Part shown: positions 1 through 64,000 of the stretch, in pieces | Numbering within the stretch: position 1 is the first letter of the stretch | Layout of the letters: each line of letters opens with the position of its first letter | DNA from: Agaricus subrufescens | Lineage: Eukaryota > Basidiomycota > Agaricomycetes > Agaricales > Agaricaceae | NCBI GenBank assembly: GCA_029945375.1 | Contig: CM057062.1 | Location: 2,743,564-2,807,563 of the forward strand | Direction of reading: 5' to 3' | Length of the DNA stretch: 64,000 nt | Program-made: the position numbers and the translations under genes | The notes under the pieces: generated by a model | What the model was told of the DNA's origin: nothing | The model's input: the letters and a program-made list of their open reading frames with translations, nothing else | Database searches by the model: none

Positions 1-98
1 CTGCAGAGTGGCACTCAGGTCGCCGAATTCGGCAACTGCTATTCGACAAAAGGGGAAATGCTGGCACAAATACATAATATATTCTACAAAATATTTCC

Positions 99-3000
99 CT
101 ATGCATGGCCATCGCTCGGCCTAGCTCGCTGGATATACGCAATGTTGTTGTTCCTATATTCATCGCAAAATTCTGTCACGGTCGCCCAGCCTCGTTCTTC
201 AGCCACACGCGAGACTGTTACGGAGGGCAGGTGTCAAAACCAAGGACACATGTCTGTCACGGAGAACTCACTGTCATCTATCGTTTCTGGATCCACCGAT
301 TCAATGATATGGCCCTTCATTATTTCAACTAAGTCGTGCATCACCCAATACTCAGCTAATTTCGCTCCCTCAAGAAGAACCGAGACCGAAGGAAATCCGG
401 ACGCGGTGCCGTATATGTGATCTAGGAACGTCGCATTCAATATCCTGATTTTCAACCACTAAGTAAGGCTTACCTAGAACAAGAGACACGCTATCCCTTG
501 AATAATCTGCCATGGGTACTTGAACTGGATTGTCCGCAGACGCCTCGCGACCCTCAATGAAGCCACCACAGAACATGTCCATCAAATGATCGCTGGCCGC
601 AGCGAGGAATGACCTGTGTCCCAGAAGTGGTCTATCCACATCAGAATCTTTAGGAATGAACTCCACGTCAATCAGCTTCCTCCCCCTTCTCATGTCATTG
701 AACTTCCTCTGCGTACGATCTTGTCCCAACCTATGGTCGGTATCGACAGCACTGGCAATTCGAGGATGATTAACTTCTTGTGCTCCTACAGCGACGAGAA
801 GATTCTTGAATTTGTAAAGGAACCTTCGAACAGACTTGAAATGTCCGACATCTCGAACATCGAATGACAGGTTGACAGCAGCTTCCCATTCCCAATCTTC
901 ACCGGTTTGGTTAACGTTCAGGAAGAGTGGCTCATCTCTCAGAAGAGACAGTGGCGGGAAATCATCAGCTTTCTCATCTAGGAATCTATACGTCGCGATG
1001 ATGTCAGGCAAAATTGCGAGGTGGTTTGGATGGGATTGCGCAATGTTTACCAAAACACGTAAATGCTTAACCTTCATGAATATAATCAGCGGAAATCCAG
1101 TCCCGTGAATTATGGCACACTTACGACATCATTCACGCTCGGACGTCCAATAGCAGGAAACGCTCGAATCAAAGACTCGCTCAACGGCGACACAGGCAAA
1201 CATCTTTGTGACCACGCTACACCCACATATTCCTGCCTCAAAACATCTCGCGGTGCAACCAAATCTCCAAAGTCTCGTTGCACATACTGCGAGACGTCCA
1301 ACACCACACCCCCCAAATCTTCCTCTGTGCCATTCTCGTATCTCCTCAATGGCTCGGTCATCTTCGGAATAAAATTTACTTCATCTATCAAATCCCACTG
1401 ATGCGCATCGGCACCTAAGTGGGCCAAGATAACTGGTAGGTGATCGTTCAAGATTTCGAGGGCAACTCTTCCACTAGCTATCCTTCCCTCGCCAGTCTTA
1501 GCAGCAATCGACTCCACACAAAGAGTAAATATCCCCATATCAATGTCAGTAAAATCTTTGAACGGCAGTCGGGATTCGAACTCCCCGAACTCCGGAGAGG
1601 CAAAATTCGGATCATTAGCTTCCAAAGAAACGCTGAACAAACGATCTACTCGGAGGAACAATTCTTGAACGGGCCTCAGCATGAAATTGGAGGCGTTGGG
1701 TAAGCGTAGCTCGTTCAAACCATCAGTACCGGGAGGGATATGCTCCAGAATAGAGGCGATTAGCCACCTGTACTCCTCTCTTGCGGCAGGAATAGGCATT
1801 GTAGGAGGTAAATGGTCCCTGATAGCCGCAAGAAGATGAGTGTAGGATAGCCGGGGTACGCCAAGATTCTCGAGTGCTGCCCGAAGAATCCGTGACTGTT
1901 CAGGAGGAACCATGGGAATATGTCGTCTTGTTATATACGGAGCGACGACTGCCTCATCAAGACCGTGGGGTAGAACTACCAACTGTTCCGCAGACACATA
2001 AGTGTTGGTACTTCTCGAGTTCCAGACAGGTAAAGCGCAAGCAATGCCTCTGAGGTTGCTGGGTACATCTTGGAACAATATTCGCCTTGCCCATTCTGCA
2101 AATTCCTCTCGGTTTCCAGTTACGTCAAGGTCTTGAAATCTCGCAAGAAGCCAAGTCCGATCAAGCTCCTTGAGAGAGCGTAATATGTCTCTGAAGTTGA
2201 AATTGGGGAAGTCGTTCTCGTTCTCAAGTATTTGGATGAGTGAGGGGGGACAATGCGGGGCTGATTTCCGGACGAGGGGGATACCGAAAAAGGAAAGGCA
2301 TTGGCAGATGGATTCGTCAATGCTTATAGGGACTATAGGAATTTTTCTGTGTTTGCAGGAGTTGAGAGAGATGAATCGATGAGGGATGAGGGTTGGAACG
2401 AGTGGGAAATCAAAAAAATCTTCCGTGTTCAGCTCAAGTAAGCGAAAGCTGTCCCAAAATTGGGATATGAAATCCCTCTGCTCTTCGGTCGTGTCTAGAG
2501 AAGCTTGTTTGGGAAATGACTCCTCCATCAAAGAAGCCATAGAAGCCGAATTTAGTTCCGCGATGTTAAAACCTTTACCCAAGAGCCTACTGGCATCAAC
2601 GTCAAGGTTAACAAGTTTGTTGGGGTTGACAAGGATTACGTCTGGGGATAGTACTCGATTACTCCATACATAGTATGTTGGTTGCGACATAGAGGGTGCG
2701 AAAGTGCCAAGAGTGCCATCTTCCAGGGGAAGGAGTGGTAGATCAAAAAGATGTTCGGGACCCTCTTTGATTAAGAAGTCGAGAAGCTTGTAGAGAACCT
2801 CGGTAGAAAGGACGGGGTCACTACCGTCGGGAGAGGAGAGGAACGCTCGTCTTAGCCGTTCCCCACTAGCCAGAATAAGTTGTTTCAAAATGGGAGGGGA
2901 TACTTGATGGAGTCCAGCATCGTCAATAGCACAGCTAAGGAGCGGTTCTTCACACTTGATGACTGTTCGAGGTTCTAGGAAATCGATAACAGGTTGCACT

Positions 3001-6000
3001 GGAGAGTCCATAGGCAGAATCATAACTTCCTGAGGTGTCAAATGATGTTGAGGGCCATATGCACATTTGAAAAGACGTCTCGTTGAAGTTCCGAGGTATT
3101 TTCCGTAGAGTGACGGGATCACCAGTTTGTCGACAGGAGCCCTCTCATTGCTTGGCCAAAAATGTTGGTTTGGAGCACCATCACTGAATGAGAGATGTTC
3201 CAGGAGGTAAAAATAGACGATCGGCACAACGTCCTCCAGCAGCCATGCATTGTACTTTGCTTGGTTTCCAGAATCGTTGTCAAGCTGGAGTCGTATGTGG
3301 CGACGATCGCTAGTAGTAATGAAAGTAGCGGAGCAATGTACTGGGAGACCAGTCTCCTCCATCAGTGGTATCGTTGAAAAAAGGGCACTTTTCCCATGGT
3401 AATCATCATGACCGGCTCCTTGAGGTCGAATATGGGCAGCGAGCTCAACCATGGGGTTTCTGAGTTTCATTTTTTCGATGAGCTCGGACGCGAACTCTGG
3501 AATATCTCTTCGGACATGATAGGAGACAGTTTGCCAGAGTTTGTCAGGTTCGCCGTCCTCCAGGATTTGAACCATCCTCCGCGAAAAATCGCCATCGGGC
3601 ACTCGAACACTCGGCCCAGCCTGGATACCCCATATTTTATTCAACGTGCCATTTTGTGATCGTGAATACACTTGTATGCATTCAAGGTCGGTGAACAGCA
3701 AACAACTGCCCGCAATTTCCTTGAATGTCGAAAGAATCCTCTCCTGAATGCCCCTTGCTTCCCAGAGCTCTTTGGATATCGGCTCTCCGCGTTGTATATG
3801 AGTCATATGACGGAGAGGAAGGCGAAAAAGAGTCTATAATGAAATAATCAATTCCTATACAACTTCGATAATCCAAGGGCTTACCCCGGAAAAAGAGGCA
3901 GGATCTTCGCTGCGCAAACCGAAACAAGTGTGCAAGCCTCTCAAGAAGCTGAGGTGGTTCGGATAAAAATTCCTAACACTACGTTGAGAACCACTAAACA
4001 ACGAAACACGAAGAAAGGCCATACCTGAGAGTCTTTAACTCCATTCGTTGATTATTAGCACCTTGGGGAAGACCTTGGAGATGTTCTCGCGACGGATCGA
4101 TGAACAGGGCGTGCGTTGACGACACAAGCATCGGGAACTACGTCAAATTTTTGAGAAAAATCGATTAACGGGTTCAAATTATGCGTTCGTACCTCAGTAA
4201 CATGAAACATGGTCAACGCGCCTCGTCCAAACTGACCTATCGAATCTCGCTTGTTGGCTTTACTACCCTCCCCTGTACTACATAAGCCTTTGAAGTCGTC
4301 CTCCGTAAACTCGCCGTTATTGTAAGCAAGAAGGGAAGGACATTGTTGGAACACTTCCAGGTTCGGTGAAATCAAATTTTCGGTGTCGCTTGGCATTTCA
4401 TCCAGAACGAGCACGAAACGTGTAGCCTTTGCGTCAGCCGCGTTTGCAAGCATTTCGGGAATCATCTGCGTTTCGTTGTGATCCGTGAGAGCCTTCCTGA
4501 CCGACGTGATGAAGCTCTCCCCAATATAGCCCGATTGCGAAAACGTGGATAACATGCTGGCAAGGGGTTTGATATCAAGAGTTTTGGCGAGGAATTCACT
4601 GATGGTTGGATGAGCGAGAGATAATACATTCGGAGGGAGGTGTTCCTGACGAGACCCGGTATCGTTGAAATGTAAATCGGCCACGGGGCGCATAATTCCG
4701 GTGGTGTCAGGTACAAGAAGGCGGGCTCTCAAGTCATCCTCCAGATTGCCAGGTAAACACTCCAACAACTTGACGATCCGATCTACTTGTTCAGGCGTGA
4801 GCGAGCTCTGACCAACTTCTTCGATTATAGCCAAAATCATTTCTGGGGTAGGTCTGAATATGTCTAATCAGTATGGCGCGCGATATGATAATCCAAAGGA
4901 AATTCACTTGTCTCTCACACCCATATATCTCAGAAACGCGATGACGTTTTGATGTACGGCTTCCGAAAACGACACCTGATAGAACCCGATCCCCTCAACC
5001 ACATGCCCAAGTACCGCATCTTCAGGTTTTACAAGACTGGGTACCACCGTTGGCACCCACTCACGCCCTTCAAGCATAACCTGCAACTTTTTCAAGTCCT
5101 CAGGAGCCACCTTCTCCGAAAACATAACCCTGATAATCTCCCTAACCTTATTACACTCCCCACCTCTCTTCAACGTAGCATCCAATTGATCGAATAAAGT
5201 TTCATGCGAAAGCTTCTCTGTCCACCCCAGAGCAGCCTTCAGAACGTCCGTCACTTGCACTCCATCCTCCACTAACGCGTATACTTCATCGAAGAGCAAA
5301 GACTGTGTACCACGATCCCTGCATTCATGTCGAGCTTTCAAGCCCACGTCTGTAGGGATCCATTTATGGTCCATAGGTATAGCGCCGACAAAGTTTCCAT
5401 GAACGGGATTTGCAGCGAGGAATTTCAATAGCTTTCTCGACGCTTCAACTGCTGCAGGGCGGTCCACGTTTTTTGATATCGATTCGGTGATACGAACCAA
5501 AAGACTTTCGTCAAGTTCCGTCCTCAGAGGACTCGACGAGAGTTTTTTCAATCCTTCCATAATTTTCCAATCCTCCGTGCTCTCCAACCTCGGAAGACAA
5601 TCCTCAAAAGCCGCTCCGTCATTCCCATCAGTCAACTCGGTGCACGAAGCAAGAATGGCTCCAAGTCCAACAGTCGAGCTCGTATCAATCACTTCTCCCG
5701 GCCTCCTCACAATCCTATCCCGGCAGACGACCATCGCGGTCCCCCATAATCTCTCAAGCATCTCTCGTGGTACACTCTTCTCATTCCCTACAGCATACGT
5801 CACAATGGAGCTCTTGATGCTGGGTGGTTGACTCCCAAAGTTACGGACTCCAAGAGCAAGAAGATCGTTGTTGGTCAACGGCCGTTCCTCTTCCGATGAT
5901 CTGAGACTAAGCAGGTGCAAGATCCCATGCAATCTCACCGGAAAGGTACGTAGATCGAAGTAAACGCAGCTATCAATAATAGGCAGCAGATCGACAAAGG

Positions 6001-9000
6001 TTACTCCATAAACCATCTTGTTATCGGGGATAGGTCCCGGCCGAGGTGTATGCGTCGCATCGAAAGGATCCAGCAAAGGGTATATCGGCAATAACCTCAG
6101 CTTCCTCTTCTGTTCCTCGCTCAACTGATCAATATGGGTATGCCGAACCAGATATTCAATAAGCGGTTTCCATTCCAAACAATTCAAACCCAGGCTTCTC
6201 GTCTCCATATCTGAAGTCGCCCCCGTAGCAGTCATGCCGCCTAGAACGTCCCCTTTCACGCCATCCAAAATCCCTTTCACGTCCCCATCCCTTCTCAAAA
6301 CGTCACCTGCCCTCGCCACAAATTGTTTCGCAGGACTCCCAAAACTAGGATCCAACAACCCCAAACCCAACGCTCGTAAACATTTCAAGACGGTAGCACT
6401 CATAGTATCGAAAACAGGATCCTCTATTGTCATCAGCCCTAGCTGCGTTGGAATGATGTACAAACTCTTCACTTCGGGTTTTTGAAAGAAATCGGACGCA
6501 TATGGTTGAGTACTGAGCCAGGAGTAGAATTTTCCCAACCACTGCGTTGACTCGGGGGGCGTAAGAGATGTACCGGAAGTAAACGTAGGTGTTGTCGAAG
6601 GTGAAGGTGAAGACCACCTAGGGTCAGAGCAAAGGTATTCAACAACTTTTTCGAGATTCAGTTTTACGACGTTCACCCTTCCGGGCCCCTTTTCCTCCAG
6701 AGGTGTCACGATGGGCCGCGGAAGATCGTTCAACGCAACAGCATTAGAATCTACGTTTTTGAACAGTGGCGCAGAACGTGCGTCCAGGAGAGTGTGTAAT
6801 GTTTGTTTGAAGACATCAGAAGACCCAGGAAGGGCGAGTTTTCGAAGAGTGATATAGTGACCGTCGACGTTCCTGAGGAGGGGTAAACCAATGAGGAGTT
6901 GCACATCGCCGCCCCGGACCAAAAACTCGAGGATTGCGTTGGCGTGCTTTGGCGTGGAAGCGATGGCTTGTTCCAGTTTGGATAGATTTTCCTGCGAAAC
7001 CTCATCATCAGATAGAAAACTTCGAAATAGAGAACCCATTACGAACCAAGAGCTCTTTGCGCACGTTCTCCGGCTCCAAAAAGTGGAACTGACGAAACTT
7101 GCTATTTTCGATCAGAGTCTTGAAATGAGTAGGAGGTTTTGTAAATCTAATCCCACATGCCACCAGCGAGCTCCTGAGATCTAAAGGGTGGGGAATCTCG
7201 AGCGCAACTTTGAGATTCCCCAGCTCCGCAAATTCAGGAGACTCGGGAAAAGTAGGGAAATAGATGGGCCATACGGCAGCTTTCGCAAGGACAACCAAGT
7301 CGAAGACCGTTTCAAGCATTCCTTGAGACCTTCCAGTCAGTGAGGTTGTCCCGGTTCCACTCGCAGCTCCTTTTACGTCGTTTCTCGCACGAGGACCGAA
7401 CGCAACACTGACGGGAGCGTTAAATTCCGTAGAACCTCCAGGTGGTGGCCAATACTCAAAAATATCCACAACTTTATCCTCTCGAGCAAGTACGCGTAGT
7501 AGGAAAGTCCATGCTTGCGGGATAAATGCCCCGAATAACTTCATATTCCATTCACCTATGAAACTAATCCAACATATCAGCCGTCTGAGGACGGGAGGGT
7601 ATAAAGAGAACAATGGTTGTAATTACCCTGATTCATGAAAACTGCGTATGCGCTGCCTTGAAGGCGAAAGTGCGAATTTAGCATCCACGTGGATGGGCCA
7701 GTTTTGGGTATTAGAGCGCGGGAGCGGAAGTCCATGGAATAGTCGGCCTTGCCGTCGGGAACGGACCCCAAATGTCTTGCCGGAAATTGAATTTGCATCC
7801 GCGGGTGTAGCAAGAGCGGAACTAGACCCGATGGTAGATGTTGAAGAAGACACAGTGTTATGGGCGCTCGAAGCCGAAGAAGGCGTAACAAATGACAAAG
7901 GCGCGGCGACTCTGATTGATTGATCCAACTTACGCCACTTCATTTGTTCTGCCGGGTTGCAATCCTCCGGGATGCACTCCAAGACCTCAAGTGACTCGGG
8001 GTCCGTGAATGGACAGCTCAACATTCTCCAGGTCGTGATCGTAGTTTTAGTCATTGATTTTCCGGCCGCTCGTGAGCCGGTGCCAGTGCCACCAGTAGGA
8101 CGAGTTGAAGTGGCAGGGAGAGTAGAAGTCGGGAGAACTGGAGGTGTCGAGACGCGGGTCTCAACGACACACCTCCATGTAACAAAGTCCCCTCCTTCAC
8201 TACCGCTTCTTTCGCCTTCTGTAAGCACAGCAGAAGAAAGTTCTCTCATGTCGCCTTGGGGGGTTATTTCATACACGGCAATCTGCTTGATATTCTTCAA
8301 AAATAAAAGTACGCATTCAAGATCGTACTTAAAGAAATCATCGAAAAGCTTCAAGATATGCTGGGGTGAATAGCTCTCCATAGAAGGAGAGGTTTGTTTC
8401 TGGGAACGAGGAGGGCGGAGAGGAAGTCGGATAATGGTTCCATTAACATGAGGAGGGTCAAAAGCGGTCGGAGGTGGAGGTAATGTGGAACCAGTGGATT
8501 GCGCAACGGTTGGAGAAGGGAATCGACCTGTATACGAGATGCCAGGCAAACCTTGGAATGCTGTAAGATGGCCAGTGTGATTGGCCTCTTCTTCGATCGT
8601 CATGTCAAGGGTGATGCCTTCAGGTAGGTCAAGTAAAGCTAATTTATGCCCAGAAAAGATCTGTGGGCAATCTGTCAGCTGAGGAGATAACAATTGTCAG
8701 AATTTTGCCTGGCCAGGAAACGAGAACAACGTTACATGATATACACAGCGAAATCCTTGACCAAATTGCCCGACGGCACTGAAATACCACAGATAAATAA
8801 CAAAAACAATGAACGGACAAGGACGAACTTTGGATCTTGTACTTTGCTTGAATCAAAGATCGTCTCCAAGCTACTCCAGTCTCGCGCATCAAAATATGTA
8901 TCATTGATCGCGATTAGTGACGGGACCTGTTGGTGTTGTGCATAGCTAGGAGAAAGTAGAAACGAAGTAGGGTGGCTCCTATGATCGAGCACGAATATCT

Positions 9001-9184
9001 ATGTGCAGTATGACCAGGCAAATAGGGTAGAAACGAGACGTCGATGACCTACTTGTCGCGTCGCTTTCGCGTCATCAGAGTTCTGCAAAATCTCCCGGAT
9101 AGGCCCATCTACCAGCGGATAGTGTTCCAATATGTTCTTGATCGTGTTGATGACATCTGCTCGGTGGATGAAAGGCTGCGGCAT
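99..9184 (-). CDS. Sacsin-like giant protein A: two GHKL ATPase/sacsin repeats plus C-terminal BTB domain
   Basis: The spliced model is complement of 99-214, 272-421, 474-1071, 1125-3833, 3885-3972, 4025-4137, 4193-4853, 4908-6991, 7047-7563, 7627-8678, 8736-8778, 8829-8998, 9053-9184. This is 13 exons and 2810 aa, with every junction GT...AG and phases summing exactly. The first GHKL fold has the N-box REILQNSDDAKATRQ (residues 30-44) and the glycine box GQFGQGFRCVYH, then the sacsin motif GTIIRLPLR. The second fold (about 1460-1553) keeps EMLANAADAKA and GQFGRGALTMFH and is followed by TLFRLPLR. A BTB/POZ domain lies at about 2650-2770. GHKL/sacsin repeats are known for Hsp90-like ATP-dependent chaperoning and BTB for Cullin-3 binding; joining these functions here is inference. 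Compared with B and C it carries extra Ser/Thr/Pro-rich stretches in exon 4 (about residues 150-330). It is divergent from B. Confidence 0.88.
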
Positions 9185-9662
9185 GCTGAAACTTGGATAG
9201 TTGTGGGCGGATGGGACCTGATACAGTCATCAAACGCTTGTTGCACTTTTGTACAATCTTAGCCGGAGACTCGATTAGGGAGTCAGGTAGTAAGTGAATA
9301 TGCTAGAAGATTGCAGCGGCAGAAGAGCGGACGGTGGGATCAAGTTCCAGATGACTCCAGCTCGTGAGGACGAATTGGTGATCAGTATTTCAATAATAGC
9401 TGGCTTCTGAAAGGCAAAGTCCAGGACGAGATAGATCTGTCGCCAACACCGTCGCAAACATCAGTCGACCAACAAAGCCAAACAGCCGAGGAAGCCTTTC
9501 AAAGTTCGCCGCCTTTTGTGCTTGGAAAACGCGTGGCAATGGCCTGTCTTCACGTGTTGATACACTCTCGGCAGAAGAGCGGCCTTCTTTCCGACTGCAC
9601 GCTGAGTATATATACCATCACCACCAATCAGCCTCGCTCCCTTCAGCCTCCCGGCGACGACC
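9185..9662. promoter_or_regulatory. Divergent intergenic spacer between sacsin-like genes A and B
   Basis: These 478 bp separate the start codons of two head-to-head paralogues, so both promoters must lie here or overlap the genes. A TATA-like TATATATA at 9607-9614 sits 49 nt upstream of the B start codon. I see no equally clear TATA for gene A. I found no coding potential in the spacer. A shared bidirectional promoter is inferred from geometry alone. Confidence 0.5.
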
Positions 9663-12600
9663 ATGGCCGAGATTTTTGGCGAGCATGTCGCCCCCACTGA
9701 CGCGATACGGGACATTTTGCGCGGTTACCCGTTCTCCATAGGTCTACTCAGAGAGATTCTGCAGAACTCTGACGATGCGAAAGCAACGAAACAGGTTCAG
9801 TTTTGTCACCAATGCTGAGCCACTGCTGACGAATCTCTGTTGTCTGTTAGATTTTCGTACTTGATCACAGGACGCACAACACTAAGAGGGTCTATGACCC
9901 TTATCTCGCCCGAACCCAAGGTCCTGCCCTAGTCGCGTACAATGATGCCTTAATCCAGGGTAGTGACTGGAGGGCACTGCAAAATATCCACAAGTCGTCT
10001 AAAGTCACAGATACATCGTAAAATTTCACTTCATTCCTGGTTTCCTTTCTCATATTTGGCTTAGCAAAATCGGCAAGTATGGCATAGGATTCCGCTCATG
10101 CTACCATGTACGTGTTTATCCGATCCACATGCCTACCCGACCGACTTTCACTTAGATTACAGATAATCCCCATATCCTATCGGGTCCTCACCTAGCGATT
10201 CTCGACCCGCAACACAATCTGATGCCTCCCGGTGGTGTCAAGTTGAACATTGTAGAGAACTCAGACAAATATAGTGACCATCTGGCTTCCTTTGATACTA
10301 TATACCCTCAGCCTCAATGGAAGACTCCCTTCAACGGAACGGCATTCCGTCTTCCTCTACGTACCGCCAGCAGTGAACTCAGTAACACAGTCATTCAACC
10401 TCACGAGATCTCTGATCTCCTGAGGAATTTTGCGAAGGAGGAATTAATGATCTCGCTCCTCTTTCTACGCAATATTTCCTCAGTTGAGATTATCGAGATC
10501 AAGGGGGATGATAGAACTGAGGTCGCAAAAGCTTCTATCGTTCGGGGCGAGTCGAATTGTCACGGCCGATACGAAATTCAGAAGGCAACTATTTCTACTT
10601 CAACATATATCACTGGTCGGTCGGAAAAGCGAGAATGGTGTATTCTCCATTCTCCCTCTTCCGAAGATGAAGCGAATCTTGCTCTCGCCGAACGTCTTGG
10701 TTGGGACCCGTCTCGAACCTTATCCCAACATAAGCTCAGTACCGGAGTGGATCTCGCGATTCCATGCGATCTCACAACATCTCCTAACGCGGGGCGACTT
10801 TTCACCTTTCTTCCCTTGCCATTACGAACGGATTTTCCCCTCCATATTAATGCCCTCTTTTCGCTTACACAATCAAGGCAAAATCTACGAAACGCTGGAG
10901 AAGTAGGTATTGTCACAGGGTCTGATGATCAGTAGGTGTTCTCTTCATGCAACACTTCGCACGCACTAAGCCAAATTGTTCAGTGCGTTAATTGCTTGGA
11001 ATCACCTGCTATTCGACACATTCATCCCGCAAGCATGGGCCACCCTACTTGAATACCTGGTGAATGAAGATGTTATTCCGCATATCTTCGATGCTTGGCC
11101 GATCTCTCAAGCTAAAGTTCAGTCGGGGGACTATGCGTATTGGAAAGACATGCCTCTACATGTCACAAAATACGCTCTCAAACTCCCCGTCTGGCCTGTT
11201 TATAAGAGCGATCCACAGACACATGAGCACATCTCCTCGCTCGTTATCGAAGATAGGTCACTAGATAAAGACACATTGGAGGCCTTCGCCCGTACTGGCC
11301 TATTGATGACGAGGCCGCCGAATTATATCACTGAAATTATCCGGGATAACTTTGCCAGTCTCGTCAAATTCTTGTCAGCCGAGGTTGCTCACAAGGAGTT
11401 ACAGGTATGGATATGCTCTCGTTATACAACTTTTTACTAATCTTACAACTTCAGAAATACACGAAGCAACTCGAGGACCTTGCTGATGCGGATTCCAAAA
11501 GATTAGTCAGCTACCTCCTCTCCGCCTCGACTTGCCGATATATTGTTGGCCTTCCCTTGATTCCTTCCGTTGCCGGAAATCGACTTTCGCTCCGGCTTTC
11601 CACTTCCCGTTCCGCTAAAATTCACACTCTCTTCAATGATGCCGAGGAAATACTTTTTGCCGATTATGATCCAGAGGCGGTGTCGCTCAAATGCATACCT
11701 TCACGCGCTCGTCGACTTCTACTGGATCAAGGCCCCGATGAACTTAATGTTAGCAAAATCACACCACGCAAAGTTTATTCATATCTGAGTCAATCCTCTT
11801 TCACATTTCGAACTGACACCGTGGTGACGCAAGAAGAACTGTCTTGGTTGGATCAGTTTTGGATCTGGGCGCAGGACGTTGACTTCGTCCAGCACACTAA
11901 TCGATTTTATCTCGTACCTACCACTCAAGGTCTACGGCTGCCTTCGGAGCCAGTTTTCAATCCCTACCCCGACTACAGCATCACGAGGATCTTAGAAATT
12001 TTGAATGTCCCGGTTATCGATCACCGCCTGAGCGACCAAGCTCGAAATGGTCTCCGAAGTCTGGAATTGAGCTCAGATATTCACGCTCTCTTGCGTGTTC
12101 TCTCAGCATCATCGAAAAACGCTCAATTTTCAGAAGATGAAGCCGGCGAGTTGTGCGACTACCTCGTCAGGTACCTTCCTTCGTCCCAAACACTGCATGG
12201 CCCATTTGCTCTTAACAGCATCTTGCATTCCCGCCTTCTATCCTTACCCATATTCCCAATTATCTTGCCCTCTCCTGATGGGGTTCTCATCGCTCGGAGG
12301 GGATCAATCTCCGGTGGTAATGCTATTCGAGGGGTGTATGCTCATGATATGCCCATCCTTCCGCGGGTGAACACCATCATCTATCTGAATCTCGACCTGA
12401 TAGATGACGAGATCCTTTTATATCTTGATCCCGACAATACATCACCACTCTCTCTTAACGAGATGCATGACTTGATGCTCCAAGAGTTCGTTACGCAATC
12501 GTTGGAAATGCAAATCTCGTTTGTGCGATATCTAGTTTCAAACCCGCACCTAGTTCCTCAAGATGTTGCGCCCCGCCTTGCAGACATCACATTCGTCCCT

Positions 12601-15600
12601 GCTAGCGACGGATCGTTTCAGAAGCCCAAAGATCTAATTAGTCCTTATGTAGCCCTGGCGGAATTGTACCCCAAATCGTCACCCTCCATCCCGAGCTTAT
12701 CTTCTCCAGCTCAAGTCAATCTTATCACTCATCTTCGCCACCTTGGGATTCTCCGTTCTCTAATAACTCCATACATTGTTATAGACCGCATTCAATTCAT
12801 CTCACGAGAAGACTGCCCAAGAAGACACGAAATTTCGCATATCCTCATAAATCTACTCAATGACTGCCACTTCGATCTACTGCCCTTGTTTATGGAAAAT
12901 CCTGGCCTCCTGTCAAACTCGGAATGGATCCCAACTATAGATGGATTGAAGAGTCCACAAAGATGTCGCGATTCGCGAGCACATCGTGGCAAATCGTATC
13001 TTTTCGACCAAGTATTTCCCATAGTTCATCCCGACGTCGAGATCGGTTTCCATCTACGCCAAATTTTTGAGTGGGACTCTGAAGTCCCATTCGAGGTCTT
13101 ATCGAAACAGTTGGTGAAAGTTGTACAAGGTCCTGATCCCCCGTATCTGAAGGTCCTGGAGATTCTCAAGGACTTGGCACCTCGATTTATTTCGAAGCCG
13201 CAGTCCGAATCATTGAAAGTTGACCTTCGTAATCTTCGTTGGGTCCCAACTCGGAATGGCAGCCTTGAGGACGTTCGGGCTGCACTGCTCGGACTTGACG
13301 ACATACCGGAGATTGGCTTGCATTCCGTTGGGAGTGAGATTTTACGATACCAAGGTTTCCGACGGTTTTTACATATCATGGGGTGCGTTGAACGGTATGT
13401 AACTTTTTTCGACCTATCAAGACCTCAGAAAAGCTTAGTTTACTTTATTGTTTTCAGACCGACCAAAGTGACGGTTTTGGCTCATTTGCGGTTATTTTAT
13501 CATCGCAGCGAAGGGAAGCCCATGGATCAGCAAACTATCCAAGGCTACATCCATCTTTTAACGTGGCTCGGACGATTAACGCCAAATGAGCGTTCAACAC
13601 TTCATATTCCCAATATCAACAATACCCTCCTTCCGTTTCACAATATATGCTACAATGATGTTGGACCCCGTGCCTATCTAGTTGGCGGAAGTCATAAGGA
13701 TCTTGCTCATCCCGGGATTTCGGAACAACTCGCCATCGACTTGGGTTTGAATCGCTTGGGGCTGATGGACCTGCAATGTCAATCAGAAGTCGATTTTGAT
13801 CTCAAGGGAGGAGATCTATTGAAAACTATTCGAGGCAATTTGACGGAATATATGGACTCGCAGTTCTTCCTTGATATCCTAGCAATTACATCATCATCCG
13901 GAGCAACCGAGCTCAGCGTCGTTCTTGATCAGCAACGGGCACCATCTGAGGACTTGTTATCCTCGCGTTGCGCCGAATTTCAACGTGTTCCTTCTTTGAT
14001 ACTGCGCTTGAATACGTCATTCGCTGATGATGGATTCAAGGAAATATTACATATCGGTGTGGATGATAAGGGTAAGAAGGAGAACGTTGGACAGTATGGA
14101 ATCGGGATCTTATCTTTGTTTTATGTATCGGAGGTTCGTCGCTTTTGTGATACTCTCTTCCTCGCTTTTTGACCTGAACATTTTGACCTTAGTTGGTGAT
14201 GATCGTCTCGCGGGATCAAGTGTTGTTTTTGAACCCATGTAAGGCGCACCTCGCCTTGGACAGAGCCGTTGTTCGGATCCCTTTGTCTACGATACGAAAG
14301 TGAGAAACTGGCTCTGTCGTCCACCTGACGGAACACTGATTGACATCGATACTTATAGACTTTACGCTCATCACCTTTCACCCCTACTTGGCTTGTTTGG
14401 CTTTGAACCTCCTGTAGATACGAACGAAGAATACTCGTACGATGGTGTAAGTCCATTCAATCCTTGAACTAGCTCTGAACTTAAAACTTGACCGTTATAA
14501 AGACTCTTATTCGGCTTCCGCTCCGGTCAAGTGACCAGTTCCTTGGCATTGATCCGATCACAAAAAAATGGACAACCTTGGGCGATTTGACATCCGACTT
14601 CAAGTCGAGTGCTCCAAATGGCCTGCTATTCACGAAGATCACGTCCGTGCAGGTCTTTAGTCGAAAGCCCCATGAAGCCCTTAGCCTTCAATGGTCGCTC
14701 GAGGCATCGCGCACGGCGCCGGATACAACAACCGATGATATCACTGCACATACCGTTTCCATCCGAAACCCAGTATCTATCAAGTCGGGCCAGGAGTGGA
14801 GGGTGATATCTTCCAGTGTGGACCTGTACAAAATGCCCATACCTGTCTTGCCAATACATCGGCTTCGTCAATTCAAGTTCCCGCTTATCGTCCAAGTTGC
14901 CGCCCCGCTCTCGCAAATTGACACCAACCACAATATTTTTCACACTTTCCCCCTTTCTATCCCGGTCACCCTCCCTCTCAACATATCATGTCCTTTCATT
15001 CTTACCCCCGACGAATCGAGTATTCGACTGGAAGAGTCATGGAATCTGGAATCGTCGTACAACAAGTGGCTCCTGAAGACGATTATCCCAAAGTTGTACC
15101 TATCGCTCTTAGAGGACCGTGCGCCGTCTATGGATAATGGGGTATATTGGCCACCAAGCAGGAGCGCTGAAGACGATGACACCCCTGATGACATTCTCTC
15201 GGCCGTCATCGCCGAGGAGGTATATAAGATGGCCGGACACTCCGAACGACCTATATTCAGCAGCAAATTTCACCGACATTCCCTCCCCGCCAAGTCTGCC
15301 AATCTCATGTTTCGCCTTCCTCGTGGTGTATACAAGGTCCTTGAGACACTCAAGCCACTCGATGCCGTCCAGCTGCCTGCGCCGGTGACCAAGGCACTTC
15401 GACAAGTTGACGGCAGCAATGTGGCACTTATGACACCTCAATATGTTCATAACGAGATCCTTCATAACCTCGACAATTTCTCTGCATCAATCCTTGAATT
15501 TGAACTACTTCAGGAACTCATCGATTTCCTGTCGAAGGACAGGGATTGTTTAGTCGACCTACCGTTATTGCCCCTTGAAGACGGCAGTTTTGAGACTTTC

Positions 15601-18124
15601 GCTGTGTCTCAAAATAGCTGTTTTTTCGTTGCTTCGGATCAGGTTCTTGATGCCGGAGTGTTCAAGCCGCATCGTCTGGTGCATCGAAGACTGAACACAA
15701 CTCGACTTCTCGAAATCAATAAACTGAATGTCAGGGTCTTTACGGACACCAATCTGCAGATTCTCTTGGAAGACAATATCCCCCGATCAGAAAACCTCGA
15801 ACACGCACCGATGGAGACCAGAAAATGGATTCGAGACTTCTGGCATGTTTTTCCTTTGCTTAAGGTCTCCGCCGCTGCTACCGCCTCCTTCCCTCTTATT
15901 CTGACGATTCGTCCCGGGTATTACCTCTCACTCTCGCATTGCAACACCCCTTCCGCCATCCTCGCCGATATCTCCAACTATAAAGAAAAGTGGTTTGGTG
16001 ATTGCCTGTTAAAGATGGGTGTCACGGTTATCAACACTTCGACGCTTCCTGCGGTGTTGAGAAGTTCTCTTCCGTCTATGGAACTTTGTGTCGAAAGTGT
16101 ATTGAAGAAGTTGCTGAACCATCCAAGAGGAGTAGGCGAATTGTTCCGTTCGTTGGACTCCAAGACACGACCATCGCTTACTGCATGGATTCGATCTGAC
16201 TGGAAGGATCGGGGGAAAGGTTATTTTGCGAGACATGCGGATTACGGCCTCATACCGCTTTGGGAGTCAAGAGATGGCTCATATGTTCCGGCGGTAAAAG
16301 CACAAATGTTACCGGCGAGCGTAACTCTAGCTTCAGTTCGCCCATTTACTTCACACGTCGTCGTCGGTTACGACAAATTGCTGGAGAAGATGGGGAAGCA
16401 GTATCTTCGATCACTCCGTCCAATTCTTGACTTGCCAGCGACGCTTGATCAGGCCCACGATAGCGATTACAAGGATCTTTTACGCGTACTACTCAATCCT
16501 TCGATCGGAGAGCCAAAGATCATGGTACCTAATTCTCAGCGTGAGATGTGCGATTCTGTGACGCTGTATTGCTCCCGCGATGACCTCTTTCTGGCGGCAT
16601 TTGGATCTGCGTCAAAACACTTCATTCATCCGTCGTTTGTTTCATTTGAAGACCAACTCACCCGGTACGGCTTGAAGAAGCAAAACAAACTTGATTTCGA
16701 AATGATGAAGTTCTGTCTGGAGGCCTTCCAGAACGCTACCGGCATCGAAGTAAAGGAGAGGGCCGTCGTTATTTTCCGCATCTTTTGCGACAGTTTTGGA
16801 AGGATTTTTACTGGGGATCAACTAGTCACCTTGGGCGACCTGCGCTTTATTCCACGACACGGTTCACCACGCCCCCTTGGGAGCAAAGATGACTCAAAGT
16901 ATATGCAATCCTTCCCGAATGTTGTTGCTCCGAAAGAACTTGTTCGGCTAGAATATCGGGCTATTGCATGGACGCAGCGAGCGTTTTTTGAGAAAGAACC
17001 GAAGGCTCAAGTTGTGAAAGCGTGCCCTAGTTTTGGAGAGCCAACTACCGAGGAAGTCGTACGTATCCTGTGTTTTGTGATAGTGATGGACGAAAGCTGA
17101 TGGCTAACCTAGGTCAAACATCTCGTGGTTCTAGCTACCGAAGTGGCACGAGATGCTGACAAGTCTTTTACCTCCAGCCTTTTCGAACATCTTGAACAGA
17201 CATACATCTGGCTCGATCGCCATAGCACTGAAGCGGAACCATTTTTGCGCCAATTTACTGACAATGAGGCTTTGTTCCTCAATGTCGATACTACTCCAGA
17301 TACGGCAGATGGATGGAACTGGAAGAAAGCCAGCGAGATAGTTCTTAATGAATTCGACTCCGGTCCCCTTCAACATCCCCGAGCGTTTATTAAACCTTAT
17401 CGTCGACTTCTTGAGGTCTCCGGCGCTGAAACAATTCATCAAGTTGATACAAAGGACCCGGTACCGATTTCCAATCCAGAGAGTCATATATTGGGCATGC
17501 GGACTACGCTTGACGAGATGAGGAGAAGTGGTATTTGCACCGACATGTGTTTCACGTTCAAGTCACCAGACGAAAAACCCCTATTTGCTCATCGAACCTA
17601 CCTGGCGATGTACAGTCCTCATTTCTTGTCTCTGTTTGCTGCGAGATCCAGCGAATTTGGTACTATGACGTCGATTCCACTCATACAATCAAGACGGTGT
17701 GTAGAGCAGTTGCTCGGTAAGTTCGTCCGATATTCTAGCTTGCTATGTCGATTTAATCGATACCAAAACAGATTACGCTTATACCGCAAAAGCATTGATA
17801 TTACAGAACGAGAAGGGATCCTTAGAACTGGGATTAGAGATGTTGTCACTTTCCCGCGAATGGAAGATGGAGGACGCCCAGCAAGCTGTACAGAGTGCCA
17901 TTATCACTTCGAAAATGGTCGACCCATATACTCTCGAGCGGAGTGAGTCTTATCTGTCTTTTGTCAGGCTTTGAGCACCGGATGCTGACTTTCAAACAGT
18001 TCGTGCTATTGCTGCACGCACGGAATCGCAAGTGTTGTTAGATCACTGCAATGATTTTGAGGCACAGAACACCGATCTTGTGCGACGGGTGAAAGAGAAG
18101 GGTTTGGCTATCGCGTTGAATTGA
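9663..18124 (+). CDS. Sacsin-like giant protein B: two GHKL/sacsin repeats (second degenerate) plus BTB domain
   Basis: Exons are 9663-9794, 9851-10017, 10065-10107, 10156-10931, 10984-11404, 11455-13394, 13458-14133, 14193-14299, 14359-14446, 14503-17058, 17113-17716, 17772-17942, 18000-18124 (13 exons, 2601 aa). The first GHKL domain is intact in its motifs: N-box REILQNSDDAKATKQ, AYND segment, GKYGIGFRSCYH, then GTAFRLPLR near residue 175. The second repeat begins with TLIRLPLR at residue 1451; its preceding ATPase fold (about 1280-1385) has DILAITSSSGA where A and C have E...N..DA, and LRLN where they have an N-N/D pair, so it probably does not bind ATP normally. A BTB/POZ domain spans about 2440-2560. 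The start ATG sits in a good context (ACCATGGC) and gives a 44-aa first exon equal to A and C. Function as a chaperone/ubiquitin-adaptor fusion is inference. Confidence 0.9.
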
Positions 18125-18389
18125 AGTTTTCATGTAGAAATGCTGCGAATTATTTTCCTCTGCGTCTTTGTACTAATAATACAATATATCGAATCCTGCA
18201 TAGTGATCTTCTGTACTCCGTCTAGATAGGGGCTGTTCATATCAACAAAGCCAAACAAGCATTACAAAAGGCCGTGCGCGATCAAGTCATCCTCTATCAC
18301 TAACCACTACTTACCTCCCTCAACCGGCTCACCCCCCACTGCCTCGTGCTTTGTGCTCTAAGAACCTTTGACGAAGTTTCTGTATAGAT

Positions 18390-18932
<543 letters not shown>

Positions 18933-19502
18933 GTGTTATATGTTGCTATGCTGTATCTCCGTTTGTTCTATTGCGTGTTCTGTACTATGTATCTATGCTG
19001 AGCTATGAAAGAATGCTACAAGCTATTATGGGTCCTGCGAGGTGTTACTATGGACGTGACCAGGGTGTGACCGTGAGCTTGTCTCCACTTATCCTTATTT
19101 GGTTTGGTCTCTTCTTCGTGCTTCTTAATGCAAGTACACCATCTGATCCTCATAGTTATCCTCCTCCTCTCTGCCTGATCACAATCAAGACCACATATAT
19201 GATAGGGGAACCCTGTTTTGTCGTAGACTGGCACGCTCATACTCCAACTCGAGGTCTTCATTATCGTTCCTGTTGCTCGGTTCACAGTTGTCAACTCAGT
19301 CAGCCGGCCTCAATTACGAATTGAATGCCATTACAAACAATGGAGTATCGGAATGGAGTATATATTTTCTAGCATATACAGGAAATAAAGAGCCACTATC
19401 ACATGAACAAAATGGCTGCTACTCAAAACTCCGGGAAATCAGACCGACTCAACTGGGTATTAGTCACTACTCCCTGCACATGTCGTCTCTACAGATACGG
19501 GG
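18933..19502. other. Intergenic spacer between H4 and a convergent small gene
   Basis: This 570-bp stretch is the shared 3' flank of histone H4 (plus strand) and the small gene ending at 19503 (minus strand). Short open frames are present on both strands, but none has a recognisable motif or convincing splice structure. No RNA gene or repeat was seen. Confidence 0.5.
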
Positions 19503-20054
19503 TTAACGTTTAAAGAAAGGGCCTCCCTCGTAAGTGAGTTTCTTTGCCACCTGCCCTGTGCTTTTCAACAAGAACCCCAGCCCTTCTATCACCTCCCCAG
19601 CAGTATGGAACACTATACCAACGATGTGGAATGGCAGTGTCAACAAGATCAGAAATCCCTTCAGAATCGCTACTACGATTCCTTCTCGTTCCTTCGGTTG
19701 TGCTTTTTTGAATCTTATAGCGGTTTTCGTCCAGTGAGCTTTTACTTTGGGATTGGTATGGCTGTCTGCGACGTGTTCCATGGCTTCAACTACTCTTCTC
19801 GCGCTTGCTTCCTCTGCAGTTCCTCCGACCCTCGCATTGTGTTGGTATGAGATCATTTGTTGCTCGAAGTTCTGTAACGATGCTTGCCATTGGGCCTCTT
19901 CCCCTGGGTTCGCGTGAGAGGTATTGGATAGAGTAGAATTAGATGGAGTAGGGTCGGATGTAGTAGGATGCGCCTTCACATCAGGTGGGAAGTAGTTCGC
20001 TGTACGAGTGGAATCGGTGAAGGGGTATGGCGGAGGAGTACTAGGTTTAATCAT
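19503..20054 (-). CDS. Hypothetical small protein with C-terminal hydrophobic segment
   Basis: An uninterrupted 183-aa frame starts at the ATG at 20052-20054. Residues 1-50 are Pro/Ser/Thr-rich and probably disordered. A soluble, probably helical segment (about 55-125) carries many Gln, Glu, Ala and Lys residues. A strongly hydrophobic stretch around residues 125-165 (beginning IVVAILKGFLILLTLPFHIV) could insert as one long or two short membrane helices, and the protein ends with a basic tail. I do not recognise a named family. An AT-rich TATATATA run about 80 nt upstream (20133-20140) is a plausible TATA region on the minus strand. It is convergent with H4 and lies between sacsin-like genes B and C, with no obvious functional link. 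Confidence 0.7.
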   Translation of the reverse strand: MIKPSTPPPYPFTDSTRTANYFPPDVKAHPTTSDPTPSNSTLSNTSHANPGEEAQWQASLQNFEQQMISYQHNARVGGTAEEASARRVVEAMEHVADSHTNPKVKAHWTKTAIRFKKAQPKEREGIVVAILKGFLILLTLPFHIVGIVFHTAGEVIEGLGFLLKSTGQVAKKLTYEGGPFFKR

Positions 20055-22117
20055 GTTCGTCAAAGGCGAAGGGTGAGGCTTTTTTTCTCTCCTCGTGAGT
20101 AGTAAAGATCAGTTTCTTTTTTTTTGAGTTATTATATATATTGAATCGTTGTTGATATCCGACATAACGGTCTCGCCAACATTTGTTTAATTTCCGTGGC
20201 CGACACTCGGCATGACAATCTTGTTAGTGTTGTTGTTCTAAAACTCTATTTAGGCGTATGTCAGTTGGATCACTGTGCATTGCGCAGTAGGAGTTCTGAT
20301 TCTCCGCAGTGCGAGTGTGGCATATTAGTTCTATTAATATGGGATTTGACCTCGGCAACGTTGATATGGATTTTAAAAAAAAATGGATTTTTTTCTGATA
20401 TAGAATATTGAGGCCATAGGGAGCAGAAACCGCAGCTCCTCCTCCCAAAAGGTGGATGGCAATACCTACATACCAAGGTGAGGTCCCGGGAACGAATAGT
20501 CCCCCTGGTATATAATGTTACCAACTTGAACGTTCCAGCTTTTGATAGTATTTCACAGCTGCCTACGTAAATCCAGAAGTAAATTATTGACGGCGGCATC
20601 TCTCGTAGCGTGATATTTCTAGATAAATCTCAGAGACGAAGAAGAGGCATCCTCTGTCCTATCCAGACTTTCGCGAGATTATTGCCTGTGTTCTAGCTTT
20701 TACAGGGGTTGATCTATCATATATCACTGATGTTTGAGCCGGACTGATTGCCACATTCGACCAAAGCGTTTACAGAGTACCAAGAAAGCAAGATTCCTCA
20801 TAATACAATAGCCCTTATGGCATGGTGGGGAGTCTTTCACCCCCCTAGGAGACCAATTGATCTTGACCCGCACGAACAGTCGCCTAAGTTCTCGCCTATG
20901 AAGGAATACACGTTGAAGCGTCTTAACAGCGCAAGATGTTCAACAGAGGCTGGGGGCATGGATGGAGGATGAGAGAATAGAGGGAAGGTATCATCGCCCT
21001 GATTACCTTCAACGTGAGCATGAGTCAAGATAGTAACTGAGTAAGCCGTGACATCAACAAGTTTTATATTGGGAAAGTTCCGGAAGGACCATCGTTTTGA
21101 TGCGCCCCCCTTTCACCTAACTTACTCCTTTCACACAGGTTTCGTAGTAGCTGTATAGATGATCATCCCATCGCGGTACGGCTCGTCACCACTTGCAGAA
21201 GCTCCACACACGAACCCTGTGATGGCTCAATAACGCTAATATCCGAGTCCTGATTGCTTGAGTTGCTGTGTGATGCAGCAAGTTGGAGTATATAGTACTG
21301 ATAATAATAACCTTGTCGTCAGCTCGAACTGAATGTTCCCTCCGAGTTCTTGCCAATATTACTTATTTTCCTATAACAACCTGCCTCGTGCAGAACACAA
21401 GCCTACAGATCTAGATGTGTACGTAACCGATAACGTGGTAAGTGTGACATCAAAATCGCGTTGGCCGGATTGGAGTTCGGGGCGTTTTATGTTTCTAACC
21501 CACACTAGCAGGTCGGCCTTTGCTTATTCGTGCACATCCTCACACAACCATGTTGTGACCTTTGTCGGATGATCCAGCATCTTCGCAGATGCATTCAGGC
21601 GTACTTAGAAAGCGCTACGATAGAAACACATCGGTTGTGCAACGTTTCGAAATTTCTAGATGTTTCTCAATCAGGCGGGTATAAGTATCTCAGTTCCTCT
21701 GCCGCCGCTGCGGTGATGGCAGGGCTCTTCTATACTATCTTTGGAATCGCGTATACAAGTGATACACACTGGATACACATGTCTCCTGTTCTCCTGGTGC
21801 TGGTGACCATGGCGAAGTCTTCGGGGGCAACAGTCTCCTGACGTGCCCCGGCCAGTAATCCTTTCATGAGCCTGATCCTGACTCTTCCAGAAGATTGAAG
21901 CAACAATCAAAGAAGCAGTCCGGCAGATCTGACTCCCATCATGCCGAAGAATATGCTGTTGACAAGTTTGACACATTACCATATACAGACGAATAGAAGG
22001 TAAAGTGACCGCTTCCGTTGAAACGAAGCAGTGCTGTAGAACAGACAACGCACTGCCTTTTAACTGCGACCCTCACCCGGGCTTGTGCTCTATACTCCGC
22101 CTTCGCAGACTCCCACC
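20055..22117. other. 2-kb intergenic region upstream of sacsin-like gene C
   Basis: I found no supportable gene here. Several frames of 60-125 codons exist on both strands but show no motifs, no consistent splice structure and no similarity to other genes in the window. The last 150 bp should contain the promoter of gene C, and the first 100 bp that of the small gene at 19503-20054. No tRNA, repeat or array was seen. Confidence 0.45.
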
Positions 22118-25100
22118 ATGGCAAAAGCGTTTGGGGAGACTGTGGCAACTACGGATGCAATTCGTGCAATACTAGGCAGCTACCCGTTTTCGATTGGCCT
22201 CCTGCGAGAGCTAGTTTCGAATTCTGACGATGCAAAGGCTTCCAAGCAGGTGAGGCTCACAGGTACTCACTGGTTTGGCTGGGCTAAACAATGTATAGAT
22301 ATTCGTGCTCGATCGACGCACACATGGACACACTGCTATCCACCATCCATATCTCGCTTCTACCCAAGGACCGGCTCTGTTGGCTTATAATGACGAAATC
22401 GTAGGGGATGCCGATTGGAGGGCTCTCCAGACCATACATGCATCATCTAAGAAAACTGATACTTCGTAAAACCATTCCTTTTAGCTCTTTAGCATCCCTA
22501 CTCATGTTATGTATAGAAAGATCGGCAAATATGGCGTAGGGTTTCGAGCATCATATCATGTAGGATCTTGTACTCCTCGCTCGGTATCGCATCTCAATAA
22601 CATTTTACCCAGATCACTGACACCCCGAACATTCTATCTGGGTCTCGTCTAGTTATCTTGGACCCTCAACATGACTTCACAGAGCGCGGCGGTATTCAGC
22701 TGGATATCGAAGAAGAATCTGAACTATATAGAGATCATCTTTCTACATTCAGCCCTCTATTCCCCCCTACTGATTGGGGTACAGCCTTTCAAGGTACTAT
22801 CATTCGGTTACCACTACGCCAAGCCGCAAGTCAGATCAGCGACGAGATCGTGTCGTCCGACAAAATCTCCGACCTCTTGAAGGATTTTGTGCGTGACGAG
22901 TTGAATGTTACTCTCCTCTTCCTGCGCAGCATCACTTCAATTTCGGTCTATGAGATCAATGATGATGGCAAGGAGATTGCCCTGGCTAAAGCAACGATTG
23001 CCAAAGACACAGTAGAGCGTCATGGATGCTACGAGGTCCGCAAAGTCAATATTCAGACTAATATCTCTGGCTCCTTGGAGAAAACGGAGTGGCGTGTTGT
23101 CCATGCTCCTTTTTCTACAGAGGAGGCGATAGATGAACTCAGCAGGCGCCTCGGAGGAAATCCGACAACAATTCTCGCTAAGCATAAGCTCAGTCCCGAC
23201 ATAGGCCTCGCGGTCCCTCTTCACTGTCCGGGTGCTACAAACATTGGCCGCCTATTCACGTTTCAACCGCTTCCTTTGGCCACAGAATTTCCTATACACG
23301 TCAATGCACTATTTTCTTTGACGTCGTCAAGACAAAATTTGAGGAATGTCGGTGAGAAGGGTATTGTGAAGGGCTCTGAAGATGAGTGCGTCCTTTAATT
23401 TCCTTAACTATCTTTTGTTACGCTTCCAACAACGCTAATATTGTATCCAGAGCCCTCATTGAGTGGAACCGTCTTCTCTTCGATACATATATCCCGAAAG
23501 CGTGGGTCGGCCTCCTCGAAATTCTTGTACAGCGTGACCAGGTTCAGAATATCTTCGAAGCTTGGCCTAGCTCCCAGGCAAGATTGCAGTCGGGGGACTA
23601 TGCATATTGGAAGGACGCCCCTTACCACGTCGCCAAGTATGCTGTGACATCTTCCATATGGCCTATTATCCACGGATTGGATTCCGGTGGTCACGGGATT
23701 GTTACATCATTACTCGTTGACGGGACCTCGACAGAAGACAATGTTCTAGCCGCTTTGGGAAGTACTGGCCTTCAAATTACCCAGCCTCCCACCTACGTTA
23801 CACAAATTCTCCGCGAAAAATATCCAAGCTCTGTGACTTTCTTAACGCCTGACGTGGTTCATCAAAAATTGCAGGTATAAGTCGTTTCTCTTTCATGTGA
23901 AGGTATACGACAACTGAGCACCCTATATCAGGCTCTTGTTCCCAACCTATCAGCTTTAAATGATGACGACATCAACATCATCTTGGAGTATCTCACATCT
24001 ACACCCGATTGTCGATACATCACAGAGCTCCCCCTCGTTTCCTCCGTCTCTGGAACACGTGTTGCTCTCACTTTCCAACACAAGTCTTGTGTCGTCTACA
24101 AGCTACTTGACGAGACTGAAGAAGTGTTATTCGGCACCTATGATCCCGCAGCTATATCACTCAAACGAACACCATCCAGCGTTCGTGAGAAGCTTTTGAA
24201 CAAAACGCACGTTCTAAACGTGTCAAATCTTAACTTGTCGAGCGTTCTTGGATTCCTCGCTGCCTCACCCTACGCATCCTACATTCAGGAGCCTGCTACA
24301 GATGATCAACTCTACTGGCTTGATCTTTTCTGGAAATGGGCTCAAAGACCGGCATTAAATTCACAGTGGCGAGAGGGGTTTAATGTATTTCATCTTGTTC
24401 CAACGACCTCTGGGATCCAACGAGCATCAGATCTTGCGATAGATCCCGAATCAGACACCGATCTTGCTGAAATTCTGGAGTTGTTGAATGTGCCTGTGAT
24501 AGACAGGCGGTTGAGCGTGGACAGTCGAAAAGGGTTGTTGCATTTGCAGCCGAGTTCATATATTCATCCACTTCTTCGTTCCCTTCCCACCGTAATCGAC
24601 ATCAACCTTTCAGAAGAAAACGCAAAATATCTTTGTAGTTACCTGATAAGACATTTACCGGCGGCTTGTCATATGCGTGGACCACTCGATTCGGTACTTC
24701 GAGCTCGACTCCGCGCCCTTCCAGTATTTCCCCAACTCATTCCATCTCCTTCTGGGCTCTCTACACATCAATCTTCGATTGGTAGTACAGTTGATATTCG
24801 TGGCGTGGACCCTTCCAAAATGCCTATCCTTCCCCAAATTCACTCAACGGTGTACCTCGACCTTCGCTGTATCAGTCCGGATATCCTCAAGTACCTCGAT
24901 CAGAAGTATCATTCTCCTCTATCTCTTGAGGAAATGTATGGTATGATGTTGAATAATTTCAATGCTCAGTCACTCCAAATGCAAATCGCTTTTATTAAAT
25001 ATCTTGCTGATCGTTCTTCCCTCATTCCCCGAAATATTCTTGACCGATTGGCCAGTATTGCTTTCGTCCGTACTCGCGATGGAAGTCTACAACCTCCGAA

Positions 25101-28100
25101 GCAACTCATTGATCCGCAAGCAGCAATCGCATACCTTTACCCTGGCGCCTCTCCCTCTCTTCCAGATACGGGTCGGGATAACTCGCAACCCATCTTACAA
25201 ACTCTTGTCAACTCTCTTCGTGATCTCAAACTCTTCATCACCAATATTTCCCTCGAACTTGTGCGCGAACGTGCGTGCCATATTGCTAGTAGCGATTGCC
25301 CACGACCGGAAGATCTTGCTCGTCGATTAATCACTTTGATTAGTGAATCACGTCTTGACTGTCATAATCTCTTCAACTCGTCCAATCTTTCTTGCGATAC
25401 CGAATGGATTCCAACACCGGAGGGGCTGAAAAGTCCTCAGGGTTGCCGTGATGCGAGATCTCATTGGGGAAAACGTAATCTATTTGATAAAGTGATGCCG
25501 ATGGTGTATGCCGACATCCATATCAGCGAAAACCTTCGGCGTGCATTCCCTTGGCATGAACCAGTTCCTTTCGGCATCGTAGCCCAACAATTAGTCAAGA
25601 TACTGGATGAACCGCAGCCACCGTACGAAAAGGCCCGGGAAATCGTTAAGGAGATAGGGAACCGGGTCTTGACGACTGCTCAACTGTCGTCTCTTGGGGA
25701 GCTCCTCACTAATAGAGCATGGATCCCGGTCCGTGGTCAAAGACTTGAGACGATCAGTCACGCCTTACTCGGTGAAATCGACATACCTGAGATAGGATTC
25801 TACTCAATCGCTTATGATATGAGTTTGCATGCCAACGTCCGAAAGTTCCTTGAGAAGATGGGGTGCGTTGAGTAGTAAGTAATTTTTTACTACTCTACCG
25901 AGTTATTGGGATCTGAGTGTTACATAGTCCGTCGAAGGATTCAATATTGCAGCGCCTAGAGCTTCTCTACCACTCAAGGGGGCATAAACCAGCAAGTGCA
26001 GCTCAGGTTACAGCTTTCATCCGCTTCCTTACTTGGCTTCCATCGCTTACACCAGATGAGAGCGCCAAACTATTTATCCCCGACACAAACGGTACTTTGC
26101 GGCCGTATGAGAGCATTTACTATAACGACATTGGAACTCGCTCATTCCTTGTGGATATTGGAGATAATTATCTTGCTCACTCAAGCATCTCTGATAGGCT
26201 GGCGGAAACATTAGAGTTGAAACGTTTGGGGTTCCTGGGGCTCGAAAACCAGTTTGATGATATTGACATGGGCGAAGATCTGTTAACGACAATACGTAAT
26301 CGCCTACGAGAATACTCAGACTCTCAACTACTCCTCGAATTTCTTGCGAATGCCTCAGATGCCGGCGCATCGGTGTTTAATATCCTTCTTGATCAACGAC
26401 CTGCCCATGCGAAAGCCCTTCTATCCCCGCGATGTGCTGCGTTCCAATCTGTACCTGCGCTCATAATCCACAACGACAGTGTTTTTGAAGAGAGTGACAT
26501 TAAGGGGATTTTACGCACTGGAATTGGAGGAAAATCGGATAAATCGGATACCATTGGCCAGTTTGGTTTAGGTGCTTTGACGATGTTCCATATCACAGAG
26601 GTAAGTTTGTCATTTCTTTCTGCCGGATCCCGGTGTCTGACGGTACTCCTCGCAGTTTGCCATGATTGTCTCTCGCGACCAAGTACTGTTTTTAAACCCC
26701 TGCAAAGCTCATCTTTCAGTTGGAAGAGCCTCGTTGCGCTTGCCCCTTTCCCAAGTTCGAAAGTAAGATCAAACTCCATTACGTCCGATTCAGACCCCTA
26801 ATGACATGTGTAGACTGTATGGTGATCATTTGCTACCTCTAGTTGGCCTATTCGGATTTCAACTTCCCGAAGACATTCATGAAAGCTACTCATATAATGG
26901 TGTAAGTAGGCGAACTATCTGTGAGGGCATTCTAAATCTGATAGGTACTTTCAGACATTGTTTCGTTTGCCCCTCCGCTCAGAAGCTCAGCTCCGAGGTG
27001 TTGAACCAATCTTTCAAAGAATTGCTCTTTTGCAAAATCTGGTATCAGATTTTGAGGCGGTGGCGCGTGATTGCCTACTCTTCACTTCTATATCTTCCAT
27101 ATGCTGTTGGGAGCGTAATTGGAAAACTCAAAATCTCTGGTCGCTCACTGCGTCGCGGAGTGAATGTACCGAGATTAAGAAACATCTGAGTGCGCACGAC
27201 GTGACCATCACCTCCGATCGCGAACAAGTTTGCGAATGGCGTGTCTTCTCGGTGTCTGTAAGCGACCAGCAACTTCCCGATTTCACCTCCTCTCTACGAG
27301 AAAAATATAGGTTACGAATTCCACCTGTTGTTCGGATGGCGGCATCTCCGTCTCCCGCTTCTGATCACTATCTTTTTTCCACTCTTCCGCTCCCGATTGC
27401 TCTCGAACTCCCTGTCCACATCTCGGCATCCTTCATTCTGGCTTCTGACCGGAGGTCAATCAGGCTTGATGAGTACGAGAACGCTGAAGCATCATACAAC
27501 CGTTGGCTGCTTCAGACTATCGTGCCCATGCTGTATATATGCTTATTGGAAGACAAAGCTGGATCGGGGACCAATTCCGCCTATTGGCCCGGAAACTCAA
27601 AAAATCATAAAGGGACCCAAAGTGTCATTTCGAAGATGGTGACAGACGCGGTCTATAACGTCGCTGCTACTTCCGGTGCACCCATTTTCAAAAGTGAATA
27701 TCATGAACTTACACTCGCTCCCCGCGATGCTTACCTCATTGGACACATGCATCCGCCTGTTGTATCCGAGGTTCTGGCAAACATTCGACCCACTGATCTC
27801 GCCAAACTCCCTTCTCTCGTAATCCGGAAACTGAAAGATGTTCCTGAAAGTTCTATCTCCCTCGTGACACCGAAATACGTTCAGACGAAAATCCTGGAAA
27901 ATCCCACTAAATTTGAAGCTTCCGAGCTAAGGCCCGATCAGCAACGGGAGTTGATCAACTATTTATGCGAGGGCCAGAAAGGTGAATGCTTAGTCGGCTT
28001 GCCTTTGCTGCCTTTGGAGGATGGAAGTTACGCCAAGTTCGCTCTGTCCCCCAGTTCATGTTTCTATGTCGTACCTGAGCAAGTGATCGAGCAAATTGTG

Positions 28101-30585
28101 TTCAATCGTGGTCGTATACTCCGTCGCGATTCAGACTCAGCAATGCTTCTCAAAATCAGTTGCATTAATATCGAGCCGATATCAGATAACAACATTCAGA
28201 TACTGTTGAATGATTACTTCACCAAGAACACAACTTTGGAAGGCGCGGATGTCGTGACGCAATCATGGATAAAGAGGTTCTGGAAGGTGTATAAACATCT
28301 CAGAATATCTTCAGACTCTGTGGCGGATTATCCATTGATACCGATTCTACGCACCGGTTGCTATGTTTCTCGAAACTACTGTCGGGCGGCTTCCGTTATC
28401 ATTGCCGATTTTGAGCACCACGAGCTGCAGTCTAGATGTTTGGCCCAGATGGGCTTTACTCTTGTTGACGTAGCTTCAATTCCGAGGAACGCGCAATCTA
28501 TGCTCGACCGTTTGGAGTTATCTGTTGAGAAGGTTCTCAATAAACTCTTTGACAGCGGTAAAAATATTCCATCCGCAATCAACCTCCTGCCGCAGGATCT
28601 ACGAACCCAATGGGTCCGCTGGATCCGCTCCTACCTCCATAACCAGCGCCCCCAATATTTTCACAGAAACACCAAATATTGTTCTCTGCCACTATGGGAG
28701 AATCGTGAAGGTTCTCTTCTTTCCGCTCGTGAAGTCAACATGCTCCCGTCAAGCGTTTCAATTGATCACGTTGGGCCGTTCGTTCCTTCTTCAACAGTTG
28801 CCTTCGATGCCCTGTTAAAAAACATGGGTGTAGAACCTCCCGCTTCCATCCTTACGATTCTCACCATCCCAACATCCCTAGAAGATGAAGATGAAGAAGC
28901 ATATCGCAGGCTTCTTCATGTTCTTCTGCGCCATGTTCCAGATGAGACTAGTGTCCCCGTGCCCAACTCACACCGATTGGTGCAGGATTCAGATACACTA
29001 TATTCTTCTCGCGACGATTTATTCCTGGCAGCATTTGGATTGACTTCTGGGAAATTCATCTTACCCTCGTTCCGTGCCCTCGAACCCCAACTCGAGCGCC
29101 ATGGTCTGCAGAGGCAACACAGTCTCGATCTAACTTCCTTCAGAAACTGCCTTCAAGCTTTCCAGAATGCTACAGGCAACGATGTCAGCAATCGTGCTGC
29201 TGTCATTTACAGAATTTTCTCGGAAGACTTGCCACTCCATGCTAATTCTAGCTCCGATACGGAGTGGATGGCGCTGGATGATCTACGCTTCATTCCTCGC
29301 TTAAGCAACCCTCAGATACTTCCAGGAGTCGGAAACGTTTCAAGATATCTTACACGACACGTTCGCTTTTTGCCTGATGTAATTTCCTCAAGACAACTTG
29401 TACGGGAAGAGTTTAGACCGATCGCTTGGTCTCAACGCGCGTGTTACCTCAGGGAACCCCATACTAGGGTCCTTATGGTGCATCCGAGCTTAAGCGTGCC
29501 AAGCGCAACTGAAGTGGTATGTTGTGGGTATCATGACTTTAGTTGTTCAAGCTGACTGTGGCCAATTAAAGGTGAACCACCTTGAGGTTCTAGCGACAGA
29601 GGTAGCTGAAGACCATGCCCGAAATCCGACACTTATCGATCATTTGGAGAAAACATACAAGTGGCTGGATCAAAACGCGGATGATGCTAGAGGCCCCTTG
29701 CAAAACTGCATGAGGGACGGTATACCATTGTTCCTCAATGTTGACGATCCGACAGATCTGGAAGAAGAGTGGAAATGGAAACCAGCCAACCATATCTTAC
29801 TCGATGATTACGATACAGGATTTTTACAATGCCCCCGCGATTTTATCAAACGCTTCCAATCTCTTCTCGTTGCTGCAGGAGCGGTTTCGATCAACTACGG
29901 ACGCGTAAACACCAATGAGAGACCAGCTCATCAAGACGATCGACTCAGTCTTTTAGAGCGGTTCAACGAGATGAGATGCGAGGGCGTATGTACCGACGTT
30001 CACTTTACCTTTGATTCCGAGGAACCGCTGCCTGCGCATCGTGCATATCTAGCTGCATATTCCGGTCACTTTAAGGACATGTTTTCTGGTTTTGGCATTG
30101 AAGCTGGTGTAGCATCCGCTGAAAAACCTATAGCCATCGCAATTGAAGGGTATTCTAGACGTAGTATGGAATGCCTCCTTGGTAAGCTATCGTATTCTAT
30201 CTGGTGACTAACACATAGGGCTCATTTGGTTGTAGATTACGCCTATACGTCACGAAAGCCCGATCTGAAAAGGGAAGAATCGGATCTGGCGCTAGAAATA
30301 CTTGTGCTGGCGCATGGCTGGCTGTTGACAGACGTACAGAATGTGATGCAAAATATCATGATGAGACCCAAAATGGTTGATCCCTTCAACTTGGATCACG
30401 GTGAGCCTTGTCATCATTTAGATTTGATCGACTAAACAAACCTCTTTCCCTTTTTCCCCCAAGTTCGTGGCATCGCTGATGATACGATGTCAGAAGAATT
30501 GCATAAGTATTGTGTTGATTATGAGCAGAGAAATTCTAGTCTAATCCAACAGGCGAGGGAAGGGAGCCAAAATGTTCGAAACTGA
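22118..30585 (+). CDS. Sacsin-like giant protein C: two GHKL ATPase/sacsin repeats plus BTB domain
   Basis: Exons are 22118-22249, 22299-22465, 22517-22559, 22613-23385, 23451-23874, 23932-25874, 25928-26600, 26656-26762, 26814-26901, 26955-29516, 29572-30181, 30236-30400, 30464-30585 (13 exons, 2602 aa). GHKL fold one has RELVSNSDDAKASKQ, AYND and GKYGVGFRASYH. Fold two (about 1290-1385) keeps a complete-looking EFLANASDAGA, HND and GQFGLGALTMFH, so both sites could bind nucleotide. Sacsin motifs GTIIRLPLR and TLFRLPLR (from residue 1451) mark the two repeats. The BTB domain starts near residue 2440 (CTDVHFTFDSEEPLPAHRAY) and runs to about 2560. It resembles B more closely than A in length and exon sizes (exons 1, 2, 3, 8 and 9 are identical in length to B). 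It probably arose by tandem duplication, with H4 and a small gene now lying between. Confidence 0.9.
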
Positions 30586-31288
30586 AATCTATTTGAAGTC
30601 ACAAGTATTGTGTTGTACCCCATTTCTGTACATTATAAATTAATTTCTGGGAAACTCTTACATGTGTGACAGCAAAGTAAAACACTGACATTTCGGGACA
30701 ATCGTACCAATGATATGTTGGCTTGTATGTCGTCTCACAAAGTGGCCGGCTCGGGTTGCAGCATACAAGCAGCGGATTCAAATCTTGTCGTTTTGAGTTA
30801 TAAACACTTTTCCAATCAGTGCATTCGCTCCTCAATCACTAAGTCGAGGCATTGGCTCGGCCACGGCTGTTTCGTACTCAGTTGTGCCCTTCCTTACCTA
30901 CTTAAAATACGAGAGCTTTCAAAACGAACGGGAGAATTCACATACGACTTATCGTTTCAGGCACCAGCCCTATGAAAGGCATAACTCAGGTCGGAATTTG
31001 GTGAACGAGCGAACGAGTGCAATAGGGAAAGGGACACTGCCAGACGCTGAGTTTAAATCAGTTGAACCGAACCTGCAGTAACATTTAACTACTCTACCGA
31101 CAATAATAATAACATATCTACAGGGAAATCTAGTATATGCAACAGATGATATAGCTAAAAACATCCGGGCTATGTATGCTACAAAAATAAATAAGATGGA
31201 AGATAAATAAATAAATATGCGAGGCAATCAGGGTGCGAATCATAAAGTAATGAGGCCCCGTAACAGCAACAAGGGAAGGGTCACAGCG
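30586..31288. other. Intergenic spacer, convergent 3' flanks
   Basis: This 703-bp region is AT-rich and separates the 3' ends of sacsin-like C (plus) and the DUF6593-like gene (minus). I see no gene, RNA or repeat in it. Short frames on both strands lack motifs. Confidence 0.5.
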
Positions 31289-32032
31289 TCAATCGCGGAA
31301 CCGTTCAGACAAAAGAAGGATGATAGCCAGCACCACACTTTCCAACATACCACTATGTATCAATCCTTCACTAGCTTCAAAGATAGTTGTACCGTCTTTC
31401 GCAGGGTATACTTTCGCGAGTTGTTGATGCTGATTGAGAACATAATCATAGAACTGAAAGATGAAAGTCAGTCGACCTGGGTTTAGTACCGGGTTGATGT
31501 TTTACTCACATACATAGCGTCCCGCGCAAACTGCCAAGTGTAATGCTTGCCATTGAATTGCATGAAGCGGGAACTAAAGTAAACCAACATCAAGGATCAA
31601 TAAAACTGCAGTGGAAATGAACGCATCAAGGATTTTTTACCTCTTGTCAGGTGCCAAAGGAAGCCAACATTTTCCTTTTTGTTTTTCGACAGCTCCGTAA
31701 GCCTCGACTTCGGGACCTTGCGGTTTCCATACGACATAGCCCACACGTGCCCCGTTAGGATGTTGAAGGGTGGTATAATCCAACCCATCATGCGCCATCC
31801 TTATTTTGAACATGGTGTGGCATGAAGCAGTGTCTACCACTTCACATCCATGGATAATCCCTTTACCTTGCGAAGTGAACGCAAAGCATTTTTGGTGAGG
31901 TTTCGATGGATTTGGGTAGGGGAGAGCACCAAAAGTAGGTTGGCCAGAAGGCGGGCCTGAATATTGATTTATGGATAGGGGGTTGGCAGGGTTATGCCAG
32001 CCTGCCTGAGCATAAGGGTTGGTGCCGTGCAT
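31289..32032 (-). CDS. DUF6593-like fungal protein
   Basis: Three exons, complement of 31289-31453, 31510-31573 and 31641-32032, give 206 aa. Introns are 67 and 56 nt with GT...AG ends and matching phases. The N-terminus is Pro/Gly/Tyr/Asn-rich and probably disordered. From about residue 50 there is a compact domain (TSQGKGIIHGCEVVD, then VGYVVWKPQGPEVEAYG, SRFMQFNGKHYTWQF, and near the end a tract with VYPAKDGTTIFEASEGLIHSG). This layout resembles the DUF6593 proteins that are abundant in Agaricomycetes and whose function is unknown. The C-terminus is hydrophobic (VVLAIILLL) before a short RFRD tail. The family call rests on my recognition of the pattern, not on a search. Confidence 0.75.
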
Positions 32033-33821
32033 AATTTCAAAGAGGAATTAAAGAGAAGAAGATAGGAGAAAAAGTGTGAAGGATATAGTACACTATTCCA
32101 GCACCGGGCTCCGTTATATATGAGTGCTACCTACACCGCATACGACTTGAAACCCTGCAAAATAATTATAAAAGCATTCCGTCGGGAGTCCGGAAATAAC
32201 ATACCTCCAGAGGAGTAAGATTCAGAACATATACCCGTGCTTGTTTGAGCAGGAGTGTAAAACCGTGTTGACGTTTTCCATCCATTCCAACTAGCATCAT
32301 GGTACAACCTCGCTGACCCTTACCTGATGGAAAGGGTCACGATCGAGTCGCGAACCCATCTCGTGTACAAAAAATATCAAGAGGTCTACAAACTATCAAG
32401 AAAAAAGCAAAAAGAGGAAGGTGCATTACCGTACAAACTTTAAATCTAGATCGCCATCACTGATCATCATTTTGATCCGGTTTTGATTGCATAGCTCTGA
32501 TCTCACTTGAACAGTCTTGAACTTGACAATGATCGATTCCGGTGTTAATCTATTCATATAATTCAACAACCCTGCGTTTCTTGGCCTCCCTAACACATAA
32601 GGGTAAAATTTAGAACAGTCTCAGAGTCGTTGTATAGAAACGATACCCGTTTATCAGCTTTCATCTCAGTTCTCTGTTTTCCCCCTTCACTACCTCCACG
32701 TTGATGCGCCTATCCTTGCGCGGGGCTTAAAGTTGGAGCAGTTTAGCGTTACAACTTGACAGGAAGACCCGTTGAGTAAGGAACAATCCAACCTGAAGGC
32801 TATAGCTCGATTAGTGATGGTCCCCCCTTGCTTATCAACATGTGGTATAACTGCTAACAATGATTTGTCGCTAACAGTGATTTTCTCATAGACAGATTCT
32901 TTCAAACGTCTACAACCAGTGTATCAGGATCTTAAGTTTGTGAAGGTCATTTTGGCGTTGGTAACATTAACATGACAATCTGACACGATGACTCACAAGC
33001 TCGGATAAAGGCTGTAGGAGGGCTGTAGTGCGGTAGTTGCTCGCTTCCGCTCTTACGGAGGCGCACCGGGTAATACAAATGTATATCCGCCAGGGCATTT
33101 CAAACCTCAATGGATTACGGACTTATCAACGCACGTTGTGCACAAATGTCAGAGCATGTGTCCAGGAGTGATCCGAGCCTCTAGTGAGTCCAATGCCAGA
33201 GGTGTCACACTTGGTTAGAGATCGTCGGCGGTCAAACTCGTGGCCCGGTCACTTGTACAGTTCTGGATGACCTTGGCATACGGAAAGAAGAAAGAAGGGT
33301 AATTCCGCGTTTCAAGCATCTAGTAGTATGAAATCAAAGATAATGATGAAAATTGACTTGAGCTAACTATCCGGGACGTCAATCTCTGTCTGTCCAATCA
33401 AAAATGATGAGCCGAACATCTGTTCCGACTTGATTCTGAACGATTGTTGATCCGTCTCAAGAGTAGCTCTCTAAACTCGTCTCTTGACCCTCCACACGAA
33501 ACTGTGATCAGAAAGCGGGAAATTCTAGATATGTATTCAATTATCTTGTGAATGGAGATAGTACGTGATTGCGCTTCAAACAAGAATACGAGGAACGCAT
33601 ATGACGCAGAGAAAAGGGGAAATAAAATAAAAATGCCAAAGGCAAAGGAAAGCAAAAGAGCGTTGCGTTAGGATGAAGATTGAAATGGAGAAGAGGCCCT
33701 GCAAATATATAAAGGCCGTCATATCATTACTTTGTATAATGCTATATGCAGTCCGGTTCGGAAAAAAAGACATTACCCAACTACCTCCTTCAGTTATAGT
33801 GGATCATAATTCGGAAAATTT
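32033..33821. other. 1.8-kb intergenic region without recognised genes
   Basis: Upstream flank of the DUF6593-like gene and 3' flank of TOM70. Only short frames occur, none with a recognisable domain or splice structure. A TATAAA-like string near 33708 faces right but leads only into the 3' end of TOM70, so I do not call a promoter. No tRNA or repeat was seen. Confidence 0.4.
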
Positions 33822-35925
33822 TTAAGCCATAGTTCTAGCGATTTGACTAAGCTGTTCCGCCATCTCGGGATATTTTTGCAGGAATTCAAACTGCGATTTC
33901 GAGGCCTAGAAAACAAAAAGTCAATTAGTATTAACTTTAAACTGCAAGAAAAAGCGGTACGCACATATAGATACGTCAAAGCGTTAACCAACTCCGGTTC
34001 GCTCCTCGCCAACTCAACCTGCCTCTCGAACATCTCCACAGCCTTCTCAATCCTACTCTGCTGCAAATTTAATTGAGCGAGTGTAGCTACCGCGGCTTCG
34101 CATTCAGGATCGATCTTCAAAGCTTCATTACAACAGTCTTCAGCTGCAGATATGTCTTGCTTCCATTGATAGGTCGCTAGACCTTTGTTGACGAGCGATA
34201 GGACGTTCGGTAGATGAGGCGCTGTTTTGGATTTTTCTAGCTCAATAGCCTTGTCGAATTTCTCGATGGCATCCTCGAATCTTCCTTGATCGAGGAGCAG
34301 TTCGCCACTGAAATTGAACAGTCAGGTTGACATGAGGCAAAGAAAATAGGAGGAGAAACATACTAGTAGTTATGGGGCTCGCTGCGATTGGAGAAAGACT
34401 TGATTGTTCGTCTAAAGGTAGCCATGCTATTTGCAATTTTTCCAGCCTTATATTGCGCGACTGCGAGTTGGATATGGCTAAACACGAAGGTATCGTCGAG
34501 CTCAGACGATTTCGTATAATTCACGGCGGCATCGTTATACTCGTTCATGATGAATAGCACTTATAAGCAATGTCAGCCAGTGTAGAGCATTGAAAAAGCG
34601 ACTCACCCTGGCCACGATGATAGTAAATGTCAGGGTCGTTAGGATTCGACTTGATAGCGTCCTCGAAGCACTGGAATGCTTTTTGAGGATCACCTTGTTC
34701 CATATGTACGCTAGCGATTTTGACAAGAGATTGAGTGAATTCAGGGGCAAGTTTGATGCTCTCTTCAAGGTCGGCTTTAGCGCCGTCGACGTCACCCATA
34801 AGGAATTTGAAAGTCCCACGGAGGTTGAGTGTTTCAGCCTGACCCTGCGTCGTCGAGACGCCTTGCTCGAATGCTTCGTTAATAAAAGAGAGCGCATGAG
34901 CGTAATCTGCAGCTTGGAGGGCTTGAAGTGCAAGGAGGAGCGTTTGGTCACCCTGTGACGGGTTTTCAGGAAGAGCCGGGAAGGGTCGTTCGCGGAATGC
35001 AGCGAAGTATGCGGAGATAAAGGTGTATGACGGGAGACGAGGGTCCCGGTTTTTGATGATTTCAGTGGCTTTTTCTGTTGAGAGTTTTTTGAGGACGCGT
35101 TCCACAGCAGCAGCAGTTGACTGATTCTGGAATTTATCGAAAATAGTGGCGGAAGTGAAATCTATGTAGCGTGAGCCTCGCGCACTTGACAGGATAAGTG
35201 ACATACCGCTTAAAGCGTTTTGGTATTGACCGAGACCCTCATATGCGACGCCACGTCTGTTGAGTGCTTTGATGTAGAACTTGTCCAGCCGCAGAGCCTC
35301 ATTACAGTCTTCTATGACCTTGTCGTGTTGGGGAGGAGACATGCTGACGTAGCAAGCCGCGCGGTTGCTGAAGAACGTAGGCTCAGGATTAGGAGATATC
35401 TGGATGGCCTTGGTATAGTAGTCCACAGCCTGTGACAGTCGTGAAGTGCGGTAGGCTTCATTGCCTTTTTGTTTGAAGCGATTCGCGATGTCTGTTCGCT
35501 CCTGTAGCCATAGGTTTAGTCAACGTGGGGAGCGGATCTCCAAGGCTGACCTTTTCAGACTTGGACGCGATCTCCTCTGCGGTCAGACTCTCAACATCGA
35601 CTGCCGAGTACGTTAGTCGCGAAAAGAAAGTCAAGACTGAAAGGGCAGACATACGCTCTGCCTCCTGGGCCTTTGACTTGCGCTCCTCCAGAATGGGACC
35701 CTGCGAGGGTCCTGGGGAGGCCCTCTTCTTGCCCTTCTTCCTGTCCTTCTTTTCTCCTTTCTCGACGTCACTCCGCCCGGCCGGCTGCCGAGACGTCGAG
35801 GCATAGTAGGCGACGCCCCCGGCAGCGACCACGGCTGCCGCAGTGGCGATGAGGACGGCGTGCTTGTGCTCCGAGACGAAGTCCTGGGCGCGCTCGAGGA
35901 GGGACGGGGCAGAGGGAGCAGCCAT
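33822..35925 (-). CDS. TOM70: Mitochondrial import receptor Tom70
   Basis: Seven exons, complement of 33822-33905, 33965-34307, 34364-34559, 34607-35161, 35207-35501, 35551-35600, 35655-35925, encode 597 aa, close to the usual Tom70 length of about 600. Residues 1-40 form an N-terminal signal anchor ([20 protein letters not shown]), followed by a charged Lys/Glu linker and then a clamp-type TPR set beginning [11 protein letters not shown]. Further TPR helices fill the rest, for example [19 protein letters not shown] and [20 protein letters not shown], and the protein ends with a typical [18 protein letters not shown] tail. Tom70 sits in the outer mitochondrial membrane, binds Hsp70/Hsp90 through the TPR clamp and receives carrier preproteins. 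The start chosen is the ATG immediately before the anchor. It is divergent from the 36045 gene. Confidence 0.95.
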
Positions 35926-36044
35926 GGTGGACGTGCGACAACACAGAAATTCATTTAATTTTTCATTTTTCGGCTTGTGCAGCACCGTGGGAAATGCTAA
36001 ATGTCAGCCAACATATAATGATCTCAGCCCGTTGGATCAGGGCC
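35926..36044. promoter_or_regulatory. Short divergent promoter between TOM70 and the 36045 gene
   Basis: Only 119 bp separate the two opposite start codons, so the core promoters must overlap or share elements. An AT-rich TTTAATTTTTCATTTTTC tract lies near 35954-35971. No other motif was identified. Confidence 0.5.
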
Positions 36045-37425
36045 ATGGCTTTCTCCCAGACCTGCGCCGCGTACGTCCTCCTCCTGGTCGCCTGGCTTCG
36101 TGTGCTTGCTGCAAGGCTCCTCGGATTCCCCAGAGGAGAGGCCAGGAAACGACCTAGGCGCCCCACGCTCGACAAGGATGACCTGGAGGCAAACATCACG
36201 ACCACCTCGGCCATCGAACTGGGCTTGAATACTCTTGGGAAATACGAAAAGACTGCACAGGCCTCGGCAACGGATCCTGAGTTTGAGGCTTTTGTCGGAC
36301 AGATCAAGCCACCCTTCGCGGATACTGGGGAACAAGCCACCCGCAAGGAGTATATCTTACCTCTCTACCATGCTCAACCACTGCAGTCGCCCTCTGCGTC
36401 TCAACTGGAACCCTCTTCGGAACCTCCACCTTATGATCAAGTTGGCCTCAACGACCCCGACGTCGCTGCCTCCAGGATAATAGAAGCCTCCGGATTCCAG
36501 GATTATGAAGAAACATCAAATGGACGATTGATATTCGCTCGAGGTCTCAAGTTCACTGAGAACACCAGTACGCATTTTACTCCTCTCCTTCAGAAGTAAT
36601 CATGCCCCTTCTTCTTTAGATTTTCAATTTCCTGCCAGTTTCTTTTCAGCTCTCCGAGAAAGATCACCTAAATCCAAGCGTCGCTTCAGAATCAAGCCTC
36701 ATCTAGAACAAATCCCGGACAACGCTATACCAGTCTACGCGGTCAAACGATCTTCAGCCAACAATACTCCTCGCCGCAGATCAAGCAGCAACACCAGAAC
36801 TATACCTACGACTCCAACTACACCTGGATCACCAAACCCTCCGTTATCACCATTTCCTGCGTCCGCTTCATCTGGCTCTTCCGTTGCCTCCTCCTATGCT
36901 AGTACGCGAACACTTAGTCATGAACTCGATCTTGCCAGTTTACCGAGTTGGAGAAGAGACCCTAATCGAGCCAAGTTTATATTTGGATCTCTCGCTAGAG
37001 GCGCTAGTACTGCTGGTGTCATCTCTTCTTCCTCATCTTCGAGCAGTGCCCAACCATCTTCGCCCACCCGCGGCGGAGGAAGAACCTCTCGCAAGGGTGT
37101 TGTCATTGTCGAAAGTGTTGTCGGTGAACGGGCTTCTCAAGTCATCGCGGACAGTGGTTTCGAAGTTGGTTTCGAGGACGTGATCATCGATATGGGTCTG
37201 ACTCCACCTCCAACGCCTATCACCAATGCTATTGCTACCTCTGTAGTACAAGCTCGTGTCGTTGCTAATGCTGCCGTAGTGACCCCTCCCTCCACGAAGA
37301 CTTTGAAACCTAAGGTTGAAAACGTCAGGAAATCTGGTCGTAATACGCCCACTTCGAAGAGGAGCCGCGAATCAATTATGAACGACGTTTTATCTTGGGT
37401 CCAAAGTTCTTCTCTTGCAGTATAA
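36045..37425 (+). CDS. Hypothetical protein with N-terminal membrane anchor
   Basis: Two exons, 36045-36567 and 36620-37425, encode 442 aa. The start ATG is in a strong context (GGGCCATGG). Residues 8-27 (AYVLLLVAWLRVLAARLLGF) form a hydrophobic signal anchor followed by a basic patch. The middle is acidic/polar (EANITTTSAIELGLNTLGKY, then a Pro/Ser-rich stretch with PPPYDQ). The second half is dominated by Ser, Arg and Pro (TPRRRSSSNTRTIPTTPTTP), with a more ordered segment near residues 340-380 (KGVVIVESVVGERASQVIAD) and a final SWVQSSSLAV. I do not recognise a family. It is divergent from TOM70. A decayed copy of part of exon 2 lies at 50716-50990. Confidence 0.8.
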
Positions 37426-40234
37426 TCATTTATTAATATTTAAGTTTATACCTTAGTATATAATTTCTTGTTGGCAATAAACTAGACTTGTTCACGAAAT
37501 CAAAAATCTTCTATGATTTGCGAAATCATGTCAGAGATGATCATGATCGTGCTCAATTTTTCGGTCCTAACATAGTGTGATTGTATCAATGTTAGGAACG
37601 ATAATCCAGTAGAATAAGGTCGAATCAGATACTTTGATCCTGCAGGATAGATAGACCAAGGCAAAACGTAACAGGACCAGGCCCAGTTTTGTTTTCCGAC
37701 ACCACATATCAAAATGGTGTGCCTGTTCGATTGACATGAGGTACGTGATCAATTAACGTGAGTCATGCTCTTCCTATTTCCTTGATGGCTTACTTCACCT
37801 GGCTCTTTCCGCTCAACCATTAGAAGTGTCTAAGTGCGTCGTATGGATAAATGTTACTGCAGTTCTCATGGGATTATTTTTGTCGCGTAATGCATCACCA
37901 GCAGCCAAGCTCGATTGAATCGCTGGTCCTTCTCGTTCTAGAAACTGCGTCCCTAATGTTTGCAAATAACCAAAGAGAGGACCCAGCAGCCTGAGTTCTT
38001 CCTTGTTCGACAGCCAAACTTAATATTCACATTGATGCAGTCATCGGATTAGTATTAAAACATATCCGTTTTGGTGTCACCTGTCATACTTCTCCGGATC
38101 CTAGATGTCTTTCCGGACCTCCACTACACGTGCCCAGATCCTCGATCCTTGATCAGTGATCGGCTCAATGCTTGACTCAACAACACCGCTTCCTTACTGG
38201 ACCTGAATCGCATCTTCACGACAATTGCGCATCAGGTTGTAGTTTGTATTGAAACTAGTATCGTTGAGACAGTTCACTGTCGATCTCCTACTTTTCTAAC
38301 TAACTCCATTTGAAAATTTCTTGAAGATCTTGCCGTGAAAAAGAGGAATGGAGCTTGGCTATGTTGAGGGTTGGCGGAGTGTTGTAGTTGAGGGTGCAAG
38401 TGCACAGCGGGCCATTATTCGACCCCATTGGCACATCCACAAGGGAACATAAAAATCCACTTGTCGCCTGTATTATTACGAATCGTCCTGAGGTAAATAT
38501 ATCTGACACTCTGAGTGAAGCGATGCTACGAAAACGGTTTGCAAAAGAGACACTCTCCCTTGACTCTACAGCGGCTTCTATGTTAGATGTTTTTCGTAGG
38601 ACAAGTTAGCATACATACACAACTCGCCAAAGCTGGCCCGAGGCAGCCTTCGCGAACCTTACTAATGCCCCGGCTGACTTCTTTATTTTTGTTCGACACT
38701 GCGACCGTGATCGTGACCAAGCTAATCCTAATGTGGAGGAGTCCTCACACCTATATATGTCGGTCAGATCATCCACCTGATTTGCTGCGAGCAGGGTAGG
38801 TGCGAGGGTTTGTGAACAACTATGTTATTGCCTTAAGACGTGCCAAAAGAATTGGGGAAGGCTGTGAGGCTTGTATTCATAGCTATCTTCGAGTAGTGGA
38901 CCGCTCTCTTGATCGCTGACATGAGGCAGAGAAGGAGGCGGTGGAGGAGAAATCCAAATAGAGATGGGAAAACGGCCAAACAGACGCAAGCATGATGCGA
39001 TGCAAAGCTGAGTTCGTTCCAATTATAGTTCTCCAAAGGCCTCGTATCACAGCTTCCGCTACGCCACTATATTCCCTGGTCAAGTCAGGATGCGATCATC
39101 TGGCTCATCACCGCGTTTGCACAGGACGCACATATTAGTTGGATCATTGCCAGTCACCTGCAGCCGCATATGGTCTTTCGTCACATTCAATGCAACTGCG
39201 ACCTCGAATTCATACCCATCAACTTTACAGAGGCTCTTGTCGGGACATAGAACGCTCCTGTAGGGTATATTGAACACATTTCGCCATGATTTCCAGATAC
39301 CACCTCACACACGAGTCCAAACAAAATAGACTCGCAAGACTCGTTGCTGCATCTGTTCTCTTTATCCTTGGGCGAGATTGCAGAGTACTCGATCATACTA
39401 ACCCTGTACCACAACTCAATCCCATCCCATCAGTCAATGATCGTTTTAGAACTGTTTTTGTCGAGTTCTTCGATCACTTGCATTCCGAAATTCCTTCGCT
39501 TCGGTCTTCGGAGAAATGGCCTTCAGAATGCTCCGGGAAGGAAGGTACAAAGTAGTGTATGTAAAGGGAATCAATTGGTGCGTATGTCTCCCAGTGAACA
39601 AGGTTGTCCTTTGAAGTACTTCTACTTTCCAGTTCCATGTAGGACGTTCTTCGGACTACCGCCAGATCTACGAGTGTTTGTATGCGGGGTGGAACTCGAT
39701 GTCGACTTACTCTCTCCAAGACAGATGAAGACAGAAATTAATAACGTACTGTGAACAAAGATATTACACTCGATTATTGTACTGTTATTCTTGTATCCGT
39801 CATTCAATTCCAATCTTGGTGAATTTGAGATTGATTTATCGGCTGTGGAAGTCATTAACAGGCTTCTCGGCCGATATCCGGATTTGAATAAACAGCATTC
39901 CCCTCATCTCCACTCTAGCCCCAGATAAAGTCGTGCTAATCTTATGCAAGACTATCCCTTCTCTGGGAAATCTTTCACAGCAAATGTTCTTTGTATTACC
40001 CGAGTCCTGTATTGGAGAGGCTTCTGGCGTGCAGCCCGCATGATTATATGACCGTCTAGCTCGGTAGTACTGGTTGTCATGTTTCTTCCCTGCGTTACTT
40101 CAGTATTTTTTCCTGCTCCCGGTCTAGTCTTGTATATATATTCGTTCCCTCTGCTCAGGCTCCTGCAATGCTTTGTTCTGTTGCACTACAATGAGGGGTG
40201 CAGTCATATAGCGTGTCAGTAATTATCGACTTGT
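37426..40234. other. 2.8-kb gene-poor region
   Basis: No supportable complete gene. A minus-strand frame at 39080-39277 looks coding-like (FNIPYRSVLCPDKSLCKVDG, then CVLCKRGDEPDD) but has no ATG start and is cut off upstream by a stop, so it may be a relic or the end of an unrecognised spliced gene. Small frames near 39286-39754 on the plus strand show no motifs. No RNA genes or repeats were found. Confidence 0.4.
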
Positions 40235-40238
40235 AGTT

Positions 40239-40246
40239 TATAAATA
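40239..40246 (+). promoter_or_regulatory. TATA-like element upstream of the NACHT gene
   Basis: TATAAATA lies 223 nt before the chosen ATG, at the left edge of the duplicated unit. The equivalent place in copy 2 reads TATAATTA. If used, it implies a 5' leader of roughly 190 nt. This is an inference from the motif only. Confidence 0.3.
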
Positions 40247-40468
40247 GCACAACCACAGCAATGCGATTGGGCGTGATCATTTATGAGATGCCACATGCCC
40301 GTTGGAGGCACGAGGCTGGCTGACTCTTTGCCACCCAACCTCGTTCGCACATATCCCCGCTCACGCTACTCCAACCCAAAGAGGTGTGGCTCGAACCTTA
40401 CACTTTTGCAATCCTCGCAGCTGTCCTCTTGACGCAACTTTTGTCCTCTGTTCGTAGCACTCTCAGTC

Positions 40469-43400
40469 ATGAAGTTCAAGTTCAAAATCCCCAAGTGGTT
40501 GAAACGAAAGCGTAATAGCAACACGGTTGATCAGCCTGGGTCTGAAGGCTTCTCTGCATCTGTACCGGAAATTTCAGGTATGCCTGTTCGTATTCTTGCA
40601 TGGGAATACTCGGAGTTCATGGTAGCCTCAGTTACTCTCGCACCTACCCAGCCGGCGCCCACCGCCATCGCGCACCATCAATCCAACTCCGAGGGTCGCC
40701 GTTCGTCTTTACAAGGTACACGCGGTACGTTTCTGTGTATACTCGTATAGGAACAGACTCAGAGTTCATGTCCTCCTCAGGCCCTGTCACTCCCGCCGAA
40801 TTGACACCTATCGCCACCGTAGCCCATGAATCCAGTGCTGAAAGTCGTGGTTCGTCTTTACAGGATGTCAGAGGTGCGCTGTTGTGTGTATTTGTACGAG
40901 GATAGAGTCGGGATTCATGGCCATCCCAGCCTCTCTCGCACCCGCCCAGTCAACGCGTATCACCACCGTGGTCCATGGGTCCAGTTCTGAAAATCGCGAA
41001 TCGTCTCTACCGGATATTCAAGGTGCGTCTTTGTGTGGATTTGGATGATGACAATCAGGGTTCATGGTCGTCTCAGTCCCTTCTGGTTCGGGCAGCCCCT
41101 TCGCTGGAGCTCATAACTTTAATATCGGCACTGCCAACTTCACGGAAATCCAGGGAGAGGATAAAATACGGCGTAGTAAGAAATGTCATGTCATTCCTTC
41201 ACGAAGTAAACTCATTCGCCTTACCCTCAGTGATGGAATTACTTTTAACATATGTCATGGACGGTTCCGCACCAAACGATGCTGCCCGCGGGTATCGCCT
41301 CGGGTGTCATCCCGGTACACGTGAAACAATTCTCAAATGGCTCCTGTCTTGGTTCAAGGACTCCTCCCGCGCCGAATCTCTTTTTCTCCTTACTGGTCCA
41401 GCAGGCGTTGGCAAATCCGCCATCATGCAAACCTACACGGAAAAGGCGGATCATCGCGTCATTCCTGTATTTATTTCACGACCGAATAAATGTAACGACC
41501 CGAACCGTGTCTTCACTACTATTGGTTACCAACTCGCTGATGAAATCGAAACATACCGAAACTATATCGTTGATCGTGTCGCTACCAGCCCCAACATCCT
41601 GAAGAAAGACATGGAGACTCAATTCGAAGTCTTCATCGTCGAGCCTTTCGTAGTCAGGAATCTTGGAGCTGCCGGGCAGCCCTTGGCTATATTGCTGGAT
41701 GGACTTGACGAACTCGAGGGTATAGACGCGCAACGGCGCATTATCCGGGTCATTGGGAAATTTATACATGATTATCCTAATGCGCCCCTCGCCTGGATCA
41801 TTGCAAGCCGTCCAGAGTTCCATGTAACCAACACGTTCAATGAGCCGCCGATGCAAGGGCGGTTCAAGTCATACACCATCTCCATCGACTCTGAGGACGC
41901 CCGCCAAGATGTTGCCCATTTCTTATCTGACAGCTTCACCGACATACAACGTGAGTTCGCTGGCGTCATCCCACCAAAATGGCCTGAGGAAGCAAAGCTC
42001 GCGAAGCTTGTGGCTGCTTCATCTGGTCTCTTCATTTTCGCTCAAACTGCGCTTCGGTTCATCCGGGATCCTGACTACCCTGACCCTGTTTCACGGCTCG
42101 ATCTTGTCTTATCCGTCATTGATCGTTCGAAGGATGTTCCGCGCGAGGAGCAGCCCTTCAAGAATCTCGACAACCTGTACACCGAAATTCTCTCAAGAAT
42201 CCCAGCGGGGTTACTATCCACAACGAAACGCTTGCTAGTACTGGCGTTGGCATTCCGCAGTAATAATTTTCTGGGACTCTATGCTGCGTCGAAATCTCGT
42301 ACATTGAGAGGCATGGCGCTGATTCTCCAGCTCGATCCGGATAACGTCCATCCCGCTCTCATCCAATGTATTTCAACACTCAAGATACCGCGTCGAGAGG
42401 AAGCACATGAGATGCCGTTGACATTCTTACATGCGTCATTTGCCGACTACCTGGTGGATGCGCAAAGGTCGGGAAAGTTTTATGTCGATGTTGGTAGTAT
42501 TAAGGCCGATGTGTTAATGGGCTATCTCAAGTTATGGGATAAATATTCTGGCGAGGGATCAGGTACGTTCGAGTATATGATTATCGTGTTTGACGAATGC
42601 TTATGACGGCTTTCAGCTGCCGGTGCCGAATTTATCAGTCTTGGATTGGCGAAAGTCCCAGGAGCCGTATTTACCACAGGTATTCTTCAGGAGATGGGCA
42701 AAACACTACTAACCGAGATAGTGAAAAGGCACAAGCCTCAGCAAGTGCTTTCGGCAGAGTTGCATCAAAAGGACATTGAGTGTTTCGATGCGCTCCTGAA
42801 TATCAACATGATGAAACTTTGCAACCTCAATGATCCTATGTGGACTGCCAACCATGGTGCTGACATTGTATGTGAATTTGTTGAGCAGGCATTTGAGGCA
42901 TGGAAGGTAGCGTCCGACTTGGTATGAAACACAGGAATGTCTGACTATTGGTACAGGAGTTTCCATATGAACTTGGTAAAAGGGGGATGTTTCGAGAGGT
43001 CTACTACAAGGATATAAATTTTGATAATAATGGAATACATATGGTCAAAAACGTAGGTGCATCAGTTGGTGAAGTGTGGTCTGTCATTGACAATTTCTCT
43101 TCCACAAATCTCATGGATCAGGATGTAAGTACATGAGGTGGTGAAGTGTGGTCTGTCATTGACAATTTCTCTTCCACAAATCTCATGGATCAGCAAGTAA
43201 GTACATGAGTTGGTGAAGTGTGGTCTGTCATTGACTATTTCTCTTCCACAAATCTCATGGATCAGACTGTAAGTAGATGAGTTGGTGAAGTGTGGTCTGT
43301 CATTGACTATTTCTCTTCCACAAATCTCATGGATCAGCGAGTAAGTACATGAGTTGGTGAAGTGTGGTCTGTCATTGACTATTTCTCTTCCACAAATCTC

Positions 43401-44338
43401 ATGGATCAGCTTGTAAGTACATGAGTTGGTGAAGTGTGGTGTGTCATTGACTATTTCTCTTCCACAAATCTCATGGATCAGGATGTAAGTAGATGAGTTG
43501 ATGAAGTGTGGTGTGTCATTGACTATTTCTCTTCCACAAATCTCATGGATCAGCTTGTAAGTACATGAGTTGGTGAAGTGTGGTGTGTCATTGACTATTT
43601 CTCTTCCACAAATCTCATGGATCAGGGTGTAAGTAGATGAGTTGATGAAGTGTGGTGTGTCATTGACTATTTCTCTTCCACAAATCTCATGGATCAGCTT
43701 GTAAGTACATGAGTTGGTGAAGTGTGGTCTGTCATTGACGATTTCTCTTCCACAAATATCATGGATCAGGTTGTAAGTAGATGAGTTGGTGAAGTGTGGT
43801 CTGTCATTGACTATTTCTCTTCCACATATCTCATGGATCAGCCTGTAAGTACATGAGTTGGTGAAGTGTGGTGTGTCATTGACTATTTCTCTTCCACAAA
43901 TCTCATGGATCAGGTTGTAAGTACATGAGTTGGTGAAGTGTGGTGTGTCATTGACTATTTCTCCACAAATCAGATTCATCGTGATGTAAGTACATTGGTT
44001 GGTGAAGGGTAGTCTGTCATTGACTATTTCTCTTCCACAAATTTCATGCATCAGCCTGTAAGTACATCTGTTCCTAATCTATTGTCTATGCTTTACTATT
44101 TCTCTTCTACATAATCAGCTTGTAAGTACATCAATTCATGAACTGTAATTTGTTATTCATCATTTTCTCTTGACTTCACAAGGTTATTGATGATGCAACA
44201 AAACAATTTTTACATAAATCACCCAATCTATCTGTCCTTATATGTGGTGCCATTCTGGGTGGTCAAGTTGCTCTTTTTCCTGGTGATAGGATAGGGCTCA
44301 AATACTGTATTGCTCCTTACCATCCCAAAACTGAATGA
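40469..44338 (+). CDS. NACHT-domain NLR/STAND protein with 3' micro-exon array
   Basis: Proposed exons are 40469-40577, 40632-40724, 40781-40873, 40930-41022, 41077-41175, 41231-42562, 42617-42906, 42957-43052, then fifteen tiny exons (see 43053-44182), and a last exon 44183-44338. The total is 804 aa if all are used; going straight from 43052 to 44183 also keeps frame. The N-terminus is basic (MKFKFKIPKWLKRKR). Three 31-aa repeats and a GAHNFNIGTANFTEIQG motif typical of basidiomycete NLRs follow. The NACHT has Walker A GPAGVGKSA, Walker B LAILLDGLDEL and the IIASRPEF segment. A winged-helix-like part contains FLHASFADYLVD. The last exon encodes 51 aa ending YHPKTE. Fungal NLRs act in heterokaryon incompatibility and innate recognition; the ligand is unknown. 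Domains up to 42562 are firm. Exons 7-8 and the array are inferred from phase and comparison with copy 2. Confidence 0.75.
40578..41076 (+). repeat. Tandem exon+intron duplication: three 93-nt exons
   Basis: Exons 40632-40724, 40781-40873 and 40930-41022 are each exactly 93 nt (31 codons) with phase-1 introns on both sides. Unit starts are 149 bp apart. The encoded units are alike, for example GRRSSLQGTRG, SRGSSLQDVRG and NRESSLPDIQG at their ends. The flanking introns (54, 56, 56 and 54 nt) also resemble each other, each with a GAGTTCATG- or GATTCATG-like string before the acceptor. This indicates duplication of intron-exon units. The symmetrical phase means gain or loss of a unit keeps the reading frame. 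Confidence 0.8.
43053..44182 (+). repeat. Tandem array of 72-bp units, each a 69-nt intron plus a 3-nt candidate exon
   Basis: Sixteen successive intron-like units lie between the exon ending at 43052 and the exon starting at 44183. Typical units begin GTAAGTACATGAG, contain ATTGACTATTTCTCTTCC (branch-like A, then a pyrimidine tract) and end CATGGATCAG. Between CAG and the next GTAAGT lie triplets at 43122 GAT, 43194 CAA, 43266 ACT, 43338 CGA, 43410 CTT, 43482 GAT, 43554 CTT, 43626 GGT, 43698 CTT, 43770 GTT, 43842 CCT, 43914 GTT, then a 12-nt block 43974-43985, then 44055 CCT and 44119 CTT. All are multiples of three. Introns are 69 nt except 57 nt (unit before 43974) and 61 nt (last two). 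Whether the triplets are retained in mRNA is unknown. Confidence 0.85.
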
Positions 44339-44568
44339 GGTTGAGGAAGTGAGTATAGTGTCTTTTTTCTCTCTGGCTGCTAGTCCTCAAAGAACAGGGT
44401 ACTGAATACCCAGATATAAGTTTGGTTTGGAAGAAGAACACAAATTGTGTATACCTTGGGGACTGTTATATGCTACTCTTTCCTTGTTCTTTTTTTGTCT
44501 TGTAAATGTACAACATATATCCATGCTGCCTTTTCAGAGTCTCCTCATATTACCCATTATCAACATCT

Positions 44569-46700
44569 GAAAGGACTGCAAATGCTGGCGTCTCGCACTC
44601 CCAACTCTCACACTGACACTATTAATTTGAATACAGTTGCCACTTTCGATATGCCTCCCCATATTATACTCCCCCCTTCAATCCCCATATACTTCCAATA
44701 ATACTCATCGCCAAAGTTCACTACTCCCTCACTTAATATGTATTACTCCTACTTAACAATATGCTAAACAAGTGTGAGTACCAAAACATAAAAGCACACA
44801 AGCCCAAGTAACAAACACAAACAAGAACCAAATGAATCAATACACATGTGTAGACAACATCACCAAAACCCCGTACGCCAATGTTCAACACCCACAATAA
44901 ACTTCATCAACACAATGTTAGATGTCAGACTCGGGCATCCGTTCCCAATGAACAACTCTGCCTGCTGCCCAGCATACGTATCCATAGCCTGTGCAACGTA
45001 CTTGGTCTCCCCTCCCAGATCCAGATCTCGACTGGTCAAAATTTCATCCCAGTCACACATAAAGTCTTAGTCACAATCTGTAAGTAAGCTGGAGTTGTTG
45101 TTGTTGTTGTTGGCCATGGCGGCGGCAGCAGGGGAGGAGGCAGTAGTGGATAATGATCAAAGAGCATCAGTGTGCAGGCCTTCTTTGAGCTCTCACAGGA
45201 ATTCAGTGCTGCCATTGGTCATGATATAGATGCTTCTTGAACTTGTCCTTGGGCAAGACATCTGAGATGGTGCTGTTCTTGGAAAAGAAATAGTCTGGGA
45301 GGGTGAGTATATCAAGTTCCATGAGACAAGATCGTAGCAGTGTTTGATGAAATCTGCCATGGCGGAGATGGATGGGAAGGAGCAGTAGAGGGTCAACTGT
45401 TACGATGGACAGCATGGGTGACAGGGTAAGTCCACACCTGCCCCACTAGCTGTAATGTGAGGGAGAGTTGCTGTTCCAGGAGATATACGATAATAATGTC
45501 GAGATGATCTTTCATCTGTGAGGTGCAGGAGGTGAAGTGATGCATGTCTTTCTGGAAGGCGTAATGAATCAGAGGTGACCAGACAAAGTCCTCCAGAGGG
45601 GAGAGTTCAATATGGTTGACACAATATTGTGCAGCTGTGGAGTACCAAACAACCTATGTAATAAATTAGGCGATATAAAAATAAAATCGATTGAGCAAGC
45701 AAATACAAGATGTCAAAGAGCTGAGCTGTATCTTTTTTGATTCCAACGCAGCAATCCGGAATACATTGCAGTTTGGCAATCCATACATCCATTGCTCCCA
45801 GTGTGGTGATGTTCAAGGGAAGCATATCTATGATGGCAGATGAATCGAGGATGTAAGAGTCTGGGCATACGTACTCATAGTAATGGCATGAGACAGTGGG
45901 AGGGTGGGCATGTGCAATTGTTGGACCGACATACAGGTACCCAATAAGAGGGCAAGTGTGGAGGGCAGAGAGAGGCATTCAGGAGGGGATGTGTTTGCCA
46001 TTGAAGCCTGCACATTGTGCATCACACTTCCAACCATTGTTGTCAAACACAAATCTGGCAGGTGGTGTTCAATGTTCTTGACTTGAATTGTGGACGAGGC
46101 GCAAGGAGGCACGGACACTCACGTTCAGCCTGAGGCATAGGCAAGCAGGTCATTCATGACAATTTGCTGCATGATCTTTCCCCATCTGGCATCCCTCAGT
46201 GGAATATACAAACCTGGCACTTGAGCCCCGGGGGAGGCTAGCGCTTCTGTGCTGAGGGAAATGCGTCTTGGTAGGAGGTATGTTGTTCATGCAGGGAAAT
46301 CACCACAGTGGAGGATACACATGACATATGGGGTGGGATGGGTAGCCCAGCGCAGGGTGGCCCGCAAGGTGTGCAGAACAAACAGCGTGAATGTCACCAG
46401 ACACATTCTCAGGGAAATGCCAAGGGCCGGCTTCTTCCCCCCACCACTACCTCTGTCTATGAACCAATGGATAGCGGTATGCATAGAGGACATCAGTGAG
46501 TGAATCTCGCCTGATTCTTCCTCATGCCACATAGGGTTAGGCATATCCACCATGCAAGTTTCAGTGCCATATTGACCATAGCACAGTGACTATACATGTC
46601 AATTCCACCACAGTAGCGTGAGGTAAGGCATCTTTTATTCTCACTTCCACTCGAGCCCAATGTAAATTGACTCCACATGACCCCAGTGTTGCCCTAGCCC
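44569..46700 (-). pseudogene. Decayed hydrophobic-protein-like sequence
   Basis: Minus-strand frames (for example 45607-45978 and 46287-46553) are rich in Leu, Ile, Tyr, Cys and Trp and look like broken pieces of a multi-pass membrane protein, with no continuous model possible. Many stops are present. I do not recognise the family. The strand and the membrane idea are weak inferences from composition. The first 280 bp are the flank just beyond copy 1 of the duplication. Confidence 0.25.
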
Positions 46701-46989
46701 GGCCAGAGAGACCTCTTCTTCAATGGAACACTCTCTCATGCCCTTTTCATTCTTCAAGATGGGTACCACAAAGTGAGTGAATTCTCCTGGATGCGCAGCT
46801 CCGAGTAAGCTACATAGTCTATGTTGCTACCTTAGCCTGGAACAACCAGCCAAATTTCTGTCATCTCTGGTAAATGACTGCAATGTTCTCAGTTTCAATC
46901 TTGGTGCTTACTCTTTGTACAGCAAATTCCATTGTCATCTAGAGCTTTGTGGTAGCTCAGTGTGCGCATGTTTTCCTTATGCCAGGGCA

Positions 46990-48300
46990 TTTTTTCCCAG
47001 ACCACTGGATCAATGTCTTATGACTCTGTTCATCATACTATCTTGACGCCGCTCATTCCATCAGAGTCTCTACTCTCTCCTATCTCGTCGTGGAATTTTG
47101 GGTCCCTCATGCCTCTTCCCCTTCCTTTCTTCTTGGTTTTCCTCAGGGTTTGGTATACCACCAAATACCACCACCAGTGAGCTTTCAATTTTTGGTCTCG
47201 TAGATCTCTCATCGATAACTATCTCAAGCTACTACAGGACAGCTTTAAGGTGCATATCTTAAACAGCACCTTACCACCTGTTCCGTCACTTTGCAGCCTG
47301 ACGCATCTTCATTCATCAATTGCCAACACCCTGACACCAAGGTATCCGCCATCATTACACGCCGTGGAACACAAAATTCATTAAAACTATCTGTTATGAC
47401 CTTATAGCGATTAGCTCAGGTTGCAACTTAAGGCAAAGACTTGAGAGCGATAAGGGAATATAGCGAGTTGGTAAAGCGTAAGGAAATACAGAGTATAACT
47501 ATGCTACTTATAGCGGAGTCGACTACCTAATAATAGAAGTAGAAAGCGGGCTGAGTAAGTATACCTGAGGTGTCTGACTAACGATGAGAACAAGTATACG
47601 AGATAGGTAAAGTGAGCATATGGATGTGGAGCAATAGCATATGGACCTGGGTCAGGGGACGATAACGGGAATAGATTGTAACACTATCCTTGATACCTCA
47701 ATGGCCAACTGTAAGCATCTACCTTAAGTGTGAATGAAGGTTCTGAAATAGAATCCACCATAGCGCAGAACAGAAACCAGAGTATAGTTTAGAACCTCCA
47801 AGGCTTTTTGATGTCAATTGGGACGTTTATCAATCATTATGGGGACAACAATGAGAAAGATTTGCGTTGCTGCATATCCTTCTATGATCACATGCCTGAC
47901 AGTCAATGCAATGAATGTTAACCACTAGGGTAGCTGTAAGCAATATTCCCCAAGCATTTCTTCTCTCCCGCTGACTGTTTCATTCTGCTGTCATGAAGAT
48001 GCTTTTCAAAGAAACAATATACGGATTAGAATGCAATTTTTGGAATGCAATCCTCCCCCAAGATGCCACCCTGGAACTCAAATAGGTATCAAAGAACAGT
48101 GCCTGACCTTCATCAAACCATGCACCAACACAAACATGCTGTGCTGGTTGCCCAAATGCTGGCAGGCTCATCAACAAGCCTTCCAGTTTTTCCACAAGTC
48201 ATTCATTGACTACATGTTGGACCAGCAATGATCAACACTCTTTCTCAATCTCAGGAGCCTTCAAACCCAGAAATGAATGCTTGTCCAGAGTTGCCTGTTA
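46990..48300 (+). pseudogene. Decayed NLR-like fragment, relic 1
   Basis: Parts of this stretch align by eye with 50010-50720: the GATTTGGTA.ACC..CCAAAT segment near 47150, CAATATTCCCCA near 47941, TGACCTT.ATCAAACC near 48109, and ATCAACACTCTTTCTCAATCTCAGG near 48230. A plus-strand frame ends FFHKSFIDYMLDQQ (about 48190-48229), which resembles the F-H-x-S-F-x-D-[YF]-L motif after the NACHT in fungal NLRs. About 640 bp (47290-47930) has no counterpart in relic 2 and may be an insertion. Frames are broken throughout. Confidence 0.4.
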
Positions 48301-49620
48301 GGTTTCCAATGTAACTGATTTCTCTGGTATATTATGGTGTTTGGTAAGTAGGCTCTCTCATCTGCGGCCTGTGACATTGGATAGCATTTAACTTATTTTG
48401 GCAGATAATAAAGCTATATGAGGCGGCGATGAATTGCATGGCAATGGGGCCCAAGAGTGGAAATTCAGTGTTGTATATGCCACTCTGCATTTGGCTCCTG
48501 ATCAGCCGCTTTGAAGAATATATTGATTTCCCATATGCGAGGTTGTTTGATATTGTTTTTGTGAGCCCTCTCCTCTTGATTTTCTAACTTTAGTGCTGAA
48601 AACTGTACATTAGGATGATTCCAGACATGATTTGTAACTCATCGTAAACTCAAGTTGGTGTAACCTAGGGTGGTTAATGGATAATGGATTTATGGTCACA
48701 CCATGTACCAAACTGTGGTTCTGTCATCCTGCTAGAAAAAGAGATTTTTTTGACAAGCCACCTGATCTATGGGATCCCTTTTGCAAAGTGAGGGGTATTC
48801 GTTTCCGCAATAGAAGTATATTGTTTATTGACTTGATTTTCAGTATGATCACGGAGGCAAGTAGAGGGGTAGAGGATGTGAATGGAGCACCAAACTGGAG
48901 ATGGATCAGCCTGGTTCAGGGATGTCCTTTTTGTTGTCAATGATTCAAACAGCAGTTGAAAGATTGGAAGCCCAAATCAGCTCATTATGTCATTCCGGTG
49001 TTGTTCATTTCTACCATTTGTCTTCTGTTGGAGGAGTGTCAGAGGTATGGAACTCTTGTATAATATACTGCTGTGTGTTGTTGAGTGATGAAAATCTGGA
49101 TATGATATGACAAGGGCATACTTCTGGAATTTGGAAGCCTTCCAGAATTTGTGACTTAGGGAATTTTTTTCCTTGTCACAGGTTTATCTGTTCATGTGAC
49201 ATCTCGATTAGATAAGTCGTTTTCGTTTACTAATACCATCAAACATGACTTTGACCTTCCCAAGTTCTCAACCGCTATTACTCATGGTTTAGACACTACT
49301 GCCGCTACCCTTCCCAGCAACCTTTCAGAACAAGAATTTAATGATTTCACAATATTGAGCGTACGATGGAGGAGATCAACCAAGGGAATTACAAGCAGGT
49401 TTGCACATTCCATCTCCACAACTGGCCCACCAATTTATTTTATGACACCAGATAGCATTGCAATTTCCCAATGAACTGCTCCATGACTTGGTTGCTCCCT
49501 ACAAGACTTTGAAGACTTGAGCTGAGAGGGGCAGGAAAGTCTATGTGTTGGCCAATACATCAGATGGCAAGTAAGCAAACACAGTTTTATTTTTTGTATC
49601 TGTTGAATTGAAGTTTGATT
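48300..49620 (+). pseudogene. Decayed coding-like blocks of unknown family
   Basis: Plus-strand pieces look coding but are interrupted: about 48405-48560 (IIKLYEAAMNCMAMGPKSGN..., then FEEYIDFPYARLFDIVF with a GTGAGC donor), 48677-48943 (contains FCHPARKRDFFDKPPDLWDP) and 49196-49474. Spacing is consistent with exons of one gene, possibly the continuation of the NLR-like relic, but stop codons and uncertain splice sites prevent a model. I do not recognise a domain. Confidence 0.3.
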
Positions 49621-50009
49621 TATGATATTTTAAGCCATTGCGTGGATGATGTTGCGGCAGTGCTGATCTTATTGTTCATTATGGACATATGTGTATGAGT
49701 TTGTAGGTCTTTTTGTTGCTCTGAGCATCTTGGATTGTTTAGTATCACAGAACGTCTTGCCTTCCAGTGATCTACATCTTTGGAAGTAAATCACTCAATG
49801 TTAGGGATTTGGAGGGGGCATATGAATCTTCCCCTTCTGCTACGCCATCCGCTGACTTGCTAGGAAAGGCACTGTTGAACTACGAGGTTTGTTACTCTCA
49901 CCTTGTGCGCAAGCCACACGCTCTCTTTGGCTTTCTCAAGTAAGCTGATAGTTGTATGTAGAAAATCTCTTACATCTCTGCAAAAAGGGTTTGAGTTGTT
50001 GAAAGTCGA
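49621..50009. other. Spacer between decayed fragments
   Basis: No gene or motif recognised. The stretch is AT-rich with short frames only. Confidence 0.3.
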
Positions 50010-50715
50010 GATCTTTCATTCACCACTGTGCACAAAAATATATCCTCCTTCCACTGCTGTAGTAGCGCAGGGTAAGGATTCTTTTCTTCCAGCCCAGTAT
50101 TGATTGAAATCTGACAGGGTCAGAACTCTTCTTGATGTTGTTAGGGAATTTGAGTGACCCTCCTCCTCTACACAATCAAATCCTCTCATTCTCTTGGCCT
50201 CCTCCAAGATTTGGTACACTGCCAAATGCTGCCATGGGTGAGCTTCCACTTTTGGAACTCTTGGGTTTCTTGTCTATAAATATCTCAACTTCTACAGGTC
50301 GGCTTTCAGTTCAGTGCGCTTCTTTGATACAGCCCCTACCGCCAAATTTAATGTTAATGATTCAGATAGCTGTGAGCAATATTCCCCAGACATTTCTCCG
50401 CTGATTGCATCAGTCTGCAGTCATGAAGACATTTCTCAATGAAACAATACACAGAGCAGAATGTGATTCTTTGAGGCATGACTGTCCCACAGGTGTTATC
50501 CTGGAACTCAAATGGCTATCATAGAACGGTGCCTGACCTTTATAAAACCCTTCACTGACATGAACAAGCTGCACTGGGAGCCCGGACGCCGCCAGGCTCA
50601 TCAAGAAACCCCCCCCCCCAACTTTGCTATAAGTCATCCATCAATTACATGCCGGACTACATCCGATCAACACTCTTTCTCAATCTCAGGTGCATCGCCC
50701 TCAAGTCCAGAGACC
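50010..50715 (+). pseudogene. Decayed NLR-like fragment, relic 2
   Basis: This stretch resembles parts of 46990-48300 in the same order (see relic 1) but is more compact. It contains the equivalents of the TGACCTT.AT.AAACC segment (near 50537) and of ATCAACACTCTTTCTCAATCTCAGG (near 50669). A run of 11 C residues at 50609-50619 disrupts the equivalent of the FHKSF motif. No intact frame remains. It runs directly into the captured fragment at 50716. Confidence 0.35.
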
Positions 50716-50990
50716 CCAGTCAAAGTTATACCAGCCTACATGGTCACACAATTTTCAATCCTCAATACTCCTTGCCGCAGATCAAGCAGCAACACCAGAA
50801 CTATACCTAGGACTCACACTACACCTGGATCACCAAACCCTCTATTACTGCCATTTCCTGGATCCACTTCATCGGGGTCTTCCATTTGCTCGTCCTATTA
50901 GCCAGGCCTGAGTGAGAGTATGTTTGCAAGTTTTTTTTCAAGTTGGATCAGAAGACATGAAAAGTTTGAGTTGCGTATTGCTGTCATGTA
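50716..50990 (+). pseudogene. Captured, decayed fragment of the 36045-37425 gene
   Basis: About 185 bp (50716-50901) match exon 2 of the 36045 gene at about 36720-36905. Exact blocks include CGCAGATCAAGCAGCAACAC and ACACCTGGATCACCAAACCC. In the matching frame the fragment still reads RRSSSNTRTIPRTHTTPGSP against RRSSSNTRTIPTTPTTPGSP, then stops after SGSSICSSY. Weaker similarity seems to continue to about 50990. No intron is included, so I cannot tell DNA copying from RNA-mediated copying. Confidence 0.75.
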
Positions 50991-52071
50991 AACCAATGCT
51001 TTAATTGCAGACTGTTGTATCAGAGAGATTGCGTCTCATGTCGTCGGGTTTTGTGTTTGGGAAGATGTTCGCTTTCATAGGCTGTGATGGGAGAAACTGG
51101 CCATGAAAACGTCAGTAGTGGGCTGTAGAGCATTCAATGCAGTATTGGTAATAGATACCGTGTTTTCTGGCATCATGGTCAACATCAAAATACCAAAGGT
51201 TGTTGTAGAAACTGGCAGAGCCAGCGCAGAGATACCGGCCTAGGCAGGGAGCATTGGTTGTGAAGACTGTTGTTGCATTGATAGGGTGTTTGCGACAAAG
51301 CAGGATGGTGAGGGCAGTTTGCTATCCGTGAAAGTGGGTGACAACGGCAGTGTAGAGGTGATGGGAGACATATGGAAGAGGAGATCAGCGAGGATGGACA
51401 AGAGTGGAGTAGGGAAAGTAGGCTCACATTGGCAAGGAACCAAGCAATGAGATAACCAAAGACAATTGTCGCATTTGTCTCATGATCGTTTGGAGGGCTG
51501 GGATGCCTGCTAGATTCCAGGGATAGGCTTTCCACTCGTCCAGGTGAGAGTACATGCTGCTGGTGTCAAAGAGGGGAACCTGGGGATTGCCCTACATGAG
51601 CCAGCGCCTGTGCCACAACAAAGAGACAACGCCACAGACCCAGTCCTGTCTGCACCTCATGCTCTTGAAGACGAGAGTGGACACCATGAGGACCCCGATG
51701 GTGCACCACCAAAAATGGTTGTGCAAGGGACATATCCTTGTGTTTCTCTGAAGGCACGCACCCAAACAAGGTTACCAGCCATGGCCTGCCCCTTGCCAGG
51801 ATGCCAGCTCTGGCACCACTGTGTCCTCCAGGCAGCATATGAAGTACCTGCAGATTGTCAATAAACCTGATCATTCCAAGTGCCCAAGGAGCAGCGTTCG
51901 ACCCCACCCATCCGCTATCTCCTCCCAGGCAGACACCACCCCACCCCCATCATAGTCCACCCCTCCTTTGGCCGCCACCAATGGCCACACAATTCATGCC
52001 TGTGCACTCCCCATTACAAACAATGCGTTCCAAGTGGTTGCCACTACGATCCCAGACACAGTAATGTAGCA
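50991..52071 (-). pseudogene. Decayed minus-strand coding-like sequence
   Basis: Minus-strand frames at 51185-51535 and 51566-51907 could be pieces of one gene, since the second leads toward the first across a short gap. The translation contains hydrophobic stretches ([20 protein letters not shown]). Internal stops are present further 3'. I cannot name the family. The last 150 bp approach the left edge of duplication copy 2 and hold nothing recognisable. Confidence 0.25.
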
Positions 52072-53926
52072 AGTTTATAATTAGTACAACCATAGCAATG
52101 CAATTGAGCGTGATCATTTGTGAGATGCCTCATGCTCGTTGCAAGCACGAGGCTGGCTGACTCTTTGCCACCCAACCTCATTTGCACAAATCCCCGCTCA
52201 TACTACTCCAACCCAAAGAGGTGTGGCTCGAACAATACACCTTTGCAATCCTCGCAGCTGACCTTTTGATGCAACTTTTGTCCTCTGTTTGTAGCACTCT
52301 CAGTCATGAAGTGCAAAATCAAAATCCCCAGGTGGTTGAAACGAAAGTGTAATAGCAATATGGTTGATCAGCCTGGGTCTGGAGGCTTTTCTGCGTCATT
52401 ATCAGAAATCTCAGGTATGTTGGTTGGTATTCTGGAATGGGAACACACTTGGAGTTTGTGATCCCCTCAGTTACTCCCGCACCCACCCAGCCGGCACCCA
52501 CCACCATTATGCGCAACCAATCCAACACCGAGGTTTGCCTTTTGACTTTACAAAACACACATGGTGCGTTTCTGCATATACTCGTATAAGAACACACTCA
52601 GAATTCACAACCACCTCATACCCCATGAGACCTGCCGAATTGACACCTATTGTGACTGTAGGCTGCAAATCCAGTGCTGAAAATCATGGCTTGTCTGTAC
52701 AGGATGTCCAAGGTGTGTTGTTGTGCATGTTTGTATGATGATAGAGTCAGGATACATGGTCGTCCCAGCCTCTCTCGCACCCACTCAGTCAACACCTATC
52801 ACCACCGTGGTCCATGGGTCCAGTTCTGAAAATTGTGATTTGTCTCTACCAGATATTCAAGGTGTGTCTTTGTGTGTATCTGAATGATGATGATCAGGGG
52901 TTCATGGTCGTCTCAGCCCCATCTGGTTCAGGAAACTACTTTGCTGGGGCTCATCACATTAACATTGGCACTGCCAACTTCACGGAAATCCAGGGAGAGG
53001 ATAAAATACAGTGTAGTAAGAATTGTCATGTCATCCCTTTACAAAGTAAATTCATTCATCTTACCCTCAGTGATGGAATTACTTTTAACATATGTCATGG
53101 ATAGTTCTGCACCAAACAATGCTACCTGCAGATATTGCCTTGGCTGTGATCCTGGTACATGTGAAACAATTCTCAAGTGGCTCCTAGCTTGGTTCAAAGA
53201 TGCCTCCCACTCCGAATCCCGTTTTCTCCTTACTGGTCCAGCAGGCGTCAGTAAATCTGCCATCATGCAGACTTACACGGAAATTGGGGATCATTGTGCC
53301 ATTCCCATATTTATTTCACGACCAAATAAATGTAACAACCTGAACCATGTTTTCACTGCCATCGGTTACCAACTCACTGATCAAATTGAGACGTACTGAA
53401 ACTATATCATTGATCGTGTCGCTACCAGCCCCAATATCCTTAATAAAGACATGGAAACTCAATTCCAGGTCTTCATCATCAAGCCATTCGTAGTCAGGAA
53501 TGTTGGAGCTGGCGGGCTGCCCTTGGCTATACTGCTGGATGGACTTGATGAACTCGAAGGTGCAGACGCACAACGGCGCATTATCCAGGTAATTGGGAAT
53601 TTTATACAGGATTATCCTAATGTGCCCCTTGCCTGGATCATTGCGAGTCGTCCAGAGTTCCATATAACCAACACATTCAATGAGCCGCCAATGCAAGGGC
53701 AGTTCAAATCATACACCATCTCCATCAACGACCCAGAGGCTCTCCAAGATGTTGCACACTTCTTGTCCAAGAGCTTCAATGGCATACAACGTGAGTTCGC
53801 TGGCCTCATCCCCCCAAAATGGCCTGAGGAAGCAAAGCTTGTGGCTGCTTCATCTGGCCTCTTCATTTTTGCTCAAACTGCGCTTTGGTTCATCCGGGAT
53901 CCTGACTACCCTGACCCTGTTTCATG
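52072..53926 (+). repeat. Segmental duplication copy 2, left part
   Basis: Homologous to 40235-42092 of copy 1, including the promoter flank, the N-terminal exons and the NACHT. It is interrupted at 53926 by an LTR retrotransposon; similarity resumes at 60463. Differences from copy 1 are dominated by CpG to TpG or CpA changes. Confidence 0.9.
53923..53926. repeat. Target-site duplication CATG, left
   Basis: CATG directly precedes the left LTR and recurs directly after the right LTR at 60463-60466. With one CATG the flanks join to sequence co-linear with copy 1 around 42092. Confidence 0.85.
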
Positions 53927-54175
53927 TGTACTGAAAGATAGTTGCTTGTTCGAGTAGGGGTAGATGTAGTAGAAAGATAATAAGAAGATGATTAATTAAA
54001 GTAGCTTTTCGAGTCGTTCAATTCTTCGGGTACAGGACGAAAACACTAACTACTGCCAAATCAACTATAAGGGTCTAACGCGTGACAAGTTACGGTAACT
54101 AAAAATGATGTAAACTATTTCAAATAAGTCCCTCTATCTGCTTCTTCTTCGACTAGCCACAACGACCTCACTACA
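53927..54175 (-). repeat. 3' LTR (sense of the element)
   Basis: 249 bp with TG...CA ends when read on the plus strand. It appears identical to 60214-60462. It follows the polypurine tract and is the downstream LTR relative to the minus-strand coding genes. Confidence 0.95.
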
Positions 54176-54190
54176 TCTCCCATTTTCTTT
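54176..54190 (-). other. Polypurine tract
   Basis: On the minus strand this reads AAAGAAAATGGGAGA directly before the 3' LTR, as expected for the plus-strand DNA primer of an LTR element. Confidence 0.7.
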
Positions 54191-54327
54191 AAATCACAAC
54201 TGTCCTCAGTTGTCCTTTCCTTTCTCTTCTCCCCTTTCTCCTTGTCCCTTTTCCTTTTCCCTCGAAACACCCTTTTTCGAGACTACTCTGCTCTTTTACC
54301 TGGGTCCCTGCTTTCCCCCCATATCCT

Positions 54328-56130
54328 TTACTCCTCCTCCGCTGTCGTAGACAATTGTTCACCACCTGTGAGTTCTGTCACCTCTAGCTCCATTTTTGAC
54401 CGTGCCTGATAAGGGATCAGACAAAATGCTGCAAATTTCAGCTTCGAGACCACCCCCGAAACTTCTGCAAGTGTGTAGGCTCCTTTTTCATGACGACAAA
54501 CAACAACCATAGGGCCGAAATATCGTGGGCGACATTTACGACCCACCTCTGGCTCAATTTTCTTATTGAGTACCAATACGAGATCTCCAGGTGTGAAGTT
54601 GTAATCCTTGATCTTGTTGCTATTTCGTTTCTCAAAGGCTTTTGTAGATCTCTTACGGGCCTCTACCACTCGTTTGTGCATTTCAGCAAGATTGTCATCG
54701 CGTTTTTCGAGTGCTCGTGACCTCGTGGCCAACAACTCTGCCTGTGTAAGTTTTCGTGTGACTGGGGGTAGGAGATATGTCGCCTCGGTGATGTCGAAGG
54801 GCAGGAGAGGTTCCACCCCATGTGTCATGTAATATGGAGTGTGTCCTGTTGCTGTACGCGTAGTGACTCGATCTGCCCAGAAGATATATGGTGCGTGTTC
54901 ATACCACTTTCGAATTTTGCCTTTACAAACTTTGACCAGGGCATCTTGAACAGTTCTGTGTGTCGTTTCTACTGCCCCATTTGCCTGTGAGTTATATGCC
55001 GAGATCCGTATGTGTCGAATATGATATTTTTCTGCGAGCCAGTCCAATGCTGCCACAAAAGGGGTACCATTATCGGTCACGATCTCTTCGAGTCCTCCCC
55101 ATCGACACAATATCTCTTCAAAGATGAATGCTCCAAGGGTGCGACCTGTTTCTCTTGAGAGAGAACGCCACTCCGGCCACCCTGTGAGACTGCAGCGAGC
55201 TTGTACAATATACCTATGCCCATGTGATGGTGGCATGTGCATTGTGTCAATATATGCCTTGCGGAAGAGGGGTGCTGGGATTTGTACTGTTGGTGGAATA
55301 ACGACTTGTTCTGTTGATCGTATCTGGCATTGGTGACATGTTGATATGTACCAGCGAATGTCATCGTCGATGTGGGGCCACCAGAATCGATCCACCATTG
55401 TTCGACGTGTTGCGAAAAATCCTTTATGCCCTAGCTCATCATGTGTCTTCATCAGCAGCTCGTACCTCTCCTCTCTTCCCATCACCACTACCTGATGTCT
55501 CCCACTGTACGCCTTCCTCCACATCTTGTTTCCTTTCACAAAAAACTGACTTGCTCTTTTCAGAAACCTTGTTCTCATCTTCTCGTCTAACCCTTCCGGC
55601 ATCTCCAACTTCTCCAAGAACCTCCTTATTTTCCTCAGCTCTGCGTTCCTCGCCTTTGCCTTTTCATCATCTGGTGGTGTCTGGCCTCCTTCCTGACCTC
55701 CACTTTGAATAATGACGTCCTCGTCATTCCCTTTACTCCACCCCGCTGTCAGTACCAACCCATCTACTCCTTTTCCCTCCTCACCCGCTCTTTCTAGGCC
55801 TGCTATCCATATACCACAACCCAACACTTCATCTACCCATCCTTCCACTTCCTCCTCAAGCTCCTCCTCATCCTCACTGTCCTCCTCTCCTTTTCTCCTC
55901 CTCGATAACCCATCTGGTCCCTTGTGTTTTGCTCCTGGTACATGTCGCAACTCAAAGTCAAACATCAGGATTGCTGCAATCCATCTATTCATTGCCGCAT
56001 TTGGGTGAACGTCGGGTCGGTTAATCATCCCTTTAATGTACTTCGCATCGACTTCCACAATTAACTTTCCTGCTCCCACCAGGTAGAGCTTACATGCGTT
56101 GATGGCTCGAAATACTCCATATAACTCCAA
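54328..56130 (-). CDS. Retrotransposon RNase H (C-terminal part) and integrase
   Basis: An open frame of 600 codons. The first 90 residues are the end of RNase H plus connection (LELYGVFRAINACKLYLVGA, HVPGAKHKGPDGLSRR). A highly charged acidic linker follows. The integrase zinc domain appears as HDELGHKGFF ... CHQCQ. The catalytic core carries the D (YIDTMHM), D (VTDNGTPF) and E (GAVETTH) residues of a DDE integrase. A basic C-terminal part includes FTPGDLVLVLNKK and RKCRPRYFGPMVV, as in Ty3-type integrases. The frame differs from the upstream RT frame, and RNase H is divided at the boundary near 56130-56163. Confidence 0.92.
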   Translation of the reverse strand: MELYGVFRAINACKLYLVGAGKLIVEVDAKYIKGMINRPDVHPNAAMNRWIAAILMFDFELRHVPGAKHKGPDGLSRRRKGEEDSEDEEELEEEVEGWVDEVLGCGIWIAGLERAGEEGKGVDGLVLTAGWSKGNDEDVIIQSGGQEGGQTPPDDEKAKARNAELRKIRRFLEKLEMPEGLDEKMRTRFLKRASQFFVKGNKMWRKAYSGRHQVVVMGREERYELLMKTHDELGHKGFFATRRTMVDRFWWPHIDDDIRWYISTCHQCQIRSTEQVVIPPTVQIPAPLFRKAYIDTMHMPPSHGHRYIVQARCSLTGWPEWRSLSRETGRTLGAFIFEEILCRWGGLEEIVTDNGTPFVAALDWLAEKYHIRHIRISAYNSQANGAVETTHRTVQDALVKVCKGKIRKWYEHAPYIFWADRVTTRTATGHTPYYMTHGVEPLLPFDITEATYLLPPVTRKLTQAELLATRSRALEKRDDNLAEMHKRVVEARKRSTKAFEKRNSNKIKDYNFTPGDLVLVLNKKIEPEVGRKCRPRYFGPMVVVCRHEKGAYTLAEVSGVVSKLKFAAFCLIPYQARSKMELEVTELTGGEQLSTTAEEE

Positions 56131-56162
56131 TTTTGCCTGTGAGTATCTCGATATTCTCTCGT

Positions 56163-57572
56163 TTAAATTGAACCAAATCTTGCAGGTCGACGATGTCCTT
56201 CTTTGTCTAATTGTGCCAGTATGAACCCGACTGCGATCACTGATGTATCAACTGCGAGAATGATGGGAAATGGTTGGCTGTAATCAATGGGCCGGATTGC
56301 TTCACACCTTGCTACTCGTTTCTTCACTTCCTCCATTGCCTCTCTCTCCTCCTCTCCCCATTTAAACTCTGCTTTTGTCACCCTCGTCAATTTTGTCAAT
56401 GGACCGCACACCTCCGCAAATCCTTTGATCCAGTTTCGTACCACACCTGCCATCCCCAGAAATCCTCTCACTTCCGACACCGTCCTACACTCTGGCCACC
56501 TCAACACCTTCTTTACTGTCACCTCATCCGGCCTCTGCCCTTCGTACGTGCATACTCTCCCTACCACCACTATCTCCGGTTGACATACTTGTAGCTTTTT
56601 CGCTGACACTGTTGCCCCTGCATACCAAAGACGATGTGAGACCCTATTTAGGTCTAGGGCATGTTCCCAGATGAACCGTCGTATACCTGGGTTCTCTTCT
56701 ATCACCTCGTAAGTCCCATCATCTTTCTCATACCGAGTTTTTGGGCCTAATACTGTAACGTCATCTAGGAAATTTGGTGCGTGTTCGGTTTCATCTTGGA
56801 GTAGGAATGCCACGTCGTTATGGAATATCCCTACTGATCCTGTCCAGCCCTGGGGCAACACTGTTAACCGCATTGTTCCTAGTGGAGTGTCAAACGTCGT
56901 AAAGTCCCTTGATTCATCAGCTAGGCTTCGGTGATCATATCCCACAAATATATCTAGACCCGAGTAAACTCCACGTGCCGCACATTGTTCAGCATATAGA
57001 TAAACGAGTGGGGGTTCTTGGGAGTCTTTGATGGTGACTGCGTTCAAGGGCGTGAGGTTATGCACTATCCGTATGTTCCCATCTTTCTTGGCTACTGTGA
57101 ACCATTGATGACGATATGAGCTGTAGGATGGTTCATAGACTCCAGACTCGATCTTCTGCTTTACGAGGGCCATGACTTTTTCACGAATGCCGGGTGGGAT
57201 TGGAAGGGATTTTCGGGACCATGGAGCATGGTCGGTGACTGGAATTTTGACTGGTGTGAAGTAGTCGTCCCAAAATCTTCCTTTCTCTGTTTCGTCCCAT
57301 GCTAAACCCATCTCGTTTGCTGCTAGCACCTGAACTATAAGTTTCCGCTCCTCTGGTAGTAGAAACTCATTTGTCATGATCCCTAGAGTCTCTACACGAT
57401 CCTGCGTAAGACGTTTTCCTGGCTGAAAGGGTGGGGAGTGTGCCGAAATGAGTGGTAAGCTGTCTAGTGGGTTTTCTGGAAACTTTCTGATAATACGGCA
57501 GTCTTCCGGCATTGTTCCAGGTACTGGGCGAACCTTGTTGGCAACCGACTTATAGGCTAGGCAATGTGCCAT
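56163..57572 (-). CDS. Retrotransposon reverse transcriptase and N-terminal RNase H
   Basis: A 469-codon frame. RT blocks include WFTVAKKDGNIRIVHNLTPL, the first aspartate in YSGLDIFVGYDH, LPQGWTGSVGIFHNDV and the catalytic FLDDVTVLG (the usual form is Y/F-x-D-D). The thumb/connection GFLGMAGVVRNWIKGFAEVC and the RNase H start ILAVDTSVIAVGFILAQLD follow. It ends at a TAA just after ARFGSI, where the homologous frame continues in another register at 56130. This is either an inactivating indel or an unusual frameshift site. Confidence 0.92.
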   Translation of the reverse strand: MAHCLAYKSVANKVRPVPGTMPEDCRIIRKFPENPLDSLPLISAHSPPFQPGKRLTQDRVETLGIMTNEFLLPEERKLIVQVLAANEMGLAWDETEKGRFWDDYFTPVKIPVTDHAPWSRKSLPIPPGIREKVMALVKQKIESGVYEPSYSSYRHQWFTVAKKDGNIRIVHNLTPLNAVTIKDSQEPPLVYLYAEQCAARGVYSGLDIFVGYDHRSLADESRDFTTFDTPLGTMRLTVLPQGWTGSVGIFHNDVAFLLQDETEHAPNFLDDVTVLGPKTRYEKDDGTYEVIEENPGIRRFIWEHALDLNRVSHRLWYAGATVSAKKLQVCQPEIVVVGRVCTYEGQRPDEVTVKKVLRWPECRTVSEVRGFLGMAGVVRNWIKGFAEVCGPLTKLTRVTKAEFKWGEEEREAMEEVKKRVARCEAIRPIDYSQPFPIILAVDTSVIAVGFILAQLDKEGHRRPARFGSI

Positions 57573-57629
57573 AGGATTATAAGTATATGATGATGCGAGG
57601 AGTACCTCCGTAAGTGAGTCTTCCTTCCC

Positions 57630-58631
57630 TCATATTTCCATCCCTCTCATCTCTTCCTCTACCAGCACCATCAACCCCTTCCTTGTCTTCTCCTCCCTCC
57701 TCTCTCTCGTTGGCACCACCACCTGTCTCCCTGCCTCCCTTGGATCCGTCACTATCACTTCCACGATTCCGCCGCTCTTTTCTACTTTCTGTAACTTCAC
57801 ACTACTCTGCCACGGTCTTCCCAACAACAACTGATATGGTGCTGACTTGACAACAAATGCATGTGCGTATGTTGGAACTCCCTCCACCATAATTCCAAGA
57901 TACTCGATGCATCCCTCTAGCTCTTCCTTTCCCCCATCCGCTGTCTGCATCATCATCTTCCTTTCTCGATTCACCTCCAACCCCAGCTCCTCACACAGGT
58001 CTTTTCGTATCAACACAATCTCTGACCCCTCATCTAACAACCCCATTTCTTTTATCTCCTTCCCCTCTCGTCCATGAATGACTACTTCCACTTCTCGAAG
58101 CGGTGTTGAGAAGTCTAGTGCTAGCTCCGGCCTTCCTGCTACCATTGCACTTGTTGTTGGAACCTTGTGAGTTGCCGAGACACTTATCATCAACCGTCGA
58201 AGATCACTGCTAATCGTGAGAAGTTCTTTCACAGTAATCTTCGGCACTTCCGTTTTGAGTATCCGTTGACAGATATCCTGGGCTACCTCTGGATTTTGGA
58301 GTTTTGGTTTGAAACGATATGCTGGCTTGGGCTTGGTAGACTTTTCTTTCCCGACTTCTGGTTCTGTTCTCTTTTCTGCTTCTTTCCCCTGTGCTCTTGT
58401 CATTGCTAATCCCTCTACCTCCTCCGTCCGCTCTAACTCTGTCATTGCTCCCCACACAAATCCTCCCTCCGAGATTACATCAACCTCCTCTACCGACACG
58501 TAGGATGTAAATGTCTTGTTTCCTGCAGGTGGTAAATGAGGTGGGCTCTCTCGTACTCCTGATGATGGTGTTGTATTCGTTACTAAAACCATTAATGGTC
58601 CTCCCCATCTTAGATCAACAGCTGCTTTCAT
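57630..58631 (-). CDS. Retrotransposon protease region
   Basis: A 333-codon frame in the same frame as gag and RT, separated from each by a single TGA codon (58713-58715 before it, 57628-57630 after it). An aspartic-protease-like motif LLDEGSEIVLI near residue 200 occupies the place of the usual D-[ST]-G, followed by YAHAFVVKSAPYQLLLGRPW, the second conserved part. The rest is Lys/Glu-rich linker. The ATG used here is internal to what was probably a continuous polyprotein. Confidence 0.8.
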   Translation of the reverse strand: MKAAVDLRWGGPLMVLVTNTTPSSGVRESPPHLPPAGNKTFTSYVSVEEVDVISEGGFVWGAMTELERTEEVEGLAMTRAQGKEAEKRTEPEVGKEKSTKPKPAYRFKPKLQNPEVAQDICQRILKTEVPKITVKELLTISSDLRRLMISVSATHKVPTTSAMVAGRPELALDFSTPLREVEVVIHGREGKEIKEMGLLDEGSEIVLIRKDLCEELGLEVNRERKMMMQTADGGKEELEGCIEYLGIMVEGVPTYAHAFVVKSAPYQLLLGRPWQSSVKLQKVEKSGGIVEVIVTDPREAGRQVVVPTRERREEKTRKGLMVLVEEEMRGMEI

Positions 58632-58712
58632 CCCTGCTGGGTTCCACTCAATCCGAGAGCCATCTGGATAGGATAGATGTCCACTAGGAACTGTAGCTAT
58701 GATTCTCCCTGC

Positions 58713-60038
58713 TCAAATATATTCTGCGACGGTGGGACAACCTCGGCAGTGGTGGCCGGTACCTTTACAAAAATGACAGGTAGGATTGGCTGGTCTTTGT
58801 GGTATGTATTGAGCAGGTGGCTGTTGTCGGGGTGCTTGTGGGATATATGAGGGCTTTGATGTGTTCAAAACCCATTGCGACGGAAGAGGGATTTGGTCCT
58901 TGAGAGTAGGGACCAAAGCCACTAACTTGGTATAGGTCGTCATGTATGCCGCTTCATCAACTTTCAGACCATGTAGCTGTTTCGTCAACTCATCAATTTC
59001 CAACATCCTTCCTTTCTCTCCTATCCTCTTCTCTTCCCCCATCTTCACCTTCCTCGTCTTCACTTCATACCTCTCTGTCTTCTTCCCCTTCTTCCCCTTC
59101 CCTTTCTTCTTCCTCTTCCTGTCCTCTTCACTTGATGACTCCTCCTCCGAACTCGACTCTGATGTACTCAACTCTGACTCATCACTGCTCTCCGACTCCG
59201 ACTCATCACTGCTCTCCTCATCACTCGTCTCATCTCTCCTTGCTTTCCTCCCCTTTCTTTTCTTGTTCTTCTTTACTCCGATCACTTTGTCATCCACACC
59301 CTCTGCCTCCTTCGAGAATAGGAACATGCCTGCCTCTAACACTTTCTTGACACTTGGGTACTCGGAGCGTTGTAGAGCTGGATTATGGATTTCAAGGTAT
59401 GCCCGAATTTTCTTTCTCGTCGTGGGATGCAACCCTTTCCAGAAATACTCCTTCTTCTCGGTATCCGACAATTTGTTAGCTGCTTGGAGCTGACCCGATA
59501 GGTAGCCAAACTTCCTGTTATACTCGCTAAGCTGGTCGTCCTTTGAAATACGAGTCTTTGCTGATTTCTCCACCAGTTTAGCCAATTTCTTGACCGAAAA
59601 TGTAGGCTCGAGCTCCGTTTTTGAGTATGTCCCCTCTATACTCTGCTTCAGTGTCACGAAGTCATGATCATATCCATCCAGTGTCTTCCAATACCGCTTT
59701 GTTTTGTCATCTGTGTATCTGACCACTGCCTTTGACTTTTCCTTCGCGTCTAACCCACACCCTTTTGCTATTTCTTCAAATGTCTCGAAAAAGTCCCATA
59801 GTTTTGCAGGCTTTTTCCTGTCAAACCTTGGAGCCTTTTTGCTCAAGGGGTCTGGCATTGTCCCTTTTGGTGTTGATGTAGACGCCATTGGTGTACCAGC
59901 TGGAGGTATGGCTGGGAATGATGGTGGAGTAGGCACTGGCAGAAATGCTGGTGGATCTGGTAGCTGTTCAAATAATTGTCTGCGAGTGTGAGCGCATAGA
60001 CTGTCTTCTACACCTGAGTTGCTTTTTCCTGTTTCCAC
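58713..60038 (-). CDS. Retrotransposon Gag
   Basis: A 441-codon frame with a capsid-like region (about residues 60-250, including KLWDFFETFEEIAKGCGLDA and KEYFWKGLHPTTRKKIRAYL). A Ser/Glu/Asp/Lys-rich low-complexity tract lies at about 265-330. A C-terminal zinc knuckle CHFCKGTGHHCRGC (C-x2-C-x4-H-x4-C) ends nine residues before a TGA. The true start may be upstream because the frame is open for about 40 codons before this ATG without another ATG. Confidence 0.88.
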   Translation of the reverse strand: METGKSNSGVEDSLCAHTRRQLFEQLPDPPAFLPVPTPPSFPAIPPAGTPMASTSTPKGTMPDPLSKKAPRFDRKKPAKLWDFFETFEEIAKGCGLDAKEKSKAVVRYTDDKTKRYWKTLDGYDHDFVTLKQSIEGTYSKTELEPTFSVKKLAKLVEKSAKTRISKDDQLSEYNRKFGYLSGQLQAANKLSDTEKKEYFWKGLHPTTRKKIRAYLEIHNPALQRSEYPSVKKVLEAGMFLFSKEAEGVDDKVIGVKKNKKRKGRKARRDETSDEESSDESESESSDESELSTSESSSEEESSSEEDRKRKKKGKGKKGKKTERYEVKTRKVKMGEEKRIGEKGRMLEIDELTKQLHGLKVDEAAYMTTYTKLVALVPTLKDQIPLPSQWVLNTSKPSYIPQAPRQQPPAQYIPQRPANPTCHFCKGTGHHCRGCPTVAEYI

Positions 60039-60192
60039 TGTTTCCTCTGGCTTTGACTTCTTTTTCCCTTTAGGGGCAGGGTTCGAAGTACTGCGCTGTG
60101 TTGTTCGAGATGGTGGCCGAGGACGTAGGTTATAAAGGGGACTGGAAATGTTGAAGGTAGGTTGGTGAGGGGGTTGTGCTTGGCTACACTAC

Positions 60193-60210
60193 CCCTCGCT
60201 GTGGGCTCCA
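60193..60210 (-). other. Candidate primer-binding site
   Basis: Three nucleotides inside the 5' LTR, the minus strand reads TGGAGCCCACAGCGAGGG. It begins TGG, as expected for pairing with a tRNA 3' CCA end. Which tRNA would match was not determined. Confidence 0.6.
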
Positions 60211-60213
60211 ATT

Positions 60214-60462
60214 TGTACTGAAAGATAGTTGCTTGTTCGAGTAGGGGTAGATGTAGTAGAAAGATAATAAGAAGATGATTAATTAAAGTAGCTTTTCGAG
60301 TCGTTCAATTCTTCGGGTACAGGACGAAAACACTAACTACTGCCAAATCAACTATAAGGGTCTAACGCGTGACAAGTTACGGTAACTAAAAATGATGTAA
60401 ACTATTTCAAATAAGTCCCTCTATCTGCTTCTTCTTCGACTAGCCACAACGACCTCACTACA
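60214..60462 (-). repeat. 5' LTR (sense of the element)
   Basis: 249 bp identical by eye to 53927-54175. It is followed by the right CATG target duplicate at 60463-60466. Confidence 0.95.
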
Positions 60463-62790
60463 CATGCCTCAATCTTGTCTTATCCATCATTGATTGTTCA
60501 AAGAATGTTCTGCACGAGGAGTAGCCCTTCAAGAATCTCGACAACCTGTACACTGAAATTCTCTCAAGAATCCCAGTGGGGCTGCTATTTATAATGAAAC
60601 GCTTGCTTGGGGTGGCATTGGCATTCCGCAGCAGTGACTTTCTTGGACTCAATTATCAGTCGAAATCTCATACACTGAGAGGCATGGCTCTGATTCTCCA
60701 GCTTGATCCAAATAACGTCCATCCCACTCTCATCCAATGTATTTCAACACTCAAGACCCCATGCCGAGAGGAAGCACATGAGATGCCGTTGTCATTTTTA
60801 CATGCTTCTTTTGCTGACTGCTTGGTGGATGCGCAAAGGTCAGGAAGGTTTTATATTGATGTTGGTAGTATCAAGGTTGACGTGTTACTGGGCTATCTCA
60901 ATTTGTGGGATAAATATTCTGGTGAGGGATCAGGTACATTCAAGTATATGATTATTGTGTTTGAGGAATGCTTATGAGGGCCCTCAGCTTTTATCAGTGT
61001 TGGAATGCCCAAAGTCCCAAGAACTGAAACATTTACCACAGGTATTCTTCAGGAGATGGGCAAAACACTACTGACTGAGATAGTGAAACGGCACAAGCTT
61101 CAGCAAGTGCTTTTGTCACAGTTGTATCAAAAGGACATTGGGTGTTTTGATGCACTCCTAAATATCAACATGATCAGACTTTGCGAACTCAGCAGTATAT
61201 GGACTGCCAACTATGGTATTGACATTGTATATATGTTTGTTACGCAGGCATTCGAGGCATGGAAGGTAGTGTCAGACTTGGTTTCAAACATAGGAATTTC
61301 TGACTATTGGTACAGGAATTTCCATATGAACTTGGTAGAAGGGGGATATTTTGAGAGGTCTACTACAAGGATATAAACATTGACTTGAACAGTTATGAAA
61401 TTTATATGGTCAAAAAGGTAAGTGCATCAGTTGGTGAAGTGTAGTCTATCATTGACTATTTCTCTTCCACAAATCTCATGGATCAGAATGTAAGTACATT
61501 ATTTGGTGGGGTGTGGTCTGTCATTGACTATTTCTCTTCTGCAAATCTCATTGATCAGACTGTAAGTACATGAGTTGGTGAAGTGTGGTCTGTCATTGAC
61601 TATTTCTCTTCCACAAATCTCATGGATCAGCATGTGAGTACATGAGTTGGTGAAGTGTGGTGTGTCATTGACTATTTCTCTTCCACAAATCTCATGGATC
61701 AGGTTGTAAGTACATGAGTTGGTGAAGTGTAGTCCATCATTGACTATTTCTCTTCCACAAATATCATGGATCAGACTGTAAGTATATGAGTTGGTGAAGT
61801 GTGGTCTATCATTGACTATTTATCTTCCACAAATCTGATGGATCAGTATGTAAGTACATCAGTTGGTGAAGTGTAGTCTGTCATTGACTATTTCTCTTCC
61901 ACAAATCTCATGGATCAGCCTGTAATACAGTTGGTGAAGTTTGGTCTGTCATTGACTATTTCTCTTCCACAAATCTCATGGATCAGGATGTACTGTAAGT
62001 ACATCAGTTGGTGGGGTGTGGTCTGCCATTGACTATTTCTCTTCCACAAATCTCATGGATCAGCATGTGAGTACATGAGTTGGTGAAGTGTGGTCTGTTA
62101 TTGACTATTTCTCTTCCACAAATCTCATGGATCAGGTTGTAAGTATATGAGTTGGTGAAGTGTAGTCTCTCATTGACTAATTCTCTTCCATAAATCATAT
62201 TCATCATCATGTAAGTACATGAGTTGGTAAAATGTAGTCTCTCATTGACTATTTGTCTTTCCCAAATCTGATGGATCAGCTTGTAAGTACATCAGTTCCT
62301 AATCTATAGTCCATGCTTTACAATTTCTCTTCCACATAATCAGGTTGTAAGTACATCAGTCCATGAACTGTAATTTGTTATTCATCATTCTCTCTTGGCT
62401 TCACAAGGGTATTGATGATACAACAAAACAATTTTTACAAAATTCACCCAATCTATCTGTCCTTATATGTGGTACCATTCCAGATGGTCAGGTTGCTCTT
62501 GTTCCTGGTGACAGCAAGGGGAAAAAATACTGTATTGTTCCTTACCATCCCAAAACTGAATGAGGTTGAGGAAGTGAGTATAGAGTCTTTTTTCTCTCCA
62601 GCTGCTAATCCTCAAAGAACAGGGTACCAAATACCTGGATACAAGTTTGGTTTGGAAGGGGAACACAAGTTGTGTATAGTTGGATGCTGTCATATGCTAC
62701 TCTTTCCTTCTTTTTTTGTCTTGTAACTGTACAACATATATCCATGCTGCCTTTTCAGAGTCTCCTTATCCTTACCCATTATTGACATCT
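60463..62790 (+). repeat. Segmental duplication copy 2, right part
   Basis: Homologous to about 42093-44568 of copy 1, beginning directly after the retrotransposon and including the C-terminal NACHT flank, the tandem array, the final exon and its 3' flank. It ends where a T-run marks the 3' end of a LINE. Confidence 0.9.
61418..62407 (+). repeat. Second tandem array of 72-bp intron-like units
   Basis: Same unit as 43053-44182. Triplets between CAG and GT are AAT 61487, ACT 61559, CAT 61631, GTT 61703, ACT 61775, TAT 61847, CCT 61919, an 8-nt block 61987-61994, CAT 62064, GTT 62136, CTT 62280 and GTT 62344. One unit (ending at 62210) has lost its CAG acceptor (CAT instead), and one donor has changed from GTAAGT to GTAATA (61922). 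Two donors read GTGAGT. The array leads to the open final exon equivalent 62408-62563. Confidence 0.85.
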
Positions 62791-64000
62791 TTTTTTTGTT
62801 TTAAACAATCATAAATTTATATACCAGTGCTCTAATGCAGCCTGGTCCTACATACATGCCTGTACATAGAATTACTAAGCAGAAATGAGACAATACAAAA
62901 CTTAACCCGAGACAACAAAACAGCCTCACACTGAAATACACAACCTTTTCAAGTCCGAAAACCTGTCAAAGGTCTGACCGATAATACAAAGATAGAAAGA
63001 TGGAAAGCATGATTCAAATCTCGTACCAAGTTGATGGCCCACACCTGATCAGTCCCTAACGCCCCCCAGGTCCAGCTCCAGCTCCTCCACGTCACAGCTA
63101 CTCCAAGTATCATGCCACTAAGGGAATATCATCCCAGAGCCCCAAGGTTTTACCCTCCATAAGTGCACACTGTTTTATCCAAGGAAAAGTGCTGGGGAAT
63201 ACACACCTAGCCCTTGGCATTGGAAGACACACCACCCCCAGGCCTCGGTCACCCATCAAGACAACAACCTGGGATTACCGATCCCCTTCAAAACCTTCCC
63301 CAGAAACCCCAAGAGGGCAGGGCCCAAACAGGCCTCACCACCTTTGAATCCCAGCCAGGACTGGGTCAAACATGAACATCCAACTGTTGTTGGATAACAA
63401 CCTGTTAAGAAGACCAGGAGACTCAGGAACCCACATAAAGTTCCTGGGCATTGCTGTGTGCTTGCAGTCACACAGTAAATGAGTCCAGGACTGGAAGGCT
63501 CCAGTGCTACAGTACTCGCAATTGAGGCACCCCCCTAAGTTGAAACACTGGCAAAACTCCCCTGTAGGGCAGTGACCCAGGATACACCGGCACGCTTGGG
63601 CAAAATCCCTTGCATTGAAACTGAATTCTTTGATCCACAGACCCCCTCCACCCGTGTAGGCAGGGACCAGTTGACGCTTCTTGGAGCCGTGAGCCTCCTC
63701 TCCCTCCTCCCAGAGATTGAGAAACTTGTGGCTGTGAAAGTCCGGCTCAGAAAACTGAAGCCTCCAGTTCCAGATGTGTAGGTCCGAGTATGTCTTCCAG
63801 ACTGAGTGAAGAGTGGTTTCAGAGAGATCCAAAACCCGCTTGTGGAATGCTGCTTCCTTGCAGAAATCGTGCACCTCCTTGTGAATATCCCACTGGAAAG
63901 AACTCTGGACATGGACAAAGGTAAGCTTGGCATCAGAGTTGTTGCCCAACCAATACCGTAAGAGAGCAAACAGGGCCAAGAAGTGACCTTGGCCACTGTG
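62790..64000 (-). mobile_element. Non-LTR retrotransposon (LINE), 3' part, running off the window
   Basis: On the minus strand the element ends in an A-run (T-run at 62790-62797 on the plus strand) that abuts duplication copy 2. A 3' untranslated region of about 540 bp precedes it, and a coding frame extends beyond position 64000. The combination of a 3' A-tail, no LTR and an RNase H-like/zinc-knuckle C-terminus points to a LINE. Confidence 0.75.
63335..64000 (-). CDS. LINE ORF2 C-terminal fragment (RNase H-like and cysteine-rich end), partial
   Basis: An open frame enters from beyond the window and stops at 63335-63337. The first part (ALFALLRYWLGNNSDAKLTF, HVQSSFQWDIHKEVHDFCKE) resembles the end of an RNase H domain in fungal LINEs. 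A Cys/His segment (GHCPTGEF, CLNCEYC, then THLLCDC) matches the knuckle commonly found after it. The 5' part, including RT, would lie to the right of the window. Family placement (Tad-like) is tentative. Confidence 0.65.
   Translation of the reverse strand, partial: HSGQGHFLALFALLRYWLGNNSDAKLTFVHVQSSFQWDIHKEVHDFCKEAAFHKRVLDLSETTLHSVWKTYSDLHIWNWRLQFSEPDFHSHKFLNLWEEGEEAHGSKKRQLVPAYTGGGGLWIKEFSFNARDFAQACRCILGHCPTGEFCQCFNLGGCLNCEYCSTGAFQSWTHLLCDCKHTAMPRNFMWVPESPGLLNRLLSNNSWMFMFDPVLAGIQRW

Follow-up and report, generated by a model that had tools for sequence, protein, structure and literature searches.

The closest described system is the expanded NACHT-ANK (nank) family of the truffle Tuber melanosporum, for which codon-sized (3-bp), alternatively spliced mini-exons have been reported (Iotti et al. 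2012, Fungal Biol. 116:261, as cited in PMC4986451, PMC3689799, PMC10197012 and PMC9815663). As far as these citing papers describe it, this family resembles the one considered here, which is found in the agaric Agaricus subrufescens (Basidiomycota): both are expanded, of NLR type, and have 3-bp exons in tens, close to the recognition part at the C-terminus. The truffle is an ascomycete and its nank proteins have ankyrin repeats, whereas the present family has none (Pfam) and its array lies inside a small alpha/beta C-terminal domain. Alternative splicing is reported for nank genes, whereas the present arrays were read in DNA; the likeness is one of description. The initial annotation of the locus knew of no description of tandem introns with one-codon exons on this scale; that such arrays are undescribed is not supported, given the truffle mini-exons. 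The codon-exon kind is already known; the present genes are a basidiomycete form of it that lacks ankyrin repeats and carries the array in a different domain. No such array was found for any basidiomycete in a literature search that is weak on this point, most subscription journals and all preprints being outside it.

Fungal NLRs with WD, ANK or TPR repeats (HET-E/HNWD type) are described as subject to concerted evolution (PMC10197012, PMC9815663). As those papers present them, they are similar in drawing diversity from near-identical repeats that have few hypervariable positions and are shuffled by recombination; their repeat is a protein repeat, whereas the repeat here is an intron plus a codon, of which only the codon would reach the protein. 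Introner-like elements of fungi also give many near-identical introns in one genome, but are scattered over unrelated genes; the arrays read here all precede the same final exon or are cut-off pieces of such arrays. Schistosome micro-exon genes and animal and plant microexons share with these arrays the chains of tiny in-frame exons, but their exons usually have several codons and are not known to be repeated in tandem as a single unit. Schistosomes are named for micro-exon genes in PMC11121469. Plant microexons are known to be misannotated by gene finders (PMC8831610), and in receptors such as these the most variable part would escape any gene finder that expects longer exons.

The window is the whole stretch of A. 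subrufescens DNA that was analysed (64,000 nucleotides). Its main array (43053..44182, plus strand) lies towards the 3′ end of a gene of STAND/NACHT (NLR) type (Table 1). The product of this gene matches the Pfam families NPHP3_N (PF24883; E 1.3e-13, 51.9 bits, cut-off 24.8) and, below the cut-off of 26.7, NACHT (PF05729; E 1.4e-4, 22.2 bits), and is predicted to carry a P-loop NTPase of STAND/NACHT type. No ankyrin, WD, TPR or LRR repeat is matched by Pfam at E up to 1; for the C-terminal domain, the sole Pfam match is DUF6905, which is sub-threshold (E 0.24). A full-length Foldseek search of solved structures with the model of a homologue gives AAA+/STAND proteins, the ten best matches including ORC subunits, Apaf-1 and CED-4; this search reflects the AAA+/STAND part and is uninformative for the C-terminal domain. 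The ten top protein matches to the window product are metagenome proteins (58-69% identity); the nearest named proteins, among the best 120 matches, are from Agaricus bisporus, Macrolepiota, Leucocoprinus and Leucoagaricus (about 32-51% identity). An RPB2 fragment of this genome has 90-94% identity to Marasmius, Mycena, Agrocybe and Desarmillaria, in keeping with an agaric (Agaricales).

Table 1. Features of the window that belong to the NLR-type gene and its paralogue. Positions are those of the window; the amino acid encoded by each micro-exon is given in brackets.
Feature	Position	Strand	Basis
ORF and exon with NTPase domain (Walker A GPAGVGKS, Walker B ILLDGLDE); putative 5′ end	40906..42562	+	ORF, frame, Pfam
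Ordinary intron GTACGT...TTTCAG	42563..42616	+	sequence and frame
Exon 2 of modelled 3′ part	42617..42921	+	frame
Ordinary intron GTATGA...TACAG	42922..42956	+	sequence and frame
Exon 3, conserved across paralogues	42957..43052	+	frame, paralogues
Micro-exon 1, GAT (D)	43122..43124	+	splice parse
Micro-exon 2, CAA (Q)	43194..43196	+	splice parse
Micro-exon 3, ACT (T)	43266..43268	+	splice parse
Micro-exon 4, CGA (R)	43338..43340	+	splice parse
Micro-exon 5, CTT (L)	43410..43412	+	splice parse
Micro-exon 6, GAT (D)	43482..43484	+	splice parse
Micro-exon 7, CTT (L)	43554..43556	+	splice parse
Micro-exon 8, GGT (G)	43626..43628	+	splice parse
Micro-exon 9, CTT (L)	43698..43700	+	splice parse
Micro-exon 10, GTT (V)	43770..43772	+	splice parse
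Micro-exon 11, CCT (P)	43842..43844	+	splice parse
Micro-exon 12, GTT (V)	43914..43916	+	splice parse
Micro-exon 13, 12 nt ATTCATCGTGAT (IHRD), after 57-nt intron	43974..43985	+	splice parse
Micro-exon 14, CCT (P)	44055..44057	+	splice parse
Micro-exon 15, CTT (L)	44119..44121	+	splice parse
Final exon, 51 aa and stop (VIDDATKQFLHKSPNLSVLICG...PKTE*), phase 0	44183..44338	+	frame, genome copies
Second array, damaged paralogue (stop in exon 3; length not divisible by 3 in 3 of its 13 internal exons)	61418..62407	+	splice parse, frame
Final exon, second paralogue	62408..62563	+	DNA and protein matches, frame

The splice parse divides the window array into 16 tandem introns and 15 micro-exons, fourteen of 3 nt and one of 12 nt, as the initial annotation had proposed for this NLR-type gene; the micro-exons follow one another in the order of Table 1. 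ATCAG stands before each of the 15 blocks, also as described, and ACAAG is the acceptor ahead of the final exon. GTAAGT, which the annotation gave as following each block, is the donor of 15 introns, the first (at 43053) having GTAGGT; the annotation also gave 69-nt repeat stretches, which is right for 13 introns and wrong for the 13th (57 nt) and the 15th and 16th (61 nt each). The strict branch motif is found in 12 of 12 inner introns. Tandem Repeats Finder (TRF) reports a period of 72 nt across 43053-44067 (14.1 copies, 91% matches). Exon 3 ends with ...REVYYKDINFDNNGIHMVKN in phase 0, and both flanking exons are in this phase, so that the array is entered and left as had been stated; every block being a multiple of 3, any donor can indeed be joined to any later acceptor without loss of frame. 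In the C9 paralogues, the place matching micro-exon 13 has two in-frame AGs, 9 nt apart.

The unit recurs in the genome. Its first 27 nt have at least 206 genome matches at no more than 3 mismatches (reversed-pattern control, 0), and a second unit type of about 71 nt has at least 79 (control, 0). Among the matches listed, at the loci read, units are confined to the NLR-type gene family or its vicinity. The final exon has 25 copies as protein (itself included) and 21 matches as DNA, on contigs C1, C4, C6, C7, C8, C9, C13 and C25. The copy C6:2398481 is an exact duplicate, identical over 5,253 bases. Some arrays are degraded or truncated: that of C4:621833 is eroded and seems unfit for splicing, those of C13:1363776 and C1:5833321 are interrupted and retain one triplet beside the final exon, that of C8:1405237 breaks off after 13 triplets, the final exon not being found, and that of C27 runs past the contig end. 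The counts given below exclude these five, C7:2389496 and C25:127004.

Twenty arrays were parsed with self-made generic fungal weights for donors, branch-like motifs and acceptors, the length of internal exons being left free between 1 and 45 nt. The conservation of GT and AG is by construction, since the parser requires both; the rest of the donor, the branch and the exon length are not imposed. Seventeen arrays parsed at once, with introns of 42-77 nt and 308 internal exons (23 of them counted twice, one copy being an exact duplicate), of which 301 have 3 nt and 305 a multiple of 3. The exceptions to 3 nt have 12 nt (two exons) and 39, 15, 11, 8 and 7 nt (one each). The 11-, 8- and 7-nt exons all belong to the damaged second copy of the window; when it is excluded, 295 of 295 internal exons are multiples of three. 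The other three arrays parse once longer introns are allowed: the first has 3 nt in 19 of 19 internal exons, the second in 18 of 19 (one of 12 nt), the third, C4:921765, in 23 of 26, the remaining ones needing lengths of 2, 20 and 20 nt. Six arrays were also shuffled by dinucleotide, 40 times each, with the first donor and the last acceptor left in place; with the same free range of 1-45 nt for internal exons, none of the 240 shuffles could be parsed, which sets the pattern apart from chance. Copies have 4 to 32 internal exons. The final exon is in phase 0 in 20 of 20 copies, and the upstream exon in 17 of 17, three stretches having started inside the array.

Donors are GTAAGT-like throughout, and the strict branch motif is found in 115 of the 117 introns of a seven-copy set; C25:64333 has it in 3 of 15 introns and CTCAT in its stead. 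By donor, branch and acceptor, the array introns are predicted to be of spliceosomal type. In three older arrays, whose introns are just 73-83% identical (within-array mean), the 3-nt exon is kept and donor positions 3-6 are nearly fixed.

The codons vary where the introns do not. In the seven-copy set (117 units), entropy is 1.71, 1.98 and 0.48 bits at the three exon positions, versus a mean of 0.27 bits in intron bodies. Same-array unit pairs with letter-identical introns (exact duplicate C6:2398481 dropped) have different codons in 62 of 77 cases, positions 1, 2 and 3 differing in 0.62, 0.71 and 0.00 of the pairs; these proportions stay much the same with growing intron divergence. In C8:1361397, ten identical introns are followed respectively by GGT, CCT, ATT, GCT, GCT, GCT, CTT, GGT, TAT and CTT.

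Two pairs of near-identical copies, which may be alleles or recent duplicates, differ in two ways. Between C25:130065 and C13:1373730, 36 of 911 intron-body positions are substituted, versus 0 of 246 exon positions and 0 of 45 micro-exon positions (15 codons), the last figure having little weight by itself (its probability is about 0.16 if micro-exons change as fast as introns). Between C25:64333 and C1:5903761, 0 of 457 flanking positions differ, and the middles of the arrays differ by whole units: the strings read MYMYMYLFPWH and MYMLFPLFPWH, one array having a repeated ATG-TAT pair where its counterpart has different units. These two patterns indicate that point drift leaves the strings unchanged and that gain, loss or exchange of units alters them.

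In 13 copies, the coded string has 4 to 36 residues. An alignment of these copies with nine Agaricus bisporus proteins places the string between REVYYKDIN...MVK and VID..TK.FLQ.SPNL.VLICG...GGQVA...GD...YCIVPY. The model of an A. bisporus homologue (P0058; 28-sequence alignment, mean pLDDT 75.8, pTM 0.59) has a beta hairpin at the matching place (strands 634-641 and 646-652); residues 641-650, which precede a helix (657-673), have the lowest confidence of the C-terminal domain. As judged from this model, which is that of a homologue and not of the window product, the coded string probably forms an exposed hairpin or loop.

The reading that we favour, and consider likely, is that single codons are spliced in series into a hypervariable loop of the receptor, and that this loop is diversified at the genome level as units are gained, lost or changed. 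The 72-nt unit would be a spliceosomal intron of about 69 nt plus a one-codon exon, and the transcript would be spliced one intron at a time. Short introns would be recognised across the intron and could be removed one after another, so that a 3-nt exon would be no obstacle. Each unit would contribute one residue, giving in the window the string DQTRLDLGLVPV-IHRD-PL, inserted between two conserved parts of a C-terminal domain in the NLR-type protein. Since units all consist of the same intron and a phase-0 codon, they could be gained, lost or exchanged with frame and splice sites kept. Such turnover, with intron sequences homogenised and codon positions 1 and 2 kept diverse, would make paralogues differ in loop sequence, as expected of a non-self receptor; the loop would evolve residue by residue through exchange of whole units between 69-nt introns. 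We infer that every unit is spliced and translated, that the loop acts in recognition and that selection is the cause of its diversity. If so, one-codon exons carry the variation of a receptor region in a second fungal phylum; the handling of chains of 3-nt exons by the spliceosome, the extent to which introns serve as recombination spacers for single residues, and the ways in which fungi diversify non-self receptors become testable.

Diversity could instead be made by combinatorial splicing, units being included or skipped so that one gene gives many loop variants. This is a real possibility, somewhat short of an even chance. All 15 blocks of the window array are multiples of 3 and their splice sites are nearly equal, so that every skip is in frame; by arithmetic, up to 2^15 subsets are available. 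The truffle mini-exons are, moreover, reported to be alternatively spliced in the papers that cite them (PMC4986451, PMC3689799, PMC10197012, PMC9815663). However, skipping one unit requires an intron of about 141 nt, double the unit length, and the codons held in C25:130065 and C13:1373730 while introns drift suggest that the string as encoded is important. What the evidence indicates first is diversity laid down in the genome rather than made by isoforms, because paralogues carry unlike strings and even units with identical introns can differ in codon. More tentatively, and as a rather doubtful proposal, both could be combined: the array would be a library of single-codon exons, joined one codon after another by the spliceosome, with introns as recombination spacers for in-frame gain, loss and shuffling of residues; from this library transcripts may draw different subsets, as a Dscam-like repertoire. 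If so, its presence in basidiomycetes and truffles would mean convergence or a very old device.

It is improbable that the array is a minisatellite in one long intron (43053-44182) removed whole, the triplets being without meaning. Such a reading fits a 72-nt tandem repeat of high identity in which one copy is reduced to 4 codons, but a neutral repeat gives no cause for variation focused on two bases between AG and GT and would not keep a 3-nt spacing while the remainder gains and loses bases; moreover, intact copies are in frame and the damaged window copy is not. Equally hard to credit is a raised local mutation rate or targeted editing, instead of selection, as the source of variation at codon positions 1 and 2. 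Codons do differ beside identical introns about as often as beside diverged ones (0.81 versus 0.87-0.94), as such a process would have it; yet C25:130065 and C13:1373730 agree in all 15 codons despite their intron substitutions, and a two-base hot spot between splice sites has no known cause. That the minus strand codes for a 24-residue repeat protein, as its open frame of 338 codons in the window copy (43062-44078) might suggest, can be dismissed: such long frames are found only there and in C9:1414031 (365 codons), the longest minus frame having 47 to 146 codons in 18 of 20 arrays, the period of 71 in many arrays cannot hold a frame, and Pfam matches are scattered over families with no relation to one another, the majority lacking even one significant stretch. 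Read-through on the plus strand was rejected as well, the longest plus frame covering 30 to 244 of 113 to 777 codons and not being common to the arrays.

The third codon position was counted in 297 triplets (C6:2398481 dropped, C9:1414031 added): T 252, A 32, G 12, C 1. In exons 1-3 of the window gene, third positions are T in 188 cases and C in 187. The shortage of C in the array triplets is more than protein selection alone would give; our guess is that the preference for T over C reflects a splice-site constraint. No stop is found in the 297 triplets, which carries little weight because T in third place nearly excludes stops; a looser junction regex caught one TGA, a triplet that is no exon in the splice parse. 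With T in third place, the codons resemble an NNT library, which has 15 amino acids, no stop and no AG before the donor.

At the place matching window 43974-43985 (the 12-nt micro-exon 13 of the main array), the array copy at C9:1975500, in the same fungus's genome, carries two in-frame AGs 9 nt apart (AATCAG-ACACGTCAG), which could, from their sequence, be alternative acceptors. The window retains only the upstream AG, hence the 12-nt exon at this place.

Two letter-identical stretches of contig C6 (1842041-1847293 and 2398481-2403733; sequence comparison) include an array within their 5,253 bases; the pair arose either by recent duplication or as an artefact of the assembly. The array of locus L089 on contig C4 (621700-623500, minus strand) is eroded, with irregular spacing and ATCGG at most acceptors, and would be either a decayed relative or sequence noise.

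The out-of-frame micro-exons lie in the array of the window's second NLR paralogue, which is split by a retroelement with Pfam matches to reverse transcriptase, RNase H-like and integrase domains. Both NLR genes of the window have a 149-nt tandem repeat at their 5′ side, in which small 5′ exons may be repeated.

A giant gene is present in three copies within the window, its sacsin and BTB domains being found in separate ORFs (ORFs scanned: two with a match, one without).

Features of the window other than the main array
Feature	Position	Strand	Evidence
Second NLR paralogue with retroelement insertion	52884-53957, 54328-60188, 60525-62563	retroelement (-)	Pfam matches
149-nt tandem repeat, 5′ side of NLR genes	40765-41043 and 52670-52891		
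Giant sacsin/BTB gene, copy	370-8696	(-)	
Giant sacsin/BTB gene, copy	10156-17946	(+)	
Giant sacsin/BTB gene, copy	22601-30207	(+)
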